64,000 nt of DNA from Christiangramia salexigens (GTDB lineage: Bacteria > Bacteroidota > Bacteroidia > Flavobacteriales > Flavobacteriaceae): NCBI RefSeq assembly GCF_001889005.1, contig NZ_CP018153.1, forward strand, positions 1,522,501 to 1,586,500, written 5' to 3'. Below the pieces are notes generated by a model, which was given only the letters and a program-made list of their open reading frames with translations, ran no database searches and was not told where the DNA came from. The position numbers were made by a program, and so were the translations under genes. Shown here one piece after another: positions 1 to 64,000 of this stretch. Each line of letters begins with the position of its first letter. Within the stretch, counting starts at the first letter, position 1.

Positions 1-53
1 ATTTTAAATCATTTAATACCAAACGGATATTACTTTTACTGAAAATTTTATAA

Positions 54-467
54 TTGAAAAGTTTATCCGGAAATATATCAGGTAGTTTTCCAGCGTATCA
101 AAAAGCACTGGAGATCTTTCGTATTTCACGTGCGGTAGCATCCTACTTCAGCGGAGATAAACATGTCCTGGAAATGAATATTTCATCCAGTTCGCAGCAT
201 AGACTCGCCGGATTCTTGGTTACCGATAGTTTGCAATTGGCTCCGGGTGTAGCCTCTGCTTTATCTGAAGGCAATCAGCAAACCAAATTAAAGCGTCTTA
301 AAAGTTTGCGCAAAGCGGTTTTAACCTTAAAAATTCGATGCAGAAAACTTGAATTTTCAGGTATAAAAGAAACTGAGTTCGTGCATCTGCTCCGCAAAGA
401 GATCGCGCAATTTGAAAAGCTCATTACAGACTGGTTCTCCCAGATAGAAAACTCTCAAAAAAACTAA
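54..467 (+). CDS. Small helical protein, possibly four-helix-bundle (23S rRNA IVP-like)
   Basis: This 137-residue protein is not one I recognise with certainty. It starts at a TTG directly after an in-frame TAA (51-53); the first internal ATG is at 174, so the start is either TTG or that ATG. The sequence looks all-helical: one helix around residues 12-32 (AYQKALEIFRISRAV), a second around 50-72 ending in ASALSEG, a third around 75-100 rich in Lys/Leu, and a fourth around 105-130. Four helices with an Ala-rich second helix ending in SEG resemble the four-helix-bundle proteins related to the 23S rRNA intervening-sequence protein. That assignment is inference. No signal peptide is visible, so it is probably cytosolic. 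It is convergent with the icmF gene, and a terminator hairpin lies directly at its stop. Confidence 0.5.
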   Translation: MKSLSGNISGSFPAYQKALEIFRISRAVASYFSGDKHVLEMNISSSSQHRLAGFLVTDSLQLAPGVASALSEGNQQTKLKRLKSLRKAVLTLKIRCRKLEFSGIKETEFVHLLRKEIAQFEKLITDWFSQIENSQKN

Positions 468-493
468 ATCCCGAAATTTACATTCCGGGATTT
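466..493. terminator. Rho-independent terminator between converging genes
   Basis: A seven-base-pair stem (AATCCCG at 467-473 with CGGGATT at 486-492) is followed by a T run on the plus strand and preceded by an A-rich stretch. It ends the upstream plus-strand gene and may also act on the converging icmF transcript. The stop codon of the upstream gene overlaps the stem. Confidence 0.75.
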
Positions 494-524
494 TTTATTT
501 CTAGTTGTATGTAATTAGAAACAA

Positions 525-3500
525 TTACATGTTCCTTCTGTACTGTCCACCCACCTCAAATAATGCATGTGTGATCTGGCCAAGAGAACAAACTTTAGTT
601 GCTTCCATAAGCTCCTCAAAAAGGTTCTTATTATTAATAGCTGCATGCTTTATTCTTTCCAAGGTAGCTTCTGCACTATCCTCTTTGGCACTGTGAAGGG
701 TTTCCAGAGTTTTGATCTGATTCTCTTTCTCCTCTTCGGTGGCGCGGATAACTTCTCCCGGCGTAACCGTTGGAGATCCAGTAGAACTTAAGAAAGTATT
801 CACTCCAATAATAGGGAATTCCCCGCTATGCTTCAGAGTTTCGTAATACAGACTTTCTTCCTGAATCTTACCTCTCTGATACATGGTTTCCATCGCACCC
901 AGTACTCCACCTCTTTCGGTGATTCTGTCAAATTCGGTTAGTACCGCTTCCTCAACAAGGTCGGTTAACTCTTCAATGATGAATGATCCCTGAATTGGGT
1001 TCTCATTTTTAGTAAGACCTAACTCCTTATTGATAATTAGCTGTATCGCCATAGCTCTTCTTACCGAAGCTTCGGTAGGCGTAGTAATGGCTTCATCATA
1101 AGCATTTGTATGCAATGAATTACAGTTATCGTAGATCGCATAAAGCGCCTGAAGCGTAGTTCTGATATCGTTAAAATCGATTTCCTGTGCGTGCAGTGAT
1201 CTTCCTGAAGTCTGAATGTGATATTTCAGCATTTGAGCACGTGAATTGGCTCCGTATTTATGCTTAAGAGCTTTAGCCCAGATTCTTCTGGCAACTCTTC
1301 CTATCACCGCATATTCAGGATCCACGCCATTGCTAAAGAAGAAGGAAAGGTTTGGACCAAATTTATTGATATCCATTCCACGACTTAAATAATACTCCAC
1401 ATATGTGAATCCATTTGCAAGAGTAAATGCCAGCTGAGTAATTGGGTTCGCTCCTGCTTCAGCGATATGATATCCGGAAATAGATACAGAATAGAAGTTT
1501 CTAACTTTCTCTTCAATAAAGTATTCCTGAACATCTCCCATCAGCCTAAGCGCAAATTCAGTTGAGAAGATACAGGTATTTTGCGCCTGATCTTCTTTTA
1601 GAATATCCGCCTGAACTGTTCCTCTTACCGCATTAAGTGTATTCTTTTTAATTTCGGCATAGGTATCTGCATCCAAGATCTGATCTCCGGTTAAACCGAG
1701 TAACATCAATCCTAATCCATCATTCCCTTCCGGAAGATCTCCTTTATATACAGGTCTTTCAATCCCTGCATCATCATAAAGTTCCTTCAGTTTTTGCTCA
1801 ACCTTATCTTCAAGCCCATGTTCCTTGATATATTTTTCACATTGCTGATCTATAGCAGCGTTCATGAAAAAGCCTAGCAACATTGGAGCAGGACCATTAA
1901 TGGTCATACTCACCGAAGTCATTGGATCTGCAAGGTCGAATCCTGAATATAATTTTTTAGCATCATCCAGACAGCAAATTGATACTCCGGAGTTTCCGAT
2001 CTTCCCGTAAATATCGGGTCTGTGATCTGGATCATTACCATAAAGGGTAACAGAGTCAAATGCAGTAGAAAGCCTTTTAGCAGGCAAGCCCTGACTTACA
2101 TAATGGAAACGTCTATTAGTTCTTTCCGGCCCACCTTCTCCTGCAAACATTCTGGTTGGATCTTCTCCTGTTCGCTTAAACGGATAAAGCCCGGCAGTAT
2201 ATGGAAACTCTCCGGGAACATTTTCCTGAAGACACCATCCAAGAATATCTCCCCAGGCTTTATATTTTGGCAAGGCAACCTTTGGGATCTTTGTATGTGA
2301 TAAAGATTCTGTATGAGTCTCGATCTTTATCTCTTTATCCCTAACCTTAAAGCTATAGATTGGCTCGGTATATTTATTCACTTTTTCCTTCCAGGCCAGG
2401 ATCATTTCCCAGTTATATGGATCAAGATCCATTTTCACCTTATCGAATTCGGCGAATAATAATTTCAAAAAGTCTGCCTGATCGTCGTTAGCAAGTTCAT
2501 AGATCTCTTCCTGATCTATTCCATGTTTATCAAGATATTTATTCTGATCTGCTCCAAATTCGGTTTTAATTCCTGCTACAGTCTCAATGGTCTTGTAAAT
2601 ACCATACAGTCTTTGTGCAACATCAACCTGTGATTTTGCCTTTTCATCATAACTCCTATTATTCTCCGCGATCTCTGAAAGGTATCTTGTACGTTTTGGA
2701 GGTATAACGAAAATCTTCTCGCTCATTTCCTGAGAGATCTCAAAAGAAGATGACAAGCCGGATTTCGTTTTTTCTTCTACCTCATCCATCAGACTCTTAT
2801 ATAAGGTATTCATTCCCGGATCGTTGAACTGTGATGCAATAGTTCCAAATACCGGAAGTTTTTCAGCATCCTCATGCCATAACTGATGATTTCTCTGGTA
2901 TTGCTTCTTCACATCTCTCAATGCATCCTGAGCACCGCGCTTATCAAATTTATTGATCGCAACAAGATCTGCAAAATCCAGCATATCGATCTTTTCTAGC
3001 TGAGTAGCGGCACCAAATTCCGGAGTCATTACATATAAAGACACATCAGAATGATCAAGGATCTCTGTATCACTCTGGCCAATTCCTGAAGTTTCCAGGA
3101 TAATAAGATCATAATTTGCAGCCTTAAGCACATCAACCGCTTCAGCAACATATTTGGATAAAGCCAGGTTAGACTGACGTGTAGCCAGAGAACGCATATA
3201 AACGCGCGGGTGATTTATGGAATTCATTCTAATTCTATCTCCCAGCAGTGCTCCTCCGGTCTTTCTCTTAGACGGATCTACAGAAACGATCCCGATGTGT
3301 TTATCGGGGAAATCCATCAAAAATCTTCTTACCAGCTCATCTACCAAACTGGATTTACCAGAGCCTCCGGTACCTGTTATACCAAGTACAGGTGTTTTTT
3401 GAATTTCAAAATTATCTTTACTAAATGCCGACTTAAAGTCTTCGTTTTTATTTTCGGCCAGTGAGATCAGTCTTGCAATTGTATTGACCTCTTTATTAAG

Positions 3501-3980
3501 TACATTTTCTTTAACTTTTTCAGGCTGATTAAGATCCGGCACTTCATTATCCACTCTCTGGATCATATCATTGATCATCCCTTGCAGTCCCATTTCTCTT
3601 CCATCATCTGGGGCATAAATACGGTCAATTCCATAATCCATCAACTCCTTGATCTCGTCTGGCAGAATTACACCTCCACCGCCACCGAAGATCTTAATAT
3701 GTCCTGCACCTTTTTCGTTCAAAAGATCATACATATACTTGAAGTACTCTATATGACCTCCCTGATAGGAAGTCATGGCTATAGCATGAGCATCTTCCTG
3801 AATAGCACAGTTCACCACTTCTTCAACACTACGGTCGTGACCCAGGTGGATGACTTCAACTCCCGTAGCCTGTATGATACGCCTCATTATATTTATGGCA
3901 GCATCATGACCGTCAAAAAGAGAAGCAGCAGTTACAATTCTTATTTTATTTTTAGGTTTGTAGGGACTTTGTTGTTCCAT
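525..3980 (-). CDS. icmF: Fused B12-dependent acyl-CoA mutase IcmF
   Basis: At 1151 residues this has the three-part build of IcmF, the fused isobutyryl-CoA mutase. The N-terminal B12-binding domain (about residues 10-145) carries DGHDAA with His25 as the expected cobalt ligand, plus a glycine loop. The middle G-protein chaperone domain (about 190-420) carries the P-loop GTGGSGKSS, the ETSGIGQ segment and NKFDKRG, as in MeaB/MeaI. The C-terminal TIM-barrel mutase (about 560-1150) carries [20 protein letters not shown], which is typical of IcmF and not of methylmalonyl-CoA mutase. The family interconverts isobutyryl-CoA and n-butyryl-CoA, and some members also accept isovaleryl/pivalyl-CoA; the exact substrate cannot be read here. 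The G-domain loads and protects adenosylcobalamin. It stands alone on the minus strand between two oppositely oriented genes. Confidence 0.9.
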
Positions 3981-4229
3981 CTTTAATTGAATGTATTTTT
4001 TGCACCCGCAATTTACGAAATCCTCAATAAAAAAGAGATTTTTTCAAATCTGTTCAGTTCTAAATAAATATTGAGAAGAAAATCAGAATTTTAATAAAAT
4101 CCGTCCTAATCACTCAATTTCAATAATAGCAGTTCATATCATGCAATTCTAACCTACCCTAAACCGGTTAGCCATTTTGTTTTAAGATTATTGTAACTTT
4201 TGACTATTCAACTTTAAGTTTTTGCACTC

Positions 4230-4237
4230 TATATTTG
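4230..4237 (+). promoter_or_regulatory. TATATTTG -7-like box upstream of DUF4197 gene
   Basis: TATATTTG matches the Bacteroidota -7 consensus TAnnTTTG. No TTG lies at the usual 17-23 base spacing (the nearest is 27 bases upstream), and the box is only 10 bases from the ATG at 4248, so this is a weak call. The rest of the 3981-4247 gap is AT-rich and shows nothing else I can name. Confidence 0.3.
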
Positions 4238-4247
4238 AAAAAAAAGC

Positions 4248-4949
4248 ATGAAAAAATTTATAGCCCTTTTCAGTATCCTCATTCTGACCTCCTGTGCAGA
4301 ATTACAAAGCATCGCAAATCAACTGCCTATGGGCGTCACCGAAACCGAAATGAGTGCCGGTCTAAGGCAGGCGCTGGAATTCGGAATAGATAAAGAAGTT
4401 ACCAAGCTCGCTAAGGAAGATGGTTTCTTTAACAATCCAAAAGTTAGAATTGGTTTACCTCCCGAACTTCAAAAGGTAGATAAAACTTTAAGAGATGTAG
4501 GGCTGGATGCACTGGCGAATGAGGGTCTTAAGGTTCTTAATCGTGCTGCCGAGGATGCTGTGGGTGAAGCCATTCCGGTTTTTGCAAATGCCGTTAAAGG
4601 GATCACTTTTGCAGATGCCAGAAACATATTACTTGGTGCAGATAATGCAGCAACTGTTTATCTCAGCACTAAAACCGAAACAGAATTATATGGCAAATTC
4701 AACCCCATAATTAATAATTCCCTGGATCGGGTAGGCGCCACCAAGGTTTGGAGAAATATAATAGAAAAGTATAATGCTTTACCACTAACCTCTGATGTAA
4801 ATCCCGATCTTTCCGATTATGTGACTAAAAAAGCCCTTGACGGGGTATATCTCATGATCGCCGAAGAGGAACAGGAGATCCGTAATAACATAGGCTCCCG
4901 CTCAACGGAACTGCTTAAAAGAGTATTCGCTCTTCAAGATAAAAAATAG
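4248..4949 (+). CDS. DUF4197 family lipoprotein
   Basis: This 233-residue protein begins with a lipoprotein signal (MKKFIALFSILILTSCAE) whose lipobox cysteine is Cys16, so it should be lipid-anchored in the envelope. The mature part matches DUF4197 as I know it: GLRQALEFGIDKEV near residue 38, DGFFNNPKVRIGLPPELQKV near 60-80, a Leu-rich helical region, and a TFADARNILLG segment. The length is usual for the family. No biochemical role has been established. It is probably monocistronic, since the next plus-strand gene follows after about 150 bases with its own promoter-like boxes. Confidence 0.85.
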   Translation: MKKFIALFSILILTSCAELQSIANQLPMGVTETEMSAGLRQALEFGIDKEVTKLAKEDGFFNNPKVRIGLPPELQKVDKTLRDVGLDALANEGLKVLNRAAEDAVGEAIPVFANAVKGITFADARNILLGADNAATVYLSTKTETELYGKFNPIINNSLDRVGATKVWRNIIEKYNALPLTSDVNPDLSDYVTKKALDGVYLMIAEEEQEIRNNIGSRSTELLKRVFALQDKK

Positions 4950-5044
4950 GGAGTTTCTTACATTCTATAATTTTTTAACAATATATCTTACAAATTCATT
5001 TATTTTAAAATAAGATTAACTAGCAATTTATAAAATGTAGACTA

Positions 5045-5060
5045 TACGTTTGTAGATTTG
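5045..5060 (+). promoter_or_regulatory. Two overlapping -7-type boxes
   Basis: TACGTTTG (5045-5052) and TAGATTTG (5053-5060) both match TAnnTTTG and sit back to back ahead of the small gene at 5103. No TTG is found at 17-23 bases upstream of either, so the -33 part is not supported. Initiation 6-8 bases after the second box would leave a leader of about 35 bases to the ATG at 5103, but only about a dozen to the ATG at 5079. Confidence 0.4.
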
Positions 5061-5102
5061 TACTTGTGTTGATTGCGAATGAAGAAGAAAAAAAAATTGA
5101 AG

Positions 5103-5285
5103 ATGTTTAGAATATTTGATAACAAATCCAGAGAAGAGCGCTTATGCGAAAAGTACTCAAGACTTATGCAACGCGCTTACAAGATTGCTTTGATAGATAA
5201 GGACAAAAGCGACAGGCTAAATGAGAGAGCCAGAAAGATCTATCAGGAACTAAGACGAATGAATTCAAGGTTGATAGAAACCTAA
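5103..5285 (+). CDS. Lacal_2735 family small protein
   Basis: A charged helical protein of 60 residues with the layout of the Lacal_2735 family of Flavobacteriia: MFRIF at the start, then a KYSRLMQRAYKIALIDKDKSD helix and an ERARKIYQEL helix. Function is unknown. Three starts are possible in frame: TTG at 5073, ATG at 5079 and ATG at 5103. I prefer 5103 because family members begin with MF and because the codons before it form an A/G-rich stretch that would otherwise code for six lysines. The last four bases overlap the 3' end of the converging btuF-like gene. No signal peptide or membrane segment is visible. Confidence 0.7.
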   Translation: MFRIFDNKSREERLCEKYSRLMQRAYKIALIDKDKSDRLNERARKIYQELRRMNSRLIET

Positions 5286-6052
5286 TTTAATTCCTTAAAG
5301 TAATCCAATGCTTCTAGCAGTCTGGTTCCGTACCAGCTAAAATATTCCCCATTCACTATTTCCACTTCCCGGGCCACTTCCGCAAACATGTCTTTATGTT
5401 CTTCCTTAAAAGGATAGGGTTCTGAAGAAAGCATACAAAGATCAATTTCCATATCAGCCAATTCTTCCAAAGAAGTCACGGGATACCGCGATTTTATAAA
5501 GGCATTATCCAGGTTATTCAATCGAAGCATTGAATCAATAAATGTATCGGTTCCAGCAACCATAAGTGGATCATTCCAGATAAAATAAGCCACTTTTTTC
5601 TTTTGATCTGTCGACTGAAGGTCTTTTAAAGATTTTTCCTTTTTCTTGAGGGAGCTATTAATGGTCTCAGCGAGACTCTGTTTATCGAAAATTTTTCCGT
5701 AGTCTGAGATCAACTCATATACATCCTCAAATTCAACCACATCTGAAATATGAACAGGAGCGATCTTCTCCAGTTCTTCCACCATTTCCCTGGTATTCTC
5801 CTCTTTATTACAAAGAATGATATCCGGATCCAATTCTTTGATCTTTTTGAGATTGACCTTTTTTGTACCTCCTACCCTTTTTTTAGTCTTTTTAAGATGA
5901 GAAGGATGCACACAGAAATGTGTGATTCCCACAATTTGATCTTCAAGCCCGAGGTCTACAAGGAGTTCCGTTTGACTGGGCACAAGGGAAATGATCCTTT
6001 CCGGAATCTTATTTAGTTTAATATTTCTGTCTAAATGATCCCGGATTTCCAT
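5282..6052 (-). CDS. Cytosolic BtuF/TroA-type helical-backbone metal receptor
   Basis: The 256-residue protein has the fold signature of class III substrate-binding proteins for cobalamin or siderophores: RIISLVPSQTELLVDLGLEDQIVG at the start of lobe one (about residues 19-42), PDIILCNKEENTREMVEEL, and a long linking helix around 125-145. It has no signal peptide or lipobox and starts directly with MEIRDHLDRNIKL, so it is predicted to stay in the cytoplasm. No permease or ATPase gene is nearby. It is the last gene of prfA-pyrF-this gene, four bases after pyrF. Ligand and function are unknown; a link to B12 use by IcmF, encoded 1.3 kb away, is speculation. Confidence 0.75.
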   Translation of the reverse strand: MEIRDHLDRNIKLNKIPERIISLVPSQTELLVDLGLEDQIVGITHFCVHPSHLKKTKKRVGGTKKVNLKKIKELDPDIILCNKEENTREMVEELEKIAPVHISDVVEFEDVYELISDYGKIFDKQSLAETINSSLKKKEKSLKDLQSTDQKKKVAYFIWNDPLMVAGTDTFIDSMLRLNNLDNAFIKSRYPVTSLEELADMEIDLCMLSSEPYPFKEEHKDMFAEVAREVEIVNGEYFSWYGTRLLEALDYFKELN

Positions 6053-6056
6053 AAGC

Positions 6057-6881
6057 TCAGGAGGTGATATTTTCCAATTCTACAGCCATTTGTCTTTGAA
6101 GGGCTTCTGCTCTGGCGCCGGCGATCTCTGCAAAATTTGAAGAATCTGAAGCATAGATGATCTTTCTTGAAGAGTTCACCAATAACCCCACATCCTTTGT
6201 CATTCCATATTTACAAACCTCTTCAAGACTACCACCCTGTGCTCCTACCCCTGGAACCAACAGGAAGTTTTCAGGAATGATCTTCCTAATCTCCGAAAGA
6301 TATTCGGCTTTAGTAGCTCCTACCACATACATCAGATTTTCCGAATTTTTCCATTCTCTGGATTTTTGGATCACTTTTTTATAAAGTAAATCATCCTCTG
6401 TCTTTAGAGTCTGAAAATCAAAAGCTCCTTCGTTAGAAGTTAAAGCGAGTAAAATGGTGTGTTTATTAGTAAACTCCAGAAAAGGTTCGATTGAATCCTT
6501 CCCCATATAAGGTGCTACAGTTATTGAGTCGAAGCCAAGGTCTTCAAAAAAGGCTTTGGCGTACATTCTGGATGTATTCCCAATATCCCCTCTTTTTGCA
6601 TCTGCAATAGTATAGATCTCAGGATACTCAGAATGAAGATAATCTATCGTCTTTTTTAAAGCCTTCCAGCCATCAACGCCAATAGCCTCATAGAATGCTA
6701 TATTGGGTTTGTAGGCCACACAATATTCATGTGTAGCATCTATAATGGCCTTATTAAAGCTGAACACAGGATCTTTTTCTGAAAGCAGATAGGTAGGCAT
6801 TTTTTCCAGATCTGTATCCAGACCTACACATAAAAATGATTTCTTCTTAAAGATTTGCTGTGTTAGCTCTTTTGATGTCAT
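6057..6881 (-). CDS. pyrF: Orotidine 5'-phosphate decarboxylase
   Basis: PyrF decarboxylates OMP to UMP, the last step of de novo pyrimidine synthesis. The 274-residue length and sequence fit the longer type 2 family: [14 protein letters not shown] at the N-terminus, [12 protein letters not shown], and the catalytic [10 protein letters not shown] (Asp-x-Lys-x-x-Asp) around residue 115. GVGAQGG near residue 220 is the phosphate-binding loop. It lies 19 bases downstream of prfA and four bases upstream of the BtuF-like gene, in one probable operon. Confidence 0.95.
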
Positions 6882-6900
6882 ATAATAAGCCCGTTTTTAT

Positions 6901-7977
6901 TTATAGAATATCGGAGTTCTCTTTTAATTTCTGGGTATTTTCCGCAAGCTGTAGTTCATCGATGATTTTTTGAATATCCCCGTTGATAATATTGGAAAGG
7001 TCATACAGCGTAAGATTAATACGGTGATCGGTCACACGACTTTGCGCATAATTGTAAGTCCGGATCTTTGCACTTCGGTCACCACTTGAAACCATAGAAT
7101 TCCTCTTAGCAGCATCGGCTTCCATTTTCTTGGCAAGTTCCATCTCATACAATCTTGATCTTAATACACGGAAAGCTTTTTCCTTGTTCTTATGCTGAGA
7201 TTTCTGATCCTGACACTGAGCCACCAATCCTGTTGGTTCGTGAGTTAAACGTACGGCAGAATAGGTTGTATTCACCGATTGCCCACCGGGACCTGAAGAA
7301 CAGAAGTAATCTATTCTTACTTCTTTTGGATCTATTTCCACATCAAATTCTTCGGCTTCCGGCAAAACCATCACGGTAGCAGCTGAAGTGTGAACCCGTC
7401 CCTGAGTTTCGGTTTGTGGTACCCTTTGCACCCGATGCACTCCAGCCTCGAATTTCATTGTACCGTAAACTTCTTCTCCGGAAACCTCGAAGATCATCTC
7501 CTTAAAACCACCACTGGTACCTTCGCTAAAATCAACGATATTATGCTTCCAGCCTTTACTTTCAACATATTTGGTATACATCCTGTAAAGATCACCTGCA
7601 AAGATGCTCGCTTCATCACCACCTGTTCCGGCGCGGATCTCCATTACAATATTTTTACCATCTTCAGGATCCTTAGGAATAAGCATCATACGGATCTTTT
7701 CCTCTAATTCAGGAAGCTGAGATTTAGCCTCTTCCAACTGAAGTTTAGCCATTTCAGTCATTTCGGGATCACTCCCGTCTGATATTATTTCCTCGGCTTC
7801 ACTAATATTTTCGGTTAAGCTAACGTACTTCTCGCGCTCATCCATCAGGGCCTTAAGGTCCTTGTACTCTTTATTTAATTCAATATATCGCTTCTGATCT
7901 GATATCACATCAGGTTGTATGATCAAGTCATTTACCTCATCAAATCGCTGTTTTACGATATTAAGTCTATCAATCAT
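6901..7977 (-). CDS. prfA: Peptide chain release factor 1
   Basis: RF1 recognises UAA and UAG stop codons and triggers peptide release. The 358-residue protein has the complete family build. The catalytic GGQ is in [17 protein letters not shown] (about residue 230), and the anticodon-like tripeptide is in [14 protein letters not shown], where PQT replaces the PAT of E. coli RF1. Position three of the tripeptide is Thr, as in RF1 and unlike the SPF of RF2. It heads the operon with pyrF and the BtuF-like gene. Confidence 0.97.
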
Positions 7978-8001
7978 ATATTCTTGCTGAATTTAGGAAA
8001 G

Positions 8002-8009
8002 CAAATTTA
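8002..8009 (-). promoter_or_regulatory. -7-type box upstream of prfA
   Basis: On the minus strand TAAATTTG matches TAnnTTTG and lies 24 bases before the prfA ATG, which fits a short leader. No TTG is found at 17-23 bases further upstream, so only the -7 half is supported. Confidence 0.4.
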
Positions 8010-8040
8010 CGATAATTTGGTCGAATTTAAGATGAAAGCT

Positions 8041-8739
8041 TTAAAGGCTTTCAAACTCGGGTACCGCTTCGTGACTTCTGTTAAATAATGTAAATTTCAC
8101 CAGCACTGCGGCGCCCAAAAGATAAAAAATACGATCGGCATAATAAAATTCAGAAAACTCCAGATAGTAAGCGATAAAAGATGTTATATCTGAAAATACC
8201 AAAAAGAGCGTTCCTGCAGTAAAATAAAAAGAGATCTTATTTGCATACCGGTTATTATACGAGATCGCGGCAATCACCAAGGCGATCATGGACATTCCAT
8301 AGATCACAAAGAAGAACTCCAGAAAGGGGTATTTAAATTTGGAAGGCACCATTTCCAGTAAGAAAAACAGCATTCCTAAATTAAGTCCGAGAACGACCCC
8401 GAAGACGACCTTTTGAAAGAGATTGGTTTTTAAATTTCTGAGTTCCGGTGCTACCGTCAAAACCAGTAAAATATAAGCCGTGATCCTGATAAGAAAAGTT
8501 GCAGTGTTCACTAAATTATTTTCGTACTGAAACAGTAAAATATCGGCGATAAGGAACAGGACGAAAACCCAGAATATTCTTTTACCATAAGTGTTTTGCC
8601 ATAAAAGCACCAGAAAGTACAGGCCTGTACTTATTAGTCTTGACCACCTGCTATAATCCATTTCAAATTCAGAGATCACAAAAATGTTTGCAACGAGCAG
8701 AAATATGGTCAGAATGGGCAACAACAACTTTGGGGGCAT
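8041..8739 (-). CDS. YhhN/TMEM86-like integral membrane protein
   Basis: A 232-residue protein with about seven to eight hydrophobic segments spread from residue 5 to 222, so it is an inner-membrane protein. The repeated pattern of a small polar motif inside helices (LFLIADILLF near 83-92 and FLVFSDITSFIAYY near 185-198) resembles the YhhN family, which includes eukaryotic TMEM86 lysoplasmalogenases. The match is by pattern only, and the activity of this protein is unknown. It has its own start 63 bases upstream of prfA. The 8740-8899 gap shows nothing recognisable. Confidence 0.55.
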   Translation of the reverse strand: MPPKLLLPILTIFLLVANIFVISEFEMDYSRWSRLISTGLYFLVLLWQNTYGKRIFWVFVLFLIADILLFQYENNLVNTATFLIRITAYILLVLTVAPELRNLKTNLFQKVVFGVVLGLNLGMLFFLLEMVPSKFKYPFLEFFFVIYGMSMIALVIAAISYNNRYANKISFYFTAGTLFLVFSDITSFIAYYLEFSEFYYADRIFYLLGAAVLVKFTLFNRSHEAVPEFESL

Positions 8740-8899
8740 CAGGGGGTAGTTTACTTTGAACAGAATTGTAAAAATATAAAAAACTGCCTTAATTCTGCAG
8801 CAATCCCTACAGAAAACAGGCCTTCTCAGCCAAAAATCTACCTAATAAACCACTTTATATGAAATTAAACCTCTTAAGACCTTGAAATGAAACTTCAAA

Positions 8900-10081
8900 T
8901 TAAGAGTATTCAAAGTCCCCGTGTTCGCTATGAATGCTTAGCTTTTTCTCATCTGAGGCTTCCACCCTGCCAATGATCCTGGCATCTACATCGAAAGACC
9001 TGGAAATAGTGATGATCTTTTCAGAGATCTCTTCAGAAACATAAAGCTCCATGCGATGTCCCATATTAAACACCTGATACATCTCTTTCCATTCGGTTTT
9101 ACTTTCTTCCTGAATCAATTTGAACAATGGCGGAGTTGAAAACAGATCATCCTTGATAATATGAAGTTTATCTATAAAGTGAAGAATTTTGGTTTGTGCT
9201 CCACCACTGCAATGCACCATTCCATTGATCTTTTCACTACCTATCTCATTCAGAATCTGTTTGATCACAGGTGCATAGGTTCTCGTAGGAGAAAGCACAA
9301 GCTTACCGGCGTCTAAATGAGCGCCTTCAACCTCATCAGTTAATTTTTTAGAACCCGAATACACCAATTCTTCCGGAATAGAATTATCATAACTCTCCGG
9401 ATATTTCTCACTTAATAGTTTTGAGAATACATCATGTCGTGCAGAAGTAAGTCCGTTACTTCCCATTCCTCCATTATATTCGGTTTCATAAGATGCCTTA
9501 CCGAAAGATGAAAGACCTACGATAACATTCCCGGGTTGGATATTGGCATTATTTATCACTTTATTTCTTGGCATTCTTGCCGTAACTGTAGAATCCACAA
9601 TGATGGTTCTAACCAGGTCGCCAACATCGGCGGTCTCACCTCCGGTTGAATGAATTTCAACTCCGAATTCCTTTAACTCAGAAATCAGTTCCTCGGCACC
9701 ATTAATTATAGCAGAGATCACCTCTCCCGGAATTAGATTTTTGTTCCTTCCAATTGTTGAGGAAAGAAGGATATTCTCGGTTGCTCCAACGCAAAGAAGA
9801 TCATCAATATTCATGATAAGTGCATCCTGAGCAATCCCTTTCCATACCGAAAGATCTCCGGTTTCTTTCCAGTACATATAAGCCAGAGAAGATTTAGTAC
9901 CCGCCCCATCGGCGTGCATTATAAGACAGTGCTCCTTGCTTCCGGTAAGATGATCTGGAACGATCTTACAAAAAGCCTGCGGAAACAAGCCTTTATCTAC
10001 GTTCTTAATAGCATTGTGAACATCTTCTTTACCCGCTGAAACACCGCGGCCGGCATAACGTTTACTTACTTCTTTACTCAT
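8900..10081 (-). CDS. purM: Phosphoribosylformylglycinamidine cyclo-ligase (AIR synthetase)-like protein
   Basis: PurM closes the imidazole ring of purines, turning FGAM into AIR with ATP. The 393-residue protein starts YAGRGVSAGKEDVHNAIK, has the ATP-site segment HADGAGTKSSLAY, MNIDDLLCVGA near residue 95, STGGETADVGDL near 145, and GMVHCSGGAQTK in the C-terminal domain. The reading frame is open for 35 further codons upstream, but that stretch crosses the glnN terminator hairpin and a -7 box, so I place the start at the ATG at 10081. It is somewhat longer than the roughly 345 residues of E. coli PurM, as is usual for Bacteroidota. It is transcribed alone. Confidence 0.9.
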   Translation of the reverse strand: MSKEVSKRYAGRGVSAGKEDVHNAIKNVDKGLFPQAFCKIVPDHLTGSKEHCLIMHADGAGTKSSLAYMYWKETGDLSVWKGIAQDALIMNIDDLLCVGATENILLSSTIGRNKNLIPGEVISAIINGAEELISELKEFGVEIHSTGGETADVGDLVRTIIVDSTVTARMPRNKVINNANIQPGNVIVGLSSFGKASYETEYNGGMGSNGLTSARHDVFSKLLSEKYPESYDNSIPEELVYSGSKKLTDEVEGAHLDAGKLVLSPTRTYAPVIKQILNEIGSEKINGMVHCSGGAQTKILHFIDKLHIIKDDLFSTPPLFKLIQEESKTEWKEMYQVFNMGHRMELYVSEEISEKIITISRSFDVDARIIGRVEASDEKKLSIHSEHGDFEYS

Positions 10082-10101
10082 GGTATGGCAGTTAAAGTTT
10101 T

Positions 10102-10109
10102 CAAAGATA
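10102..10109 (-). promoter_or_regulatory. -7-type box that fixes the purM start
   Basis: TATCTTTG on the minus strand matches TAnnTTTG and sits 21 bases before the ATG at 10081. A transcript starting just after it cannot include the longer in-frame start at 10186, which supports the shorter PurM. No -33 TTG is found at the usual spacing. Confidence 0.4.
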
Positions 10110-10151
10110 AATAGTTTAAACAGTTCTGATAAATATTCAAGGAATTTTAAA

Positions 10152-10184
10152 TAAAAAAAGCCACGCTTATCAGCGTGGCTTTTC
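10152..10184 (-). terminator. Rho-independent terminator of glnN
   Basis: A nine-base-pair stem (10158-10166 with 10173-10181, core GCCACGC/GCGTGGC) with a six-base loop is followed on the minus strand by a run of seven T. It lies directly after the glutamine synthetase stop codon and before purM. Confidence 0.85.
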
Positions 10185-10206
10185 AATTCTTCTTTTTCAA
10201 TTTAAA

Positions 10207-12393
10207 TTATCTGGTGAACAGAAGTTCTCTGTATTTAGCCAATGGCCAAAGCTCATCATCTACCAGTAATTCAAGCTTGTCACAGTGATATCTTATCTCA
10301 TCAAAATAAGGTTTTACATCATCACAATATGCAAATGCTTTCTTCTCTACATCCTCAAGTTTATTTGCAACTTTACGGGCTTCGATCATAGCATTTACCT
10401 TAGAGTTGATATTTGCAATATGATTTGAGATACTTTCTATGATCTCAAGTTGTTCTTTTGCATGTTTTGTATAGCCATCACCATAGATCTCTTTAAGACC
10501 TCTAACATTCTTAATTAAAATGTTCTGATATCTTATAGCTGTTGGGATTATATGATTTCTTGCGATATCTCCAAGGATACGACCTTCGATCTGGATTCTC
10601 ATCGCATATTCTTCCAGCTCGATCTCGTGTCTTGCCTCGATCTCCACATCATTCATTACCTTAAGATCTCCAAATAGCTTTTTGGTCTTATCTGATACCT
10701 GTGCTTTTAAAGCTTGTGGAGTAGTTCTATTGTTACTAAGTCCACGTTTTTTAGCCTCTTTTTCCCAGGCTTCTCCATAACCATCACCTTCAAATCTGAT
10801 CTTCTTGGATTTCTTGATGTAATCTCTAAGTACATTAAAGATCGCATCGTCCTTCTTCATCTTCTTATCCTTGATAAGCTTATCTACCTCAACTTTAAAT
10901 TCCTGAAGTTGCTTAGCCACGATACTGTTCAATACGGTCATTGGCATTGCACAGTTTTGAAGTGAACCTACAGCACGGAATTCGAATTTATTTCCTGTAA
11001 AGGCAAATGAAGACGTACGGTTTCTGTCGGTATTATCCAGAAGGATCTCCGGGATCTTACCTACTACATTCAATTTTAGATCGGTCTTTTCCTGAGGAGA
11101 AAGTTTTCCATCGGTTACTTTTTCAAGCTCGTCAAGAACTTTTGTTAACTGCGACCCGATGAATACTGAAATAATTGCCGGAGGCGCTTCATTTGCACCT
11201 AAACGGTGATCATTAGACGCACTTGCAATTGCAGCTCTTAATAATTCCTCATTGTCATAAACCGCTTTAATGGTATTAACGAAGAACGTAAGGAATTGAA
11301 GGTTCTTCATTGGCGTAGAACCAGGAGACAATAGGTTTGTTCCGGTATCGGTCGCTAAAGACCAGTTGTTATGCTTACCACTACCGTTAATTCCGGCAAA
11401 TGGTTTTTCGTGCATTAATACAGAAAGACGGTGTCTCTCCCCAACTTTTTTCATCACATCCATGATCAATGAATTGTGATCTACCGCAAGGTTAGCTTCT
11501 TCAAATATCGGCGCAAGCTCGAATTGATTTGGCGCTACCTCATTGTGTCTTGTCTTAACCGGAATTCCCAGTTTCATACATTCAATTTCCAGATCCATCA
11601 TAAAAGCGATGGCTCTTGAAGGAATTGAACCGAAATAATGATCATCCAATTGCTGACCCTTAGCCGGCGAATGACCAAGAAGGGTTCTACCGGTTAAAGT
11701 AATATCTGGTCTTGATGCTACTAAAGCTGAATCTATAAGGAAATATTCCTGCTCCCATCCAAGGGTGGCATTAACTTTAGTTACGTTTTTATCGAAATAT
11801 TTTGCTACAGAGGTCGCAGCATTATCTACGGCCTGTAAGGCTCTTAACAATGGAGTTTTATTATCCAGCGCCTCTCCTGTATATGAAACGAAGATCGTAG
11901 GGATACAAAGTGTAGTTCCCCAGATAAATGCCGGAGATGTTGGATCCCATGCAGTATAACCTCTTGCTTCGAATGTATTTCTAATTCCTCCGTTTGGAAA
12001 ACTTGAGGCATCCGGTTCCTGCTGAACCAATGATTCACCACCAAATTTCTCTATTGCAAGTCCTTCGCTTAATGGTTCAAAAAATGAATCGTGCTTTTCT
12101 GCAGTTGCCCCTGTTAATGGCTGAAACCAGTGAGTATAATGAGTCACTCCCTTGGTAATAGCCCATTCCTTCATTCCTGTAGAAATATGGTCGGCAACAT
12201 TACGGTCTATTTTCTTCCCGCTTTTCATCGCCTCCATTACATTTTTGTAGGCTTCTTTGGTAAGAAACTGTCGCATAACAGTTTCATTAAAAACGTTGCT
12301 GGAAAAAATCTCAGATCGCCTTTTCGGCTCTTCAATTTTAACCGCACTTCTGTTTAAAGTTTCTTTTAAAGCTTGAAATCGTAAGGTTGACAT
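10207..12393 (-). CDS. glnN: Glutamine synthetase type III
   Basis: This enzyme makes glutamine from glutamate, ammonia and ATP. The 728-residue length and sequence are those of the large GSIII class, not GSI (about 470) or GSII (about 360). It has the GSIII N-terminal segment (FTKEAYKNVMEAM-like, THYTHWFQPLTGATAEKHDSF), the metal-binding GWEQEYFLID, HNEVAPNQFELAPIFEE, and the NGSGKHNNWSLATDTG loop. It is transcribed alone, with a promoter-like element upstream and a strong terminator downstream. It is likely the main ammonia-assimilating enzyme here; no other glutamine synthetase is seen in the window. Confidence 0.96.
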   Translation of the reverse strand: MSTLRFQALKETLNRSAVKIEEPKRRSEIFSSNVFNETVMRQFLTKEAYKNVMEAMKSGKKIDRNVADHISTGMKEWAITKGVTHYTHWFQPLTGATAEKHDSFFEPLSEGLAIEKFGGESLVQQEPDASSFPNGGIRNTFEARGYTAWDPTSPAFIWGTTLCIPTIFVSYTGEALDNKTPLLRALQAVDNAATSVAKYFDKNVTKVNATLGWEQEYFLIDSALVASRPDITLTGRTLLGHSPAKGQQLDDHYFGSIPSRAIAFMMDLEIECMKLGIPVKTRHNEVAPNQFELAPIFEEANLAVDHNSLIMDVMKKVGERHRLSVLMHEKPFAGINGSGKHNNWSLATDTGTNLLSPGSTPMKNLQFLTFFVNTIKAVYDNEELLRAAIASASNDHRLGANEAPPAIISVFIGSQLTKVLDELEKVTDGKLSPQEKTDLKLNVVGKIPEILLDNTDRNRTSSFAFTGNKFEFRAVGSLQNCAMPMTVLNSIVAKQLQEFKVEVDKLIKDKKMKKDDAIFNVLRDYIKKSKKIRFEGDGYGEAWEKEAKKRGLSNNRTTPQALKAQVSDKTKKLFGDLKVMNDVEIEARHEIELEEYAMRIQIEGRILGDIARNHIIPTAIRYQNILIKNVRGLKEIYGDGYTKHAKEQLEIIESISNHIANINSKVNAMIEARKVANKLEDVEKKAFAYCDDVKPYFDEIRYHCDKLELLVDDELWPLAKYRELLFTR

Positions 12394-12427
12394 ATGTGTT
12401 GTTTGTTGATTTTTAAAATTATAGGGA

Positions 12428-12461
12428 CAAAAGTATGTATTTTTACAATACCCCCTCTCAA
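12428..12461 (-). promoter_or_regulatory. Promoter of glnN
   Basis: On the minus strand the -7 box is TACTTTTG (12428-12435) and a TTG lies at 12459-12461, 23 bases upstream, the upper end of the flavobacterial spacing range. A short inverted repeat (CCTCT/AGAGG, 12453-12469) overlaps the -33 region. It could be a binding site or the weak 3' hairpin of another transcript. Confidence 0.5.
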
Positions 12462-12518
12462 AAAAGAGGTCAGATTAAGAAAAAATAACATATTTTAAAT
12501 TTTACCCCCTAAATTTTA

Positions 12519-13466
12519 TTAATTTATAAATGCAAGAGCAACAAAAACAGAATACGCCAAAAAGAGTATAAACCCCTTCAAACGACCAATTTCCAGTTTC
12601 TTAGGAAGAAATGCGAGCGGAGTAAGGAAAAAAGCAATTCCTAACATCCAGAAAATATCGTTTGTTAAAATTTTAGGAGACTGCATCACTATAGGTTGAA
12701 TAATTGCAGTAATACCAAGTACGGATGCAATATTAAAAATGTTGGATCCTATTAAATTACCAAGGGAAAGGGCTTTCTCCTTTTTAACGGCAGCAATCAC
12801 AGAAGCTGCCAGTTCCGGAACGCTAGTTCCAACTGCGATCATCGTTACCGAAATCACACGTTCACTCACTCCCAATTGAGTAGCAAGATCTACAGCACCT
12901 TTCACCAGTAGCTCAGAACCTCCCCATAATGCCAGAATCCCGATTAAAAGCCATACGATCATTTTGAAGTTAGAAACCGAACTAAGCTTCTCGTCTACTT
13001 CTTCAATAACTATGTCGTCCTTTTTTCTTGACCTTTTTATAAGGAAGAATAAATAAACCGCTAATCCGGCGAGCAATGCAAACCCCTCTATTCGGGTTAA
13101 TTTTCCATTGCTGGAAAGGAAAAAGTACAGAACTATTGAAAATATCATCATTACAGGCCAGTTGATCCTGTAGAAATCCCGATCTATCATCAACGGACTG
13201 ATCATGGCCGTAATACCCAGAACCAGACCTAGATTCGCGATATTGGAACCTATAATATTACCCAGGGAAATATCAGAAAACCCACTAATGGCTGCCTGCA
13301 GACTTACTAAAAGTTCAGGCGCAGAAGTCGCAAAAGAAACAACTGTTAAACCTATCACCATTCGGGAGATATTGAGCTTAAAGGACAAGGCCACAGAAGA
13401 CCTTACTAAAAACTCACCTCCAACTACCAGCAATACAAATCCTATTAGTAAGTAAACAACGCTCAT
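12519..13466 (-). CDS. CaCA-family calcium/sodium antiporter (YrbG-like)
   Basis: A 315-residue inner-membrane exchanger with about ten membrane segments and the two internal alpha-repeats of the CaCA superfamily. The first is FATSAPELLVSLQAA followed by SLGNIIGSNIANLGLVLG (about residues 45-85). The second is VGTSVPELAASVIAA followed by SLGNLIGSNIFNIASVLG (about 205-250). The acidic residues in the two APEL/VPEL motifs bind the cation. A hydrophilic loop around residues 145-165 joins the halves. It should extrude Ca2+ in exchange for Na+ or H+; the coupling ion is not deducible. It is monocistronic. Confidence 0.92.
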   Translation of the reverse strand: MSVVYLLIGFVLLVVGGEFLVRSSVALSFKLNISRMVIGLTVVSFATSAPELLVSLQAAISGFSDISLGNIIGSNIANLGLVLGITAMISPLMIDRDFYRINWPVMMIFSIVLYFFLSSNGKLTRIEGFALLAGLAVYLFFLIKRSRKKDDIVIEEVDEKLSSVSNFKMIVWLLIGILALWGGSELLVKGAVDLATQLGVSERVISVTMIAVGTSVPELAASVIAAVKKEKALSLGNLIGSNIFNIASVLGITAIIQPIVMQSPKILTNDIFWMLGIAFFLTPLAFLPKKLEIGRLKGFILFLAYSVFVALAFIN

Positions 13467-13588
13467 CTTTCAATTTTTGGCGAAGATATAAGATTTGCAA
13501 GAAATAAAATACCTGTGAAGCCTGAAGTCTGTTCCCAAAAAAGGGATAACGATCAACCTATAATGCAACCTGTCCTCTGGACGGGAAG

Positions 13589-13618
13589 TTGCAGAAAATC
13601 AATAATTAGGTATATTTG
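13589..13618 (+). promoter_or_regulatory. Promoter of the 50-residue gene
   Basis: TTG at 13589-13591 and TATATTTG at 13611-13618 are separated by exactly 19 bases, a textbook flavobacterial promoter. Initiation would be near 13624, about 12 bases before the ATG at 13636. Confidence 0.7.
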
Positions 13619-13635
13619 ACTGAAACCTATTCGAA

Positions 13636-13788
13636 ATGAAAAAGAAGTTATTCAGACAACTTGCTAAATTGAATAAAAAACTCCTGCCCAGTTATTCCAA
13701 GCAAAGACTCGATCTTCAGAAAGCCAGCAAATTCCAAATGCTGATCATCGGCTGGAGATTATGGGTCACTAAGAATGCGCTCGACTAG
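13636..13788 (+). CDS. Small basic conserved protein (50 residues)
   Basis: An ATG-started frame encodes 50 residues: KKKLFRQLAKLNKKLLPSYS, then a polar stretch, then FQMLIIGWRLWVTKNALD. It is rich in Lys/Arg in the first half and ends in a short hydrophobic segment. I recall similar ORFs of this size in other Flavobacteriia, some mislabelled as SsrA-binding protein. Function is unknown. A consensus promoter 18 bases upstream supports that it is real. Its stop codon TAG lies in the palindrome CTAG at 13785-13788, which also supplies the stop of the converging apt gene. Confidence 0.7.
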   Translation: MKKKLFRQLAKLNKKLLPSYSKQRLDLQKASKFQMLIIGWRLWVTKNALD

Positions 13789-14306
13789 GAATACTTAATT
13801 AGGGAACTCACATCGTAATTCTCAAGCTTCCTCTTTCCTTCAAGAAATTCAAGTTCCACCAGGAAATTACAGTGAACAATTTTACCCCCGCCTCTTTCGA
13901 TCAATTTACAGGTTGCAGCGGCGGTCCCTCCTGTGGCCAGAACATCATCATGAAGTAACACATTTTCCCCTTTATTTATGGCATCCTCATGAATTTCCAG
14001 AGTATCGGTTCCATACTCAAGATCATAATCTTCAGAATGGGTATGATGTGGTAATTTACCAGGTTTCCTTACAGGGATAAATCCTGCATTCAGTTTTTCA
14101 GCTAGTAAAGTAGCAAAGAAAAAACCACGGGATTCTATCCCCACAACTTTATGGATCTTCACATCCGGTAAATTTTCAATAAAACGATCTACCGCCGTTT
14201 TCATAGCCTCAGGATCCAGAAGCAATGGTGTGATATCTTTATAAGTAATTCCTTTTTTCGGAAAATCGGGGATATCCCTAATCAACGATTTCAAATTTGT
14301 TTCCAT
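13785..14306 (-). CDS. apt: Adenine phosphoribosyltransferase
   Basis: Apt salvages adenine to AMP using PRPP. The 173-residue protein has the family N-terminus (IRDIPDFPKKGITYKDITPLL), GIESRGFFFATLLAEKL with the base-binding residues, and the PRPP loop VLLHDDVLATGGTAAA around residue 120. Length is normal. It follows the DUF2461 gene with a one-base gap, so the two are co-transcribed. Its last four bases overlap the small plus-strand gene. Confidence 0.96.
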   Translation of the reverse strand: METNLKSLIRDIPDFPKKGITYKDITPLLLDPEAMKTAVDRFIENLPDVKIHKVVGIESRGFFFATLLAEKLNAGFIPVRKPGKLPHHTHSEDYDLEYGTDTLEIHEDAINKGENVLLHDDVLATGGTAAATCKLIERGGGKIVHCNFLVELEFLEGKRKLENYDVSSLIKYS

Positions 14307-14307
14307 A

Positions 14308-14961
14308 TTATACGCTTACTGCTTTATTGAGATATTTTCTAAAGGCCAGCATTTCTCTATAAAGTTCCAAAACTTTATCCTGAAAATCATCTTTCAGGAT
14401 CTCCTTTTGGGTTAGATCATGCTGCACCGCAAAAGTTTTATTTCTAAGAAGATCTATATGCTCGTGATCTGAGGAATAGCCTTTAGGTGCTTTTTTTAGT
14501 TTTTCATCCTCGATAAGCTGAGAAAAAGTCTTTTTAAATGAACTCTTACTCATGATCTTTTTAAGCTCCTCCCCATTATAATCTATTGCAGCTCTAATAC
14601 TATCCAGCAAGTCTTTTTTTGGTCTGTAGAAACCTCCTGCCACAAAACTTTCATTTATACCTATATGTATATAAAAATCACCTTTCCCTTTTTCCTTATC
14701 CAGACCTGCTCCAAAATGATCTTTGTAAACCGGTTTATTAGGATGAAATAGCAGATTATTATTTATGCGGTTTATCGCCTGCTTTCCTGTGGTTGGTGAA
14801 TAATCGGGATCTATTTCGGCAAGTCTTATATCTAATTGATCAAGCCAATCGATATAAAAATCCCGAACCTCATGATATTGCTTTCGATGGGCATTCATCC
14901 AGTCCTTATTATTGTTCCGGTTAAGCTCACGAAGAAATTCGAACAATTTATAAAAGCTCAT
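14308..14961 (-). CDS. DUF2461 (TIGR02453) family protein
   Basis: A 217-residue cytosolic protein with the DUF2461 pattern: FLRELNRNNNKDWMNAHRKQY at residues 9-29, INRINNNLLFHPNKPVYKDHFGAG near 65-90, DFYIHIGINESFVAGGFYRP near 97-117, and LRNKTFAVQHDL near 170. The biochemical role of the family is unknown. It is the first gene of a two-gene unit with apt. Confidence 0.88.
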   Translation of the reverse strand: MSFYKLFEFLRELNRNNNKDWMNAHRKQYHEVRDFYIDWLDQLDIRLAEIDPDYSPTTGKQAINRINNNLLFHPNKPVYKDHFGAGLDKEKGKGDFYIHIGINESFVAGGFYRPKKDLLDSIRAAIDYNGEELKKIMSKSSFKKTFSQLIEDEKLKKAPKGYSSDHEHIDLLRNKTFAVQHDLTQKEILKDDFQDKVLELYREMLAFRKYLNKAVSV

Positions 14962-15108
14962 TTTTTAAAATTAAAGGTATTAAACTATCGTAATTTTATT
15001 GCATTTACAACCACAAGTTAGGAATATCGCAAGGTTTTACCCTATTCACAGAATAATACTAAACATTAATTTTCAAAGAATTAAGCCAAAATATTTCTTC
15101 ATAAAACC

Positions 15109-15138
15109 TTGTTAAAAATACTGGAAAGCCTACTTTTG
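15109..15138 (+). promoter_or_regulatory. Promoter of the Oar-like receptor gene
   Basis: TTG (15109-15111) and TACTTTTG (15131-15138) are separated by 19 bases, matching the Bacteroidota consensus. Initiation near 15145 would leave a leader of about 35 bases. Confidence 0.7.
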
Positions 15139-15178
15139 CAAAAATTTTTAAAGTTTTATAACTCTACACACAAACAAC

Positions 15179-18100
15179 ATGAAAAAACTACTTCTATTTT
15201 TATCAGTAGCATTTCTTATTTCAGGTGTATCTCAGGCGCAGGTAACAACAGCCGAGATCACAGGGGAGGTTTTCTATGAAGAAGGAACTCCGCTACCCGG
15301 TGCAAACATCACCGCGGTTCACACCCCAACCGGAACCAAATATGGTGCGGTAACAAATTTTGATGGAGCTTTCAACCTCCTGAACTTAAGAGTAGGTGGA
15401 CCTTACAAGATCACTGTGAGCTATGTAGGTTTCAAGACATCAGTTCTGGATGGAATTGAACTTAACCTTGGACAAACTTACAATGTTGACATCGAAATGG
15501 TTTCAGATGCAACCCAACTTGACGCGGTAACTATTACTGCTAAAAGAAACCAGATCATTAACAGTGACAGAACTGGGGCTGAAACCAATGTAGGGAGAAA
15601 AGAATTAAAAACTCTTCCTACTATTTCACGTTCGGCTGCAGATTTCTACCGTTTAGAACCTACTGCTTCAAGCAACGGATCTTTTGGAGGAAGAAACGAT
15701 CAATTCAACAACTTTAGTCTGGATGGATCTATTTTCAACAACCCATTCGGTCTGGATGCTGCAACTCCAGGTGGGCAAACAAACGCTCAGCCAATATCTC
15801 TGGATGCAATAGACCAGATCCAGGTTTCTACTGCTCCTTACGATGTAACACAAGCAGGATTTACCGGAGCTTCTGTAAACGCTGTAACTAAAAGTGGTAC
15901 AAATAACGTAGAAGGAACGGTTTACGGTTTTTACAGAAATGAAGACATGACCGGAGACAAGGTAGCAGGAAACGATATTATCGTTCCAGACCTAAAACAA
16001 GCTCAGTATGGATTTAGTATTGGAGCACCGATCATTAAAGATAAATTATTCGTATTCGCAAACTTTGAACGTGACGACAGAGAAGATCTTGGATCTAACT
16101 TTATCGCGAACAGACCGGGTCTAACCGGAGCAAACGTTTCAAGAGTTTCTGCAGAAGATCTTGATTATGTATCCAACCAGTTATCTTCTCTAGGATACGA
16201 AACAGGACCTTACGAAGGTTATACTCATATTACTGAATCTACTAAAGGTATTCTTAAACTGGACTGGAACATCAACCAGAACCATAGAATGGCCTTTATC
16301 TACAACTTTATGGATGCATCGAGAGATCTTCCTGCAAACCCTGAAGCAATTGGTAGAAGAGGTCCAGACCTTACTACACTTCAATTTAGAAATTCAGGAT
16401 ATACAATCAACAACAAGATCGACTCCTGGTTAGTTGAACTTAACTCTAATTTTGGAAATAATATTTCCAACAAATTCCAGGCTGGATATACATTCTTTGA
16501 TGACAGTCGTGATCCATTTTCTGCTCCGGCTCCGGCCATCAGCATTCAGCAAAATGGAGTTCGTTATATAGTTGCTGGTCACGAACCATTCTCTATCAAT
16601 AACAGACTTGAACAACACGTATACCAGATCACCAACAACCTTAATCTTGTTGCTGGAAATCACACCTTCACATTTGGAGGTAGTTTTGAAAGATTTGATT
16701 TTGACAACTCTTTCAACTTAGGTGCATATACTTACTTTAACCAGAATGGTGGTGTAGGTGTATTCGCTCCGGATTTTGCCAGTGTTAGAACAAATCCAAA
16801 CAATCCGGGAACAAGCTTTCAGGAAGCTGTTGAGAACGGACTTATTGGAGAGGCACTGAATAATGCTCAGGACGTTTTTGAAAATAGAAACGCAAATGAT
16901 AGCTGGGCCCTTGCCGAAACGAACGTAGGACAGTTAGCTTTCTATGCACAGGATAGATGGAAGATCAATAAAGATTTCACTTTCACTTATGGTCTTCGTG
17001 TAGACAAGCCATTATACTTTGATACTCAGGACAAGATCCGTGAGAATATAGACAGACTAGCTGGTGGAACTTTCCCTGATGGAGATTACCAGCCAGGAAT
17101 TACTTATTATGATGAGAATGGAAATGATGTTAAGCTAAACAGTCTTGATCTTCCTTCTAAAAAACTATTATGGTCTCCAAGATTAGGTTTCAACTGGGAT
17201 GTAATGGGAGATAATAGATTACAGTTACGTGGAGGAACAGGTATCTTTACAGGTAGACTTCCTTTTGTATGGATAGGTAACCAGGTTGCTAACCCGGCTT
17301 TCTATTTCTACCAGACTACTGCTCCAGATTTCCAATTCCCACAGGTTTGGAGAAACAGTTTAGGTGCAGATTACAGATTTGAAAATGGAATTGTTGCAAC
17401 TACAGATCTTATCTACACAAGAGACATCAACGCTCAGATGGTAAGAAACTACGGTTTATCTACTCCTTCAGGAAGACTTAATGGTGTGGATAACCGTCCG
17501 GTTTATCTGAACAGTGACCGTGCTGTGAATGAATTTGGAGGTGTAACCAATGCTTATGTATTTACAAATACAGATGTTGGACATTCTTTCAACTGGTCAT
17601 TGAAACTGGCTAAGAACTTTGAAAGAGATTTCTACGCAAGTATTGCTTACAACTACTTAAAAGCTGAAGATGCAAGTTCTCTGGACGCTGAAATCTCCAG
17701 TGATGCTTATGACAGAAACCCTGCTTTAGGAAATGTAAATGCAGCGGTTAGCACGGCTTCAAGATATGGAGACAAGCACAGAATCGTTGGACAGCTGAAC
17801 AAGCAGTTCACTTACGGAAATAATGACCAGTGGAGCACTTCTATCGGGGCATTCTACGAATATGCTCAGGGAGGAAGATTCTCTTACACATATTCAGGTG
17901 ATATAAACAATGACGGATCTGTATTGAACGATCTGATTTATATCCCAACTCAATCTGAATTACAACAGTATACCTTCAGCGGAGATGCAGCAGAACAGGA
18001 AGCTCAAAGACAAGCTTTCGAAGCATTTATCCAGCAAGATGATTACCTGAATGAAAACAGAGGTGATTATGCTGAAAAATACGGTATCCTTAGCCCATGG

Positions 18101-18391
18101 AGAGGTCGCTGGGATGTTAAGATCCTTCAGGACTACAACTTCAAAGTTGGTGATGGTGAGAAGACCAATACTATACAGTTTAGTTTAGATATCCTTAATT
18201 TCGGAAACCTTCTGAACTCTGACTGGGGTGTAATTGAGATCCCGGTTAATGACCAGCCAGTTGGTGTAAGTGTTGGAGATGACAATACTCCTGTTTACAC
18301 ATTTGGTACAGATCAAAACAGAACATTTGCCTATGACTTCAGTCTTGAATCAAGATGGCAGGCACAGGTAGGATTGCGTTATATTTTCTAA
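15179..18391 (+). CDS. Oar-like TonB-dependent outer-membrane receptor
   Basis: A 1070-residue outer-membrane protein. Residues 1-20 are a signal peptide ending SQAQ. Residues about 26-110 form a carboxypeptidase-regulatory-like beta-sandwich (TAEITGEVFYEEGTPLPGAN ... VSYVGF). A plug follows around 125-235 (SLDGSIFNNPFG, DAIDQIQVSTAPYDVTQAGF), and the rest is a beta-barrel ending in the aromatic terminus GLRYIF. The extended N-terminal domain plus GASVNAVTKSGTNNVEGTVY is characteristic of Oar-type receptors, not SusC. No SusD-like lipoprotein follows, so it is not a typical polysaccharide locus. The cargo is unknown; one characterised Oar exports a signalling protein. The gene has its own promoter and terminator. 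Confidence 0.92.
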   Translation: MKKLLLFLSVAFLISGVSQAQVTTAEITGEVFYEEGTPLPGANITAVHTPTGTKYGAVTNFDGAFNLLNLRVGGPYKITVSYVGFKTSVLDGIELNLGQTYNVDIEMVSDATQLDAVTITAKRNQIINSDRTGAETNVGRKELKTLPTISRSAADFYRLEPTASSNGSFGGRNDQFNNFSLDGSIFNNPFGLDAATPGGQTNAQPISLDAIDQIQVSTAPYDVTQAGFTGASVNAVTKSGTNNVEGTVYGFYRNEDMTGDKVAGNDIIVPDLKQAQYGFSIGAPIIKDKLFVFANFERDDREDLGSNFIANRPGLTGANVSRVSAEDLDYVSNQLSSLGYETGPYEGYTHITESTKGILKLDWNINQNHRMAFIYNFMDASRDLPANPEAIGRRGPDLTTLQFRNSGYTINNKIDSWLVELNSNFGNNISNKFQAGYTFFDDSRDPFSAPAPAISIQQNGVRYIVAGHEPFSINNRLEQHVYQITNNLNLVAGNHTFTFGGSFERFDFDNSFNLGAYTYFNQNGGVGVFAPDFASVRTNPNNPGTSFQEAVENGLIGEALNNAQDVFENRNANDSWALAETNVGQLAFYAQDRWKINKDFTFTYGLRVDKPLYFDTQDKIRENIDRLAGGTFPDGDYQPGITYYDENGNDVKLNSLDLPSKKLLWSPRLGFNWDVMGDNRLQLRGGTGIFTGRLPFVWIGNQVANPAFYFYQTTAPDFQFPQVWRNSLGADYRFENGIVATTDLIYTRDINAQMVRNYGLSTPSGRLNGVDNRPVYLNSDRAVNEFGGVTNAYVFTNTDVGHSFNWSLKLAKNFERDFYASIAYNYLKAEDASSLDAEISSDAYDRNPALGNVNAAVSTASRYGDKHRIVGQLNKQFTYGNNDQWSTSIGAFYEYAQGGRFSYTYSGDINNDGSVLNDLIYIPTQSELQQYTFSGDAAEQEAQRQAFEAFIQQDDYLNENRGDYAEKYGILSPWRGRWDVKILQDYNFKVGDGEKTNTIQFSLDILNFGNLLNSDWGVIEIPVNDQPVGVSVGDDNTPVYTFGTDQNRTFAYDFSLESRWQAQVGLRYIF

Positions 18392-18414
18392 GCAACCCCA
18401 AACCTGATTAATAC

Positions 18415-18445
18415 AAAAACAGCCTCTAAAAGAGGCTGTTTTTTT
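18415..18445 (+). terminator. Rho-independent terminator of the Oar-like receptor gene
   Basis: The stem pairs CAGCCTCT with AGAGGCTG, extended by A/T pairs, and is followed by a run of seven T. It lies 24 bases after the stop codon. Confidence 0.88.
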
Positions 18446-18463
18446 GCGCTTTTCAGAAAGAAA

Positions 18464-19111
18464 TCAGCTCATAGATTCAGCCTTTTCTTCCAGTTTACTT
18501 ACCTGAGTGGGATATGGTTTTTCCTTTAAGGTTTTGGCAAGGTGAACCATGTTATGAGCCATTAGCAACATCATATTATTGGTGAATTCATGCTTATCAG
18601 CATTCGCCTCTATATAACTCGGACCAGGACCCGCTTCCCCAACATAATAGCAAAAAGCGTTTACAGGGATCGTAAAGCCTTGCTCAGACAGATCGAATGC
18701 AATACTTGAAATAGCCTTTTTAGCTCCGTCCTCATTTCCATCTACCATTACTCCGGCTACCTTATTATAGGTAGGAAACTGTCCATTCTCATCATTTGCC
18801 TCTTCCATGATACCATCCATTCTCTCGTTGATAAGTTTAGCTACAGCACTACGATCACCACGCCAAATTGGTGTTGCAATAATGAGCATATCCGCTGCTT
18901 TGATCTTTTTCAAAATTTCAGGCCATTCGTCTCCTTCTCCCTCATCTGAACTATTCCCGAATTTCACATCATAGTCTACCACCCTTAATTTTTCGGTCTC
19001 CACGTCAAGTTCTTTAAACACTTTAGCTGCATTATCAATGAAAGCATCTGTATTAGAAGTTTCAGGCGACTTTTTTAAAGTACAGTTCAGAAATAAAGCT
19101 TTTAGTTTCAT
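18464..19111 (-). CDS. Flavodoxin-family NAD(P)H-dependent oxidoreductase
   Basis: A 215-residue flavodoxin-fold protein. The N-terminal beta strand and phosphate-binding loop are LKALFLNCTLKKSPETSNT, where the loop anchors FMN. IIATPIWRGDRSAVAKLINERMDG near residue 75-100 is the second flavin-contacting segment of the NADPH-dependent FMN reductase/WrbA-like group. It probably reduces small electron acceptors, but the substrate is unknown. It is monocistronic and convergent with the receptor gene. Confidence 0.8.
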   Translation of the reverse strand: MKLKALFLNCTLKKSPETSNTDAFIDNAAKVFKELDVETEKLRVVDYDVKFGNSSDEGEGDEWPEILKKIKAADMLIIATPIWRGDRSAVAKLINERMDGIMEEANDENGQFPTYNKVAGVMVDGNEDGAKKAISSIAFDLSEQGFTIPVNAFCYYVGEAGPGPSYIEANADKHEFTNNMMLLMAHNMVHLAKTLKEKPYPTQVSKLEEKAESMS

Positions 19112-19338
19112 ATATGAATTTTTAACTGGTTAATAACTCTTACAACTTAAAGAAAAAACACTTCGAATGCAGTTAAGGGCGGGTTAAACAGACTTAATAA
19201 TAAGTTATAAACCAGAATAAAGCATTTATTTTAGTCACTAATTTTCAATATGTTACAATACTTTATTAAGCAAAACCGTTAATAATTACTGAATATATGT
19301 CGTAAATTGAAATAGATTTAACCACTAACTCCAGGATT

Positions 19339-19680
19339 ATGAAATATGAAAAGCTTGGCGAATTTATTTATATGCCAAAACATATTGGAAAACCGCTACA
19401 GGGTCGGGATAACGTGAAATTCAATTATTACTTGTCCAGTCAGGTGAATGGTAAAAAAATTGACCTGGATATTACCACTAAATTATTCCATGAAGATGAG
19501 ATCTATATTAGAAAAGCCTGTTTTCGGGTAAGTATTGGCGAAATTGAAGCCTGTGTTAAAGACAACCTTATTGATCACATGCGAAGTCTGGGAATGGATG
19601 AGGAGAATATCCCGAAAAGCTTAAACTGCAGAGATATCATTAGCCATACTGAGAATTACTGGGCTAAAAATGCTTATTGA
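19339..19680 (+). CDS. Hypothetical protein (113 residues)
   Basis: I do not recognise this protein. It is soluble, mixed alpha/beta, with charged residues throughout and no signal peptide. It contains VNGKKIDLDITTKLFHEDEIYIRKACFRV-like beta strands in the middle and a helical end (NLIDHMRSLGMDEENIPKSL ... HTENYWAKNAY). It stands alone, with 227 bases of AT-rich spacer upstream that show no clear promoter. The 224 bases between its stop and the tRNA hold only the terminator described next. Confidence 0.6.
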   Translation: MKYEKLGEFIYMPKHIGKPLQGRDNVKFNYYLSSQVNGKKIDLDITTKLFHEDEIYIRKACFRVSIGEIEACVKDNLIDHMRSLGMDEENIPKSLNCRDIISHTENYWAKNAY

Positions 19681-19865
19681 AGCCTTTTATACCTAACAAT
19701 AAAATTGTCCCGAAATCCTTTTGAGGACATACCGTTTTAAATAGCTCTAGCTTTATTTCCTATTTACTCTAATCGGAAAAATAGAAAGTCACCGCGCCTA
19801 AAAGGCTTGTATAGCTATAATACTTTTTAAATTTTTAGCAAGATCAAACCTGGCAGAAAATAAAA

Positions 19866-19892
19866 AAGTCCCCATATTAATATGGAGACTTT
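19866..19892. terminator. Terminator hairpin between tRNA-Arg and the hypothetical gene
   Basis: A long stem (AGTC-C-CCATATT with AATATGG-A-GACT, 19867-19890, one mismatch) has T runs on both strands outside it. It lies 12 bases past the 3' end of tRNA-Arg on the minus strand and most likely ends that transcript; it could work in both directions. Confidence 0.75.
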
Positions 19893-19904
19893 CTCTTTTT
19901 TTAG

Positions 19905-19978
19905 TGACCTCGCCAGGATTCAAACCTGGAACCTTCTGAGCCGTAATCAGATGCGCTATTCAGTTGCGCCACGAGGCC
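19905..19978 (-). tRNA. tRNA-Arg (anticodon ACG)
   Basis: The minus strand folds as a complete tRNA of 74 nt. The acceptor stem pairs GGCCTCG with CGAGGTC (one G-U) with discriminator A. The D arm contains GCGC/GCGC, the anticodon stem TCTGA/TCAGA encloses the loop TTACGGC with anticodon ACG at 19942-19944, and the T arm contains CCAGG-TTTGAAT-CCTGG. CCA is not encoded. The ACG wobble base is normally converted to inosine to read CGU/CGC/CGA. Confidence 0.95.
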
Positions 19979-20071
19979 TTTATTTGATTAGCTTTGTATC
20001 TCTCAAAGCGGGTGCAAATATAAATTATATTTAGAAAACTAAAAACCCTTATTCAAAAAAATTAAATAAAA

Positions 20072-20093
20072 AAAGGCAGATCTCTCTGCCTTC
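20072..20093 (-). terminator. Terminator of the HEIGH-type metalloprotease gene
   Basis: AAGGCAGA (20073-20080) pairs with TCTGCCTT (20085-20092) around a four-base loop, and the minus strand continues into a run of T. It lies 23 bases past the stop codon. Confidence 0.8.
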
Positions 20094-20115
20094 TTTCTAG
20101 TACCCTTTAGTTAGT

Positions 20116-20952
20116 TTAGTAAAGATATTCCAGGGCTACAGAATCGTAGTATCCAAATTCGCCGTCTTCATTAGCGCTAAAGCAAGCTAACATAACTGAA
20201 TTTGCATCAAAATCTGTTGGTGTTCCCGGGATATGTACAGCGCCATCTGGATCTGCACTCTCTCCACTCTGCCCACAGCTTTCACGGCTATACCAGTCTG
20301 TATGTCTCAATCCCACAGAGTGTCCAATTTCATGCGTAATCACATGCTCGTTGGTATCTGTACTGTAAGATTCCATACCACTAAAGATCTGTACATATTT
20401 ATATGGGTTACCTCCACTAGGGAAACCGGCAACTCCTCCTGCCTCACCATTCGGATTTTGGTAAACAACTATATCATAAGGAGAATAATTAGTTCCAAAA
20501 GTAAGCGTAAAGCTTAAGCCTGTATTCAAAGCATTATAATTGTCAATGGCATATTGAAGAGCTGTTCTTTGTTTAGAAGTAAGCCCTTGACCGCTACCGC
20601 CGGTATATCCAATTACACTAATTGTTCTTGGACTACTCACTAAATTATAGGTGCGGTACTGCTTATTGGTAATACTTGCAGGAGACATGGTTTCGATCTG
20701 TGATCTGTCCATGGCAATATCCCCCTCAATAAGGTAAGTATCCTGATAAGAACCATCTGGCAGTAGTAGTTTCGACTTTTCAATATGGTTAGAATTGAAA
20801 TGTAATTCTTCTACTTTAGATATGACAGATTTTGATATTTCAGTTTGAACTTCGGCCGATTCCTCGGCAGGAGTAGAAATATCGTCTTTTTGACAAGAAA
20901 ATAGGAAGGCTGCCGATAAGGACAGCATTAACGGTAATTTAATTAATTTCAT
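20116..20952 (-). CDS. M57-type HEIGH metalloprotease lipoprotein
   Basis: A 278-residue secreted protein with a lipoprotein signal (LSAAFLFSCQKDD, lipid-anchored Cys20). The C-terminal half is a metalloprotease domain: a beta-rich stretch (TISVIGYTGGSG, LSFTLTFGTNYSPYDIVVYQ) leads to HVITHEIGHSVGLRHTDW near residue 215. Here the two histidines and Glu of HExxH plus the third His of HExxHxxGxxH bind zinc. DANSVMLACFSANEDGEF downstream corresponds to the Met-turn region. This fits the dual-action HEIGH peptidase family (M57). The substrate is unknown. It is monocistronic with its own terminator. Confidence 0.88.
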   Translation of the reverse strand: MKLIKLPLMLSLSAAFLFSCQKDDISTPAEESAEVQTEISKSVISKVEELHFNSNHIEKSKLLLPDGSYQDTYLIEGDIAMDRSQIETMSPASITNKQYRTYNLVSSPRTISVIGYTGGSGQGLTSKQRTALQYAIDNYNALNTGLSFTLTFGTNYSPYDIVVYQNPNGEAGGVAGFPSGGNPYKYVQIFSGMESYSTDTNEHVITHEIGHSVGLRHTDWYSRESCGQSGESADPDGAVHIPGTPTDFDANSVMLACFSANEDGEFGYYDSVALEYLY

Positions 20953-21068
20953 AAGTAAGTTTTAGGTTATAAAAATTTAGGGTACTTGTGGTTAAGTCCC
21001 TCTAACTTATAAAATTAATCCTTTTTGTAAGAATTTAATTACACCTTTAACAAGTGTTTGGCAATTTG

Positions 21069-21344
21069 TCAGATAATTTCTGCACTTAAACCTGCGTCCA
21101 AAAGTTTGGAGCATCGGGGCTTTAGATCTTCAAAAGCTCCGGTTTTAACGGTGCACTTACCTTTATAATGAACGAGGATAGAACACTGTTCTGCCTGCTC
21201 CGGTGTATGGTCACAGGCATATATTAGTGTTTCAATAACGTGATCGAATGTATTATAGTCGTCATTATACAATACGATCTCATTTTGCTTCTTTTCCTTG
21301 GTTTTTACTTCAACCTCTTCTAGTAATTCTTCTTTTGTGCTCAT
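21069..21344 (-). CDS. clpS: ATP-dependent Clp protease adaptor ClpS
   Basis: ClpS delivers N-end-rule substrates to ClpA/ClpC. The 91-residue protein has the core EIVLYNDDYNTFDHVIETL (residues about 22-40), where the Asn-Asp-Asp and His region forms the N-degron pocket, and EQAEQCSILVHYKGKC. I start it at MSTKEEL (ATG 21344); an in-frame ATG ten codons upstream (21374) is possible but is not part of the usual family N-terminus. It follows prmA in the BT_3928-tpiA-prmA-clpS series on the minus strand. Confidence 0.93.
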   Translation of the reverse strand: MSTKEELLEEVEVKTKEKKQNEIVLYNDDYNTFDHVIETLIYACDHTPEQAEQCSILVHYKGKCTVKTGAFEDLKPRCSKLLDAGLSAEII

Positions 21345-21397
21345 CTTCAATTTATTCTCTTCATCGTGCTTCAAAGATACAAATTATGATAAAAACC

Positions 21398-22231
21398 TTA
21401 GCGTGAAAACTTTACAGCCACCCAATCACTCCTCTCAAAGTGCTCAATATATTTCAAACCAAGTTTCTCACAGGCCTTTTTCATAACCGGTAGATCCTGA
21501 CTATAGAATCCGCTTAAAAACAGAGTCCCGCCTTCTTTAAGGCATTTTTCGTAAACCGGAAGGTCCCTAAGCAAAATGTTCCTGTTTATGTTAGCAAGGA
21601 TCATGTCATAGCTCCGGCCTTCCAACAATTCTGCACCGCCTTCTTCCACATTGATATGCTCACAATCATTCCTGGAAATATTCTCCAGTGTATTGAGATA
21701 ACACCAATTATCGATATCTATAGCGTCTATTACAGATGCGCCTTTCATAGCCGCAAGGATCGCTAAAACGCCGGTTCCACAGCCCATATCCAGAACCGCT
21801 TTGCCTTTCCAGTCATTCTTTAAAATGTGCCTTATCATCATATGCGTAGTCGCATGATGTCCGGTCCCAAATGACATTTTTGGCTCTATAACGATATCGA
21901 ATTCTGTATCGGGTTTAGGATGAAATGGTGCTCTAACACTGCAAAGATCATCTACCTGAATCGGGGAAAAGTTTTTTTCCCATTCCTCATTCCAGTTCAG
22001 GCGTTCTATCTCATTAACATCGTAGGTGATCTCAAATTCTTCAGATTGCAGAATATGAACGCCAGAGAGCAGATCTTCTTCATATTCTTCTACAGGAATA
22101 TAAGCAGTCACGCCATCATCATTCTCTACAAAACTTTCAAATCCAAGATATCCCAGTTCTGCGATCAGAATTTCAGAAGCCGGCTGAGCCGGCTCTATTG
22201 TAAAATGAAATTCAAGATAATTTCCTCCCAT
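21398..22231 (-). CDS. prmA: Ribosomal protein L11 methyltransferase
   Basis: PrmA trimethylates ribosomal protein L11 using S-adenosylmethionine. The 277-residue protein has the N-terminal L11-recognition domain (residues 1-80), the linker region RLNWNEEWEKNFSPI, PKMSFGTGHHATTHMM, and the SAM-binding VLDMGCGTGVLAILAA near residue 145. The catalytic-region NIN is seen in ILANINRNILL. It overlaps the tpiA stop by one base (TAATG), which indicates translational coupling. Confidence 0.95.
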   Translation of the reverse strand: MGGNYLEFHFTIEPAQPASEILIAELGYLGFESFVENDDGVTAYIPVEEYEEDLLSGVHILQSEEFEITYDVNEIERLNWNEEWEKNFSPIQVDDLCSVRAPFHPKPDTEFDIVIEPKMSFGTGHHATTHMMIRHILKNDWKGKAVLDMGCGTGVLAILAAMKGASVIDAIDIDNWCYLNTLENISRNDCEHINVEEGGAELLEGRSYDMILANINRNILLRDLPVYEKCLKEGGTLFLSGFYSQDLPVMKKACEKLGLKYIEHFERSDWVAVKFSR

Positions 22232-22983
22232 TAAAATGAATTTATGATCTCGGTAAAGTCTACTGCATTTAAACTGGCTCCACCAATAAGTCCTCCATCT
22301 ACATCCTCTTTAGCAAATATCTCCTTTGCATTGTTTGGCTTCACACTACCTCCATATAAGATTGAAGTATTTTCGGCTACTTTACTGCTAACATTCTTCG
22401 CCAGAAGTTCCCTCACATGCTTGTGCATTTCCTGAGCTTGTTCCGGGCTCGCAGTTTCTCCTGTTCCAATTGCCCATACAGGCTCATATGCAAGGATGAT
22501 ATTATCCCATGCCCCTTCAGCTAAATGAAATAAACTTTCCTTTAATTGCTTTTCTACAAGATCAAAATGACTTCCGTTGTTACGGTCTTCCAACTCCTCA
22601 CCAAAGCAAAAGATTGCGGTCATTTCATTTTCAACTGCTTTATCAACCTTTTTAGCAAGTATTTCATTCGTTTCATTAAAGTGTGCACGACGTTCACTAT
22701 GACCAATGATCACGGTATTTACACCAACACTTTTAAGCATAGATGCTGAAATTTCACCTGTAAATGCTCCTTTATCGCTTTCATGCATATTCTGCGCGGC
22801 AACAATAACCGGGGTATTCTTTAAGGCCTGGAAGGTTGGATATAAATTAGTAAATGAAGGAGCAACCATAACGGTCGCTTCCGGTTCTTTTACCATCTGA
22901 AGTTTTAAATGACCTAAAAGCTCTTCAGTTTCTGAAAGATCATTATTCATTTTCCAGTTTCCGGCAACTATATTTTTTCTCAT
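22231..22983 (-). CDS. tpiA: Triosephosphate isomerase
   Basis: TpiA interconverts dihydroxyacetone phosphate and glyceraldehyde 3-phosphate. The 250-residue enzyme shows all catalytic elements: the N-terminal NWKMN with the active-site Lys, the His in VIIGHSERR near residue 96, and the Glu in YEPVWAIGTG near residue 168, followed by loop 6. ILYGGSVKPNN near 210 binds phosphate. It is followed by prmA with a one-base overlap. Confidence 0.98.
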   Translation of the reverse strand: MRKNIVAGNWKMNNDLSETEELLGHLKLQMVKEPEATVMVAPSFTNLYPTFQALKNTPVIVAAQNMHESDKGAFTGEISASMLKSVGVNTVIIGHSERRAHFNETNEILAKKVDKAVENEMTAIFCFGEELEDRNNGSHFDLVEKQLKESLFHLAEGAWDNIILAYEPVWAIGTGETASPEQAQEMHKHVRELLAKNVSSKVAENTSILYGGSVKPNNAKEIFAKEDVDGGLIGGASLNAVDFTEIINSF

Positions 22984-23040
22984 GATTTAAAATTTTGGTT
23001 GTGTTAATTAAAGGCTGCATAAGTTGGGCAGCGTTCACCA

Positions 23041-23048
23041 CAAATATA
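23041..23048 (-). promoter_or_regulatory. -7-type box upstream of tpiA
   Basis: TATATTTG on the minus strand matches TAnnTTTG and lies 57 bases before the tpiA ATG. A -33 TTG at the usual distance is not found. The spacer 22984-23129 also holds a weak inverted repeat (TGAAGGT at about 23053 with ACCTTCA at about 23088) without a T run. Confidence 0.4.
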
Positions 23049-23129
23049 AGTAATGAAGGTCTGAAAGAATCTTAATCAGATGCCAAACCTTCAGAATTTG
23101 AAGATTATGTAATGACTTTATAGAAATTT

Positions 23130-24224
23130 TTATAATTCTATATCAGATGCATCAAACCAGTGTTTTTTTTGTGTTATGGTTCCCCGATTAAGAATAAGAA
23201 TTCCGGGGTTTGCACGCACAATTGTCTTTAATGCTGTTTCATCTGTTTGATAAAAATCGAAGTCAAGGCTATATTTCTTCTTAAGTGTATTCTGATAATT
23301 CTTGCCTGAAGCAGTTAGCCCAATTACTCTATATCCCTTTTGCTTTGCATTTTCAGTTAAAGCCTTTATCGCTTTATAACCTTCGAGCTCAGTAGACCTG
23401 ATATTATATGCAATTACAAGAAAGACCTTATCCTCATCAAGGATCTGTTGTGTGATGTCCCCTTCATCTCCTTCAATTACAAAATCGTGAATAGGTGGCA
23501 CATAACCTTCCTTGATCTGTTTGGTCTCAACCCCAACCAGATCTCCTTCCACACCCGGATAAGCTCCATTATTCTTAATAATTTTTTCCTCCCCATTAAC
23601 ATTGAACTTCCATTCATACTCATACACCGGTTCGGCAGCACCTTCGGGCACAGACATTTTCTCGGCAATATTGTTCCCGATCTTATAAGGCCTGAAATCA
23701 AATACAGGTAAATGCATAAGCACGTGATAACAAAATCCAAAACAAAGCAGAAAAGAAGCAAAGATCACCCATCTGTGAGATTTTGGAGCCAGTACAGGTT
23801 TTATTAGTTTTTGATTAAAGAAGAGTATGAGGATAAGAACCAACAGGATCACATCCTTATAGAAAGATTCCCATGGAGTTAAGGGGATTGCATCGCCAAA
23901 GCAACCACAATCTGTCACCTTATTAAAGTAAGCCGAATAGAAAGTAAGGAAGGTAAAGAACAGGATCATTAAAAGCAGACTCCAGGAAGTGAATTTTGGA
24001 GCATAACCTATCAATAACATAATCCCTAAAACCAACTCAAAGATCACCAGAACTATAGCTATTATAAGTGCAAATGGCGCCAGAAATGGCAGATCAAGCA
24101 CTGGCTCACTAAAATATTCCTGCAGTTTGAATGAAAAGCCTACCGGATCATTCAACTTAATGAATCCTGAAAAAATGAACAGGGCTCCCACGAGGATCCT
24201 TGAAATACTAACTACGGCTTTCAT
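23130..24224 (-). CDS. BT_3928 family membrane protein (DoxX/MauE-like plus thioredoxin-like domain)
   Basis: A 364-residue protein in two parts. The N-terminal part (about 1-170) is a four-to-five-helix membrane domain of the DoxX/MauE kind: RILVGALFIFSGFIKLNDP, the GCFGDAIPLTPWES loop with a cysteine pair (DCGC), and further helices. The C-terminal part (about 240-364) resembles a thioredoxin fold (VFLVIAYNIRSTELEGYKAI, RVIGLTASG, NPGILILNRG) but lacks a CXXC, so it is probably not a redox-active thioredoxin. The arrangement matches the BT_3928 family. Function is unknown. It follows the DUF1599 gene with a 21-base gap. Confidence 0.85.
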   Translation of the reverse strand: MKAVVSISRILVGALFIFSGFIKLNDPVGFSFKLQEYFSEPVLDLPFLAPFALIIAIVLVIFELVLGIMLLIGYAPKFTSWSLLLMILFFTFLTFYSAYFNKVTDCGCFGDAIPLTPWESFYKDVILLVLILILFFNQKLIKPVLAPKSHRWVIFASFLLCFGFCYHVLMHLPVFDFRPYKIGNNIAEKMSVPEGAAEPVYEYEWKFNVNGEEKIIKNNGAYPGVEGDLVGVETKQIKEGYVPPIHDFVIEGDEGDITQQILDEDKVFLVIAYNIRSTELEGYKAIKALTENAKQKGYRVIGLTASGKNYQNTLKKKYSLDFDFYQTDETALKTIVRANPGILILNRGTITQKKHWFDASDIEL

Positions 24225-24245
24225 ACTTAAATTTTTTTTTTGAAC

Positions 24246-24791
24246 TTATTCTTCGGCTTCCGCGAAATGGATCATGGCAAACACGGAGTAATTTATCATA
24301 TCCTGATAGTTTGCATCGATCCCTTCACTTACCAGGGTTTTTCCTTTATTATCTTCAATTTGTTTCACTCTTAATAGCTTCTGAATGATCAAATCTGTTA
24401 GAGAGCTAATTCGCATATCACGCCAGGCTTCCCCATAATCGTGATTCTTATTCATCATGAGCTCCTTGGTCTCAGCAATTTTTTCGTCATATAAAGAAAT
24501 AGCCTCTTCGGGACCAAGGTCCGGCTGACTCGCGATTCCTTTCTCCAGCTGGATGAGCGCCATCACAGAATAATTGATAATCCCGATGAATTCTGATTTT
24601 TCATCTTCCTCAACCTTACGGATGTTATTTTCCTGAAGGCTTCGAATTCTCTGGGCTTTTATAAAGATCTGATCTGTAAGAGAAGGCAGCCTTAGTATTC
24701 TCCAGGCGCAGCCGTAATCTTTCATTTTATTAAGAAACAAACTGCGGCAAACTTCCACGACCGCGTCGTATTGTTTTGAGGTATCCTGCAT
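24246..24791 (-). CDS. DUF1599 family protein
   Basis: A 181-residue protein made of two copies of the DUF1599 module: FLNKMKDYGCAWRILRLPSLTDQIFIKAQRIR (about residues 20-52) and MMNKNHDYGEAWRDMRISSLTDLI (about 110-140). Each has a D-Y-G-x-A-W signature. The family is widespread in Bacteroidota and its role is unknown. The frame is open to a TTG at 24860, but that extension starts inside a promoter-like region; the ATG at 24791 gives the usual family N-terminus (MQDTSKQYDAVV). It is divergent from folP and heads the minus-strand run. Confidence 0.85.
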   Translation of the reverse strand: MQDTSKQYDAVVEVCRSLFLNKMKDYGCAWRILRLPSLTDQIFIKAQRIRSLQENNIRKVEEDEKSEFIGIINYSVMALIQLEKGIASQPDLGPEEAISLYDEKIAETKELMMNKNHDYGEAWRDMRISSLTDLIIQKLLRVKQIEDNKGKTLVSEGIDANYQDMINYSVFAMIHFAEAEE

Positions 24792-24838
24792 GAAGTAGTT
24801 GTAATTTGCGTAAATTTCGGGCAAATATTTTAGATAGT

Positions 24839-24871
24839 CAAAGTTATTTCCAGGCCACAAAAAACCACCAA
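24839..24871 (-). promoter_or_regulatory. Promoter of the DUF1599-BT_3928 unit
   Basis: On the minus strand TTG (24869-24871) and TAACTTTG (24839-24846) are 22 bases apart, within the flavobacterial range. Initiation near 24833 leaves a 40-base leader to the ATG at 24791. The element lies in the 84-base divergent gap with folP. Confidence 0.45.
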
Positions 24872-24875
24872 AGAA

Positions 24876-25700
24876 ATGCTGATAAATTGTAAGGGAAAAT
24901 TAATTGATCTTTCTAAACCCAAAGTTATGGGAATTATTAACGTTACTCCCGATTCATTTTATAGCGGAAGCAGACACGAATCTGAAACAGAAATCCTGGA
25001 AAGCGCTGAAAAAATGTTGAAGGACGGAGCTAGTTTTTTAGATCTGGGAGCATACAGCAGTCGGCCTGGCGCAAAAGATATCCCGGTAGATGAAGAGTTA
25101 AAAAGAATAATCCCTGCGATCGAATCTATTTTAAGAAGATTTCCTGAAGCCAATTTATCTATAGATACCTTTCGAGCTCCTGTTGCCTCAAAAAGTTTAG
25201 AAGCCGGTGCCGCGATCATAAACGATATTTCTGCTGGAAAATTAGACGAGAAAATGCTTCCTATTATCGCAAAATTTCAGGTTCCCTATATCATGATGCA
25301 TATGAGGGGTACCCCTCAAACCATGAAAAACGAAAATGATTATAAAGACGTAACAGAAGATGTTATTGCTTATTTTTCAGAAAGGGTAAAATTTGCAAGA
25401 GACTTTGGAATTAACGACCTTATTTTGGACCCTGGCTTTGGTTTCGCTAAGGATGTGGATCAGAATTACGAATTGTTTTCTAAAATGGAGTTATTCAGGA
25501 ATTTTAACCTGCCGTTATTGGTTGGTGTTTCCCGAAAAAGCATGATCTGGAAAAAACTGAATACATCTTCGGGTGAAGCCCTTAACGGAACCACAGTTCT
25601 AAATACTGCGGCTTTATTAAAAGGAGCTAACATTTTAAGAGTTCATGACGTCAAGGAAGCCATGGAATGCATCAATTTAACCTCGGAAATATTAAACTAA
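24876..25700 (+). CDS. folP: Dihydropteroate synthase
   Basis: FolP joins p-aminobenzoate to the pterin pyrophosphate in folate synthesis and is the sulfonamide target. The 274-residue protein has the conserved loops: MGIINVTPDSFYSGSR (loop 1, residues 18-33), DLGAYSSRPGAKDIP (loop 2; Ala-Tyr replaces the usual Gly-Glu-Ser of many species), NDISAG, MMHMRGTPQTM and LDPGFGFAKD, and the C-terminal RVHDV. It starts with ATG at 24876. It precedes cdaA with a 37-base gap, an arrangement common in Bacteroidota. Confidence 0.96.
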   Translation: MLINCKGKLIDLSKPKVMGIINVTPDSFYSGSRHESETEILESAEKMLKDGASFLDLGAYSSRPGAKDIPVDEELKRIIPAIESILRRFPEANLSIDTFRAPVASKSLEAGAAIINDISAGKLDEKMLPIIAKFQVPYIMMHMRGTPQTMKNENDYKDVTEDVIAYFSERVKFARDFGINDLILDPGFGFAKDVDQNYELFSKMELFRNFNLPLLVGVSRKSMIWKKLNTSSGEALNGTTVLNTAALLKGANILRVHDVKEAMECINLTSEILN

Positions 25701-25737
25701 TTTTAGTTTTTCTATTTTTACATAAAACCCCAATGAT

Positions 25738-26511
25738 TTGGACATCATAGATCTTCGAATTCTCGATATCCTGGATATTGTTTTTGTAGCCCTCCTACTC
25801 TACTACGTTTACAAACTCGTTCGTGGTACGGCTGCCGTTAATATTTTTATAGGAATTGTTGTGATCTATCTCGCATGGCTACTCACGCAATTGCTGGAAA
25901 TGGAACTTTTAAGCAGCGTACTGGGTGAATTTATAGGTGTTGGTGTATTCGCTCTTATCGTTGTATTTCAGCAAGAGATCAGGAAATTTCTTCTGATGAT
26001 CGGTTCAACAAATTTCACTCAGAAGGGAAGATTCTTTAAGAGCTTTAAGATCAACCGTGATGATTTTGATTCAAAAATTAAAGTTGAAGCCATAGTAAAT
26101 GCATGTCAGACCATGGGTAAAACCTACACCGGTGCGTTAATGGTGATCCAGAAAAGCAATAAGCTGGACTTCGTAAAAAATTCCGGAGATAAAATGAGGA
26201 TCGAATTAAATCAGCCGATCATCGAGTCTATATTCTTCAAAAACAGCCCATTGCACGATGGGGCAATGATCATTGAAGATAATAAGATCACAGCGACGCG
26301 GGTAATCTTACCGGTTTCAAATGACCGTTCCATTCCGTTAAGATTTGGTCTTCGACACAGGGCCGCTGTTGGGATCACCGAAAAAACTGATGCTTTGGCA
26401 CTTGTGGTTAGCGAGGAAACGGGACAAACCTCCTATATCAAGGATGGACAATTCGTAATGTTTGAATCCATGGACGAATTAACCGAAAAATTAAAAACAG
26501 ATCTTACCTAA
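25738..26511 (+). CDS. cdaA: Diadenylate cyclase CdaA
   Basis: CdaA makes the second messenger cyclic di-AMP from two ATP. The 257-residue protein has three membrane helices (about residues 12-30, 35-50 and 60-80) followed by the DAC domain with the catalytic DGA in SPLHDGAMIIED (about 183-188) and RHR in GLRHRAAVGITE. The start is a TTG at 25738: a stop codon lies in frame 12 bases upstream, no ATG precedes the conserved membrane part, and the family N-terminus aligns there. The only nearby ATG (25733) is out of frame and opens a five-codon mini-frame. It follows folP and ends directly against the converging ABC exporter gene with no spacer. Confidence 0.95.
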   Translation: MDIIDLRILDILDIVFVALLLYYVYKLVRGTAAVNIFIGIVVIYLAWLLTQLLEMELLSSVLGEFIGVGVFALIVVFQQEIRKFLLMIGSTNFTQKGRFFKSFKINRDDFDSKIKVEAIVNACQTMGKTYTGALMVIQKSNKLDFVKNSGDKMRIELNQPIIESIFFKNSPLHDGAMIIEDNKITATRVILPVSNDRSIPLRFGLRHRAAVGITEKTDALALVVSEETGQTSYIKDGQFVMFESMDELTEKLKTDLT

Positions 26512-28278
26512 TTAAAGAGCCTCTTCTTCTTTAAACTGTACCTCGTATAACTTTTTGTAGTACCCGTCATCTTTTTTAAGAAGTTCACGATGACTTCCAA
26601 TTTCCACGATCTTCCCCTGATCCATTACAATGATCCTGTCGGCTTTTTTAATAGTCGCCAGTCTGTGAGCGATCACAATAGAAGTTCTGCCTTCGGTAAT
26701 CTTATCTGTAGCGTCCTGGATAAGCTGCTCGCTATAACTATCTACAGAAGAGGTAGCCTCATCCAGAACAAGAATTCCGGGATTACTGACGTAAGCACGT
26801 AAAAAAGAGATTAGCTGTCGTTGTCCAGAAGACAACATAGCTCCTCTTTCCTTTACATTATAATAGTATCCGTTAGGAAGTGAGTTTATGAATTCGTGGA
26901 TCCCGATCTGCTTGGCAGCCGCGATCACATCTTCATCTGAAATATCCGGGTTATCAAGATTGATATTATTCATTATGGTATCTGCAAAAAGGAATACGTT
27001 CTGAAGAACCACAGCGATCTGTGAACGCAGAGATTTTATTTGAATATCCTTAATATCATTATCATCTACCAGAATAGTTCCGCTATTAATTTCATAGAAA
27101 CGGCTTAAAAGATTTATTATGGTAGATTTTCCTGCGCCAGTGGCGCCTACTATCGCAACGGTTTCACCAGGTTCCACCTTAAAGGAAATCCCCTTCACCA
27201 CTTCTTCATCTTCCACATAACTAAAATGAACATCACGAAACTCGATCTCTCCCTTAAACTGTTTTAATTCGATATCACCTTTATCTTCAATACTGGCTTC
27301 GGTATCAAGCACACCAAATACACGATTAGCGGCGACCATACCCATCTGCAACGTATTGAATTTATCGGCGATTTGACGCAAAGGTCTGAATAGCATTTGA
27401 GATAATTCAATAAAAGCCACGATAATACCCAAAGACATATCGTCTCCGGCAACCACTCGTAATCCACCAAACCATACGATCAAACCAATAGTTATTGAAG
27501 TAGACATTTCAGCAATTGGGAAAAATATGGAGTTATACCAGACCGTTTTAACCCAGGCATTGCGGTGCTTATTATTAATATCCTTAAAATTGGCATATTC
27601 GGTCTTCTCTCTGGTAAATAGCTGAACGATCTTCATCCCCGTAATTCTCTCCTGCACGAAAGTGTTAAGGTCTGCAACATGAGTACGAACCTCCTCAAAG
27701 GCCAGTTTCATCTTCTTCTGAAAAACTCTGGTGGCATATATAATAAAAGGCAGAACAGTTAAAACCAGCAAAGTTAATTCCCAGCTTTTGTAAAACATAA
27801 CTCCAATAACCACCAGCATCTTTAACAGATCACTGATGATCATGAACAAGCCCTGACTAAAAATGCTCGCAATAGTTTCTATATCACTCACCGCACGGGT
27901 AACAAGCCTTCCAACTGCCGACTTATCATAGTAATTCATCTTAAATCCAAGCATATGCCTGAACAATCTCACCCGAATATCACGAACCACTTCCTGCCCA
28001 AGCCAGTTCGCATAATAGATAAAGCAAAACTGGAAAATAACTTCCATCACCAAAACACCCATCATGAGACTCACATAATATATGAGACTGTCAAAATCTG
28101 ATGGTATAAGAGCTTCATCAATGGTCTCCTGCAAAAGTATGGGTCTCAATACCGCAAATAGCGACACGAGAATAGCAGCGACTCCTACGAAATAAAATAT
28201 CCGTTTATAAGGATTAGTATAATTAAGCAGTCGCTTAAACAAATCCATATCGAATGCATTTCCAGTATTCTTTGCCAT
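26512..28278 (-). CDS. MsbA-like ABC exporter (fused membrane and ATPase domains)
   Basis: A 588-residue half-transporter that would work as a homodimer in the inner membrane. Six membrane helices occupy about residues 20-320. The ATPase domain follows at about 345-585, with Walker A VGATGAGKSTI, the ABC signature LSSGQRQLIS, Walker B GILVLDEATSSVD and the H-loop IAHRLATI. The sequence resembles the MsbA/BmrA-type multidrug and lipid exporters of Bacteroidota. The substrate cannot be inferred. It follows truA with abutting stop and start codons (TAA-ATG), so the two are coupled. Confidence 0.92.
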   Translation of the reverse strand: MAKNTGNAFDMDLFKRLLNYTNPYKRIFYFVGVAAILVSLFAVLRPILLQETIDEALIPSDFDSLIYYVSLMMGVLVMEVIFQFCFIYYANWLGQEVVRDIRVRLFRHMLGFKMNYYDKSAVGRLVTRAVSDIETIASIFSQGLFMIISDLLKMLVVIGVMFYKSWELTLLVLTVLPFIIYATRVFQKKMKLAFEEVRTHVADLNTFVQERITGMKIVQLFTREKTEYANFKDINNKHRNAWVKTVWYNSIFFPIAEMSTSITIGLIVWFGGLRVVAGDDMSLGIIVAFIELSQMLFRPLRQIADKFNTLQMGMVAANRVFGVLDTEASIEDKGDIELKQFKGEIEFRDVHFSYVEDEEVVKGISFKVEPGETVAIVGATGAGKSTIINLLSRFYEINSGTILVDDNDIKDIQIKSLRSQIAVVLQNVFLFADTIMNNINLDNPDISDEDVIAAAKQIGIHEFINSLPNGYYYNVKERGAMLSSGQRQLISFLRAYVSNPGILVLDEATSSVDSYSEQLIQDATDKITEGRTSIVIAHRLATIKKADRIIVMDQGKIVEIGSHRELLKKDDGYYKKLYEVQFKEEEAL

Positions 28279-29025
28279 TTAGTCTAATCTAATATTGTTT
28301 GGATACACGATCCTTGTTAAATATAATCCCTGTGCAGGAACAGATGCTCCGGCTTCACCCCTATCCTTACTCTTGATCACATCATGCATGCGAGATACGG
28401 GATACTTGCCTTTTCCTATTTCTACCAGAGTTCCCACTACCGCTCTTACCATATTTCGTAAAAACCTGTCTGCAGTTATATAAAAAACGATCTTATTTCC
28501 ATCTATTTTCCATTCTGCATGGGAGATCTTGCAGTTATACGTTTTCACATCGGTACGGCTTTTTGAAAAGCTCTTAAAATCGGTATATTCCAATAGAACC
28601 AGAGCCGCCTTATTCATTTTCTCCACATCGAGCTGAGGCCTTGCATACCAAGCAAAATCCTGAGAAAAAGCGTCCTTTTCAATAAGAATATGATATTCAT
28701 AACTACGGGCCATAGCATCAAATCTTGCATGGGCATCATCAGGAACTTTAAAAAAGCCGGCAATTGCGATATCCTTTGGAAGCATGGAGTTAAGTTTATA
28801 CTTAAGTTCCTCAACATCAAATTCGTCCTCTACATCAAAGTGTGCATACATTTGTTTGGCGTGCACACCTGCATCAGTTCTCCCTGCTCCTACAATATCC
28901 ATCTTTCTTCGGAACACCTTGCTCAACCTATCTTCCAGAACTTCCTGAACACTTATGGATTGTGGCTGATTTTGCCATCCATGATAAGCTTTTCCAAAAT
29001 ATGAGAGTTCTACAAAATACCTCAA
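28279..29025 (-). CDS. truA: tRNA pseudouridine(38-40) synthase TruA
   Basis: TruA makes pseudouridine at positions 38-40 in the tRNA anticodon stem. The catalytic Asp is in VGAGRTDAGVHA near residue 50. RFLRNMVRAVVGTLVEIG near 200 and the C-terminal AQGLYLTRIVYP are typical. I place the start at the TTG at 29025, giving LRYFVELSYFGKAYHGWQ, which is where family members begin. The longer frame to 29058 also starts at a TTG, but that TTG is the last part of a TATCTTTG -7 box and so is unlikely to be in the transcript. No ATG is available near the N-terminus. The ABC exporter gene follows directly. Confidence 0.92.
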   Translation of the reverse strand: MRYFVELSYFGKAYHGWQNQPQSISVQEVLEDRLSKVFRRKMDIVGAGRTDAGVHAKQMYAHFDVEDEFDVEELKYKLNSMLPKDIAIAGFFKVPDDAHARFDAMARSYEYHILIEKDAFSQDFAWYARPQLDVEKMNKAALVLLEYTDFKSFSKSRTDVKTYNCKISHAEWKIDGNKIVFYITADRFLRNMVRAVVGTLVEIGKGKYPVSRMHDVIKSKDRGEAGASVPAQGLYLTRIVYPNNIRLD

Positions 29026-29055
29026 GCCACGCTTTATTTTTATATTTGCGAAATG

Positions 29056-29063
29056 CAAAGATA
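29056..29063 (-). promoter_or_regulatory. -7-type box that decides the truA start
   Basis: TATCTTTG on the minus strand matches TAnnTTTG. A transcript starting six to eight bases after it would begin near 29049, downstream of the first in-frame start and about 25 bases before the TTG at 29025. No -33 TTG is at the standard distance. Confidence 0.45.
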
Positions 29064-29136
29064 AGGCAATTATAACAAGGAAAAAGCCTTTGGAACACCT
29101 CCTTTGTTAAGCAACTTTTAAATCTACGATCTAATT

Positions 29137-29625
29137 TTGAAAAGAATTCTTCTACTTAGCGACACCCATAGTCATATGGATGACAGAATTTTACATTATT
29201 GCGAACAGGCCGATGAAATTTGGCATGCTGGCGACATTGGAGACCTTAAGGTGACAGATCAATTAAATTCGGTAAAACCGGTAATTGGTGTATATGGCAA
29301 TATAGATAATGCCGTAATAAGAAAAGAGTTTCCGTTACATCAGCGTTTTATGTGTGAAGATGTAGATGTATGGATAACTCATATTGGAGGCTATCCTGGT
29401 AAATATTCTCCGGCCATAAGAGAAGAGATCAGAAAGGATCCTCCCAAGCTTTTTATATGCGGACATTCGCACATCCTGAAGGTGATGAACGATAAAGCCT
29501 TAAACCTTTTACATATGAATCCAGGAGCTGCCGGGAAACATGGATTTCATAAAAAAAGGACTATGCTAAGGTTTAAGATTGAAGGTAAAGATATTCGTGA
29601 CCTGGAGATCATAGAACTGGAATAA
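29137..29625 (+). CDS. YfcE-like metallophosphoesterase
   Basis: A 162-residue cytosolic phosphodiesterase of the calcineurin-like superfamily with all metal-binding motifs: LLLSDTHSHMD (residues 4-14), HAGDIGD, YGNIDN, THIGG, ICGHSHI and MNPGAAG. It is the size of YfcE/MJ0936 enzymes. The natural substrate is unknown. The start is a TTG at 29137, because the first motif begins only five residues later and no ATG is available before it. The TTG is also the end of a TAATTTTG sequence resembling a -7 box, which I regard as chance. It is divergent from truA and has a strong terminator. Confidence 0.9.
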   Translation: MKRILLLSDTHSHMDDRILHYCEQADEIWHAGDIGDLKVTDQLNSVKPVIGVYGNIDNAVIRKEFPLHQRFMCEDVDVWITHIGGYPGKYSPAIREEIRKDPPKLFICGHSHILKVMNDKALNLLHMNPGAAGKHGFHKKRTMLRFKIEGKDIRDLEIIELE

Positions 29626-29656
29626 AAAAACCCGGAGCTTTCACTCCGGGTTTTTC
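29626..29656 (+). terminator. Terminator of the phosphoesterase gene
   Basis: CCCGGAG (29631-29637) pairs with CTCCGGG (29644-29650) around a six-base loop, flanked by an A run and a T run, so it can also serve the converging DUF4293 gene. Confidence 0.85.
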
Positions 29657-29684
29657 ACGCACTAATACTACTAAGATTATAGGC

Positions 29685-30095
29685 TTATCGTAATCGATCT
29701 ACAGATTTTACGAGATCTTCGTCCCTTTTGACGGCCTTATTAGCCAGAACAAGAAAAACGATAGAAACAATGGGAAGGAACATCCCAATACCCTTCTCTG
29801 AAATATTCATTTCTCCAGGTAAACTTAGAGACCAATAAACAAACACTCCTAGTAAAAAAAAGTTCAATATTATATTTAGACGGCCCAGTACAAACTGAAG
29901 CTTTCTGTTTTTAAACATAAAGATACTTACCAAAGACATTGCTGCCGAAGCCATGAACATACCCAGCGCGATCAATTCATCCTGCGCATAGACAGATTCA
30001 CCTGCTGAGTTATACCATAAGGGGAATAAAAATATTAATCCTGCACTTATAACAGCAGCCAATAATAAGTAAACTGTTTGAATTCTTTGAAGCAT
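29685..30095 (-). CDS. DUF4293 family membrane protein
   Basis: A 136-residue protein with four membrane helices (about residues 6-27, 42-60, 69-90 and 100-120), starting MLQRIQTVYLLLA and ending in a charged tail (KAVKRDEDLVKSVDRLR). This start and length are those of the DUF4293 family of Bacteroidota. Its function is unknown. It is divergent from rho, an arrangement I recall from other Bacteroidota. Confidence 0.88.
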   Translation of the reverse strand: MLQRIQTVYLLLAAVISAGLIFLFPLWYNSAGESVYAQDELIALGMFMASAAMSLVSIFMFKNRKLQFVLGRLNIILNFFLLGVFVYWSLSLPGEMNISEKGIGMFLPIVSIVFLVLANKAVKRDEDLVKSVDRLR

Positions 30096-30188
30096 ATTTT
30101 CGCTATTGCGGCCACAAAAATAAAAGATTCTTTTTAGAATTACAGTGTAAAAATTTAAAATAAAGTTGTATTATTGCAAGAACATTTC

Positions 30189-30211
30189 GTAACCCACTCA
30201 AGGTTGGTTAC
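30189..30211 (+). promoter_or_regulatory. Possible hairpin in the rho leader
   Basis: GTAACC (30189-30194) can pair with GGTTAC (30206-30211) across an 11-base loop, about 80 bases upstream of the rho ATG. It could be part of the untranslated leader. No promoter of consensus type is seen, so the call is weak. Confidence 0.25.
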
Positions 30212-30288
30212 TTAAGTCTCCAAAACTTTTTGTTCTTCTTCGAGAAGTTTAAAATCAACCCAAACAAAAATTTTATTTTATCTCATTC

Positions 30289-31965
30289 ATGTTTGAAATT
30301 TCAGAATTAAAAGCTAAAAAGCTTCCTGAACTTAAGGAAATTGCCCAAACTTTAAACGTTCCTAAGTACAAGACCCTAAAAAAACTTGATCTCGTATACC
30401 AAATACTAGACTATCAAGCTTCTAACCCTAATAAAGTAAAAGAAGTTCTTACTGAAGAGAATGAAGGGCAGGAACAAAAGAGATCTAAACCGGCAAAATC
30501 TGGTAAAATAGGAAGTGATAAAAAACCACAAAAATCTGAAGGTCCTTCTAAAAAACAGGAGCCAAAACCTCAGGTTAAGGAAAATAATAATCAGCCGGTC
30601 CAGAAAGACGAGCACAAAAAACCTCAGTCATCTAAAAATTCCAAAGACCGAAATCCTGCTAAAAAGGATAATCGCAACGATAACAGGAATGAAAATCGCA
30701 ATGCTAACCGTAGCGATAACAGAAATGATAATCGTAACGACAACAGAAATGATAATCGTAGCGATAACCGACATGATAACAGGAATGACAATAAAAAACA
30801 TAGTGGAAACAGAGATAGCAGAAATCGTTACCGCGAACCAGACTATGAGTTCGATGCTATAATTGAAAGTGAAGGCGTTCTGGATATCATGCAGGATAAC
30901 TACGGTTTCCTAAGATCGTCTGACTATAATTACCTTACCTCTCCGGATGATATTTATGTTTCTCAATCACAGATAAGATTATTTGGATTAAAAACAGGAG
31001 ATACGGTACAAGGGCAAATACGACCTCCAAAGGAAGGTGAAAAATATTTCCCATTAATCAAGATCAATAAGATTAACGGATTGGATCCACAGGTTGTAAG
31101 AGACCGTGTATCTTTTGAACATTTAACCCCATTGTTTCCTAAAGAGAAATTTAACCTTGCCGAAAAGCAGGCTACTATTTCAACAAGAGTAATGGATCTT
31201 TTTGCACCTATTGGTAAAGGTCAGCGTGGTATGATCGTATCACAGCCAAAGACTGGTAAGACCATGTTGCTTAAGGATATTGCAAATGCAGTTGCGGCTA
31301 ACCACCCTGAAGTGTATCAGATCATCCTTTTAATAGATGAAAGACCTGAAGAAGTTACCGATATGCAGCGTAACGTTAAAGGTGAGGTTGTAGCCTCTAC
31401 TTTTGACAAGGAAGCTCATGAACATGTACGCGTTGCGAACATTGTACTCGAAAAAGCAAAGCGACTTGTGGAATGTGGTCATGATGTGGTGATCCTTCTA
31501 GATTCCATTACAAGACTTGCCCGAGCATATAACACCGTGCAACCAGCAAGTGGTAAAGTATTGAGTGGTGGTGTAGATGCCAATGCTCTTCACAAACCAA
31601 AGAGATTCTTTGGTGCCGCAAGAAATATCGAAAATGGAGGTTCCCTTTCTATAATTGCAACTGCTCTTACAGAAACAGGCTCTAAAATGGATGAGGTGAT
31701 CTTTGAGGAATTTAAAGGAACCGGTAACATGGAGCTTCAATTAGACAGAAGAATCTCGAACAGAAGAGTATTCCCTGCTATAGACCTTATATCTTCAAGC
31801 ACACGTCGTGATGACCTTTTACTTGATGAAAACACTGTACAAAGAATGTGGGTTTTAAGAAAATACCTGGCAGATATGAATCCTATAGAAGCTATGGAGT
31901 TCATTAATGACCGTATAAAGCAAACCCGTAATAATGAAGAATTTTTAATCTCCATGAACGGTTAA
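30289..31965 (+). CDS. rho: Transcription termination factor Rho
   Basis: Rho is the hexameric RNA-dependent ATPase that ends transcription. The 558-residue protein has a Rho-N/SAP-like N-terminus (residues 1-45: [19 protein letters not shown]), a disordered polar insert (about 55-185) with runs of NDNR repeats between about 124 and 175, then the RNA-binding cold-shock-like domain ([20 protein letters not shown]). The ATPase domain carries Walker [20 protein letters not shown], the Q-loop/R-loop region and [15 protein letters not shown]. The insert makes it longer than E. coli Rho (419), which is characteristic of Bacteroidota. It is transcribed alone with a strong terminator. Confidence 0.97.
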
Positions 31966-31992
31966 ACACTGTTAAACAACCCTACTTGGAAG

Positions 31993-32024
31993 GCCGGAAA
32001 TATCAAATATTTCCGGCTTTTTTT
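31993..32024 (+). terminator. Rho-independent terminator after rho
   Basis: An 11-base-pair perfect stem (GCCGGAAATAT with ATATTTCCGGC, loop CAA) is followed by eight T. It lies 28 bases past the rho stop codon. Confidence 0.9.
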
Positions 32025-32047
32025 TATTTAGAATATAGCCTTTCAAA

Positions 32048-32278
32048 GCGAGACACAGGTTTTGCTTCGACTGCGCTCAGCACAGGCTTCTCACCCTACA
32101 CTCAACTTCTTATTTAAATTCAAACATAAAAAGAGCCTCATCTTTCGACAAGGCTTCTTAGAGCGGGAGACCGGGTTTGCTTCGACTGCGCTCAGCACAG
32201 GCTTCTCACCCTACACTCAACCTCTTATTTAAATTCAAACATAAAAAAAAGCCTCATCTTTCGACAAGGCTTCTTAGA
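32048..32278. repeat. Two tandem ~115-bp copies of the tRNA-Gly tail plus terminator
   Basis: Two head-to-tail units (32048-32162 and 32163-32278, periods 115 and 116 bases) lie directly downstream of tRNA-Gly. Read on the minus strand, each unit holds the hairpin terminator GCCTTGTC-GAAA-GATGAGGC, an AT-rich spacer, the motif CTGAGCGCAGTCGAAG (32065-32081 and 32180-32196 on the plus strand) and a copy of the last 15-17 bases of the tRNA gene. The copy at 32163 keeps GCGGGAGACCGGGTT exactly; the outer one is decayed (GCGAGACACAGGTT). It is likely a tandem duplication or an old integration scar; no open reading frame here looks real. Confidence 0.85.
32242..32272 (-). terminator. Terminator of tRNA-Gly
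   Basis: On the minus strand AAGCCTTGTC pairs with GATGAGGCTT (two G-U pairs) around a GAAA tetraloop and runs into eight T. A second copy lies at about 32134-32157 in the duplicated unit. Confidence 0.82.
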
Positions 32279-32350
32279 GCGGGAGACCGGGTTCGAACCG
32301 GCGACATTCAGCTTGGAAGGCTGACGCTCTACCAACTGAGCTACTCCCGC
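32278..32350 (-). tRNA. tRNA-Gly (anticodon TCC)
   Basis: A complete 73-nt cloverleaf on the minus strand. The acceptor stem pairs GCGGGAG with CTCCCGC with discriminator T, the D arm has GCTC/GAGC, and the anticodon stem TCAGC/GCTGA encloses CTTCCAA with anticodon TCC (32315-32317). The T arm pairs CCGGG with CCCGG around TTCGAAC. CCA is not encoded. Its 3' end is duplicated downstream. Confidence 0.96.
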
Positions 32351-32397
32351 CTTTCGGTGCAAATATACTTTGATTCTTTTTCAAGTACCAAAAATTT

Positions 32398-32823
32398 TTA
32401 CAGCTTTTTTAAAAAATGATAGCCTCTCAAAATATAAGCCTCATTCATAAAAAACTTATGTGAAGCGAAATTTTCCACGTATGAATTGAGTTCCAGAGCT
32501 TCACAATTTTTGGATTGAGCATAAGCTTCTACAAATTTGAACAATTTCTTCCCCAAGCCCTGGCTCCTGTATGCCTGCTCAAGATAAATATGATCCAGCT
32601 CACATGACCTACCTGCATAATGCCGTGTCATAAACCACAATCCAAAGGTTCCAACAAGTTTTGAATCCAGAAAAACTCCAAAGCACTCGTAGTTCTGAGC
32701 ATACATTTCTTCCAGTCTCGCCTTTAAAATACTCCTCTTGGCCGTAGACGAAGATAAGTTCTCAAGGTATGGAAGAATAGTATCAAGGTCTCGCTTTAAA
32801 ATCTTGTTAAATGCAGGTTCCAT
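32398..32823 (-). CDS. GNAT-family N-acetyltransferase
   Basis: A 141-residue acetyltransferase of the GNAT fold. The acetyl-CoA-binding motif A is YLEQAYRSQGLGKKLFKFVEAYA (RSQGLG, about residues 87-92), preceded by the beta strand GTFGLWFM and followed by ALELNSYVENFASHKFFMNEAYI. The substrate is unknown. The frame is open for 32 codons upstream, but that part overlaps the divergent clpP start and looks like a spurious hydrophobic stretch. I therefore place the start at the ATG at 32823 (MEPAFNKIL). Confidence 0.88.
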   Translation of the reverse strand: MEPAFNKILKRDLDTILPYLENLSSSTAKRSILKARLEEMYAQNYECFGVFLDSKLVGTFGLWFMTRHYAGRSCELDHIYLEQAYRSQGLGKKLFKFVEAYAQSKNCEALELNSYVENFASHKFFMNEAYILRGYHFLKKL

Positions 32824-32890
32824 CGTGCTTTTTTTCGCTAAAATAATCATATTTTTAGCTAAGACTACTATTAAGAAAACAAAGTAAATT

Positions 32891-33451
32891 ATGGACTTCA
32901 TGAAAAATAAACCTGGCAAGATCCAGGATATGATCGATATTAAATTATTAGAAAAAAGAAAAATTTATCTCTGGGGAGAGGTAAGCGATAAGTCTTCTAA
33001 ATATGTTATAGACAGATTGGAGTATTTAGATCTTGTAGGTGACGAAGAGATCCAGCTGTTTATTAATAGTCCTGGTGGTTATGTTACAGATGGTTTTGCT
33101 ATTTATGATACGATGATGGGACTTAAATCACCTGTTTCAACTATATGTACAGGGCTTGCAGCCTCCATGGGATCAATTTTACTTTCCGCAGGAAAGAAAG
33201 GCCGAAGATTTATTCAGCCTCACGCCAAGGTAATGATTCACCAGCCTAGCGGTGGAGCCAGAGGTCAGGCATCAAATATAGAGATTGCCGCAAATGAGAT
33301 CCTAAAAACCAAACACTTAAGCGCAGAGATACTGGCTGAAAATTGCGGTCAAAGCGTAGACAAGGTTCTTAAAGATTTTAACCGGGACTATTGGATGGAC
33401 GCAAATGAATCCTTGGAATATGGAATTGTAGACGGAATTTTTAAAAAATAA
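32891..33451 (+). CDS. clpP: ClpP-type serine protease subunit
   Basis: A 186-residue ClpP with an intact catalytic triad: the nucleophile Ser in AASMGSILLSAG, the His in VMIHQPSGG and the Asp in FNRDYWMDANES. LFINSPGGYVTDGFAIYDTM is the oxyanion-loop region. It should form tetradecamers fed by a Clp ATPase. It is not next to tig or clpX as the main clpP normally is, so it may be a second paralogue. I infer that from context and have not seen the other copy. The following small acetyltransferase gene overlaps its stop codon (TAATG). Confidence 0.92.
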   Translation: MDFMKNKPGKIQDMIDIKLLEKRKIYLWGEVSDKSSKYVIDRLEYLDLVGDEEIQLFINSPGGYVTDGFAIYDTMMGLKSPVSTICTGLAASMGSILLSAGKKGRRFIQPHAKVMIHQPSGGARGQASNIEIAANEILKTKHLSAEILAENCGQSVDKVLKDFNRDYWMDANESLEYGIVDGIFKK

Positions 33452-33735
33452 TGATGGAGATAAAACACAAGGAAAACGATAATCGCGGAATGTTCTACAT
33501 AGAAAATGATGTAGGCCTAATTGGCGAGTTAACCTATTTTAAAAAAGATGATATAATCACTATAGACCACACCGAAGTAAAAAGGGAATTAGAAAATCGT
33601 GGGATTGGTTCGGAACTTATAAGAAGAAGCGTGGAATTCGCACGGCACCATAAACTCAAAATAGACCCCCTATGCCCTTTTGCTGAGGTTCAGTTCGATA
33701 GGCATCAGTCATATCAGGATGTTAGAGCTACCTGA
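33451..33735 (+). CDS. Small YjdJ-like GNAT acetyltransferase
   Basis: A 94-residue minimal GNAT protein with VGLIGELTYFKKDDIITIDHTEV (beta strands), RELENRGIGSELIRRSVEFARHH (acetyl-CoA loop ENRGIGSEL) and the typical end IDPLCPFAEVQFDRHQSYQDV. This matches the short YjdJ/GTLF3-type acyltransferase group. The substrate is unknown. Two ATG codons in a row (33451 and 33454) can start it; the first overlaps the clpP stop, so the two genes are probably translated together. Confidence 0.85.
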   Translation: MMEIKHKENDNRGMFYIENDVGLIGELTYFKKDDIITIDHTEVKRELENRGIGSELIRRSVEFARHHKLKIDPLCPFAEVQFDRHQSYQDVRAT

Positions 33736-33773
33736 GCTTAAAAGATACTATTATCATACTAAATCAATGAGCT

Positions 33774-35408
33774 ATGCGAAAAACGGGAAGCTATCTTTTG
33801 TTGATCTATGTTTTTCTGGTATTCGCATGTCAAGATAACAAGAGCACAACTTCAGATGAATCACAAAATGAACAATCTGAAGAAATTACATTGCTAACTA
33901 CAGATTCCAGATTGAAAAATAGTTTGGAATCTGTAGATATTGACAGCCCTAAACTTAAGAATCCTGAAGCTGTTGCAAAATACTACGAGAAAAATGACCA
34001 TCAGCCTATTTGGCGGAGCGAAAAGCTAAGGAATGAGTTATTCTCATATATCCAGAATATTGAATTTGAAGGCTTATTTTTCGAAGATTACCATGGAGAA
34101 TATCTCAAAAAGATCTTACCCACGCTTTCTGAAAATTCTAATTCTGAGAATACAATTTTAGAACTTGTACTTACCGATTCCTTTTTACAGCTAGCCAAAG
34201 ATCTGGGAACAGGAAAATTAAATCCTACAGAAATTTATAGCATTTGGGGAACTCCATTAAATGAAGTTAAGGCCGTAGAATTATTAGAACGAGCCATCTT
34301 AAAAGAAGATATCAGTTCCGTTTTAGATTCGGTTAAACCTCACCATATAGTTTACAACGGATTAAAAAAGTCACTTGCCGAATTTAAAAGGTCGGGAATC
34401 GAGGATGATTCAATTACCAAAATACCAACCGGTAAGCTGGTACGTCCGGGAGAAACTGAATACAGAATAGGCCTTGTTGCCAAAAGACTAAATGAACTAG
34501 GATATTATGATCTTGAGGGCAAGCCAATCCAGAATAGCTATGGCCAGGCACTTCAGGAAGCGGTTAGGAATTTTCAGCATGACCATGGACTCCAAACCGA
34601 CGCATTAATTGGAAATTCTACGGTCACAAATCTTAATATGAACCGCAGTGATCGCTACCATCAGCTCTTAGTTAATCTCGAGAGATGGCGCTGGTATCCA
34701 CGTGACTTAGGTGACCATTATATCATTATTAATGTACCTGACTACAGACTTAGTCTGATAAAGGGAAAAGACACCCTTAGATCCCATAAAACCATGGTGG
34801 GTACAGAGGCACGGAAAACTCCCGTCTTTTCAGATGAGATCGCTTATATTGTTTACAACCCTACCTGGACCATCCCTCCTACCATCAAAAAAAATGATGT
34901 TATACCAGGGGCTTCTAAAGATCTTAGTTATTTAAGTAAAAGAAATTTAAAGATCTATGATTCAAAAGGAAATACGGTAGATCCAGCCAGTGTGAACTGG
35001 TCTTCTCCTGCTGCAAGAAATTATACCTACCGCCAGCAGGCAGGTCCCTCCAATCCGCTTGGCACCGTTAAAATAATCTACCCCAATGAGTATATGATAT
35101 ATCTGCATGACACCCCCTCCAAAGAGCTGTTCAAAAAGAATGCAAGAGCACAAAGCTCGGGATGCGTGAGAGTTCAGGATGCTTTAGATCTTGCTAAATA
35201 TTTACTGAGCGATCAGGAAAAATATGATGAAAAAAGAATAAATGATATAATTGTTTCAGGCAGAACCACAGAAATCCCTGTAAAACAAAAGGTTCGTGTT
35301 CATCATTTTTATTGGACTGCATTTATGCAGAACGATACCACTAAATTTATTGATGATATTTACAAACTTGACCAGAAACTCTGGAATCAATTAAAACCAG
35401 CGAATTAA
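33774..35408 (+). CDS. L,D-transpeptidase (YcbB/LdtD-like) lipoprotein
   Basis: A 544-residue envelope enzyme that would make 3-3 crosslinks in peptidoglycan or attach proteins to it. It starts with a lipoprotein-type signal (LLLIYVFLVFACQDN, Cys19). A scaffold domain follows (about residues 55-215), then a peptidoglycan-binding domain (RLNELGYYD ... EAVRNFQHDHGLQTD, about 235-285), then the YkuD catalytic domain (about 300-480). Its active-site Cys is in the motif HDTPSKELF ... SSGCVRVQDA near residue 463. It is convergent with a second L,D-transpeptidase-like gene, and their last four bases overlap. Confidence 0.92.
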   Translation: MRKTGSYLLLIYVFLVFACQDNKSTTSDESQNEQSEEITLLTTDSRLKNSLESVDIDSPKLKNPEAVAKYYEKNDHQPIWRSEKLRNELFSYIQNIEFEGLFFEDYHGEYLKKILPTLSENSNSENTILELVLTDSFLQLAKDLGTGKLNPTEIYSIWGTPLNEVKAVELLERAILKEDISSVLDSVKPHHIVYNGLKKSLAEFKRSGIEDDSITKIPTGKLVRPGETEYRIGLVAKRLNELGYYDLEGKPIQNSYGQALQEAVRNFQHDHGLQTDALIGNSTVTNLNMNRSDRYHQLLVNLERWRWYPRDLGDHYIIINVPDYRLSLIKGKDTLRSHKTMVGTEARKTPVFSDEIAYIVYNPTWTIPPTIKKNDVIPGASKDLSYLSKRNLKIYDSKGNTVDPASVNWSSPAARNYTYRQQAGPSNPLGTVKIIYPNEYMIYLHDTPSKELFKKNARAQSSGCVRVQDALDLAKYLLSDQEKYDEKRINDIIVSGRTTEIPVKQKVRVHHFYWTAFMQNDTTKFIDDIYKLDQKLWNQLKPAN

Positions 35409-36136
35409 TTGATATAACTGGATTGCTCAAGATAATTCCTGTCATTCTTGTGAATGTAAACAACAGATTCACCTTTTATCTTGTTGATTAGATTTTTCGC
35501 GATCCTATTTGGAACAGCAGGACAACCATAACTTCTTCCTAACCTTCCGTATCTCTTTACAAATTCCGGTTCGGCGTAGTCGGCACCATGAATTACTACA
35601 TATCGTTTACGGGCATTACTATTGAAGCCTTTTTCCATTCCATCTATAAAAAGGGAAAGTCCGTTTTTACCATAATAGGTTTCTCCGGTAATATAAAAGC
35701 CTAAAGAACTTTGATGAGAATTAACTTTATTAGAAAAGCTCTTAGCAAACTCAACTCCGGTCTTCTTCCCATGTGCTACGAAAGTATTGAATACGACGTT
35801 TTTAGTATCCATATTTAGTATCCACATTCTTTTCTCTGACGAGGAAAGATCAAAATCTATAATAGTAAGTAAAGGATTTGCAACCTTACCTGATTCGTCT
35901 AATTTTTCGTAACCTGCAATGGCTTTTTCAAATACCGTAAGAGCCGGCATCGTAGAATTATTAAGAGAAAAAACTTTATAAAGCTCTGCGGTTTTTTCTT
36001 CGAACGTCTTTTCTATTTTCTTTGTTACTTCAGATTTAATCTTAGTCTCTGAAGTTTTATTATCTAAACTCTTAGTACTACTAAATGCAAACGAAAAAAT
36101 TAAAACTCCAACCACAACAAGGATCCTATACTTCAT
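35405..36136 (-). CDS. Murein L,D-transpeptidase catalytic-domain protein (YkuD_2)
   Basis: A 243-residue exported protein with an N-terminal hydrophobic signal (YRILVVVGVLIFSFAFS). A charged helical linker around residues 25-60 leads to a YkuD_2-type domain: LLTIIDFDLSSSEKRMWILN, NTFVAHGKKTG, and the catalytic VIHGADYAEPEF ... LGRSYGCPAVP with the Cys near residue 212. This family shares the L,D-transpeptidase fold; activity is predicted only. Its 3' end overlaps the converging YcbB-like gene by four bases. The 220-base gap upstream (36137-36357) holds no feature I can support. Confidence 0.88.
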   Translation of the reverse strand: MKYRILVVVGVLIFSFAFSSTKSLDNKTSETKIKSEVTKKIEKTFEEKTAELYKVFSLNNSTMPALTVFEKAIAGYEKLDESGKVANPLLTIIDFDLSSSEKRMWILNMDTKNVVFNTFVAHGKKTGVEFAKSFSNKVNSHQSSLGFYITGETYYGKNGLSLFIDGMEKGFNSNARKRYVVIHGADYAEPEFVKRYGRLGRSYGCPAVPNRIAKNLINKIKGESVVYIHKNDRNYLEQSSYIN

Positions 36137-36357
36137 ATATTATAATTTTTTATAAATTTCTCTTAATGAATTCCAAAAGTCCTGCCAACTTACGAAAATT
36201 GGATTTTAATTTGGAATATATTCATACTTTAACATTAAACAAGGCTAAATATTTAATTTTCAGATATATAAACAAATAAGAACACGCCTTTTGAAAACGG
36301 ATAAATCATTTTAATATTTTACAAAGCTCAAAATTTAATTGTTAAATTTTTAACCAT

Positions 36358-37128
36358 ATGCGATTAGGAAAGAATCTTTTAAAACTGGTACTTGCCGCAG
36401 GCATCATAATTTTTGGCGTGGTCAAATACTGTTCTTCCAGTCAGGAAAACCCATATACAGGGGAAACCCAATATCTAGACCTGACCGCAGAGGAAGAAAT
36501 CGCATTGGGAGCGCAGAGCACAGCCTACATTCTAAGAGACCATGGTGGCTTATATCCAAATGAGGCTGAACAACAAAAATTAAAGTCTGTAGGCAGCAAA
36601 CTGGTAGAAAACAGTATAGCTTCGGCTGCCCCATATGAATTTAAGTTTTACCTACTGGCAGATGACAGCACGGTTAACGCCTTTGCATTACCTGGTGGAC
36701 CGGTGTTTATTACGAAAGCTCTTTACAACAGACTTTCCAATGAAGATCAGCTAGCCGGAGTATTGGCTCATGAGATAGGTCATATTATTGGAAGACATTC
36801 TGCTGAACAGCTGGCAAAACAAGGCTTCACCAACACCATCCTAACCGGAGTAGCTGTAGGATCTGAAAGTCACGAAGTTACAAAAGCTGCTGCTGTGCTG
36901 GGAAATCTTGCCAACATGAAGTTTGGCAGAGGAGATGAATTAGAAAGCGATCATCTTGGAGTAAAAATAATGCTTCAGTCTGGCTATGATCCAAAAGCAC
37001 TTATTGAGGTCATGAAAATATTAAAGGAGGCATCGGGTGGAAACAGTCCATCAGAATTTTTCAGCACCCATCCGGATCCGGACAACAGGATCGAAAAAAT
37101 CCATGATGCCATCGAAAAATATCAATAG
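36358..37128 (+). CDS. M48-family metalloprotease
   Basis: A 256-residue zinc protease with an N-terminal membrane or signal segment (LLKLVLAAGIIIFGVVKYCSSS; the Cys near residue 25 could be a lipid-anchored cysteine). The catalytic motif VLAHEIGHIIGRH is near residue 140, the third zinc ligand Glu is in GDELESDHLGV near 200, and FFSTHPDPDNRI near 235 is the conserved end. This resembles the BepA/YcaL group that degrades misassembled outer-membrane proteins. The role is inferred by family. It stands in its own unit upstream of gpmI. Confidence 0.9.
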   Translation: MRLGKNLLKLVLAAGIIIFGVVKYCSSSQENPYTGETQYLDLTAEEEIALGAQSTAYILRDHGGLYPNEAEQQKLKSVGSKLVENSIASAAPYEFKFYLLADDSTVNAFALPGGPVFITKALYNRLSNEDQLAGVLAHEIGHIIGRHSAEQLAKQGFTNTILTGVAVGSESHEVTKAAAVLGNLANMKFGRGDELESDHLGVKIMLQSGYDPKALIEVMKILKEASGGNSPSEFFSTHPDPDNRIEKIHDAIEKYQ

Positions 37129-37209
37129 ATTTAATCAAACATTATGACCTGTTGCTCAGGCCATGCGTATAATAGTTTTTATCTTTAAGGCCGAAATTAA
37201 AATAGCCAA

Positions 37210-38727
37210 ATGAATAAGAAAGTTCTTTTAATGATATTGGATGGCTGGGGTATCACCCAGAATCCCGAAGTATCTGCAGTTGAAAAAGCCAACACCCCTT
37301 TTATGGATTCACTGCCAGAGAAATATGCACATGCGAGCCTTAGAACAGACGGAATGAACGTAGGCCTCCCGGAGGGGCAAATGGGTAATAGTGAAGTTGG
37401 TCATATGAATCTTGGTGCGGGTCGTGTGGTGTATCAGGATCTGGTAAAGATCAATATGGCTGTTGAAAAAGACACGCTCATAGATGAACCCGTTCTTGAG
37501 GAAGCATTTAGTTATGCCGTAAAGAAAAATAAGCCTATTCATTTTATGGGACTTTTGAGCGACGGTGGTGTTCATTCACATATAAATCACCTTAAAGGAT
37601 TACTTACGGCAGCTGAAAAATTCGGAGTAAAAGAAAAGTATGTTCATGCTTTTACAGATGGACGCGATGTAGATCCACATTCTGGAAAAGGATTTATCGA
37701 GGATCTTCAAAAGCATCTTGAAAAGACCAATTCCAAACTTGCCTCTGTTATTGGAAGATACTACGCCATGGACAGGGATAAAAGATGGGAAAGGGTAAAA
37801 CAAGCTTATGACCTTATCGTAAATGGACAAGGTAAAGCGACTCAAGATCCTGCATCGGCAATACAGGAAAGCTATGATGATAATATAAGTGATGAGTTTA
37901 TAAAGCCAATCCTGGTTACCGATAAAAATGGTGAGCCTGTTGCAAAATTAGGCGAGAAGGAAGTTGTGATTTTCTTTAATTTCAGAACTGACCGTGGAAG
38001 GCAATTAACTCAGGCCTTGACTCAGGAAAATTTCCCTGAGTATGACATGAAGAAATTGGCTTTATATTACGTTACCATGACGAAATATGATGACAGCTTC
38101 GAGAATATAAATGTTATCTACAAAAAAGATAACATCAAAGCCACACTTGGTGAAGTGCTTGAACATCAAGGTAAAAAACAGATAAGAATTGCGGAAACCG
38201 AAAAGTATCCTCACGTGACGTTCTTCTTTTCCGGAGGTCGCGAAAAACCATTTCAGGGTGAAAGAAGGATCATGTGTAACTCCCCAAAGGTTGCTACCTA
38301 CGATCTAAAGCCAGAAATGAGTGCATTCGAATTAAAGGATAAAATTATTCCGGAAATAAAGGAAAAATCAGCAGATTTTATCTGTCTTAATTTTGCAAAT
38401 CCGGATATGGTAGGTCATACCGGAGATTTTGATGCCGCTGTTAAGGCTTGTGAAACTGTTGACACCTGTGCTAAGGAGGTGGCTGAAGCAGCCATGTCTA
38501 GAGATTATTCCGTTATTATAATTGCCGACCATGGAAACAGTGAAGTCATGATTAACCCGGATGGTAGTCCTAATACAGCTCACACCACTAATCCTGTGCC
38601 TTTAATACTAATGGATAAAGATATTCATTCCATTAAAGATGGTAAGTTAGGAAATATCGCTCCGACTATATTAAAGCTTATGGGCATTGAGCAACCAGAT
38701 CTAATGACCGAAGATCCTTTAATCTAA
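37210..38727 (+). CDS. gpmI: 2,3-bisphosphoglycerate-independent phosphoglycerate mutase
   Basis: GpmI interconverts 3- and 2-phosphoglycerate in glycolysis using two Mn2+. The 505-residue protein has all elements: VLLMILDGWGI with a metal Asp at residue 11, the catalytic Ser in QMGNSEVGHMNLGAG (near 60), HAFTDGRDVDPHSGKGF near 145, NFRTDRGRQLTQAL near 258, and the C-terminal metal ligands in NPDMVGHTGDF and IADHGNSEVM. A gene for a thioredoxin-like lipoprotein follows after eight bases. Confidence 0.97.
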   Translation: MNKKVLLMILDGWGITQNPEVSAVEKANTPFMDSLPEKYAHASLRTDGMNVGLPEGQMGNSEVGHMNLGAGRVVYQDLVKINMAVEKDTLIDEPVLEEAFSYAVKKNKPIHFMGLLSDGGVHSHINHLKGLLTAAEKFGVKEKYVHAFTDGRDVDPHSGKGFIEDLQKHLEKTNSKLASVIGRYYAMDRDKRWERVKQAYDLIVNGQGKATQDPASAIQESYDDNISDEFIKPILVTDKNGEPVAKLGEKEVVIFFNFRTDRGRQLTQALTQENFPEYDMKKLALYYVTMTKYDDSFENINVIYKKDNIKATLGEVLEHQGKKQIRIAETEKYPHVTFFFSGGREKPFQGERRIMCNSPKVATYDLKPEMSAFELKDKIIPEIKEKSADFICLNFANPDMVGHTGDFDAAVKACETVDTCAKEVAEAAMSRDYSVIIIADHGNSEVMINPDGSPNTAHTTNPVPLILMDKDIHSIKDGKLGNIAPTILKLMGIEQPDLMTEDPLI

Positions 38728-38735
38728 TATAACCT

Positions 38736-39296
38736 ATGAACAAACTAATAATATTACTAGCCGTAATTACGTTAAGCTGTGCAAATACCAAAGATTCTTC
38801 AAACGATATTTCAGAACCAAAGCCGAAGCCAAGGGCTGAAAAACCGATTCAAAAGGATATTCTCTTAGGCGAGTTCCAAAAGGAAGAATTATTACAGGCT
38901 CCATTCAGCGATTGGTTTAAACCTCGTTATGAAAAATATACTCCAGATACTGATGCGATGAAGACCATCGCAGAAAACATTGGAGATTACGAGATCAAAT
39001 TGCTTATGGGCACCTGGTGTGGAGATAGCAAACGGGAAGTACCAAAACTTCTAAAGTTACTGGATAAGTCTAATTATGACTATAGCGATCTCGAAATGAT
39101 AGCTGTGGATTATGATAAAAAAACTCCTTCCAGTATTGAAGTGGAATTAGATGTTCATCATGTTCCAACCATCATTTTTATTAAGAATGGTGAAGAAGTG
39201 AACAGGTTCGTAGAATATTCTCAAGGGGAAAGTATCGAAGAAGATATCGCAAAAATTGTGGGAGGAAAAAAGTACAAAAATTCCTACGCAGACTAA
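38736..39296 (+). CDS. Thioredoxin-like lipoprotein with a single active-site cysteine
   Basis: A 186-residue protein with a lipoprotein signal (LIILLAVITLSCANT, Cys15), a proline/lysine-rich linker and a thioredoxin fold from about residue 70. KLLMGTWCGDSKREVPKLLKLL holds the active-site position, where CGDS replaces CXXC, so only one catalytic Cys is left. The cis-Pro loop HHVPTIIFIKNGEEV is intact. A monothiol enzyme of this type might act in thiol exchange or merely bind. It follows gpmI closely and is probably co-transcribed with it and the HAD gene. Confidence 0.88.
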   Translation: MNKLIILLAVITLSCANTKDSSNDISEPKPKPRAEKPIQKDILLGEFQKEELLQAPFSDWFKPRYEKYTPDTDAMKTIAENIGDYEIKLLMGTWCGDSKREVPKLLKLLDKSNYDYSDLEMIAVDYDKKTPSSIEVELDVHHVPTIIFIKNGEEVNRFVEYSQGESIEEDIAKIVGGKKYKNSYAD

Positions 39297-39349
39297 GACT
39301 ATATACAGAACAGAAAGTCTATTTAAAAAATTATAACTATTTTTACACT

Positions 39350-39748
39350 ATGCCCAACTCTCTAACCATAGCCGTGGATTTTGATGGCACTATAGTAGAG
39401 AACAGATTTCCGGAAATTGGAAAACCTATATTATTCGCTTTTGAATCATTACGAAAGCTACAGGAAGAGGGTCATCGCCTTATTTTATGGACCTATCGTC
39501 ACGGGCAACATCTTGAGGAAGCTGTAAAGTTCTGCAAGGATCACAACCTCGAATTTTACGCCATAAATAAAAGCTACCCGGAAGAAGATTTTGACGATAC
39601 CATAAGCAGAAAAATCCTGGCCGATATTTTCATTGACGACCGTAATCTTGGTGGTCTTAAGGGCTGGGGAGAAATCTATCAATCATTAAGTAATAATAAC
39701 AAACCGGTTAAAAAGAAAAGAAAGTCCGGATTATTTGGAAGATTCTAA
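39350..39748 (+). CDS. BT0820-type HAD-like phosphatase
   Basis: A 132-residue compact HAD-superfamily protein without a cap domain. Motif I is AVDFDGTIVEN (residues 8-18, nucleophile Asp10 and acid Asp12), motif II is LILWTYRHG, and the metal-binding motif IV is DIFIDDRNLGG. It fits the BT0820 group of small Bacteroidota HAD proteins. The substrate is unknown. A basic tail (KKKRKSGLFGRF) ends the protein. map follows after three bases. Confidence 0.85.
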   Translation: MPNSLTIAVDFDGTIVENRFPEIGKPILFAFESLRKLQEEGHRLILWTYRHGQHLEEAVKFCKDHNLEFYAINKSYPEEDFDDTISRKILADIFIDDRNLGGLKGWGEIYQSLSNNNKPVKKKRKSGLFGRF

Positions 39749-39751
39749 GCT

Positions 39752-40567
39752 ATGATAATAACTAAATCCAGAGAAGAAATTGAATTAATGCGTGAGAGTG
39801 CGCTTATCGTTTCAAAAACCTTGGGAATGTTGGCTCCTAAAATTCAACCGGGAGTAACTACGTTAGAACTGGATGCTCTTGCAGAAGAGTTTATTCGCGA
39901 TCATGGTGCAGAACCCGGATTTTTAGGGCTGTATGATTTCCCAAACACCTTATGTATGAGTCCAAATGCTCAGGTGGTACATGGGATCCCAAATAAGACT
40001 CCGCTAAAGGAAGGTGATATTATTTCTATAGATTGTGGAGCCAAGAAAAATGGATATTACGGAGACCATGCCTACACCTTTGGTGTTGGCGAAATAGCAC
40101 CCGAAGTTAAGGAGTTGCTTGAAGTGACCAAACAATCCCTTTATGTAGGTATTGATGAATTTAAAGCCGGCAACCGCGTAGGTGATGTTGGATATGCGAT
40201 TCAAAAATATACAGAAGACCGGGGTTATGGTGTAGTTCGCGAACTCGTTGGTCATGGGATTGGAAAAACCATGCACGAGGATCCGGAAATGCCTAACTAC
40301 GGACGTAGAGGAAGAGGTAAAAAATTCGTTGATGGTATGGTAGTAGCCATAGAACCAATGATCAACCTTGGTACAAAAAGAATAAAACAATTGCCAGATG
40401 GCTGGACAATTTTAACTGCAGATAATAAGCCGAGTGCGCATTTTGAACATGACGTGGCACTTATTGACGGGAAGCCAGAGCTATTATCTACATTCAAATA
40501 TATTTACGATGCATTAGGAATTAAAACCAAAGAAGAAGACCAATATAGAGCAAAAGTTTATGATTAA
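39752..40567 (+). CDS. map: Methionine aminopeptidase type I
   Basis: Map removes the N-terminal Met from new proteins. The 271-residue enzyme has the five metal ligands of the pita-bread fold: the two Asp in DCGAKKNGYYGDHAYTF (about residues 95-107), His in GHGIGKTMHEDP, Glu in VVAIEPMINLG and Glu in AHFEHDVAL. The substrate His is in VVHGIPN. Its end overlaps the following NUMOD4/HNH-type gene by eight bases. It normally sits in a ribosomal-protein operon; here it is between a HAD gene and a NUMOD4 gene. Confidence 0.96.
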   Translation: MIITKSREEIELMRESALIVSKTLGMLAPKIQPGVTTLELDALAEEFIRDHGAEPGFLGLYDFPNTLCMSPNAQVVHGIPNKTPLKEGDIISIDCGAKKNGYYGDHAYTFGVGEIAPEVKELLEVTKQSLYVGIDEFKAGNRVGDVGYAIQKYTEDRGYGVVRELVGHGIGKTMHEDPEMPNYGRRGRGKKFVDGMVVAIEPMINLGTKRIKQLPDGWTILTADNKPSAHFEHDVALIDGKPELLSTFKYIYDALGIKTKEEDQYRAKVYD

Positions 40568-41123
40568 AAGTTACAGACAGGAAATCTGGAAAACCCTACA
40601 CAAAGATTCCTGGGAAGACCGCTTCATCTACAAGGTCTCAAATTTCGGAAGGATGATAAGTTATCTGAAAAATCCGGAAGGCGAACTTGTAAGAGGCGGA
40701 AAAGTAGGTGGATATGTAAACTTCGCGGTAAAACTGAAAAATGGGAAACACAAAACCTATTACATTCATCGCATTGTCGCAGAGTTGTTTTTGAGCAAAA
40801 AAGAAGGCGATAAATACGTGATTCACAAAAACTTTGTGAAGAACGATAATCGCGTTTCTAACTTGGCCTGGGCTACCAAAGACGAATGGGTCCAACATCA
40901 ATACGACAGTCCTAAAGTAAAGGAGAACAAGCGGAAAAGAAAACTTAGAAAAGTGACTTCTTATTCCAAGTTAACCTATGCACAGGCTGTGATCCTCAAG
41001 AAAAAACTCCTGGATCCAAATAGGAAAACCCGGATCAGGGTACTCGCAAAACAATTTGGAGTATCTGAGATGCAACTTTACCGCATTAAATCTGGAGAAA
41101 ACTGGGGTGATATCGAAGTATAA
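40560..41123 (+). CDS. NUMOD4/HNH-type protein with C-terminal helix-turn-helix
   Basis: A 187-residue basic protein. Residues about 7-38 (EIWKTLHKDSWEDRFIYKVS followed by NFGR) match NUMOD4, the DNA-binding module of homing endonucleases. Residues about 66-117 resemble the HNH_3 nuclease: YYIHRIVAELFLS, then KYVIHKNFVKNDNRVSNLAWAT. The usual NHKDG is IHKNF and the usual late Asn is Trp (DEWVQH), so catalytic activity is doubtful. Residues about 140-187 form a helix-turn-helix (RVLAKQFGVSEMQLYRIKSG) like NUMOD1. It overlaps map by eight bases and abuts the methyltransferase gene exactly. It could be a homing-type nuclease or a domesticated DNA-binding regulator. Confidence 0.8.
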   Translation: MIKSYRQEIWKTLHKDSWEDRFIYKVSNFGRMISYLKNPEGELVRGGKVGGYVNFAVKLKNGKHKTYYIHRIVAELFLSKKEGDKYVIHKNFVKNDNRVSNLAWATKDEWVQHQYDSPKVKENKRKRKLRKVTSYSKLTYAQAVILKKKLLDPNRKTRIRVLAKQFGVSEMQLYRIKSGENWGDIEV

Positions 41124-41888
41124 ATGAGTAGAATTTTTAAGCTGGCCTTAAACACAATACCAAGGCCTATTCTAATAAGATCGAGCTATCTGGTTAGGCC
41201 ATTTTTAAAATTATATCTCAAAGGTAACCGATATACCGATCCCATTGATGGGAGCAGTTTTAAACGTTTTCTGCCGTATGGATATGAAAATCAAAGGGGA
41301 AATGTTCTTTCCCCTTCTACCCTTTCGCTGGAAAGGCATAGACTCCTATGGCTTTATTTGAAAAACGAGACCGGTTTCTTTAAGAAACCACTAAAAGTGC
41401 TTCACTTTGCCCCCGAACAAGCATTTTATAAGCGGTTTCGGAAGCTTTCTAATCTGGACTATACCACAACAGATCTTAATTCTCCTTTAGCAGATGTAAA
41501 AGCAGATATCTGCAATCTGCCATTTGAAGAGGAGAGCTTTGATTTTATTTTATGCAATCATGTTCTGGAACATATTCCAGACGACAAAAAAGCCATGCAG
41601 GAACTTTACAGAATCCTGAGACCGGGAGGAATGGCTATTTTGCAAATCCCGCAAGATCTAGAACGTGAAGAAACCTTTCAGGATGATTCCATCACAGACC
41701 CTAAGCAGCGAGCAGAAATCTTTGGCCAGTATGACCATGTAAGGGTATATGGAAGAGATTATTTTGATAAACTCAGAAATATAGGATTCAAGGTTGAAGA
41801 GGTTGATTATACTTCAACACTAGACGAGAAACTCATAGACAGATACAGACTGGCAAAAGGAGAGATCATCCCCGTTTGCAGTAAATAA
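41124..41888 (+). CDS. Class I SAM-dependent methyltransferase
   Basis: A 254-residue Rossmann-fold methyltransferase. The SAM-binding segment is LKVLHFAPEQAFYKRFRKL (motif I is unusual: HFAPEQ replaces the usual GxGxG), followed by YTTTDLNSPLADVKADICNLPF (motif II Asp), FDFILCNHVLEHIPDDKKAMQEL and LRPGGMAILQIPQ. The N-terminal 90 residues (about 1-92) are basic and family-specific. The group resembles methyltransferases linked to envelope-sugar synthesis, but the substrate is unknown. It starts at the base after the NUMOD4 gene stop and is convergent with apbE. Confidence 0.85.
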   Translation: MSRIFKLALNTIPRPILIRSSYLVRPFLKLYLKGNRYTDPIDGSSFKRFLPYGYENQRGNVLSPSTLSLERHRLLWLYLKNETGFFKKPLKVLHFAPEQAFYKRFRKLSNLDYTTTDLNSPLADVKADICNLPFEEESFDFILCNHVLEHIPDDKKAMQELYRILRPGGMAILQIPQDLEREETFQDDSITDPKQRAEIFGQYDHVRVYGRDYFDKLRNIGFKVEEVDYTSTLDEKLIDRYRLAKGEIIPVCSK

Positions 41889-41889
41889 T

Positions 41890-42900
41890 TTACTCAATAA
41901 TCTGTTTTTGAAATCCGGGGCTGGAATAGATCTCTATCTCTCCATTCTCATTGGAATAGATCAAATAGACTTCAACGCCTTCTACTCTGCTCAGCATTTC
42001 TTTGGATCTGTTAAGACCTAAGGCCATAAATGCCGTAGCATAACCATCTGCCAGCATACAATTATCAGCCAATACAGAAGCGCTTAGTAAATTACTCCTT
42101 ACCGCTTTCCCAGAAATTGGATTGATCGTATGGACAAATTTTTCACCGGTTACCGAATCGATTCTGAATTTGCGGTAATTTCCTGAAGTTGCCATGGCCA
42201 TATTCTCAAGCTTCAGAATCGCTTTAAGAGATCGTTCTGTATTGGATTGAGCAGGATCATCTATTCCCACTATCCAGGTAGAATCTTTCTCCAGGTTAAT
42301 ACCTCTGGCTCTTAATTCACCTCCTAACTCAATGAGGTAATTATCAACTTTCTTTGCTTCCAGATATTCTCCAAGCAAGTCTATGGTGAATCCCTTTGCA
42401 ATTGCATTAAAATCAAGATAGACAGCAGGACTGGATTTCTGAATTTTTTGATCTGTGGTTAACCTTATATTATCAAAACCCACAAGTCTCTTCAGAGAAT
42501 CAAGCTTTAGGCTATCAAGCTCCTTGAGAGCTTTATCGGGCCCAAAACCATAAGCATTAACAAGTACTCCAACCGTTGGATCAAATACACCTTGACTCTC
42601 CTTATAAATTTTATCTGAAGCTTGAAAAACTCTTATGAAGTTCTCATCAACGACAACACTTGTATCACCATCATTAATTCGGGAAATATCGGAATCGGGA
42701 ATATATGTACTCATGGAAGCGTTCACATTTTCTATGATACTATCCAGAGCTTCTTCAAATCTGATAGGTTCTTCAGAAAAGTATTTAATGTTATATGTAG
42801 TCCCCAGAGCTTCTCCACTCAAAAATATTTCCTTTGGACCCTGGTCTCTACAGCCCAGCAGGAGAAATAAACCTGTAGCTATTACGAATAATCTTTTCAT
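41890..42900 (-). CDS. apbE: FAD:protein FMN transferase
   Basis: ApbE flavinylates threonines in proteins such as NqrB and NqrC, using FAD as FMN donor. The 336-residue protein starts with a lipoprotein signal (MKRLFVIATGLFLLLGCRD, Cys17), as is usual for periplasm-facing ApbE. It shows ALGTTYNIKYF, YLDFNAIAKGFTIDLL, LIELGGELRARG, AMATSGNYRKF with HTINPISGKAV, and ADNCMLADGYATAFMALG. An in-frame ATG at 42906 overlaps the upstream gene's stop (ATGA) and is equally possible. Its position after the nqr genes fits flavinylation of the Na+-NQR complex. Confidence 0.93.
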   Translation of the reverse strand: MKRLFVIATGLFLLLGCRDQGPKEIFLSGEALGTTYNIKYFSEEPIRFEEALDSIIENVNASMSTYIPDSDISRINDGDTSVVVDENFIRVFQASDKIYKESQGVFDPTVGVLVNAYGFGPDKALKELDSLKLDSLKRLVGFDNIRLTTDQKIQKSSPAVYLDFNAIAKGFTIDLLGEYLEAKKVDNYLIELGGELRARGINLEKDSTWIVGIDDPAQSNTERSLKAILKLENMAMATSGNYRKFRIDSVTGEKFVHTINPISGKAVRSNLLSASVLADNCMLADGYATAFMALGLNRSKEMLSRVEGVEVYLIYSNENGEIEIYSSPGFQKQIIE

Positions 42901-42902
42901 AA

Positions 42903-43259
42903 TCATATTTCCTGCCAACCGGAATAATTAACGATATAATCCTCGTCGCTGGTAATTGGCTTTTCATAATCTTTGGAATTTGCCAGTCCAACACCGGCAT
43001 AAAAGGTACGGGCGTTAAATTTGGCCGCATGGGTCTTAATGCTCTCCATAAAGACCATATCCACATCATTTGGGTTAACCGGATACTCTATAGCTCGAAC
43101 GATCACAAAATGAAGTTTCTTATCCTTTAAAGCCACGAATTGCGGATCCTTTTTAAGCTCACTATTTACACCAAGGAATTCGTAGCCTTTATCCTCGAGA
43201 TCCTTCCCCACAATATTCATCGCGAGATTATGTAATTCCTGTTGATTTAATTTCGGCAT
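42903..43259 (-). CDS. Conserved Nqr-locus protein of unknown function
   Basis: A 118-residue soluble protein encoded between nqrF and apbE. It is sometimes labelled NqrF in flavobacterial genomes, but it has no flavin, NADH or iron-sulphur motif, so that label looks wrong. The order NLAMNIVGKDLEDKGYEFLG, KKDPQFVALKDKKLHFVIVRA resembles the alpha-beta-beta core of small PD-(D/E)XK-like folds, with VIVRA in place of the usual E-x-K; this is only a fold guess. Its stop overlaps or precedes the apbE start by a few bases, so it is co-translated with apbE. A terminator separates it from nqrF. Confidence 0.75.
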   Translation of the reverse strand: MPKLNQQELHNLAMNIVGKDLEDKGYEFLGVNSELKKDPQFVALKDKKLHFVIVRAIEYPVNPNDVDMVFMESIKTHAAKFNARTFYAGVGLANSKDYEKPITSDEDYIVNYSGWQEI

Positions 43260-43271
43260 AATTCAAAGTAT

Positions 43272-43299
43272 AAAAAAACCGGTGCGAATCGCACCGGTT
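43272..43299 (-). terminator. Terminator between nqrF and the unknown gene
   Basis: AAACCGGTGCG and CGCACCGGTTT form an 11-base-pair stem around the loop AAT, followed on the minus strand by a T run. It lies nine bases past the nqrF stop. It would reduce or stop read-through from nqrABCDEF into the downstream gene and apbE. Confidence 0.85.
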
Positions 43300-43308
43300 T
43301 GATATTTA

Positions 43309-44595
43309 TTATCCTCCAAAATCATCGAATCTGATATTCTCCGGCGGAACTCCAAAATCTTCGGCCATTTTTTGAACAGCCTTATTCATTAACGGTGGTC
43401 CACAGAAATATACTTCGATTTCTTCAGGTTCTTCGTGTTGTGACAGGTAGTTATCAATTACTACCTGGTGAATAAATCCTACGAATCCATCACCTTCACC
43501 ATCAAGACTAGGTTTAACCTTCCAGTTATCCTCTTCCATAGGCTCAGAAAGCGCAAGGTAGAATTTAAAGTTAGGGAAATCTCTTTCTAATGCGCGGAAA
43601 TGCTCAACGTAGAATAATTCTCTCTTAGATCTACCTCCGTACCAGTAAGTCACTTTTCTTCCTGTCTTAAGGGTTCTGAATAAGTGATACAGGTGAGATC
43701 TCATTGGTGCCATTCCGGCTCCACCACCAACATAAAGCATTTCTGCTTCAGAATGGTTAATGAAGAATTCACTATAAGGTCCTGAAATAGTTACTTTATC
43801 CCCTTTCTTAAGGCTGAAGATATAAGATGATGCAACCCCAGGGTTAACAGACATCCAATCATTTTTAGCTCTATCCCATGGCGGAGTAGCGATACGAACA
43901 TTCAGCATGATCTCACGCCCTTCAGCAGGGTAAGAAGCCATGGAATAAGCTCTTTCAACCGTTTCAGGATTCTTCATAACAAGAGGCCATAGGTTGAATT
44001 TATCCCATTCAGCTTTAAATTTATCAGGAGTATCATGTTCCTCAGGGTGAGCGGTGATATCCATATCTTGGAATTTCACTTCTGTCTTAGGAACTTCGAT
44101 TTGAATATATCCTCCTGCTTTATAATCCATATCTTCAGGAATCTCAACAACAAATTCCTTGATAAATGAAGCAACGTTATAGTTTCTTACAACCGTAGCT
44201 TCCCATTTCTTGATACCAAATACTTCTTCAGGAATAGTGATCTTCATATCCTGCTTTACTTTCACCTGGCATCCTAATCTCCATCCATCGGCAATTTCCT
44301 TACGGGTAAAGTGAGGCTCTTCAGTTGGAAGAATGGCTCCACCACCTTCCTGAACGATACACTTACACTGTATACAGGTTCCACCACCACCACAGGCAGA
44401 AGGTAGAAACAATTTATTATCACCAAGAGTTGAAAGTAAAGTTCCACCTGAACCTACTTCAATATCTTTTTCGTTATTAACATTAATAGTTACCGGACCA
44501 GATGGTGCCAGCTTTGCCTTTGCTCCCAGAAGAACTGAAACCAATAACAAAATAAGAACTAAGAATACTACTACACTCGCTATTATAACTGTCAT
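43309..44595 (-). CDS. nqrF: Na+-translocating NADH:quinone reductase subunit F
   Basis: NqrF is the NADH-oxidising subunit. The 428-residue protein has one N-terminal membrane helix (about residues 2-24), a 2Fe-2S ferredoxin domain with cysteines in [16 protein letters not shown] (C-x5-C-x2-C) and GCQVKV, then a ferredoxin-reductase domain. That domain carries the FAD-binding RAYSMASYP and the NADH-binding [20 protein letters not shown], and ends [23 protein letters not shown]. It is the last gene of the six-gene nqr operon; a terminator follows. Confidence 0.97.
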
Positions 44596-44610
44596 AATCT
44601 TTCTTTACGA

Positions 44611-45225
44611 TTATAATTTAATTCCCATAAAACTCATAAATCCTAATGCCATAAGTCCGGTAATGATAAAGGTAATACCAAGACCTTTTAGTGGCGCAGG
44701 AACATTTGAGTATGCAATTTTTTCTCTAATGGCAGCAATGGCTAAAATAGCAAGGAACCAACCGATTCCACTACCTACACCATAGGTCACAGCTTCAGAA
44801 ATACCGCCAAAATCTTTCTGTTGCATAAATAAAGATCCACCAAGGATCGCACAGTTTACCGCGATAAGAGGTAAGAAAATACCCAGTGCACCGTAAAGTG
44901 CAGGAGCAAATTTTTCTACCACCATTTCAACAAGCTGTACCATAGAAGCAATTACGGCTATAAACATTATAAAGCTCAAAAAGCTAAGGTCTACACTTGC
45001 ATATTCTGCACCCAACCAGCTTAAAGCTCCGGGACGCAGTAAATATGTATCCAGTAAAAAGTTAATAGGTACTGTGATCGCTAGTACGAAAATTACAGCA
45101 GCACCTAAACCAACAGCTGTCTTTACAGTTTTTGATACCGCCAGGTAGGAACACATTCCCAGGAAGTAGGCGAATATCATATTTTCGATGAAAATACTTC
45201 TTACAAATAGGTTAACTAAATCCAT
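44611..45225 (-). CDS. nqrE: Na+-translocating NADH:quinone reductase subunit E
   Basis: A 204-residue membrane subunit with six predicted helices. It carries the conserved cysteines in [11 protein letters not shown] (about residue 25) and [11 protein letters not shown] (about residue 120), which with NqrD bind the intramembrane 2Fe-2S cluster. It lies 15 bases upstream of nqrF. Confidence 0.96.
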
Positions 45226-45255
45226 TTCTTAATATACTTTTTAGCTGTTGAGCTG

Positions 45256-46002
45256 TTAGTTTTCCTCGATTAGTTTACGGTTTCTTGCACGTTGCACCCA
45301 AATGATCAATCCTACCACGATAAGAGCCATAGGGGAAAGCAACATTAATCCGTTATTTTCATATCCAAAGGCATATAGTCCAGTAGAGTCTGCAAGAGTA
45401 GCACCCTGATGACCTAAGACCTCGAAACCAAATAATTTACCTGATCCCAGCAATTCTCTAAAGAAAGCCACAATGATAAGAATAAGTCCGTACCCTGCAG
45501 CATTACCTATACCATCCAGGAAAGATTTATAAACACCATTTCCAAGAGCGAAGGCTTCAAGACGTCCCATTACGATACAGTTGGTAATAATAAGACCGAT
45601 GAATACCGATAGCTGCTTACTAACATCGTAGGCATAAGCTCTCAATACCTGATCTACAAGAATTACCAAAGATGCTACTACCACTAACTGAACGATAATT
45701 CTAATTCGGCTGGGGATAAGGTTACGTAACATAGAAATAATCATGTTACTAAATGCCATTACCGCCATTACCGCAATTGCCATTACCACCGCTGGCTCCA
45801 GCTGTACAGTAATCGCCAGGGCAGAACAAATACCCAATACCTGAACGGTAATAGGGTTATTATCATCTAACGGGTCTGATAGTAACTTTCTGTTTCCTTT
45901 AGAAAGAAAGTGCTCTTTTTCCTCAGAATCTGAAAGGAAAAGAATCATTTCTTTTTTCTTTTCTTCCTCTTTAGCAGAGTTATATGTTGTCTCTTTAGCC
46001 AT
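45256..46002 (-). CDS. nqrD: Na+-translocating NADH:quinone reductase subunit D
   Basis: A 248-residue membrane subunit paired with NqrE. The cluster cysteines are in [12 protein letters not shown] and [16 protein letters not shown]. The N-terminus carries about 45 extra charged residues ([22 protein letters not shown]) before the usual start of the family near [15 protein letters not shown], so it is longer than the roughly 210 residues of Vibrio NqrD. The extension seems specific to this lineage; no shorter ATG start is evident at the family position. It follows nqrC with a two-base gap. Confidence 0.96.
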
Positions 46003-46004
46003 AA

Positions 46005-46748
46005 TTATTTTATTGCTACTTTAATTTCACCTTGCTGCTTGAAATAAGGCAGGTAACGCTTCAATCTTTCAGAGATCATATTAGATACACCATCACCAGT
46101 GATAGTTGCACCTGAAATCGCATCAACCTTATTATCCTTTTTATCTGAAGGGTCTATATCACCCTTAACAACAGATACACCAACTAAATTACCGTCTCCG
46201 TCAAAAATTCTTTCATTTTCGAAAGACTTCTTAAACCATTCCTTAGTGATCTCTGCCCCAAGTCCAGGAGTTTCTCCCAGGTGGTCAAAAGTTGCACCCT
46301 TTACGGTATTTACATCATCCTTCAAAGAAATATATCCAAAGATCGCATTCCAAAGACCACTACCTCTTAAAGGTACGATATAGTACTTTTCACCATCCAC
46401 ATCTGCGATGTATAATGGAAATACCTGATCTTTAACCGGTTTTTTCAATTCCTTGGCCAGATCTACGTTAAAAGCGTCTACAGATTCCTGCACCTCACCG
46501 TTTTCGTTTAAAGCGATCTCTTCTACTATATATTGATCATATAAAGCCTGTGCACCTGGACGGTCGGTTTCAACACCAACTGTTGCAAGAATGTTTTGCA
46601 TTTTTTCCTGTCGAACATTCTCCCTTTGTGTAGGCTGTAATGAAGTTGCAGCAAAAGCTAGTACCGAAGCCACAACCAATACCATGATCACGGCAAACAT
46701 AAATGTATAACCGTTGCTATTTGTTTTATTTACTGATTTTTCTTCCAT
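46005..46748 (-). CDS. nqrC: Na+-translocating NADH:quinone reductase subunit C
   Basis: NqrC carries a covalently bound FMN on the periplasmic side. The 247-residue protein has one N-terminal membrane helix (about residues 13-33) and the flavinylation motif [13 protein letters not shown] near residue 218, where Thr in SGAT is the acceptor for Apb[16 protein letters not shown] is also typical. nqrB and nqrD lie within two bases on each side. Confidence 0.97.
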
Positions 46749-46750
46749 AA

Positions 46751-47932
46751 CTAAACTGCTGTTTCTACCTGAGGATTAGCATTTTTAAGTCGTTTCTTTC
46801 TTCTGTTCACGTTCGCCTGAACCACATAGTGATCTATCGTTGGAGCGAATACGTTCATTAGAAGAATTCCAAGCATTACTCCTTCCGGATATGCAGGGTT
46901 AAATACACGTATCATTACAGACAGGAATCCAACAAGGAATCCATAGATCCACTTCCCTTTCATTGTCTGGGCAGCCGATACCGGATCGGTAGCCATAAAT
47001 ACAATACCAAAGGCAAGTCCACCAACCATAAGGTGTAAATACCAAGGGAAATTAGTAAGATCATTTCCTTCAACACCCATAGATGGAAGTGCGTTGAAGA
47101 TCAAGCCCATAATTGCAGCACCTATAAATGCACTTAGAATAATTCTCCAGCTTCCCACTTTGGTTAGCACAAGAATTAAGGCACCAGCAAGGATACAAAT
47201 CACAGAAGTTTCGGCAATAGACCCTGGTATCACACCAGCAAACATATCCATTGCAGAATATCCAACTTCATTTCCTGCTGCCAGTTTACCAAGTATAGTC
47301 TCACCGGAAACCGCATCTACTTCAGAAGCATTACTTACCCACACGCTGTTACCAGACATATAAGTAGGGTATGCAAAGAATGCAAATGCACGTGCAGTAA
47401 GCGCAGGGTTAAGAATATTCATTCCTGTACCACCAAACGCTTCCTTACCAACAAGAACAGCGAATACTACAGATAAAGCCACCATCCAAAGTGGAATATC
47501 TATAGGCATGATCATTGGAATTAGCAAACCTGTTACCAGATAGCCTTCGTTAACCTCGTGCCCTCTAAAAATCGCAAAGGCGAATTCAATTCCCAGACCA
47601 ACTGCATACGATACAGCGATCATTGGAATAATTTTCAAAGCACCATGACCAATCGCATCCCAGAAAGTAAAGGCCTCTCCAAGTTGCGTGTAATATTGAT
47701 AACCCCCATTCCACATTCCGAATATAAGTGCCGGAACAAGTGCAAGAACAACGGTAATCATGGTTCTTTTAAGGTCTACAGCATCACGTATGTGTGCTCC
47801 TTTTTGTGTTGTATGATTAGGAGTAAAAAGGAAAGTATCCAAAGCGTTTATCGCCGGAGCATACTTTTCTAATTTGTTACCCTTGTTAAAAGGCTCCCTT
47901 ATTTTATCTAATCTTTGTCTAATCCATTCCAT
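46751..47932 (-). CDS. nqrB: Na+-translocating NADH:quinone reductase subunit B
   Basis: NqrB is the main membrane subunit, with riboflavin and a covalent FMN. The 393-residue protein has about ten membrane helices (TAFAFFAYPTYMSG, GSIAETSVICILAGALILV, FMATDPVSAAQTMKGKW). The expected FMN acceptor is the Thr in DAVSGETILGKLA near residue 220, where SGET stands in place of the usual SGAT. Length is slightly shorter than Vibrio NqrB (about 410). It follows nqrA with a 14-base gap. Confidence 0.97.
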   Translation of the reverse strand: MEWIRQRLDKIREPFNKGNKLEKYAPAINALDTFLFTPNHTTQKGAHIRDAVDLKRTMITVVLALVPALIFGMWNGGYQYYTQLGEAFTFWDAIGHGALKIIPMIAVSYAVGLGIEFAFAIFRGHEVNEGYLVTGLLIPMIMPIDIPLWMVALSVVFAVLVGKEAFGGTGMNILNPALTARAFAFFAYPTYMSGNSVWVSNASEVDAVSGETILGKLAAGNEVGYSAMDMFAGVIPGSIAETSVICILAGALILVLTKVGSWRIILSAFIGAAIMGLIFNALPSMGVEGNDLTNFPWYLHLMVGGLAFGIVFMATDPVSAAQTMKGKWIYGFLVGFLSVMIRVFNPAYPEGVMLGILLMNVFAPTIDHYVVQANVNRRKKRLKNANPQVETAV

Positions 47933-47946
47933 AGTTCTTCAGCTTT

Positions 47947-49290
47947 TTAACCTACTTCGGTGATCATTAAATCCAGACCTAATCTGATTACTTCCTGAAT
48001 TTCAACTTTAGAAGTATTCACATATTCAACCAACGCAAAATCTTCAGGAGCTACCTCGTAGATCCCCAGATTTTCCATTTTCTCTATATCTCCGGCCATA
48101 CACGCTTTCACAAGCTGCATTGGATAGATATCCATAGGAAGTACTTCTTCCATTTCCCCCGTTACAACCAAAGCACGCTCCTCACCATTTAAATTGGTGG
48201 TAGGCGTAAACTTTCTTTTTGGGAACATCCAGGACAAAGAAGTCTTAGAGTTAGAGTGAATATTATTATAGGTAAATGGTAACCACCCAAACATCCTGTA
48301 GTTATCACCTTCAGGAATAAGCGTCACTTCATTATCAAGGAAACCTATGTATTGGTTATTGGAAAGCTTAGTCCCTGTAAGAACATCACCAGAAATGATT
48401 CTAACATCTGAAGGTGCTTCACCAATCAGATCAGAAACATTAGCCCCTATAAGAGTCTGATAATATTTTCTGTTTTTAGCTTCACTTCCTGCAAGGGCGA
48501 TTGTACGCTCAGCACGATATTCACCTGTTAAGAAAACATTACCCATAATAGCAACGTCTTCCACACCAACGGTCCAAACACGTTCACCTCTATTTATAGG
48601 ATCAATTTTATGGATCTGCACACCTACATTTCCAGCAGGGTGAGCTCCTTTAACATGGTGCAACTCGACTCCCTGAATATTCTGAAGATATTGAGCAGAA
48701 GTTTCATCTACAGATAAATGAACTTTTCCCGGGGTTAGCTTTTTCAAAGCATTGATCCCTTCCTGGAAAGCCTCTAGTTTATCCTTAATAATAAAACCTT
48801 TGTCTGCCGCAAGTGGCGCTGTAGAAACTGCAGAAATAAAAATGGCTTTTGGAGTATCTTTTGGATCAGCAACGATAGCATATGGTCGCTGATAAATAAA
48901 TGCTCCGCATCCACTTTCAAGAATTCTTTCTTTCACATCTTTAGCATCAGCCTTGGAAGCGTCTAGCTTACCAAAATCGCGGTAAGAATCTTCCGGATCT
49001 GCTTCGATGATAATTTCAAGAATTCTTCTTTTATCTCCTCGCTTAATTTCTTTAAGCACACCACTAACAGGTGTAGTAAAGCGAATTTGTTCTGTGTACT
49101 TTGAGTAGAAGATCTCATCACCGGCAAGAAGTTTTGCACCTTCTTTAACAACCATTTTAGGTACTACAGTGTGAAAATCCGGCGGCTTGATCGCGTAAGT
49201 CTTAGACCTCTGAGCCTTTACCAGCTCTTTATCCGCCTCTCCTTCTAATCGCAGAGATAATCCTCTTTTAATTCGAATGTCTTTTGACAT
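47947..49290 (-). CDS. nqrA: Na+-translocating NADH:quinone reductase subunit A
   Basis: NqrA is the soluble peripheral subunit that helps bind ubiquinone or its equivalent. The 447-residue protein has the standard length and segments: IRIKRGLSLRLEGEADKEL at the N-terminus, MVVKEGAKLLAGDEIFYSK, HPAGNVGVQIHKIDPI and a C-terminal end LVEYVNTSKVEIQEVIRLGL. It is the first gene of nqrABCDEF and has a consensus promoter upstream. Confidence 0.97.
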   Translation of the reverse strand: MSKDIRIKRGLSLRLEGEADKELVKAQRSKTYAIKPPDFHTVVPKMVVKEGAKLLAGDEIFYSKYTEQIRFTTPVSGVLKEIKRGDKRRILEIIIEADPEDSYRDFGKLDASKADAKDVKERILESGCGAFIYQRPYAIVADPKDTPKAIFISAVSTAPLAADKGFIIKDKLEAFQEGINALKKLTPGKVHLSVDETSAQYLQNIQGVELHHVKGAHPAGNVGVQIHKIDPINRGERVWTVGVEDVAIMGNVFLTGEYRAERTIALAGSEAKNRKYYQTLIGANVSDLIGEAPSDVRIISGDVLTGTKLSNNQYIGFLDNEVTLIPEGDNYRMFGWLPFTYNNIHSNSKTSLSWMFPKRKFTPTTNLNGEERALVVTGEMEEVLPMDIYPMQLVKACMAGDIEKMENLGIYEVAPEDFALVEYVNTSKVEIQEVIRLGLDLMITEVG

Positions 49291-49330
49291 AGGATGGAGT
49301 GTATGTTAAAATTTTTAGTTTAAAGTCGTG

Positions 49331-49363
49331 CAAATTTAAGAATTTTCACTCCACTTCTCCCAA
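49331..49363 (-). promoter_or_regulatory. Promoter of the nqr operon
   Basis: On the minus strand TTG (49361-49363) and TAAATTTG (49331-49338) are 22 bases apart. Initiation near 49325 leaves a 35-base leader to the nqrA ATG. Confidence 0.6.
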
Positions 49364-49427
49364 CAATTAAAAGAATTTTACTTGAGTCAACTGTTAAAAT
49401 AAACGGAGAATTAATCGTTATTTCTGT

Positions 49428-49435
49428 TAACTTTG
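49428..49435 (+). promoter_or_regulatory. -7-type box that decides the T9SS plug-protein start
   Basis: TAACTTTG matches TAnnTTTG, and its last three bases (TTG, 49433-49435) are the first in-frame start of the following gene. Because that TTG lies in the promoter box, the real start is likely the ATG at 49451. No -33 TTG is seen at the usual spacing. Confidence 0.4.
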
Positions 49436-49450
49436 TTTATTATTTTCCAT

Positions 49451-50704
49451 ATGAAAGACTATTTATACATTTTATGTCTACTGCTTTCTTTTCATATCTG
49501 CATGGCCCAGACTCTTGAAGAAACACCCCCTCCAAACTATATAAGAACAGTTATATTAAGCAGTGGTTCACTGGAAAATACCGGCAACCCCATAATTAGA
49601 CTTGGAGAAAGATTAAATCTAAGTTTTGACGATATCATTGGTGATGAAGCAGACTATTATTACACTATACAGCATTATAATTATGACTGGACTCCAAGCA
49701 AACTCTCAAAGAATGAATACCTGAATGGTTTTGATGATGTAAGGATCTCGAACTACCAAAATGCCTATAATACACTTCAGCCCTATACACATTACGAATT
49801 AACGATCCCAAACACCAATGTTCAAGGCCTAAAGGTTTCAGGCAATTATGTGATCAATGTTTTTAACGCTAACCGGGAGCTTGTGTTTTCAAGAAAATTC
49901 ATGGTTTACGAACCCATTGCCCAGATCGAAGCCGAAGTTAAAAGGTCCCGAGATCTTAAATTTATTGATGAACGCCAGGTTGTCAATTTTTCGATCAATT
50001 CTCCAGAATTGTTACTAAAAAATCCGGGTGAAAATGTAAAAGTTAGTCTCATCCAGAATGGCAACCTTAAGTCTGCCATCACCAACATTAAACCACAATT
50101 TACAATTGGCAACGAATTAATTTACCGCTATAACAACGAAACTTCTTTCTGGGGCGGAAATGAATATTTTCAATTTGATAATAAAGACTTAAGAGCAACC
50201 ACAGCAGATATTTCCAGTGTAGAATTAAACAAACTTTATCACCATTTTCTATTTCCAGATTTTACAAGGAGTGATAATCCCTACACATATAACCCAGATA
50301 TTAACGGGGGATTTGTTGTACGGAATCTATTGGGTCAAAACTCCAACATTGAAGCCGAATATGTCTGGGTGCATTTCAAGCTTAAAAATTTTGATGATAT
50401 TGGAAATGGAAAGATACATTTATATGGTGGCTTCAATAATTTCGAGATCAATGAGAGCACCTCACTAAAATACAATGAGGAATCAGGCTATTATGAAACC
50501 GCCAGATTATTCAAGCAAGGTTATTACAACTATAAATACGTTCTGGTAAATAATGAAGGTGAATTACTGGATGGCTTTATAAGCGGAAATTTTGATGAGA
50601 CCGAAAATGCATACAGTATTCTTGTCTATTATCGTAATCCTGGTGCGAGATACGACCGTTTAATAGGGGCGGGATATACCAATTCAAGAAATATAAGAAA
50701 TTAA
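49451..50704 (+). CDS. Type IX secretion system plug protein (DUF5103)
   Basis: The 417-residue exported protein has a signal peptide ending ICMAQ (residues 1-19), then PPPNYIRTVILSSGSLENTGNPIIRLGERLNLSFDD-like beta strands, YYTIQHYNYDWTPSKLSKNEYLNGFDD, a long beta-rich region, and the C-terminal NAYSILVYYRNPGARYDRLIG. This pattern is the DUF5103 family. From published T9SS work as I recall it, this family is the plug that closes the outer-membrane translocon SprA from the periplasmic side. The ATG at 49451 gives a normal signal peptide. The gene is followed by DUF3667 with a 15-base gap. Confidence 0.9.
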   Translation: MKDYLYILCLLLSFHICMAQTLEETPPPNYIRTVILSSGSLENTGNPIIRLGERLNLSFDDIIGDEADYYYTIQHYNYDWTPSKLSKNEYLNGFDDVRISNYQNAYNTLQPYTHYELTIPNTNVQGLKVSGNYVINVFNANRELVFSRKFMVYEPIAQIEAEVKRSRDLKFIDERQVVNFSINSPELLLKNPGENVKVSLIQNGNLKSAITNIKPQFTIGNELIYRYNNETSFWGGNEYFQFDNKDLRATTADISSVELNKLYHHFLFPDFTRSDNPYTYNPDINGGFVVRNLLGQNSNIEAEYVWVHFKLKNFDDIGNGKIHLYGGFNNFEINESTSLKYNEESGYYETARLFKQGYYNYKYVLVNNEGELLDGFISGNFDETENAYSILVYYRNPGARYDRLIGAGYTNSRNIRN

Positions 50705-50719
50705 ACTTTCAATAATCAG

Positions 50720-51808
50720 TTGAGTAAAGACCGTTCAATTTTAAGATATCGAGGAGAACGCTGTCTAAACTGTGATCTTCCAATAGAAAGAAGCGACAAG
50801 TACTGTCCTAATTGTGGACAATTGAATAGTACAAAAAAGTTAAGCTTCGATGACTTTTTTTCCGAATTTTTCTCAGGTGTTTTCGCCTATGATTCTCGCT
50901 TTCAACGAACATTAAGAGTACTTCTGTTTAAGCCTGGAAAAATTTCTAAAGATTATATTGAAGGTAAGCGCATGCGGTATGCGAATCCGTTTAGATTCTA
51001 TCTGAGCGCTTCTATACTCTTCTTTTTGATTTTTGGTTCCGTGATCAATCTGGACGAGGAGTTTACCGAATCCGGAGCACCTTCCGCCGTTGAAATTCAG
51101 GATCAGACCTCCATTACTGTCGCGAATAATAAACCAGCCATCAATGATAGCATTGACTTCCACCCGGAATTAATAGCTAAAAGTATCGAGGAAGAAAAAG
51201 ATTCATTGAATTACCGGAATTATTTAATTACTAAAGCAGACCTTGATTCATTGAACCGGCTGGAATTAAATATTAAAAAGTTCTGGTTATTTTATGAATT
51301 TCAGGAGGAAACTAAGGTTAGGAGTTCTGAAAAAGCGATGGAGTGTATGGACCTGCCAAAATCAAAGTTTAATCTTTGGTTTTATAAAAAAGCCGTAGAC
51401 GCTGGAACCTTTAAAGAAAACCCTAAATTATTTATCGAATATTTCATTGGCAAATTACCTTTTATAATATTCTTTTACCTGCCGGTATTTGCATTTTTCA
51501 TCTACTTACTTTACCTGAGACGGCGTTTTAGTTACATGGAGCATTTAATTTTTGCCTTCCATGTTCAAACCATGTTCTTTATACTTTATGCTATTGCCTT
51601 TTTAATTAAATCCTTCACAGATGATATTTGGGCTATAAGCATGGCAAACCTTATTTTTCTGATCTATTTATACAAAGGAATGCGCAGTTTCTATGGCCAG
51701 GGACGTGTTAAAACCATTTTAAAATTCCTGATTTTAAATCTAATATTCTTACTTTTAGCTGTGATTGCAGCAATAATTGCATTGCTGGTTTCCTTTTCGA
51801 TATATTAA
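50720..51808 (+). CDS. DUF3667 membrane protein with zinc ribbon
   Basis: A 362-residue protein with an N-terminal zinc ribbon (two CxxC pairs in ERCLNCDLPIERSDKYCPNC, about residues 13-34). The DUF3667 core is FFSGVFAYDSRFQRTLRVLL and GKISKDYIEGKRMRYANPFRFYLSASILFF. A polar extracytoplasmic part spans about 120-230, and three to four more membrane helices occupy about 235-362. Function is unknown. It starts with TTG at 50720, because the zinc ribbon begins 14 residues later and the next Met is at residue 83. Confidence 0.85.
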   Translation: MSKDRSILRYRGERCLNCDLPIERSDKYCPNCGQLNSTKKLSFDDFFSEFFSGVFAYDSRFQRTLRVLLFKPGKISKDYIEGKRMRYANPFRFYLSASILFFLIFGSVINLDEEFTESGAPSAVEIQDQTSITVANNKPAINDSIDFHPELIAKSIEEEKDSLNYRNYLITKADLDSLNRLELNIKKFWLFYEFQEETKVRSSEKAMECMDLPKSKFNLWFYKKAVDAGTFKENPKLFIEYFIGKLPFIIFFYLPVFAFFIYLLYLRRRFSYMEHLIFAFHVQTMFFILYAIAFLIKSFTDDIWAISMANLIFLIYLYKGMRSFYGQGRVKTILKFLILNLIFLLLAVIAAIIALLVSFSIY

Positions 51809-51810
51809 AT

Positions 51811-52197
51811 ATGATCCAACAAGTTACCAGAGGAATAAAGATTTCAGTCGAAACGCATTTCGAAGGCATGTTCTATAAGAACTATAAGAAGCACTTTGCT
51901 TTTGGATATCAGATCACCATCGAGAATCAAAGTAACGACTCAGTTCAGCTTAAATCCAGATTCTGGAAAATTAAAGATGCTCTTAACAGGACCGAAACAG
52001 TTTCAGGAGAAGGTGTCATTGGTAAGAAACCGGTTATAAAGCCGGGGGAGAGACATACCTATCAAAGTGGTTGCTTACTTACTGGGCCTTTTGGAGCCAT
52101 GAGCGGACATTATAATATGATCAATTTCACATCTACCAGAAATTTTCATGTTGAAATCCCCTCTTTTCAGCTTAGTGCACCTTATGCATTAAATTGA
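51811..52197 (+). CDS. apaG: ApaG-like protein
   Basis: A 128-residue ApaG/FBA-domain protein with an immunoglobulin-like beta sandwich. It contains TRGIKISVETHF, FAFGYQITIENQSNDSVQLKSRFWKI, and GEGVIGKKPVIKPGERHTYQSGCLLTGPFGAMSGHY. ApaG was linked to Co2+ resistance and Mg2+ efflux in Salmonella, but its direct activity is not known. It starts two bases after DUF3667, and its end overlaps the converging NRDE gene by 16 bases. Confidence 0.95.
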   Translation: MIQQVTRGIKISVETHFEGMFYKNYKKHFAFGYQITIENQSNDSVQLKSRFWKIKDALNRTETVSGEGVIGKKPVIKPGERHTYQSGCLLTGPFGAMSGHYNMINFTSTRNFHVEIPSFQLSAPYALN

Positions 52198-52901
52198 ATA
52201 AACTCATCAGTCACTTCATTTTGAAGTAAATTCTTATGCCAGAACTTTAATCCTGTTTTTGAATTAAACACCTGAGTAATACTCTTTGTTTTTAAAAATC
52301 CGCGATCTATAATCATATCTTTATCCTTATCCCCTTCCCCGGCATTATGATGGAAATTTAATAGTGACTCCGGATTTAATCCATTTGTATTCTTTAGTTC
52401 ATCAAACCATTTTCGTCTTAGAGCCCGAGTTTCGCGAGGGTATAATGGAGACGACGACCAGATATATTCTTTATACTGTAGTTGAGTCACTTTTATATCT
52501 TCAGCATTCCAGATCAATTCATAAAAAACCATAGTATTATTCCAGTCTACAATAATCATTGTAAAAGGCTCTATCCCTGAAAGTGGATAATCTTCAAATA
52601 ATTTGCTTAGATCTTTTTCAGCAAGAAAATCCTTCACCACCACTCCTCTGCTTTTACGGTATGTTGCCTGGCGAACATGCGGCTCTTCGGCGCCATTCAT
52701 AAGACACACGCAGCGATCTATTTCGCTAACTCCAATCCATGTCCCTCCGGCTTGCTGGTCTTTTGGAAAATAGAGCTTTTTAGACTTATAGATTTCAGTT
52801 GACGGATTCATAGTTTGCCTGCTCACTGCCTCATCTCTGTTAGAGGTCAAAATAAATCCGTTCGGCGCATCAGGGTGTGGCACGAGACTAATAGTACACA
52901 T
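52182..52901 (-). CDS. NRDE-family (TANGO2-like) protein
   Basis: The 239-residue protein begins with MCTISLVPHPDAPNGFILTSNRDEAVSR, the signature of the NRDE family, with the catalytic-type Cys2 and an N-R-D-E box at residues 21-24. Bacterial members show an N-terminal nucleophile fold with a Cys as potential nucleophile; the human homologue is TANGO2. The substrate is not known. YIWSSSPLYP and a C-terminal helix are typical. It is divergent from pruA. Confidence 0.9.
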   Translation of the reverse strand: MCTISLVPHPDAPNGFILTSNRDEAVSRQTMNPSTEIYKSKKLYFPKDQQAGGTWIGVSEIDRCVCLMNGAEEPHVRQATYRKSRGVVVKDFLAEKDLSKLFEDYPLSGIEPFTMIIVDWNNTMVFYELIWNAEDIKVTQLQYKEYIWSSSPLYPRETRALRRKWFDELKNTNGLNPESLLNFHHNAGEGDKDKDMIIDRGFLKTKSITQVFNSKTGLKFWHKNLLQNEVTDEFIQFNA

Positions 52902-53040
52902 GGAAAAAAGTCAAAATTTTAAGGAAAATTACGAAAAAAGTTAAGCTTTCGTGAAGTCCTTTCGCAAGTACTTCAAAACCACTTAATTTTTTTACCTTTA
53001 GCGCAATTAAATTACAATCGAGAAAAAAGTAAAAAAAATT

Positions 53041-54669
53041 ATGGGAAAAGGATTTTTTCACGTTCCTGTAGCAGTTAACGAACCAGTAAAAAGTTACGCT
53101 CCAGGAACCCCGGAAAGAGAAGAAGTATTACTTACTTACAAAGACTTATACAATTCCAAAATGGATGTTCCTCTGTATATAGGTTCTGAAGAAATCAAAA
53201 CTGGGGACACTGAAACCATGCACCCTCCACACGATCACAAACATGATCTTGGTGTATATCATAAAGCCAAAAAGAAACATATCCAAAAAGCAATAGATAC
53301 TGCACTAGAGGCCAGAACTCGTTGGGCAGATCTAGAATGGGAACAAAGAGCAGCTGTATTCTTAAAAGCAGCTGATCTTATTGCAGGTAAATACCGTTCA
53401 AGAATCAATGCTGCGACAATGATTGGGCAGTCTAAGAATATTTATCAGGCCGAGATTGATTCAGCTTGTGAGTTATGCGACTTCCTTAGATTCAATGTTG
53501 AGTATATGTCGCAGATTTATGATGAGCAGCCAGAATCATCTGATGGAGCATGGAACAGAGTTGAATACAGACCTTTAGAAGGTTTTGTTTACGCAATTAC
53601 ACCTTTCAACTTTACTGCAATTGCTGGTAACCTACCATCAAGTGCAGCCTTAATGGGTAACGTTGCGATCTGGAAGCCAAGTGATAGTCAGGTATTTTCT
53701 GCTCAGGTTATCATGGAAGTATTTAAGGAAGCTGGAATGCCAGATGGTGTTATCAATATGGTAATGGGAGATCCTGAAATGATCACCGATACTATTTTGG
53801 CAAGCCCGGATTTTGCAGGTATCCACTTTACAGGAAGTACTACGGTATTTAAAAATATCTGGCAAAAAATTGGTAATAACATTCATAATTATAAAACCTA
53901 TCCAAGAATAGTTGGAGAAACAGGTGGTAAAGATTTTATTGTTGCACACCCATCTTCTAATGCAGAGCAGGTAGCTACTGCAATCTCTCGTGGAGCTTTT
54001 GAATTCCAGGGACAAAAGTGTAGTGCGGCTTCCAGAGTTTATTTACCGGAAAGCCTTTGGCCAAGAATTAAAGAATTGGTTGTAGAAGATGTACAATCCT
54101 TCAAAATGGGCTCTCCAGAAGATATGAGCAACTTTATCACTGCCGTTATTCACGAAGGTTCTTTTGATAAACTTGCCAAATATATAGACCAGGCGAAAAA
54201 AGATAAGAATGCTGAGATCGTAGTAGGTGGTAACTATGACAAATCCAAAGGTTACTTTGTTGAACCAACAGTGATCCTTACTACAGATCCTCACTATACT
54301 ACTATGGAAACCGAATTATTCGGCCCTGTAGTTACTATATATGTATATAAAGATGAAGACTGGGAAAAAACATTGAAGCTTGTTGACGAGACTAGCATCT
54401 ATGGTTTAACCGGAGCAGTATTCTCTGGCGACCGCTATGAATTAAGCAAGGCAACTAAAGCTCTTCAAAATTCTGCCGGTAACTTCTATCTTAACGATAA
54501 GCCAACCGGAGCTGTTGTAGGACAACAACCATTTGGTGGAGCTAGAGCCAGCGGTACTAATGACAAAGCAGGATCTAAACTTAATCTGATGAGATGGATC
54601 TCTCCAAGATTAATTAAAGAGACCTATACCGCAGCAACCGATTACAAATATCCTTTTATGGGCGAGTAA
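53041..54669 (+). CDS. pruA: 1-pyrroline-5-carboxylate (glutamate semialdehyde) dehydrogenase
   Basis: PruA oxidises glutamate gamma-semialdehyde to glutamate with NAD+, the second step of proline catabolism. The 542-residue protein is of the long single-domain type. The Rossmann segment NVAIWKPSDSQVFSA binds NAD, IVGETGGKDFIVAH carries the catalytic Glu (about residue 296), and FEFQGQKCSAASRVY carries the catalytic Cys (about 330). PFGGARASGTNDKAG is the C-terminal family motif. No putA/proline dehydrogenase is adjacent. A strong terminator follows. Confidence 0.96.
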   Translation: MGKGFFHVPVAVNEPVKSYAPGTPEREEVLLTYKDLYNSKMDVPLYIGSEEIKTGDTETMHPPHDHKHDLGVYHKAKKKHIQKAIDTALEARTRWADLEWEQRAAVFLKAADLIAGKYRSRINAATMIGQSKNIYQAEIDSACELCDFLRFNVEYMSQIYDEQPESSDGAWNRVEYRPLEGFVYAITPFNFTAIAGNLPSSAALMGNVAIWKPSDSQVFSAQVIMEVFKEAGMPDGVINMVMGDPEMITDTILASPDFAGIHFTGSTTVFKNIWQKIGNNIHNYKTYPRIVGETGGKDFIVAHPSSNAEQVATAISRGAFEFQGQKCSAASRVYLPESLWPRIKELVVEDVQSFKMGSPEDMSNFITAVIHEGSFDKLAKYIDQAKKDKNAEIVVGGNYDKSKGYFVEPTVILTTDPHYTTMETELFGPVVTIYVYKDEDWEKTLKLVDETSIYGLTGAVFSGDRYELSKATKALQNSAGNFYLNDKPTGAVVGQQPFGGARASGTNDKAGSKLNLMRWISPRLIKETYTAATDYKYPFMGE

Positions 54670-54690
54670 TATCACCCAAATATTATATAA

Positions 54691-54716
54691 AAACCACCGG
54701 TCTTCCGGTGGTTTTT
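54691..54716 (+). terminator. Terminator of pruA
   Basis: AAACCACCGG (54691-54700) pairs with CCGGTGGTTT (54705-54714) around TCTT and runs into six T. It lies 22 bases past the stop codon. Confidence 0.9.
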
Positions 54717-54914
54717 TGTTTATAAATTCCTACAAGCCAAAATTTTATTTAATCCTTTTTTTTGAGTTTTCAGCGATTTTAAGAGTTTCTTGCCGAATTT
54801 TTAGAGTTTATTAAGAAATTTAATTTACTTTTAAAAGCTAAACCTCAGATACCTAACCAATTAATTAGGTTAGTGAACCTACAAATTTTTGCCCCACAAG
54901 AATACCCCTACATG

Positions 54915-54937
54915 ACTAATACAATATTGTTATTAGT
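54915..54937. promoter_or_regulatory. Near-perfect palindrome upstream of the giant surface-protein gene
   Basis: ACTAATA (54915-54921) and TATTAGT (54931-54937) are exact reverse complements flanking CAATATTG, itself a palindrome, with one extra T. The 23-base element ends 14 bases before the ATG of the giant gene. It could be an operator or a leader hairpin over the ribosome-binding region. Upstream of it, CTAACC/GGTTAG (about 54855-54875) is another small inverted repeat. No consensus promoter is seen in the 235-base gap. Confidence 0.5.
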
Positions 54938-54951
54938 AAAATCATTGGCGT

Positions 54952-57900
54952 ATGGGAAAAAAATTACTTTTTCTAAACTTACTGATCTTTATATTTCCCG
55001 CATTCTTATGGGGGCAGTGTCCTGCATCTATAGGCATCACCTCAGATGAAGGCAATACTATTTGTGAAGATACGCCTGTAACTTTTACCGCTTCCCTACA
55101 AGATAACTCTACCTATAATTATGAATGGTATTTAAATGGTTCCCCTCAGGGTATAGATGATTATGCCTATGGACCACTTTCCACTCTTAATGACGGAGAT
55201 CAAATTAAAGTGGTTATCACCAATGCCAGTGGCACGGCATGTAATGTAGAAAGCAGTCTTATAACCATGGTGGTTAATCCTAACAGGACACCTACTGTAA
55301 GCATCAATGCATCAGACAATGATATTTGCATCGGAGATTCTGTCACATTTACGGCCTCAAATACCAATGGCGGATCTAATCCAACTTATGCCTGGTTTAT
55401 TGGAACCAGCACAACTGCCGAACAAACCGGTTCTTCAAATACTTTTATAACCACAGCACTCAATCCTTCCGAAAACACAGTAAGAGTAGAATTGACTACC
55501 AGTATTAGTTGTTATACTGAAGAAACTGTAGATGCCACCAGTGAAAGCATTAATGTTAAGGAAGATTCCAGCATTACACTGGACACTTCAGATGATATTA
55601 GTGTATGCATAGATACTGCAATTCCAAACCCTATCGAATATACCATAGGAGGTGGAGCAACCGGAGCTACCGTTACCGGCCTGCCAAATGGAGTAAATGG
55701 CAGTTATGATTCCGGCACCGGAAAATATATCATTTCAGGAACACCAGATACGGCAGGAGTATTTTCTTTTACCGTTAGCACTACCGGACCTTGTAATCAA
55801 TCTGATGCCAATGGAACTATAACAGTAGATCCTGATGCAACTTTAACATTAGACTCAGGTTCGAATGAACAAACAGTATGTTTGAATGAGAATATTGACT
55901 CAATAAATTATACGATTGGAGGTACAGGCACTAATGCTACCATTACATGGTCTCCATCAGACCCTGGACTAACAACTAATTATAATACCGGAAATTATAG
56001 CATTAGTGGTGCTTCACCTACAGAAGGTACTTTCAACTATATATTAACCGCTACTGGGGACTGTGGCGATTCCCAGCAATTAAGTGGTACTATTATTATA
56101 CTAGCAGATGCAAGTTTGACACTAAACTCCGGTTCCGAAATTCAAACGGTCTGCATAGCTGAAGATATCACTCCGATAGTTTATAACATTGGCGGATCTG
56201 GTGACGATGTAAACCTTACCTGGGGAACCACAGATCCCGGATTGACCATTACCAATAATATTGCAAGTGACGGAACTTATACTATCGAGGGTTCAAGCAA
56301 CTCCGTTGGAACTTTTGATTATACCATAACTGCTACAGGAAATTGTGCAGATTCTGCAACCTCCTCTGGAAGCATTACAATCCAGCCAGATACCTCTTTA
56401 AACCCAACAACAGCAACAGACCAGACTGTTTGTATTAATTCAGCTTTATCGGATATCATATTTGATGTAACCGGTGACCCTTCAGATGTTAGCTCAACAG
56501 GTCTACCTCCGGGTGTATTAGAAGATTTTAATCCTGCAACCAATACCTACACAATTTCCGGGACCCCAACAGCAACCGGTAATTTTATCTATGAAGTTAC
56601 TGCAGACGGTTCCTGTATCGATGATACTTTTAATGGAACTATTAGTGTTGCTCCCGATGCAACTTTGGTATTAGATTCAGGCTCCGACAATCAGACAGTT
56701 TGCGAAGGCGAAAATATAACACCAATAGTTTATAACATTGGAGGATCTGGAGATGATGCAAACCTCACCTGGATCACTACTGATCCCGGATTGACCATTA
56801 CCAATAATATTTCAGGTGATGGAACTTATACTATAGAGGGTTCCAGCAACTCCGTAGGAACTTTTGATTATAATATTACAGCTACAGGCGATTGTAAAGA
56901 ATCTGCGACCTTATCAGGAAGTATCACGATCCAGCCAGACACCTCTTTAAATCCTACAACAGCAACAGACCAGACTGTTTGTATTAATTCAGCTTTATCA
57001 GATATCATATTTGATGTAACCGGCGACCCTTCAGATGTTAGCGCAACAGGTCTGCCACCGGGTGTATTAGATGATTTTGATCCTGCAACCAATATCTACA
57101 CAATTTCCGGGACCCCAACAGCAACCGGAGATTTTATCTATGAAGTTACTGCAGACGGAGCTTGCATTGATGACACCTACATAGGAACTATTAGTGTTAA
57201 CCCAGACGCAACTTTATCCTTGAGTTCAGGAGAGGAGAACCAGTCAGTTTGCGAAGGCGAAAATTTAACACCAATAGTTTATAACATTGGAGGATCTGGA
57301 AACGATGTAACACTTTCCTGGGCAACAACAGATCCAGGACTAACAATTACAAATAATATTGCTACCGACGGTACATTTACGATAAGCGGATCCACCAGCA
57401 ATGTCGGAACTTTTGACTATGATATAACAGCAACTGGAATATGTGGAGATTCTTCAACCTCTAGCGGATCAATAGAGATCCTGCAGAACGCCACCTTAAG
57501 TCTTACTACTGCCAATGATAATCAACAGGTTTGCGCTAACACTCCGATTCAAGATATAATTCACGATACTGTAGGAACAGCAAGCGTTATCGACTTACCT
57601 CCGGGAGTTTTAAGCTCGATAAATAATAATCAGCTAAGGATTTACGGTTCTTCCTCTGTGCCTGGAATTTATAATTATACAGTCACTTCAACCGGGTGTG
57701 GCCCAGATGCTGTTAGGACTGGCTCAATTGAAATTTATAGTTTACCTCAGCTTCCTTCCAACGGTGCACCACCGGCAGAAAATCAGATTGATGGTCCCAC
57801 CTCGATATGCCCAACGGTTTCTGGTCTGGTCTATTCTGTTCTTGAAGACCCGAACGTAGTCACCTATAATTGGAGCCTACCATCTGGTTTTAACATTACC

Positions 57901-60900
57901 TCAGGAGATGGCACCCATTCTATTACAGTGGATGCCACATCCACTGCTACAGATGGTAATATTAGCGTTACCGCAGAGAATCCTTGCGGCACTACTCCAT
58001 CGGTGAGTATCGCTGTATCGGCTGCGCCATATGCAGAAGTAATGGCCGGAGCAGATCAAACTGTTTGTGTTGGCACAAGTACGATCACACTTAATGGAGG
58101 AACAGGTGGCGCTGTAGGCTCTCAACATTCTAATTGGGATTGGTCGGATGGAAGTGGAAATACCAATAATTTTCAAAACGAGAGAAGATTAGATACAGAT
58201 TATAATATACCAGAACCAATACGGTCTAATGGAGGATCCATTACTATCACGATCACCTCAACAGATCCGGTAGGAAGCTGTGATGTTGTTAGCGACTCGA
58301 TGATTTTAACGGTTCTTCCTGACCCAACTGCAGACATTAGTGGAAGCACTAACATTTGTTCAGGAGAAAGCAGTCTTATCACTTTTACGGGAACAAATAA
58401 TACCACCCTTACTTATAATATAGATGGTGGCACTAATGAAACTATAGATCTGGACGAAACGGGAACCGCCAGTCTGGACACCGGAATTTTAAATGCTACC
58501 ACGACCTATAATCTGGTAAGCGTTAGATACACCGCAGACCCGGCATGTTCCCAAAACCTTTCCGGAAGTACCACTATCACAGTAGACGAATTAACCACTG
58601 TAGAAGCCGGAGGACCGGATACAATTTGCGAATCAGACTCTCCAACTGCATTAACTTTAGGCGGTGCTTCCATTGGAGGCGGAGCGACTCAGGGTGCCTG
58701 GTCCATAATTTCTGGAGGAGGTACTTTGAGCAGTACTGCCGAAACTTCAAACCCAGATCAGATAACCTATACTCCTGATGCGAATTATAACGGAGAAGTT
58801 ATATTGCGTTTAACCACAAATACGACTGGAACTTGTCCTGCCAATTTTGATGATCGCAGCATTACAATTGATCCTGCTCCTGCATTAGACCCGGGAGAAG
58901 ACATTAATGTTTGCCAGTCCTCCACACCTGATCCTATAACATTAAGCGGGGCTACTTTATCTGGTAGCGCAAATACCGGCGCCTGGTCTATCACATCTGG
59001 TGGAGGAAATTTAAGCTCTAATGCACAAACCGCGAATCCAGAATTAGTCACTTATACTCCTGATGCAGATTATTTTGGTACTGTTACCCTAACACTTACC
59101 ACAGATGCACCCGGAGTCTGCGCTGCGATTAGCGCAACAAGAAACATTATCGTAGAGGAAGCGCCCATAGCAGATGCCGGTGCTGACGAAGCTGTATGCC
59201 AATCTGCGACTCCTGGCGCTATCACCTTAAGTGATGCAAGTATTAGCGGAGGCGCTACTGAAGGTTCCTGGACTATACAAAGCGGCTCCGGAATATTAAG
59301 CAATACCGCTCCCACTTCAAATCCGGAGTTAGTGACATTTACTCCCGACCCGGATTTTACAGGTACCGTAGAACTAAAGCTTACCACGAATGCGCCAACA
59401 TCCTGTAATAGCGTAGATGATATCAAAATAATTACTGTAGACCCAGCACCCATTGTGGAAGCCGGTAACAACATTAATGCTTGTCAATCTTCAACTCCAT
59501 CTCCCATCACATTGACAGAAGCCGTCTTAAGTGGTGGCGCAAATACTGCTGCATGGTCTATTTCTTCGGGAACTGGAAGCCTGAGTTCAACGGCTCAAAC
59601 AGCAAATCCGGAAACGATCACCTTTACTCCTGTACCCGATAATCTTCAGGATGTAGTTCTTGTTTTAACATCAGATGCACCAGGAGCCTGTGGTGAAGTT
59701 TCAGATACTCTTACCATCATCTTCGAAGAAGCTCCATTAGTGGAAGCCGGTGATGAAATCATTGTATGTCAATCAGCAACTCCATCAGCAATAAACCTTA
59801 CAGGGGCAAGTATATCGGGTGGAGCAACAGAAGCGACATGGTCCATAACTTCCGGATCTGGAACTTTAAGTGACACAGGAGTTACAAATACCCCTGAGGC
59901 AGTACAGTTCACTCCCGATGCAAATTATTTTGGCAGTATTACATTAAGCCTTACTACAGATGCTTCTGCAAACTGTTCTCCTGTTATAGACACAAGAGTC
60001 ATCACAATAGAAGAAGCTCCAATCGTAGAAGCGGGGAATGAAATTACCGTTTGTCAATCTGCCAACCCTTCCCCTATAGCTTTATCTGGAGCATATATAA
60101 GTGGCGGTGCCACCACTGCAGCATGGACTATTAGTAGTGGCGCCGGAAGTTTAAGCTCTACGGCACAAACTTCCAATCCGGAAAGTATCACTTATACACC
60201 TGCTGCCAATGAATTCGGCACGATCACTTTAAGTCTTGAAACCGATAATCCAGCCAGCGGAGCATGTGGATCTGCTGCCGATATATTAACCATAAATATT
60301 GAGGAGGCACCCATCGTAGACGCCGGACCTGACCAAAACATTTGCTCGGATGCATCAGCAAGCATTAGTGCAAGCCTGGGTGGTGGAGCAACCGCAGGTA
60401 TCTGGACGAGTTCGGGTTCAGGGAGCTTTGATGATAATCTATCACCTACAGCAATTTATACACCGAGCCAAAACGATATTATTTCCGGAGCAGTTACACT
60501 AACTTTTACAACTCAGAATTCAGCCACGCCATGTCAGGAAGTAAGTGACGACCTGATTTTAAGTATCGATGAAAAAGTTGAAATAACTACGGCGCCCTCG
60601 AGTATTGGTGTTTGTTCCACCCAAACTGCAGAATTAAATGTAGTGGCTACAGGGGACAACTTAACCTATGAATGGTATAAGGTAGACGGAGGAGGTGATA
60701 TCCTGGTAGGCAATAGTTCAGATCTAACAATTAATAATGCCGGTGTAAATGATACTGGTAGTTATTATGTGATTGTAAGTGGCACTTCAGATTGTTCCAG
60801 TAAAACATCAGAACCTGTAGACATTATTGTAGATGAGAATATTATAGTAAATACTCAACCGCAGGATCAGGATCTCTGTGTTGGTGAAAGCATTGATCTT

Positions 60901-63900
60901 AACATAGATGCTCAGGCCAGTGGAGGCACCCCTACTTATCAATGGAGATTTAATGGTTCTCCAATTGATGGTGAGACATCATCTACCTTAACTATAAATA
61001 ATGCTACAACTGCTAATAATGGGAATTATGACGTGATAATATACGGTCCGGCAGGATACAGCTGTGATCTTGGATATTCTGAATCTGCAACCGTCATGGT
61101 CTCTGAACCGCCAACTGTAGATGCGGGCTCAGATATCACAGCCTGTACTACAGATTCCTTTGTTACAATTGGAACAGATGCGGTTATTGCAAACTATTCA
61201 TCTATTGAATGGAGTACTGCTTGCGGAACCGGTGTGTTTGGAGATATTAATTCCCTCACTACTACCTATACTTTTGGTCCCGGTGAAGATGGTGTAGTCA
61301 CCCTTAGTCTTAAATTAATTGGTAATGCCACCTGTTCCGAAGTATCCGACAACATCGATGTTCAAATTATCCCACTGCCAGTTATAAATTCGTTTAGTTA
61401 TTCAGGACCTATATGTGTTTCTAATACAGGGCTGCAATCCCCTACTCTGGATCTTACCAATGCGGTGATCAGCGATGGTTCTTTCAGCTATACAGGAACA
61501 GGGACATTAGACCTTAATACCACAACAGGAGAAATTGATCCTTCAGCCAGCGATCCTGGCTCTTACGATATTAGTTTTACGATTCCCCAGGATGGATATT
61601 GCGCAGAGGTTTCAGAAACTTATACTCTCACTATTTCCGATCTTCCAGATCCTGATTTTAACTATGATGCTACTTCCTATTGCCGCGACACAGAAGATGA
61701 AAGTGCTAATTCAGACCCGGTCCTCACAATTGTTGATGGAGGTGAAGACCATGATAATTTCATTTATACGGGTTCTGGTAGTATTTTATCTTTAGATGCA
61801 GCAACCGGAGCAATAGACCTCTATAATAGCGAGGCAGGAGCATATATTATCACCAGAACTGTAGATTATTCCGGGGCCAGTGAAGATGGTTGCTCCCTGG
61901 TTTCAACAACTTTTGATCTGGAAATTTTTGACAAACCCATTCCGGATTTCAGCTATGCTGCCAATACTTATTGTTCAAATGATGAGGATCCCGCACCGAC
62001 TTTCACCGGCGATCCGGATCTGGCAAGTTTCACTGCGAGCCCGGCCGGCCTTGTAATAGACCCTTCTACCGGAATCGTAGACCTGGACGCCAGCACACCA
62101 AATACTTATACCGTTACCAATACCATTAGTGCATCTAATTCCTGCCCGCAGGTAACCGGTACCTTTGAAATTACGATAACAAAATTACCCGTTGCAGATT
62201 TCTCTTATTCCGGACTTGATGAAAATAATGCCATATGCATCTCTAATCTTCAAAGCTTAATAGAAACTTCCCCTGATTCTGGCGGAACTTATTCCAGTTC
62301 TACTCTTGCAGATTATCTTGACCCCGATTCGGGGACACTTAGCTGGAATATTGATGACCCGATTAGCGGTGATCACACCATCACTTATACTATTCCTGCG
62401 ATAGAAGCCTGCCCTGAAGTTAGCTTTTCCCAAGATATCAGGATAGATGCTATTCCTATTGGAGGAGAATTACTATTCGAAAAAAATAATGAACGTATTT
62501 TCCTAACCTGTGAGGATCCAGTTCCCGGTTATGGCAGCCAGTTAAACCTTTCCGGACAATTAGGTCAGATCGTTGAATGGGAATACAGACCGGCATCTGC
62601 ACCGACATGGACAACCATCGATTCACAGAATGATTATCTCACTGATAATGAAATTGAAGCTGCGGTACCCAATGAAACTACGGCATTCAGAGTCAAGATC
62701 ATTAATGGTGCATGTAATATAGAAACCTATTCTGAAGCAGCTTTGGTTAGTGTGATCCCTGCAGATATAAAACCTCAACCAGTTGAGGTGGATAAAGAAG
62801 TGATCTGTATTGGGGATGAAATTCAACTCAGCTCAACTACTGGTTACAACATAGATGGCGGGAATATTGATGGCGGAATGTTTGACAATGCGGGTATAAA
62901 AAATCATGGCTGGGGATTCACCGATCCAGATGGAAATCTAAATGATTTTGATTCGGCCGCCAATAACGGACGAGCAGATCACTGGCTTAGAATGAATCCG
63001 CATGGCCAAAACCCTAAACCCAATGAAAAAGTATATACTGCTCATTTATATCCAATAGAAGACCAGGCTGAAGGAAATGGTTATATGGTGAATTTTGACA
63101 CCTATGCCGCTCCAGCCGGAAATAAAGGTTTCGCTATAGTCACAGGAGATAACGATTCATTTATGGAAACCCCGGTTTTCTCTTTGAGCGGATTGGATGA
63201 GGCTATTCTAACCTTTGATCAGGCATATAACCTTACTGAAGGTGCTGTGATAAGAGTTGAAATTTCTAATGATGGTGGAGCAAATTACCAATCTGTGCCT
63301 ATTATGCATATTGAAGGAACGGCAACGAGTGGTAATTATGATAACTTCGGAGACTTTACTATAGAAGACCGTCCATTGAACAAAATGGAATTTGATCTTG
63401 GAGCATATATAGGCCAAAGCAATCTCAGAATACGTTTTAATTATATAGGAAGCCTAGATGGCGATGTATGGGCTGTAGATAATATCCAGATCCCTCAGGG
63501 TCCACAAGATGTTGAATTGATATGGTATTATGATGATGATCTTACAGATCCGGATAATGCACTCGAACAGATTGGAGCAGTAAATCAGGAAGTGGTTTCC
63601 TTTGAACCTCGAAAGATAGGCTGGAACGACTTTGAAGTACAGACAAAACTTATTCTTGATAGTAACGGAAATAACTGCCAGAGTATAGACAATTTCGAAA
63701 CTATCAGGGTATTTGCTTTTGACCGGTATACCTCCAACGTAAGCCCGGTAACAGGAAGCTGCGGAAGCACGACGGTTAGATTAAATGCCACTGTCTTTGC
63801 GCAATATCAGAACACAACTATTACATCTTACCCAACCTTAGATGGCTATTATGGGGAATGGGAAATAATTGGCCCTGAGGGTACAGACCCTTCAGATTTC

Positions 63901-64000
63901 ACTCTGACAAAACAAGATCCTTCAATACCGGGTGATGCAATCAACGATCCAAATATCATTTTTGAAGCGCCCAATATTGGTGATTATACATTTACATGGA
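54952..64000 (+). CDS. Giant secreted modular repeat protein, incomplete at the window end
   Basis: A single frame runs without a stop from the ATG at 54952 to the last base, more than 3,016 codons; stops lie in frame just upstream (54934, 54937), so this ATG is the start. Residues 1-22 are a signal peptide (LLFLNLLIFIFPAFLWGQ). Ig-like modules follow (for example YEWYLNGSPQ at about 58). An array of about eight ~91-residue modules spans residues 205-930, then Ig/SprB-like modules, then six exact 95-residue repeats at 1217-1788. Two Ig-like units lie at about 1895-2045, FSY-x-YC modules at about 2145-2500, and a jelly-roll-like segment at about 2735-2850. Modules have paired Cys, many Thr/Ser/Gly/Asp and few Lys. 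It is probably a surface adhesin sent out by the type IX system, whose C-terminal sorting domain would lie beyond the window. Confidence 0.93.
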   Translation, partial: MGKKLLFLNLLIFIFPAFLWGQCPASIGITSDEGNTICEDTPVTFTASLQDNSTYNYEWYLNGSPQGIDDYAYGPLSTLNDGDQIKVVITNASGTACNVESSLITMVVNPNRTPTVSINASDNDICIGDSVTFTASNTNGGSNPTYAWFIGTSTTAEQTGSSNTFITTALNPSENTVRVELTTSISCYTEETVDATSESINVKEDSSITLDTSDDISVCIDTAIPNPIEYTIGGGATGATVTGLPNGVNGSYDSGTGKYIISGTPDTAGVFSFTVSTTGPCNQSDANGTITVDPDATLTLDSGSNEQTVCLNENIDSINYTIGGTGTNATITWSPSDPGLTTNYNTGNYSISGASPTEGTFNYILTATGDCGDSQQLSGTIIILADASLTLNSGSEIQTVCIAEDITPIVYNIGGSGDDVNLTWGTTDPGLTITNNIASDGTYTIEGSSNSVGTFDYTITATGNCADSATSSGSITIQPDTSLNPTTATDQTVCINSALSDIIFDVTGDPSDVSSTGLPPGVLEDFNPATNTYTISGTPTATGNFIYEVTADGSCIDDTFNGTISVAPDATLVLDSGSDNQTVCEGENITPIVYNIGGSGDDANLTWITTDPGLTITNNISGDGTYTIEGSSNSVGTFDYNITATGDCKESATLSGSITIQPDTSLNPTTATDQTVCINSALSDIIFDVTGDPSDVSATGLPPGVLDDFDPATNIYTISGTPTATGDFIYEVTADGACIDDTYIGTISVNPDATLSLSSGEENQSVCEGENLTPIVYNIGGSGNDVTLSWATTDPGLTITNNIATDGTFTISGSTSNVGTFDYDITATGICGDSSTSSGSIEILQNATLSLTTANDNQQVCANTPIQDIIHDTVGTASVIDLPPGVLSSINNNQLRIYGSSSVPGIYNYTVTSTGCGPDAVRTGSIEIYSLPQLPSNGAPPAENQIDGPTSICPTVSGLVYSVLEDPNVVTYNWSLPSGFNITSGDGTHSITVDATSTATDGNISVTAENPCGTTPSVSIAVSAAPYAEVMAGADQTVCVGTSTITLNGGTGGAVGSQHSNWDWSDGSGNTNNFQNERRLDTDYNIPEPIRSNGGSITITITSTDPVGSCDVVSDSMILTVLPDPTADISGSTNICSGESSLITFTGTNNTTLTYNIDGGTNETIDLDETGTASLDTGILNATTTYNLVSVRYTADPACSQNLSGSTTITVDELTTVEAGGPDTICESDSPTALTLGGASIGGGATQGAWSIISGGGTLSSTAETSNPDQITYTPDANYNGEVILRLTTNTTGTCPANFDDRSITIDPAPALDPGEDINVCQSSTPDPITLSGATLSGSANTGAWSITSGGGNLSSNAQTANPELVTYTPDADYFGTVTLTLTTDAPGVCAAISATRNIIVEEAPIADAGADEAVCQSATPGAITLSDASISGGATEGSWTIQSGSGILSNTAPTSNPELVTFTPDPDFTGTVELKLTTNAPTSCNSVDDIKIITVDPAPIVEAGNNINACQSSTPSPITLTEAVLSGGANTAAWSISSGTGSLSSTAQTANPETITFTPVPDNLQDVVLVLTSDAPGACGEVSDTLTIIFEEAPLVEAGDEIIVCQSATPSAINLTGASISGGATEATWSITSGSGTLSDTGVTNTPEAVQFTPDANYFGSITLSLTTDASANCSPVIDTRVITIEEAPIVEAGNEITVCQSANPSPIALSGAYISGGATTAAWTISSGAGSLSSTAQTSNPESITYTPAANEFGTITLSLETDNPASGACGSAADILTINIEEAPIVDAGPDQNICSDASASISASLGGGATAGIWTSSGSGSFDDNLSPTAIYTPSQNDIISGAVTLTFTTQNSATPCQEVSDDLILSIDEKVEITTAPSSIGVCSTQTAELNVVATGDNLTYEWYKVDGGGDILVGNSSDLTINNAGVNDTGSYYVIVSGTSDCSSKTSEPVDIIVDENIIVNTQPQDQDLCVGESIDLNIDAQASGGTPTYQWRFNGSPIDGETSSTLTINNATTANNGNYDVIIYGPAGYSCDLGYSESATVMVSEPPTVDAGSDITACTTDSFVTIGTDAVIANYSSIEWSTACGTGVFGDINSLTTTYTFGPGEDGVVTLSLKLIGNATCSEVSDNIDVQIIPLPVINSFSYSGPICVSNTGLQSPTLDLTNAVISDGSFSYTGTGTLDLNTTTGEIDPSASDPGSYDISFTIPQDGYCAEVSETYTLTISDLPDPDFNYDATSYCRDTEDESANSDPVLTIVDGGEDHDNFIYTGSGSILSLDAATGAIDLYNSEAGAYIITRTVDYSGASEDGCSLVSTTFDLEIFDKPIPDFSYAANTYCSNDEDPAPTFTGDPDLASFTASPAGLVIDPSTGIVDLDASTPNTYTVTNTISASNSCPQVTGTFEITITKLPVADFSYSGLDENNAICISNLQSLIETSPDSGGTYSSSTLADYLDPDSGTLSWNIDDPISGDHTITYTIPAIEACPEVSFSQDIRIDAIPIGGELLFEKNNERIFLTCEDPVPGYGSQLNLSGQLGQIVEWEYRPASAPTWTTIDSQNDYLTDNEIEAAVPNETTAFRVKIINGACNIETYSEAALVSVIPADIKPQPVEVDKEVICIGDEIQLSSTTGYNIDGGNIDGGMFDNAGIKNHGWGFTDPDGNLNDFDSAANNGRADHWLRMNPHGQNPKPNEKVYTAHLYPIEDQAEGNGYMVNFDTYAAPAGNKGFAIVTGDNDSFMETPVFSLSGLDEAILTFDQAYNLTEGAVIRVEISNDGGANYQSVPIMHIEGTATSGNYDNFGDFTIEDRPLNKMEFDLGAYIGQSNLRIRFNYIGSLDGDVWAVDNIQIPQGPQDVELIWYYDDDLTDPDNALEQIGAVNQEVVSFEPRKIGWNDFEVQTKLILDSNGNNCQSIDNFETIRVFAFDRYTSNVSPVTGSCGSTTVRLNATVFAQYQNTTITSYPTLDGYYGEWEIIGPEGTDPSDFTLTKQDPSIPGDAINDPNIIFEAPNIGDYTFTW
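55564..57741 (+). repeat. Array of about eight ~91-residue modules with a 549-bp higher-order repeat
   Basis: Modules begin at 55564, 55834, 56107, 56389, 56656, 56938, 57205 and 57487. From 56107 they alternate 282 and 267 bases, giving an exact 549-base (183-residue) two-module unit repeated from 56107 to 56656 to 57205. Between 56380-56590 and 56929-57139 the copies are almost identical at DNA level, including silent positions. Each module shows a D-x-S/T-L start, a VC or VCI motif and a GT-x-Y-x-I-S/E-G strand. Confidence 0.92.
58600..60315 (+). repeat. Six tandem 95-residue repeats with exact 285-bp spacing
   Basis: The V-E-A-G module start recurs at 58600, 58885, 59170, 59455, 59740 and 60025 (each 285 bases apart) and a partial seventh at 60316 (291 bases). 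Each repeat has VCQSATPSPI-like, SGGATTAAWSI-SSGAGSLSS-like and TYTPDANYFGTVTLTL-like strands and a final Cys before an IEEAP linker. The copies differ at many third positions, so they are older than the 549-bp duplication. Confidence 0.93.

Follow-up and report, generated by a model that had tools for sequence, protein, structure and literature searches.

A giant predicted type IX secretion cargo of Christiangramia with a putatively exchangeable Ig-type stalk on a RemA/RemZ-like base

The last nine kilobases of a 64,000-nucleotide stretch of the Christiangramia (Gramella) salexigens genome (here the window; G000:C1:1522501-1586500 of genome G000, a single contig of 2,978,889 bp) are occupied by a reading frame that runs off the end, and the question was whether this frame encodes a real protein and, if so, how that protein is built, exported and varied. 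In the ORF listing of the window, 54952..63999 on the forward strand is one frame of 3016 codons, open at the 3' end, and the sole further ORF of at least 100 aa inside it is an antisense frame of 134 aa. The original prediction of a long, unclosed single frame was borne out; read on past the window, the frame closes at a stop codon at G000:C1:1589343, 2,843 nt beyond the window end, to give a protein of 3,963 aa, of which the window holds the first 3,016 codons (approximately the first three quarters). This gene is referred to as g1, and two further giants downstream as g2 and g3 (features in Table 1).

The genetic context of g1 was examined in G000 and, as regions of 20 kb, in 19 of its 23 congeners; the other four (G004, G012, G019 and G020) were left out for contig ends or incompleteness. 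Upstream of g1 lies pruA and, about 4 kb off, a gene for the T9SS plug protein, and downstream on the same strand are a gene for a 303-aa protein, the paralogue g2 (3,451 aa) and g3 (2,360 aa), which carries SprB (PF13573)/HYR/LapB-type repeats. In 19/19 congeneric regions pruA is directly followed by one orthologous giant of 3,286-3,494 aa (giant A), and a g3-like giant (giant B) comes next in 18 of the 19. Because intact orthologues of this size are found in the same place in every region read, and a 3,451-aa paralogue lies downstream, a frame produced by chance or sequencing error was in practice excluded, and g1 is a real giant protein. In G005, giant B is present as two frames (13613-14776 and 14943-20000 of L042, G005:C4, reverse-complemented locus), and in G008 an antisense frame encoding 2,345 aa, with no similarity to the reference set, lies in its place. 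At E 1e-5, neither of two frames near the plug gene, 50720-51808 (+) and 52182-52901 (-), matched an NCBIfam family; the latter has a relative upstream of pruA in 19/19 congeneric regions.

Table 1. Positions of g1, its predicted parts and related features. Positions are those of the window unless a contig or locus is given.
Feature	Position	Strand	Basis
g1, first 3,016 of 3,963 codons	54952..64000	+	ORF listing, frame read on to stop
Predicted Sec signal peptide	54952..55014	+	read by eye
Stalk, about 28 Ig-type domains, C38 to C2588	55021..62751	+	repeat profiles, cysteine ladder
Repeat type A/B, 8 tandem units, aa 205-919	55564..57708	+	repeat profiles
PKD_6 domain, aa 940-1022	57769..58017	+	Pfam, 76.6 bits vs cut-off 25
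Repeat type C, 7 tandem units, aa 1216-1873, Big_9	58597..60570	+	repeat profiles, Pfam
Ig_7 and Ig_3 / I-set domains, aa 1883-2035	60598..61056	+	Pfam
Repeat type D, 4 units, aa 2145-2491	61384..62424	+	repeat profiles
Likely jelly-roll-like (InhA-like MAM) segment, about aa 2733-2846	63148..63489	+	carried over from g2 match
pruA	53041..54669	+	upstream neighbour of giant
T9SS plug gene	49433..50704	+	NF052315, 501 bits
Antisense frame of G008	12961-19998, L045 (G008:C1), reverse-complemented locus		
Stand-alone base relative in G000	G000:C1:599983-601527		

Judged from profile matches and a predicted model, g1 is an Ig-type stalk on a LamG domain and a RemA/RemZ-like base, with a type A sorting domain at the end. 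The predicted signal peptide, read by eye, is MGKKLLFLNLLIFIFPAFLWG|QC, and the stalk that follows has one cysteine pair per domain, making 28 pairs when C2091 is left out. Several repeat families had been proposed, and diverged families were indeed found, with four profiles each matching 10 to 16 stretches in g1 and g2 that overlap between families. The repeats of g1 exist at the protein level only, as TRF detected no tandem array in the DNA. The predicted Ig-like units were recognised by Pfam as Ig/PKD-type domains, and Big_9 matched 7/7 type C unit pairs at E up to 1, the first pair being the one shown above the cut-off (29.5 vs 23.6 bits). A sequence search for PDB relatives of the type C units returned only two FimH chains (E 0.08-0.09), which were taken as chance matches. 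A jelly-roll-like segment had also been proposed; an InhA-like MAM match was found in the paralogue g2 only, below the cut-off (24.2 vs 26.9 bits, E 2.6e-5), and was placed in g1 by carry-over using the g1/g2 cysteine register, and it is likely that a MAM-like jelly roll lies between the stalk and LamG of g1.

Above the base, which is homologous to RemA and RemZ, sits a domain of the concanavalin-like LamG or LamG-like jellyroll fold. A type A or type B sorting domain had been expected beyond the window, and a type A domain (TIGR04183) was identified at the C-terminus of g1, with 31.2 bits, over the cut-off, in the genome scan, and with hmmscan scores of 22.9 against the NCBIfam cut-off of 23 and 20.6 against the Pfam cut-off of 27. 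The predicted model of the base gave a fold match of this domain to the RemA/RemZ CTD in VIA-align, a comparison in which absence of a match is no evidence. The conserved PorV-contact lysine is kept, with RemZ K1110 aligning with g1 K3959; K1110 is named as a PorV-contact residue in PMC10994853. Neither the type B CTD (TIGR04131) nor SprB repeats were among the Pfam/NCBIfam matches of g1 at E up to 0.01. In 24/24 genus genomes there is also a stand-alone protein of ~600 aa, 452 aa long in G012, whose similarity to the 973-aa base query covers residues about 403-961.

A C-terminal region of about 970 residues is common to g1, g2 and g3 (39% identity between g1 and g3), and a relative of it was found in 24/24 genus genomes; in G019 and G020 (73% and 67% complete), what was seen was limited to the stand-alone 600-aa relative or a piece at a contig edge, with no giant. 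No second frame of >3,000 aa with the giant base was seen in any other genus genome (24 examined including G000, some assemblies incomplete), and g1 is therefore an extra, longer copy of the pruA-linked giant. The base tree places g1 as sister to g2 plus the G003 copy (100/100), with G013 next (90/93), whereas by pruA identity G000 is nearest to G006 and G008 (91%), then G002 (88%), indicating that the base has moved relative to pruA or that pruA itself has moved. The 303-aa protein (G000:C1:1589725-1590636; L006:326-1237) combines a different leader with the final 252 residues of the giant base, 52% identical to those of g1, and no counterpart of its gene was seen beside the giants in the remaining genus genomes. 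About 18 kb downstream of g3, the minus strand encodes a fourth giant (3,711 aa, type A domain of 40.5 bits; G000:C1:1626782-1637917, L038:3383-14518), which was missed by the shared-base search.

To follow how the giant varies, 20 canonical copies (from 19 congeners, plus g2) were compared together with g1. Identity ranged from 47 to 93% in the base and from 21 to 78% in the stalk, where unlike Ig stalks give about 21-30%. Five stalk classes were distinguished at thresholds of 42-45%, two of them with a single member (G009 and g1), the number depending on the threshold (three at 40%, where the three large classes merge, and seven at 50%). Across the 190 pairs of canonical copies, stalk identity was unrelated to that of pruA, a single marker gene (rho -0.14, permutation p 0.93), and base identity was weakly related to it (0.32, p 0.04). 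Stalks were <40% identical in 15 of the 21 pairs with pruA at >=95%, and >=50% identical in 9 of the 64 pairs with pruA <85%. The base is also mosaic, and on these identities its constancy is a relative one.

The borders of the variable part were visible in comparisons between congeners. Within the trio G014, G017 and G022 (base 92-93% identical, pruA 98-99%), the stalk of G017 is 30% identical to both others, and those of G014 and G022 are 78% identical; DNA identity drops directly past the signal peptide and recovers stepwise at about aa 2000-2300. The pair G009/G018 has the same left border, with identity returning only late and in patches. Giant B is unlike in G014 and G022, which share the giant A stalk, but alike in G014 and G017, whose giant A stalks are unlike, and the two giants thus change independently.

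No stalk in the genus comes near that of g1 (21-33% identity), and the g1 base is nearer to the congeners' copies (52-63%). Giants of Flavobacterium and other sources align colinearly with the g1 stalk at 38-39%, although part of this cross-genus similarity may be unit to unit, the stalk being repetitive. Among 238 compared proteins, drawn from the best 120 of 237 and the best 120 of 212 matches, 7 of the 18 with >=33% stalk identity to g1 had no base match at E 1e-5, and only 5 of the 126 with >=40% base identity reached 33% in the stalk. The best reading of these sequence comparisons is that signal peptide and base are kept at the locus and that recombination within the gene, across species, exchanges the intervening stalk while hardly altering its number of domains. 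For annotation, stalk and base should be compared apart, as the same base bears unlike stalks and like stalks stand on unlike bases.

The length of the stalk varies little. In 20/20 canonical copies, 44-47 stalk cysteines were found at gaps that all alternate long and short, corresponding to 22 or 23 domains per stalk, against 28 in g1. Stalks of different classes are at most 41% identical, yet have 22-23 domains. The longest ladder run was 22 in 62 and 23 in 23 of the 102 homologues of >2,900 aa (among 119 examined), counts that are lower bounds, since a run breaks at one odd cysteine and g1 scores 22 against its 28 pairs.

Two other accounts of this pattern were considered. In favour of the stalk classes being old paralogues sorted by differential loss, G000 has two adjacent giants that differ in their stalks, and paralogues can evidently coexist; however, loss of whole paralogues would alter the base too, and the trio combines 92-93% base identity with 30% stalk identity in two of its three pairs. 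The seven proteins, among the matches listed, that resemble the g1 stalk and lack a base match also speak against this account, which is improbable. It is somewhat less improbable, though still unlikely, that g1 is a short-lived duplicate with no role, given that no other genus genome of the 24 (G000 included; some incomplete) shows two such frames of >3,000 aa and that the 303-aa piece, with its own leader and base end, lies between two giants. Against this, the 3,963-codon frame is intact, the sorting-domain lysine and cysteine ladder are kept, and the bases of g1 and g2 are 62% identical, which argues that g1 is no fresh duplicate.

G000 encodes SprA, plug, two PorV proteins and 11 type A domains, and gldJ is also present. 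The original prediction took the nearby plug gene, which is real, as a pointer to type IX export; this gene alone is weak evidence, and the sorting domain on g1, with SprA, PorV and plug in the genome, is the real support, so that on sequence grounds g1 is probably exported to the cell surface. The second PorV gene (369 bits; G000:C1:1773555-1774733, L069:5556-6734) adjoins a gene for a long repeat protein whose C-terminus looks by eye like a T9SS sorting domain, and it is possible that this PorV is a dedicated carrier for its neighbour.

PorU was not detected in G000, which had no PF01364 match and a best NF033707 score of 19.7 bits against a cut-off of 420, and PF01364 was likewise found in 0/24 genus genomes. 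The built-in control genomes were 0/14 for PF01364, and the family genomes serve as the control: 53 of 80 were positive (44 of the 67 good ones), leaving 23 of the 67 good Flavobacteriaceae genomes sampled PorU-negative, and SprA was found in 79/80, these 23 included. In G037 and G047, a gldJ-like gene and porV flank porU, and at least two genes beyond (by eye cdd and pdhA) keep the order that they have in G000; in G000, gldJ and porV are separated by about 370 nt and porU is missing from its place (G000:C1:2731339-2734585, L068). That PorU was overlooked by a weak search was rejected, given the 53 positive genomes and this gap in synteny. Matches in the PorQ range were found in 6/6 PorU-positive genomes (of 53) and 2/19 PorU-negative genomes (of 27) surveyed; one of the matches, in G037, was verified as PorQ at 457 bits, and there was none in G000. 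Good PorU-negative genomes have a median of 10 type A domains (0-33; n = 23) compared with 53 (15 to at least 62) in the 44 PorU-positive ones (Mann-Whitney p 1.7e-10, kinship ignored), and 22 of the 23 keep at least one, the remaining genome having none.

The best explanation of the whole, to which we give a probability of roughly three in four, is that g1 is an exported giant whose disulfide-paired Ig stalk is swapped within the gene on a retained RemA/RemZ-like base and which uses the PorV route. The protein would enter the periplasm by Sec, where its domains would fold and form disulfides, and SprA with PorV would carry it outward. At an estimated 3.5-4 nm per domain, the stalk would jut very roughly 100 nm from the cell and could serve as a fibre for adhesion or recognition.

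Given that G000 has neither PorU nor a PorQ-range match, an uncleaved sorting domain might hold g1 non-covalently on PorV, as opposed to linkage to lipopolysaccharide, a proposal that we put slightly below an even chance; the main alternative is that g1 may be released into the medium. According to PMC10202324, PorU and PorZ retain their CTDs, which stay attached to PorV and PorQ, and PMC5053529 describes a Porphyromonas gingivalis porU mutant in which most cargo is periplasmic and the surface-exposed part has the CTD but no A-LPS. These reports of retained CTDs suggest that an uncleaved CTD on PorV may anchor g1, although the mutant data speak partly against easy export without PorU. In Flavobacterium johnsoniae, PorU is said in PMC8564354 to have no role in T9SS, in which case its absence may change little.

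Rather less favoured than retention on PorV is cleavage of the type A giant by another protease that replaces PorU, with g1 released or surface-attached. PorU-negative genomes are common and nearly all keep type A domains, and passages in PMC10202324 and PMC12618676 indicate that such domains can lead to release; however, no candidate was seen in a protease search with PF01364 and NF033707, and the place of porU is only about 370 nt long. It is unlikely, though not greatly so, that g1 works in gliding as RemA does, as an adhesin that the gliding machinery carries along the cell, which the homologous base, the gldJ gene and the lectin-type LamG domain above the base would allow. The lectin of RemA is of the rhamnose-binding type (Gal_Lectin), which is absent from the Pfam families matched by g1 at E up to 0.01. 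RemA is called a mobile lectin in a cited title. Part of the base also occurs in the stand-alone proteins of all 24 genomes, and the base alone does not mean gliding.

More tentatively than PorV retention, the giant might be a surface-identity locus, in which a stalk of nearly fixed length (22-23 disulfide-braced Ig domains in the canonical copies) is a cassette recombined across species and genera onto a conserved, PorV-bound foot, in a T9SS that has lost its sortase and in which the uncleaved sorting domain would itself be the anchor. If this holds, a domain number kept constant despite wide sequence divergence would make the stalk a ruler, and phage, predators or kin recognition would select for diversity in its sequence. 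The best explanation, if right, would bear on how type A cargo stays cell-bound in the Flavobacteriaceae without PorU, and on why marine flavobacteria keep a giant fibre with its sequence swapped and its domain number nearly fixed. Among the titles and abstract beginnings listed in literature searches (for one of them 20 of 661), none hinted at an exchange of stalks or a loss of PorU in these bacteria. The likeliest earlier source on T9SS gene distribution is McBride and Zhu 2013, and the absence of PorU may well be in print already.

Compared with known systems, g1 has a base homologous to that of RemA (residues 1074-1436) and RemZ (688-1112) of F. johnsoniae, PorV-carried T9SS type A proteins that share the type A sorting domain with its PorV-contact lysine, but g1 is about three times longer and has the 28-domain Ig stalk and LamG, and F. 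johnsoniae, unlike G000, has PorU (Fjoh_1556, named in PMC5445135). The gliding adhesin SprB is likewise a giant repetitive T9SS surface protein, whose repeats are borne by the neighbour g3, but its CTD is of type B, whereas that of g1 is of type A and no match to SprB repeats was listed for g1. A-LPS-anchored type A cargo of P. gingivalis has the same kind of sorting domain and the SprA/Sov and PorV route, but as G000 has neither a PorU match nor a PorQ-range match, sortase linkage of g1 is unlikely. The giant LamG/Ig T9SS proteins of Flavobacterium (such as P0132, Flavobacterium sp. RSP29) are colinear with g1 in the stalk at 39%, with 40% identity in the base, but belong to another genus, and g1 is nearer to its congeners in the base but not in the stalk. 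Giant T9SS adhesins are already known and g1 is not a new system; what is new here, as read from these comparisons, is the cysteine-paired Ig stalk on LamG and a RemA/RemZ-like base, the apparent exchangeability of a stalk of near-constant domain number on a RemA-like foot with no sortase, and the orthologous giant behind pruA in all 19 genus regions read, of which g1 is the extra copy.
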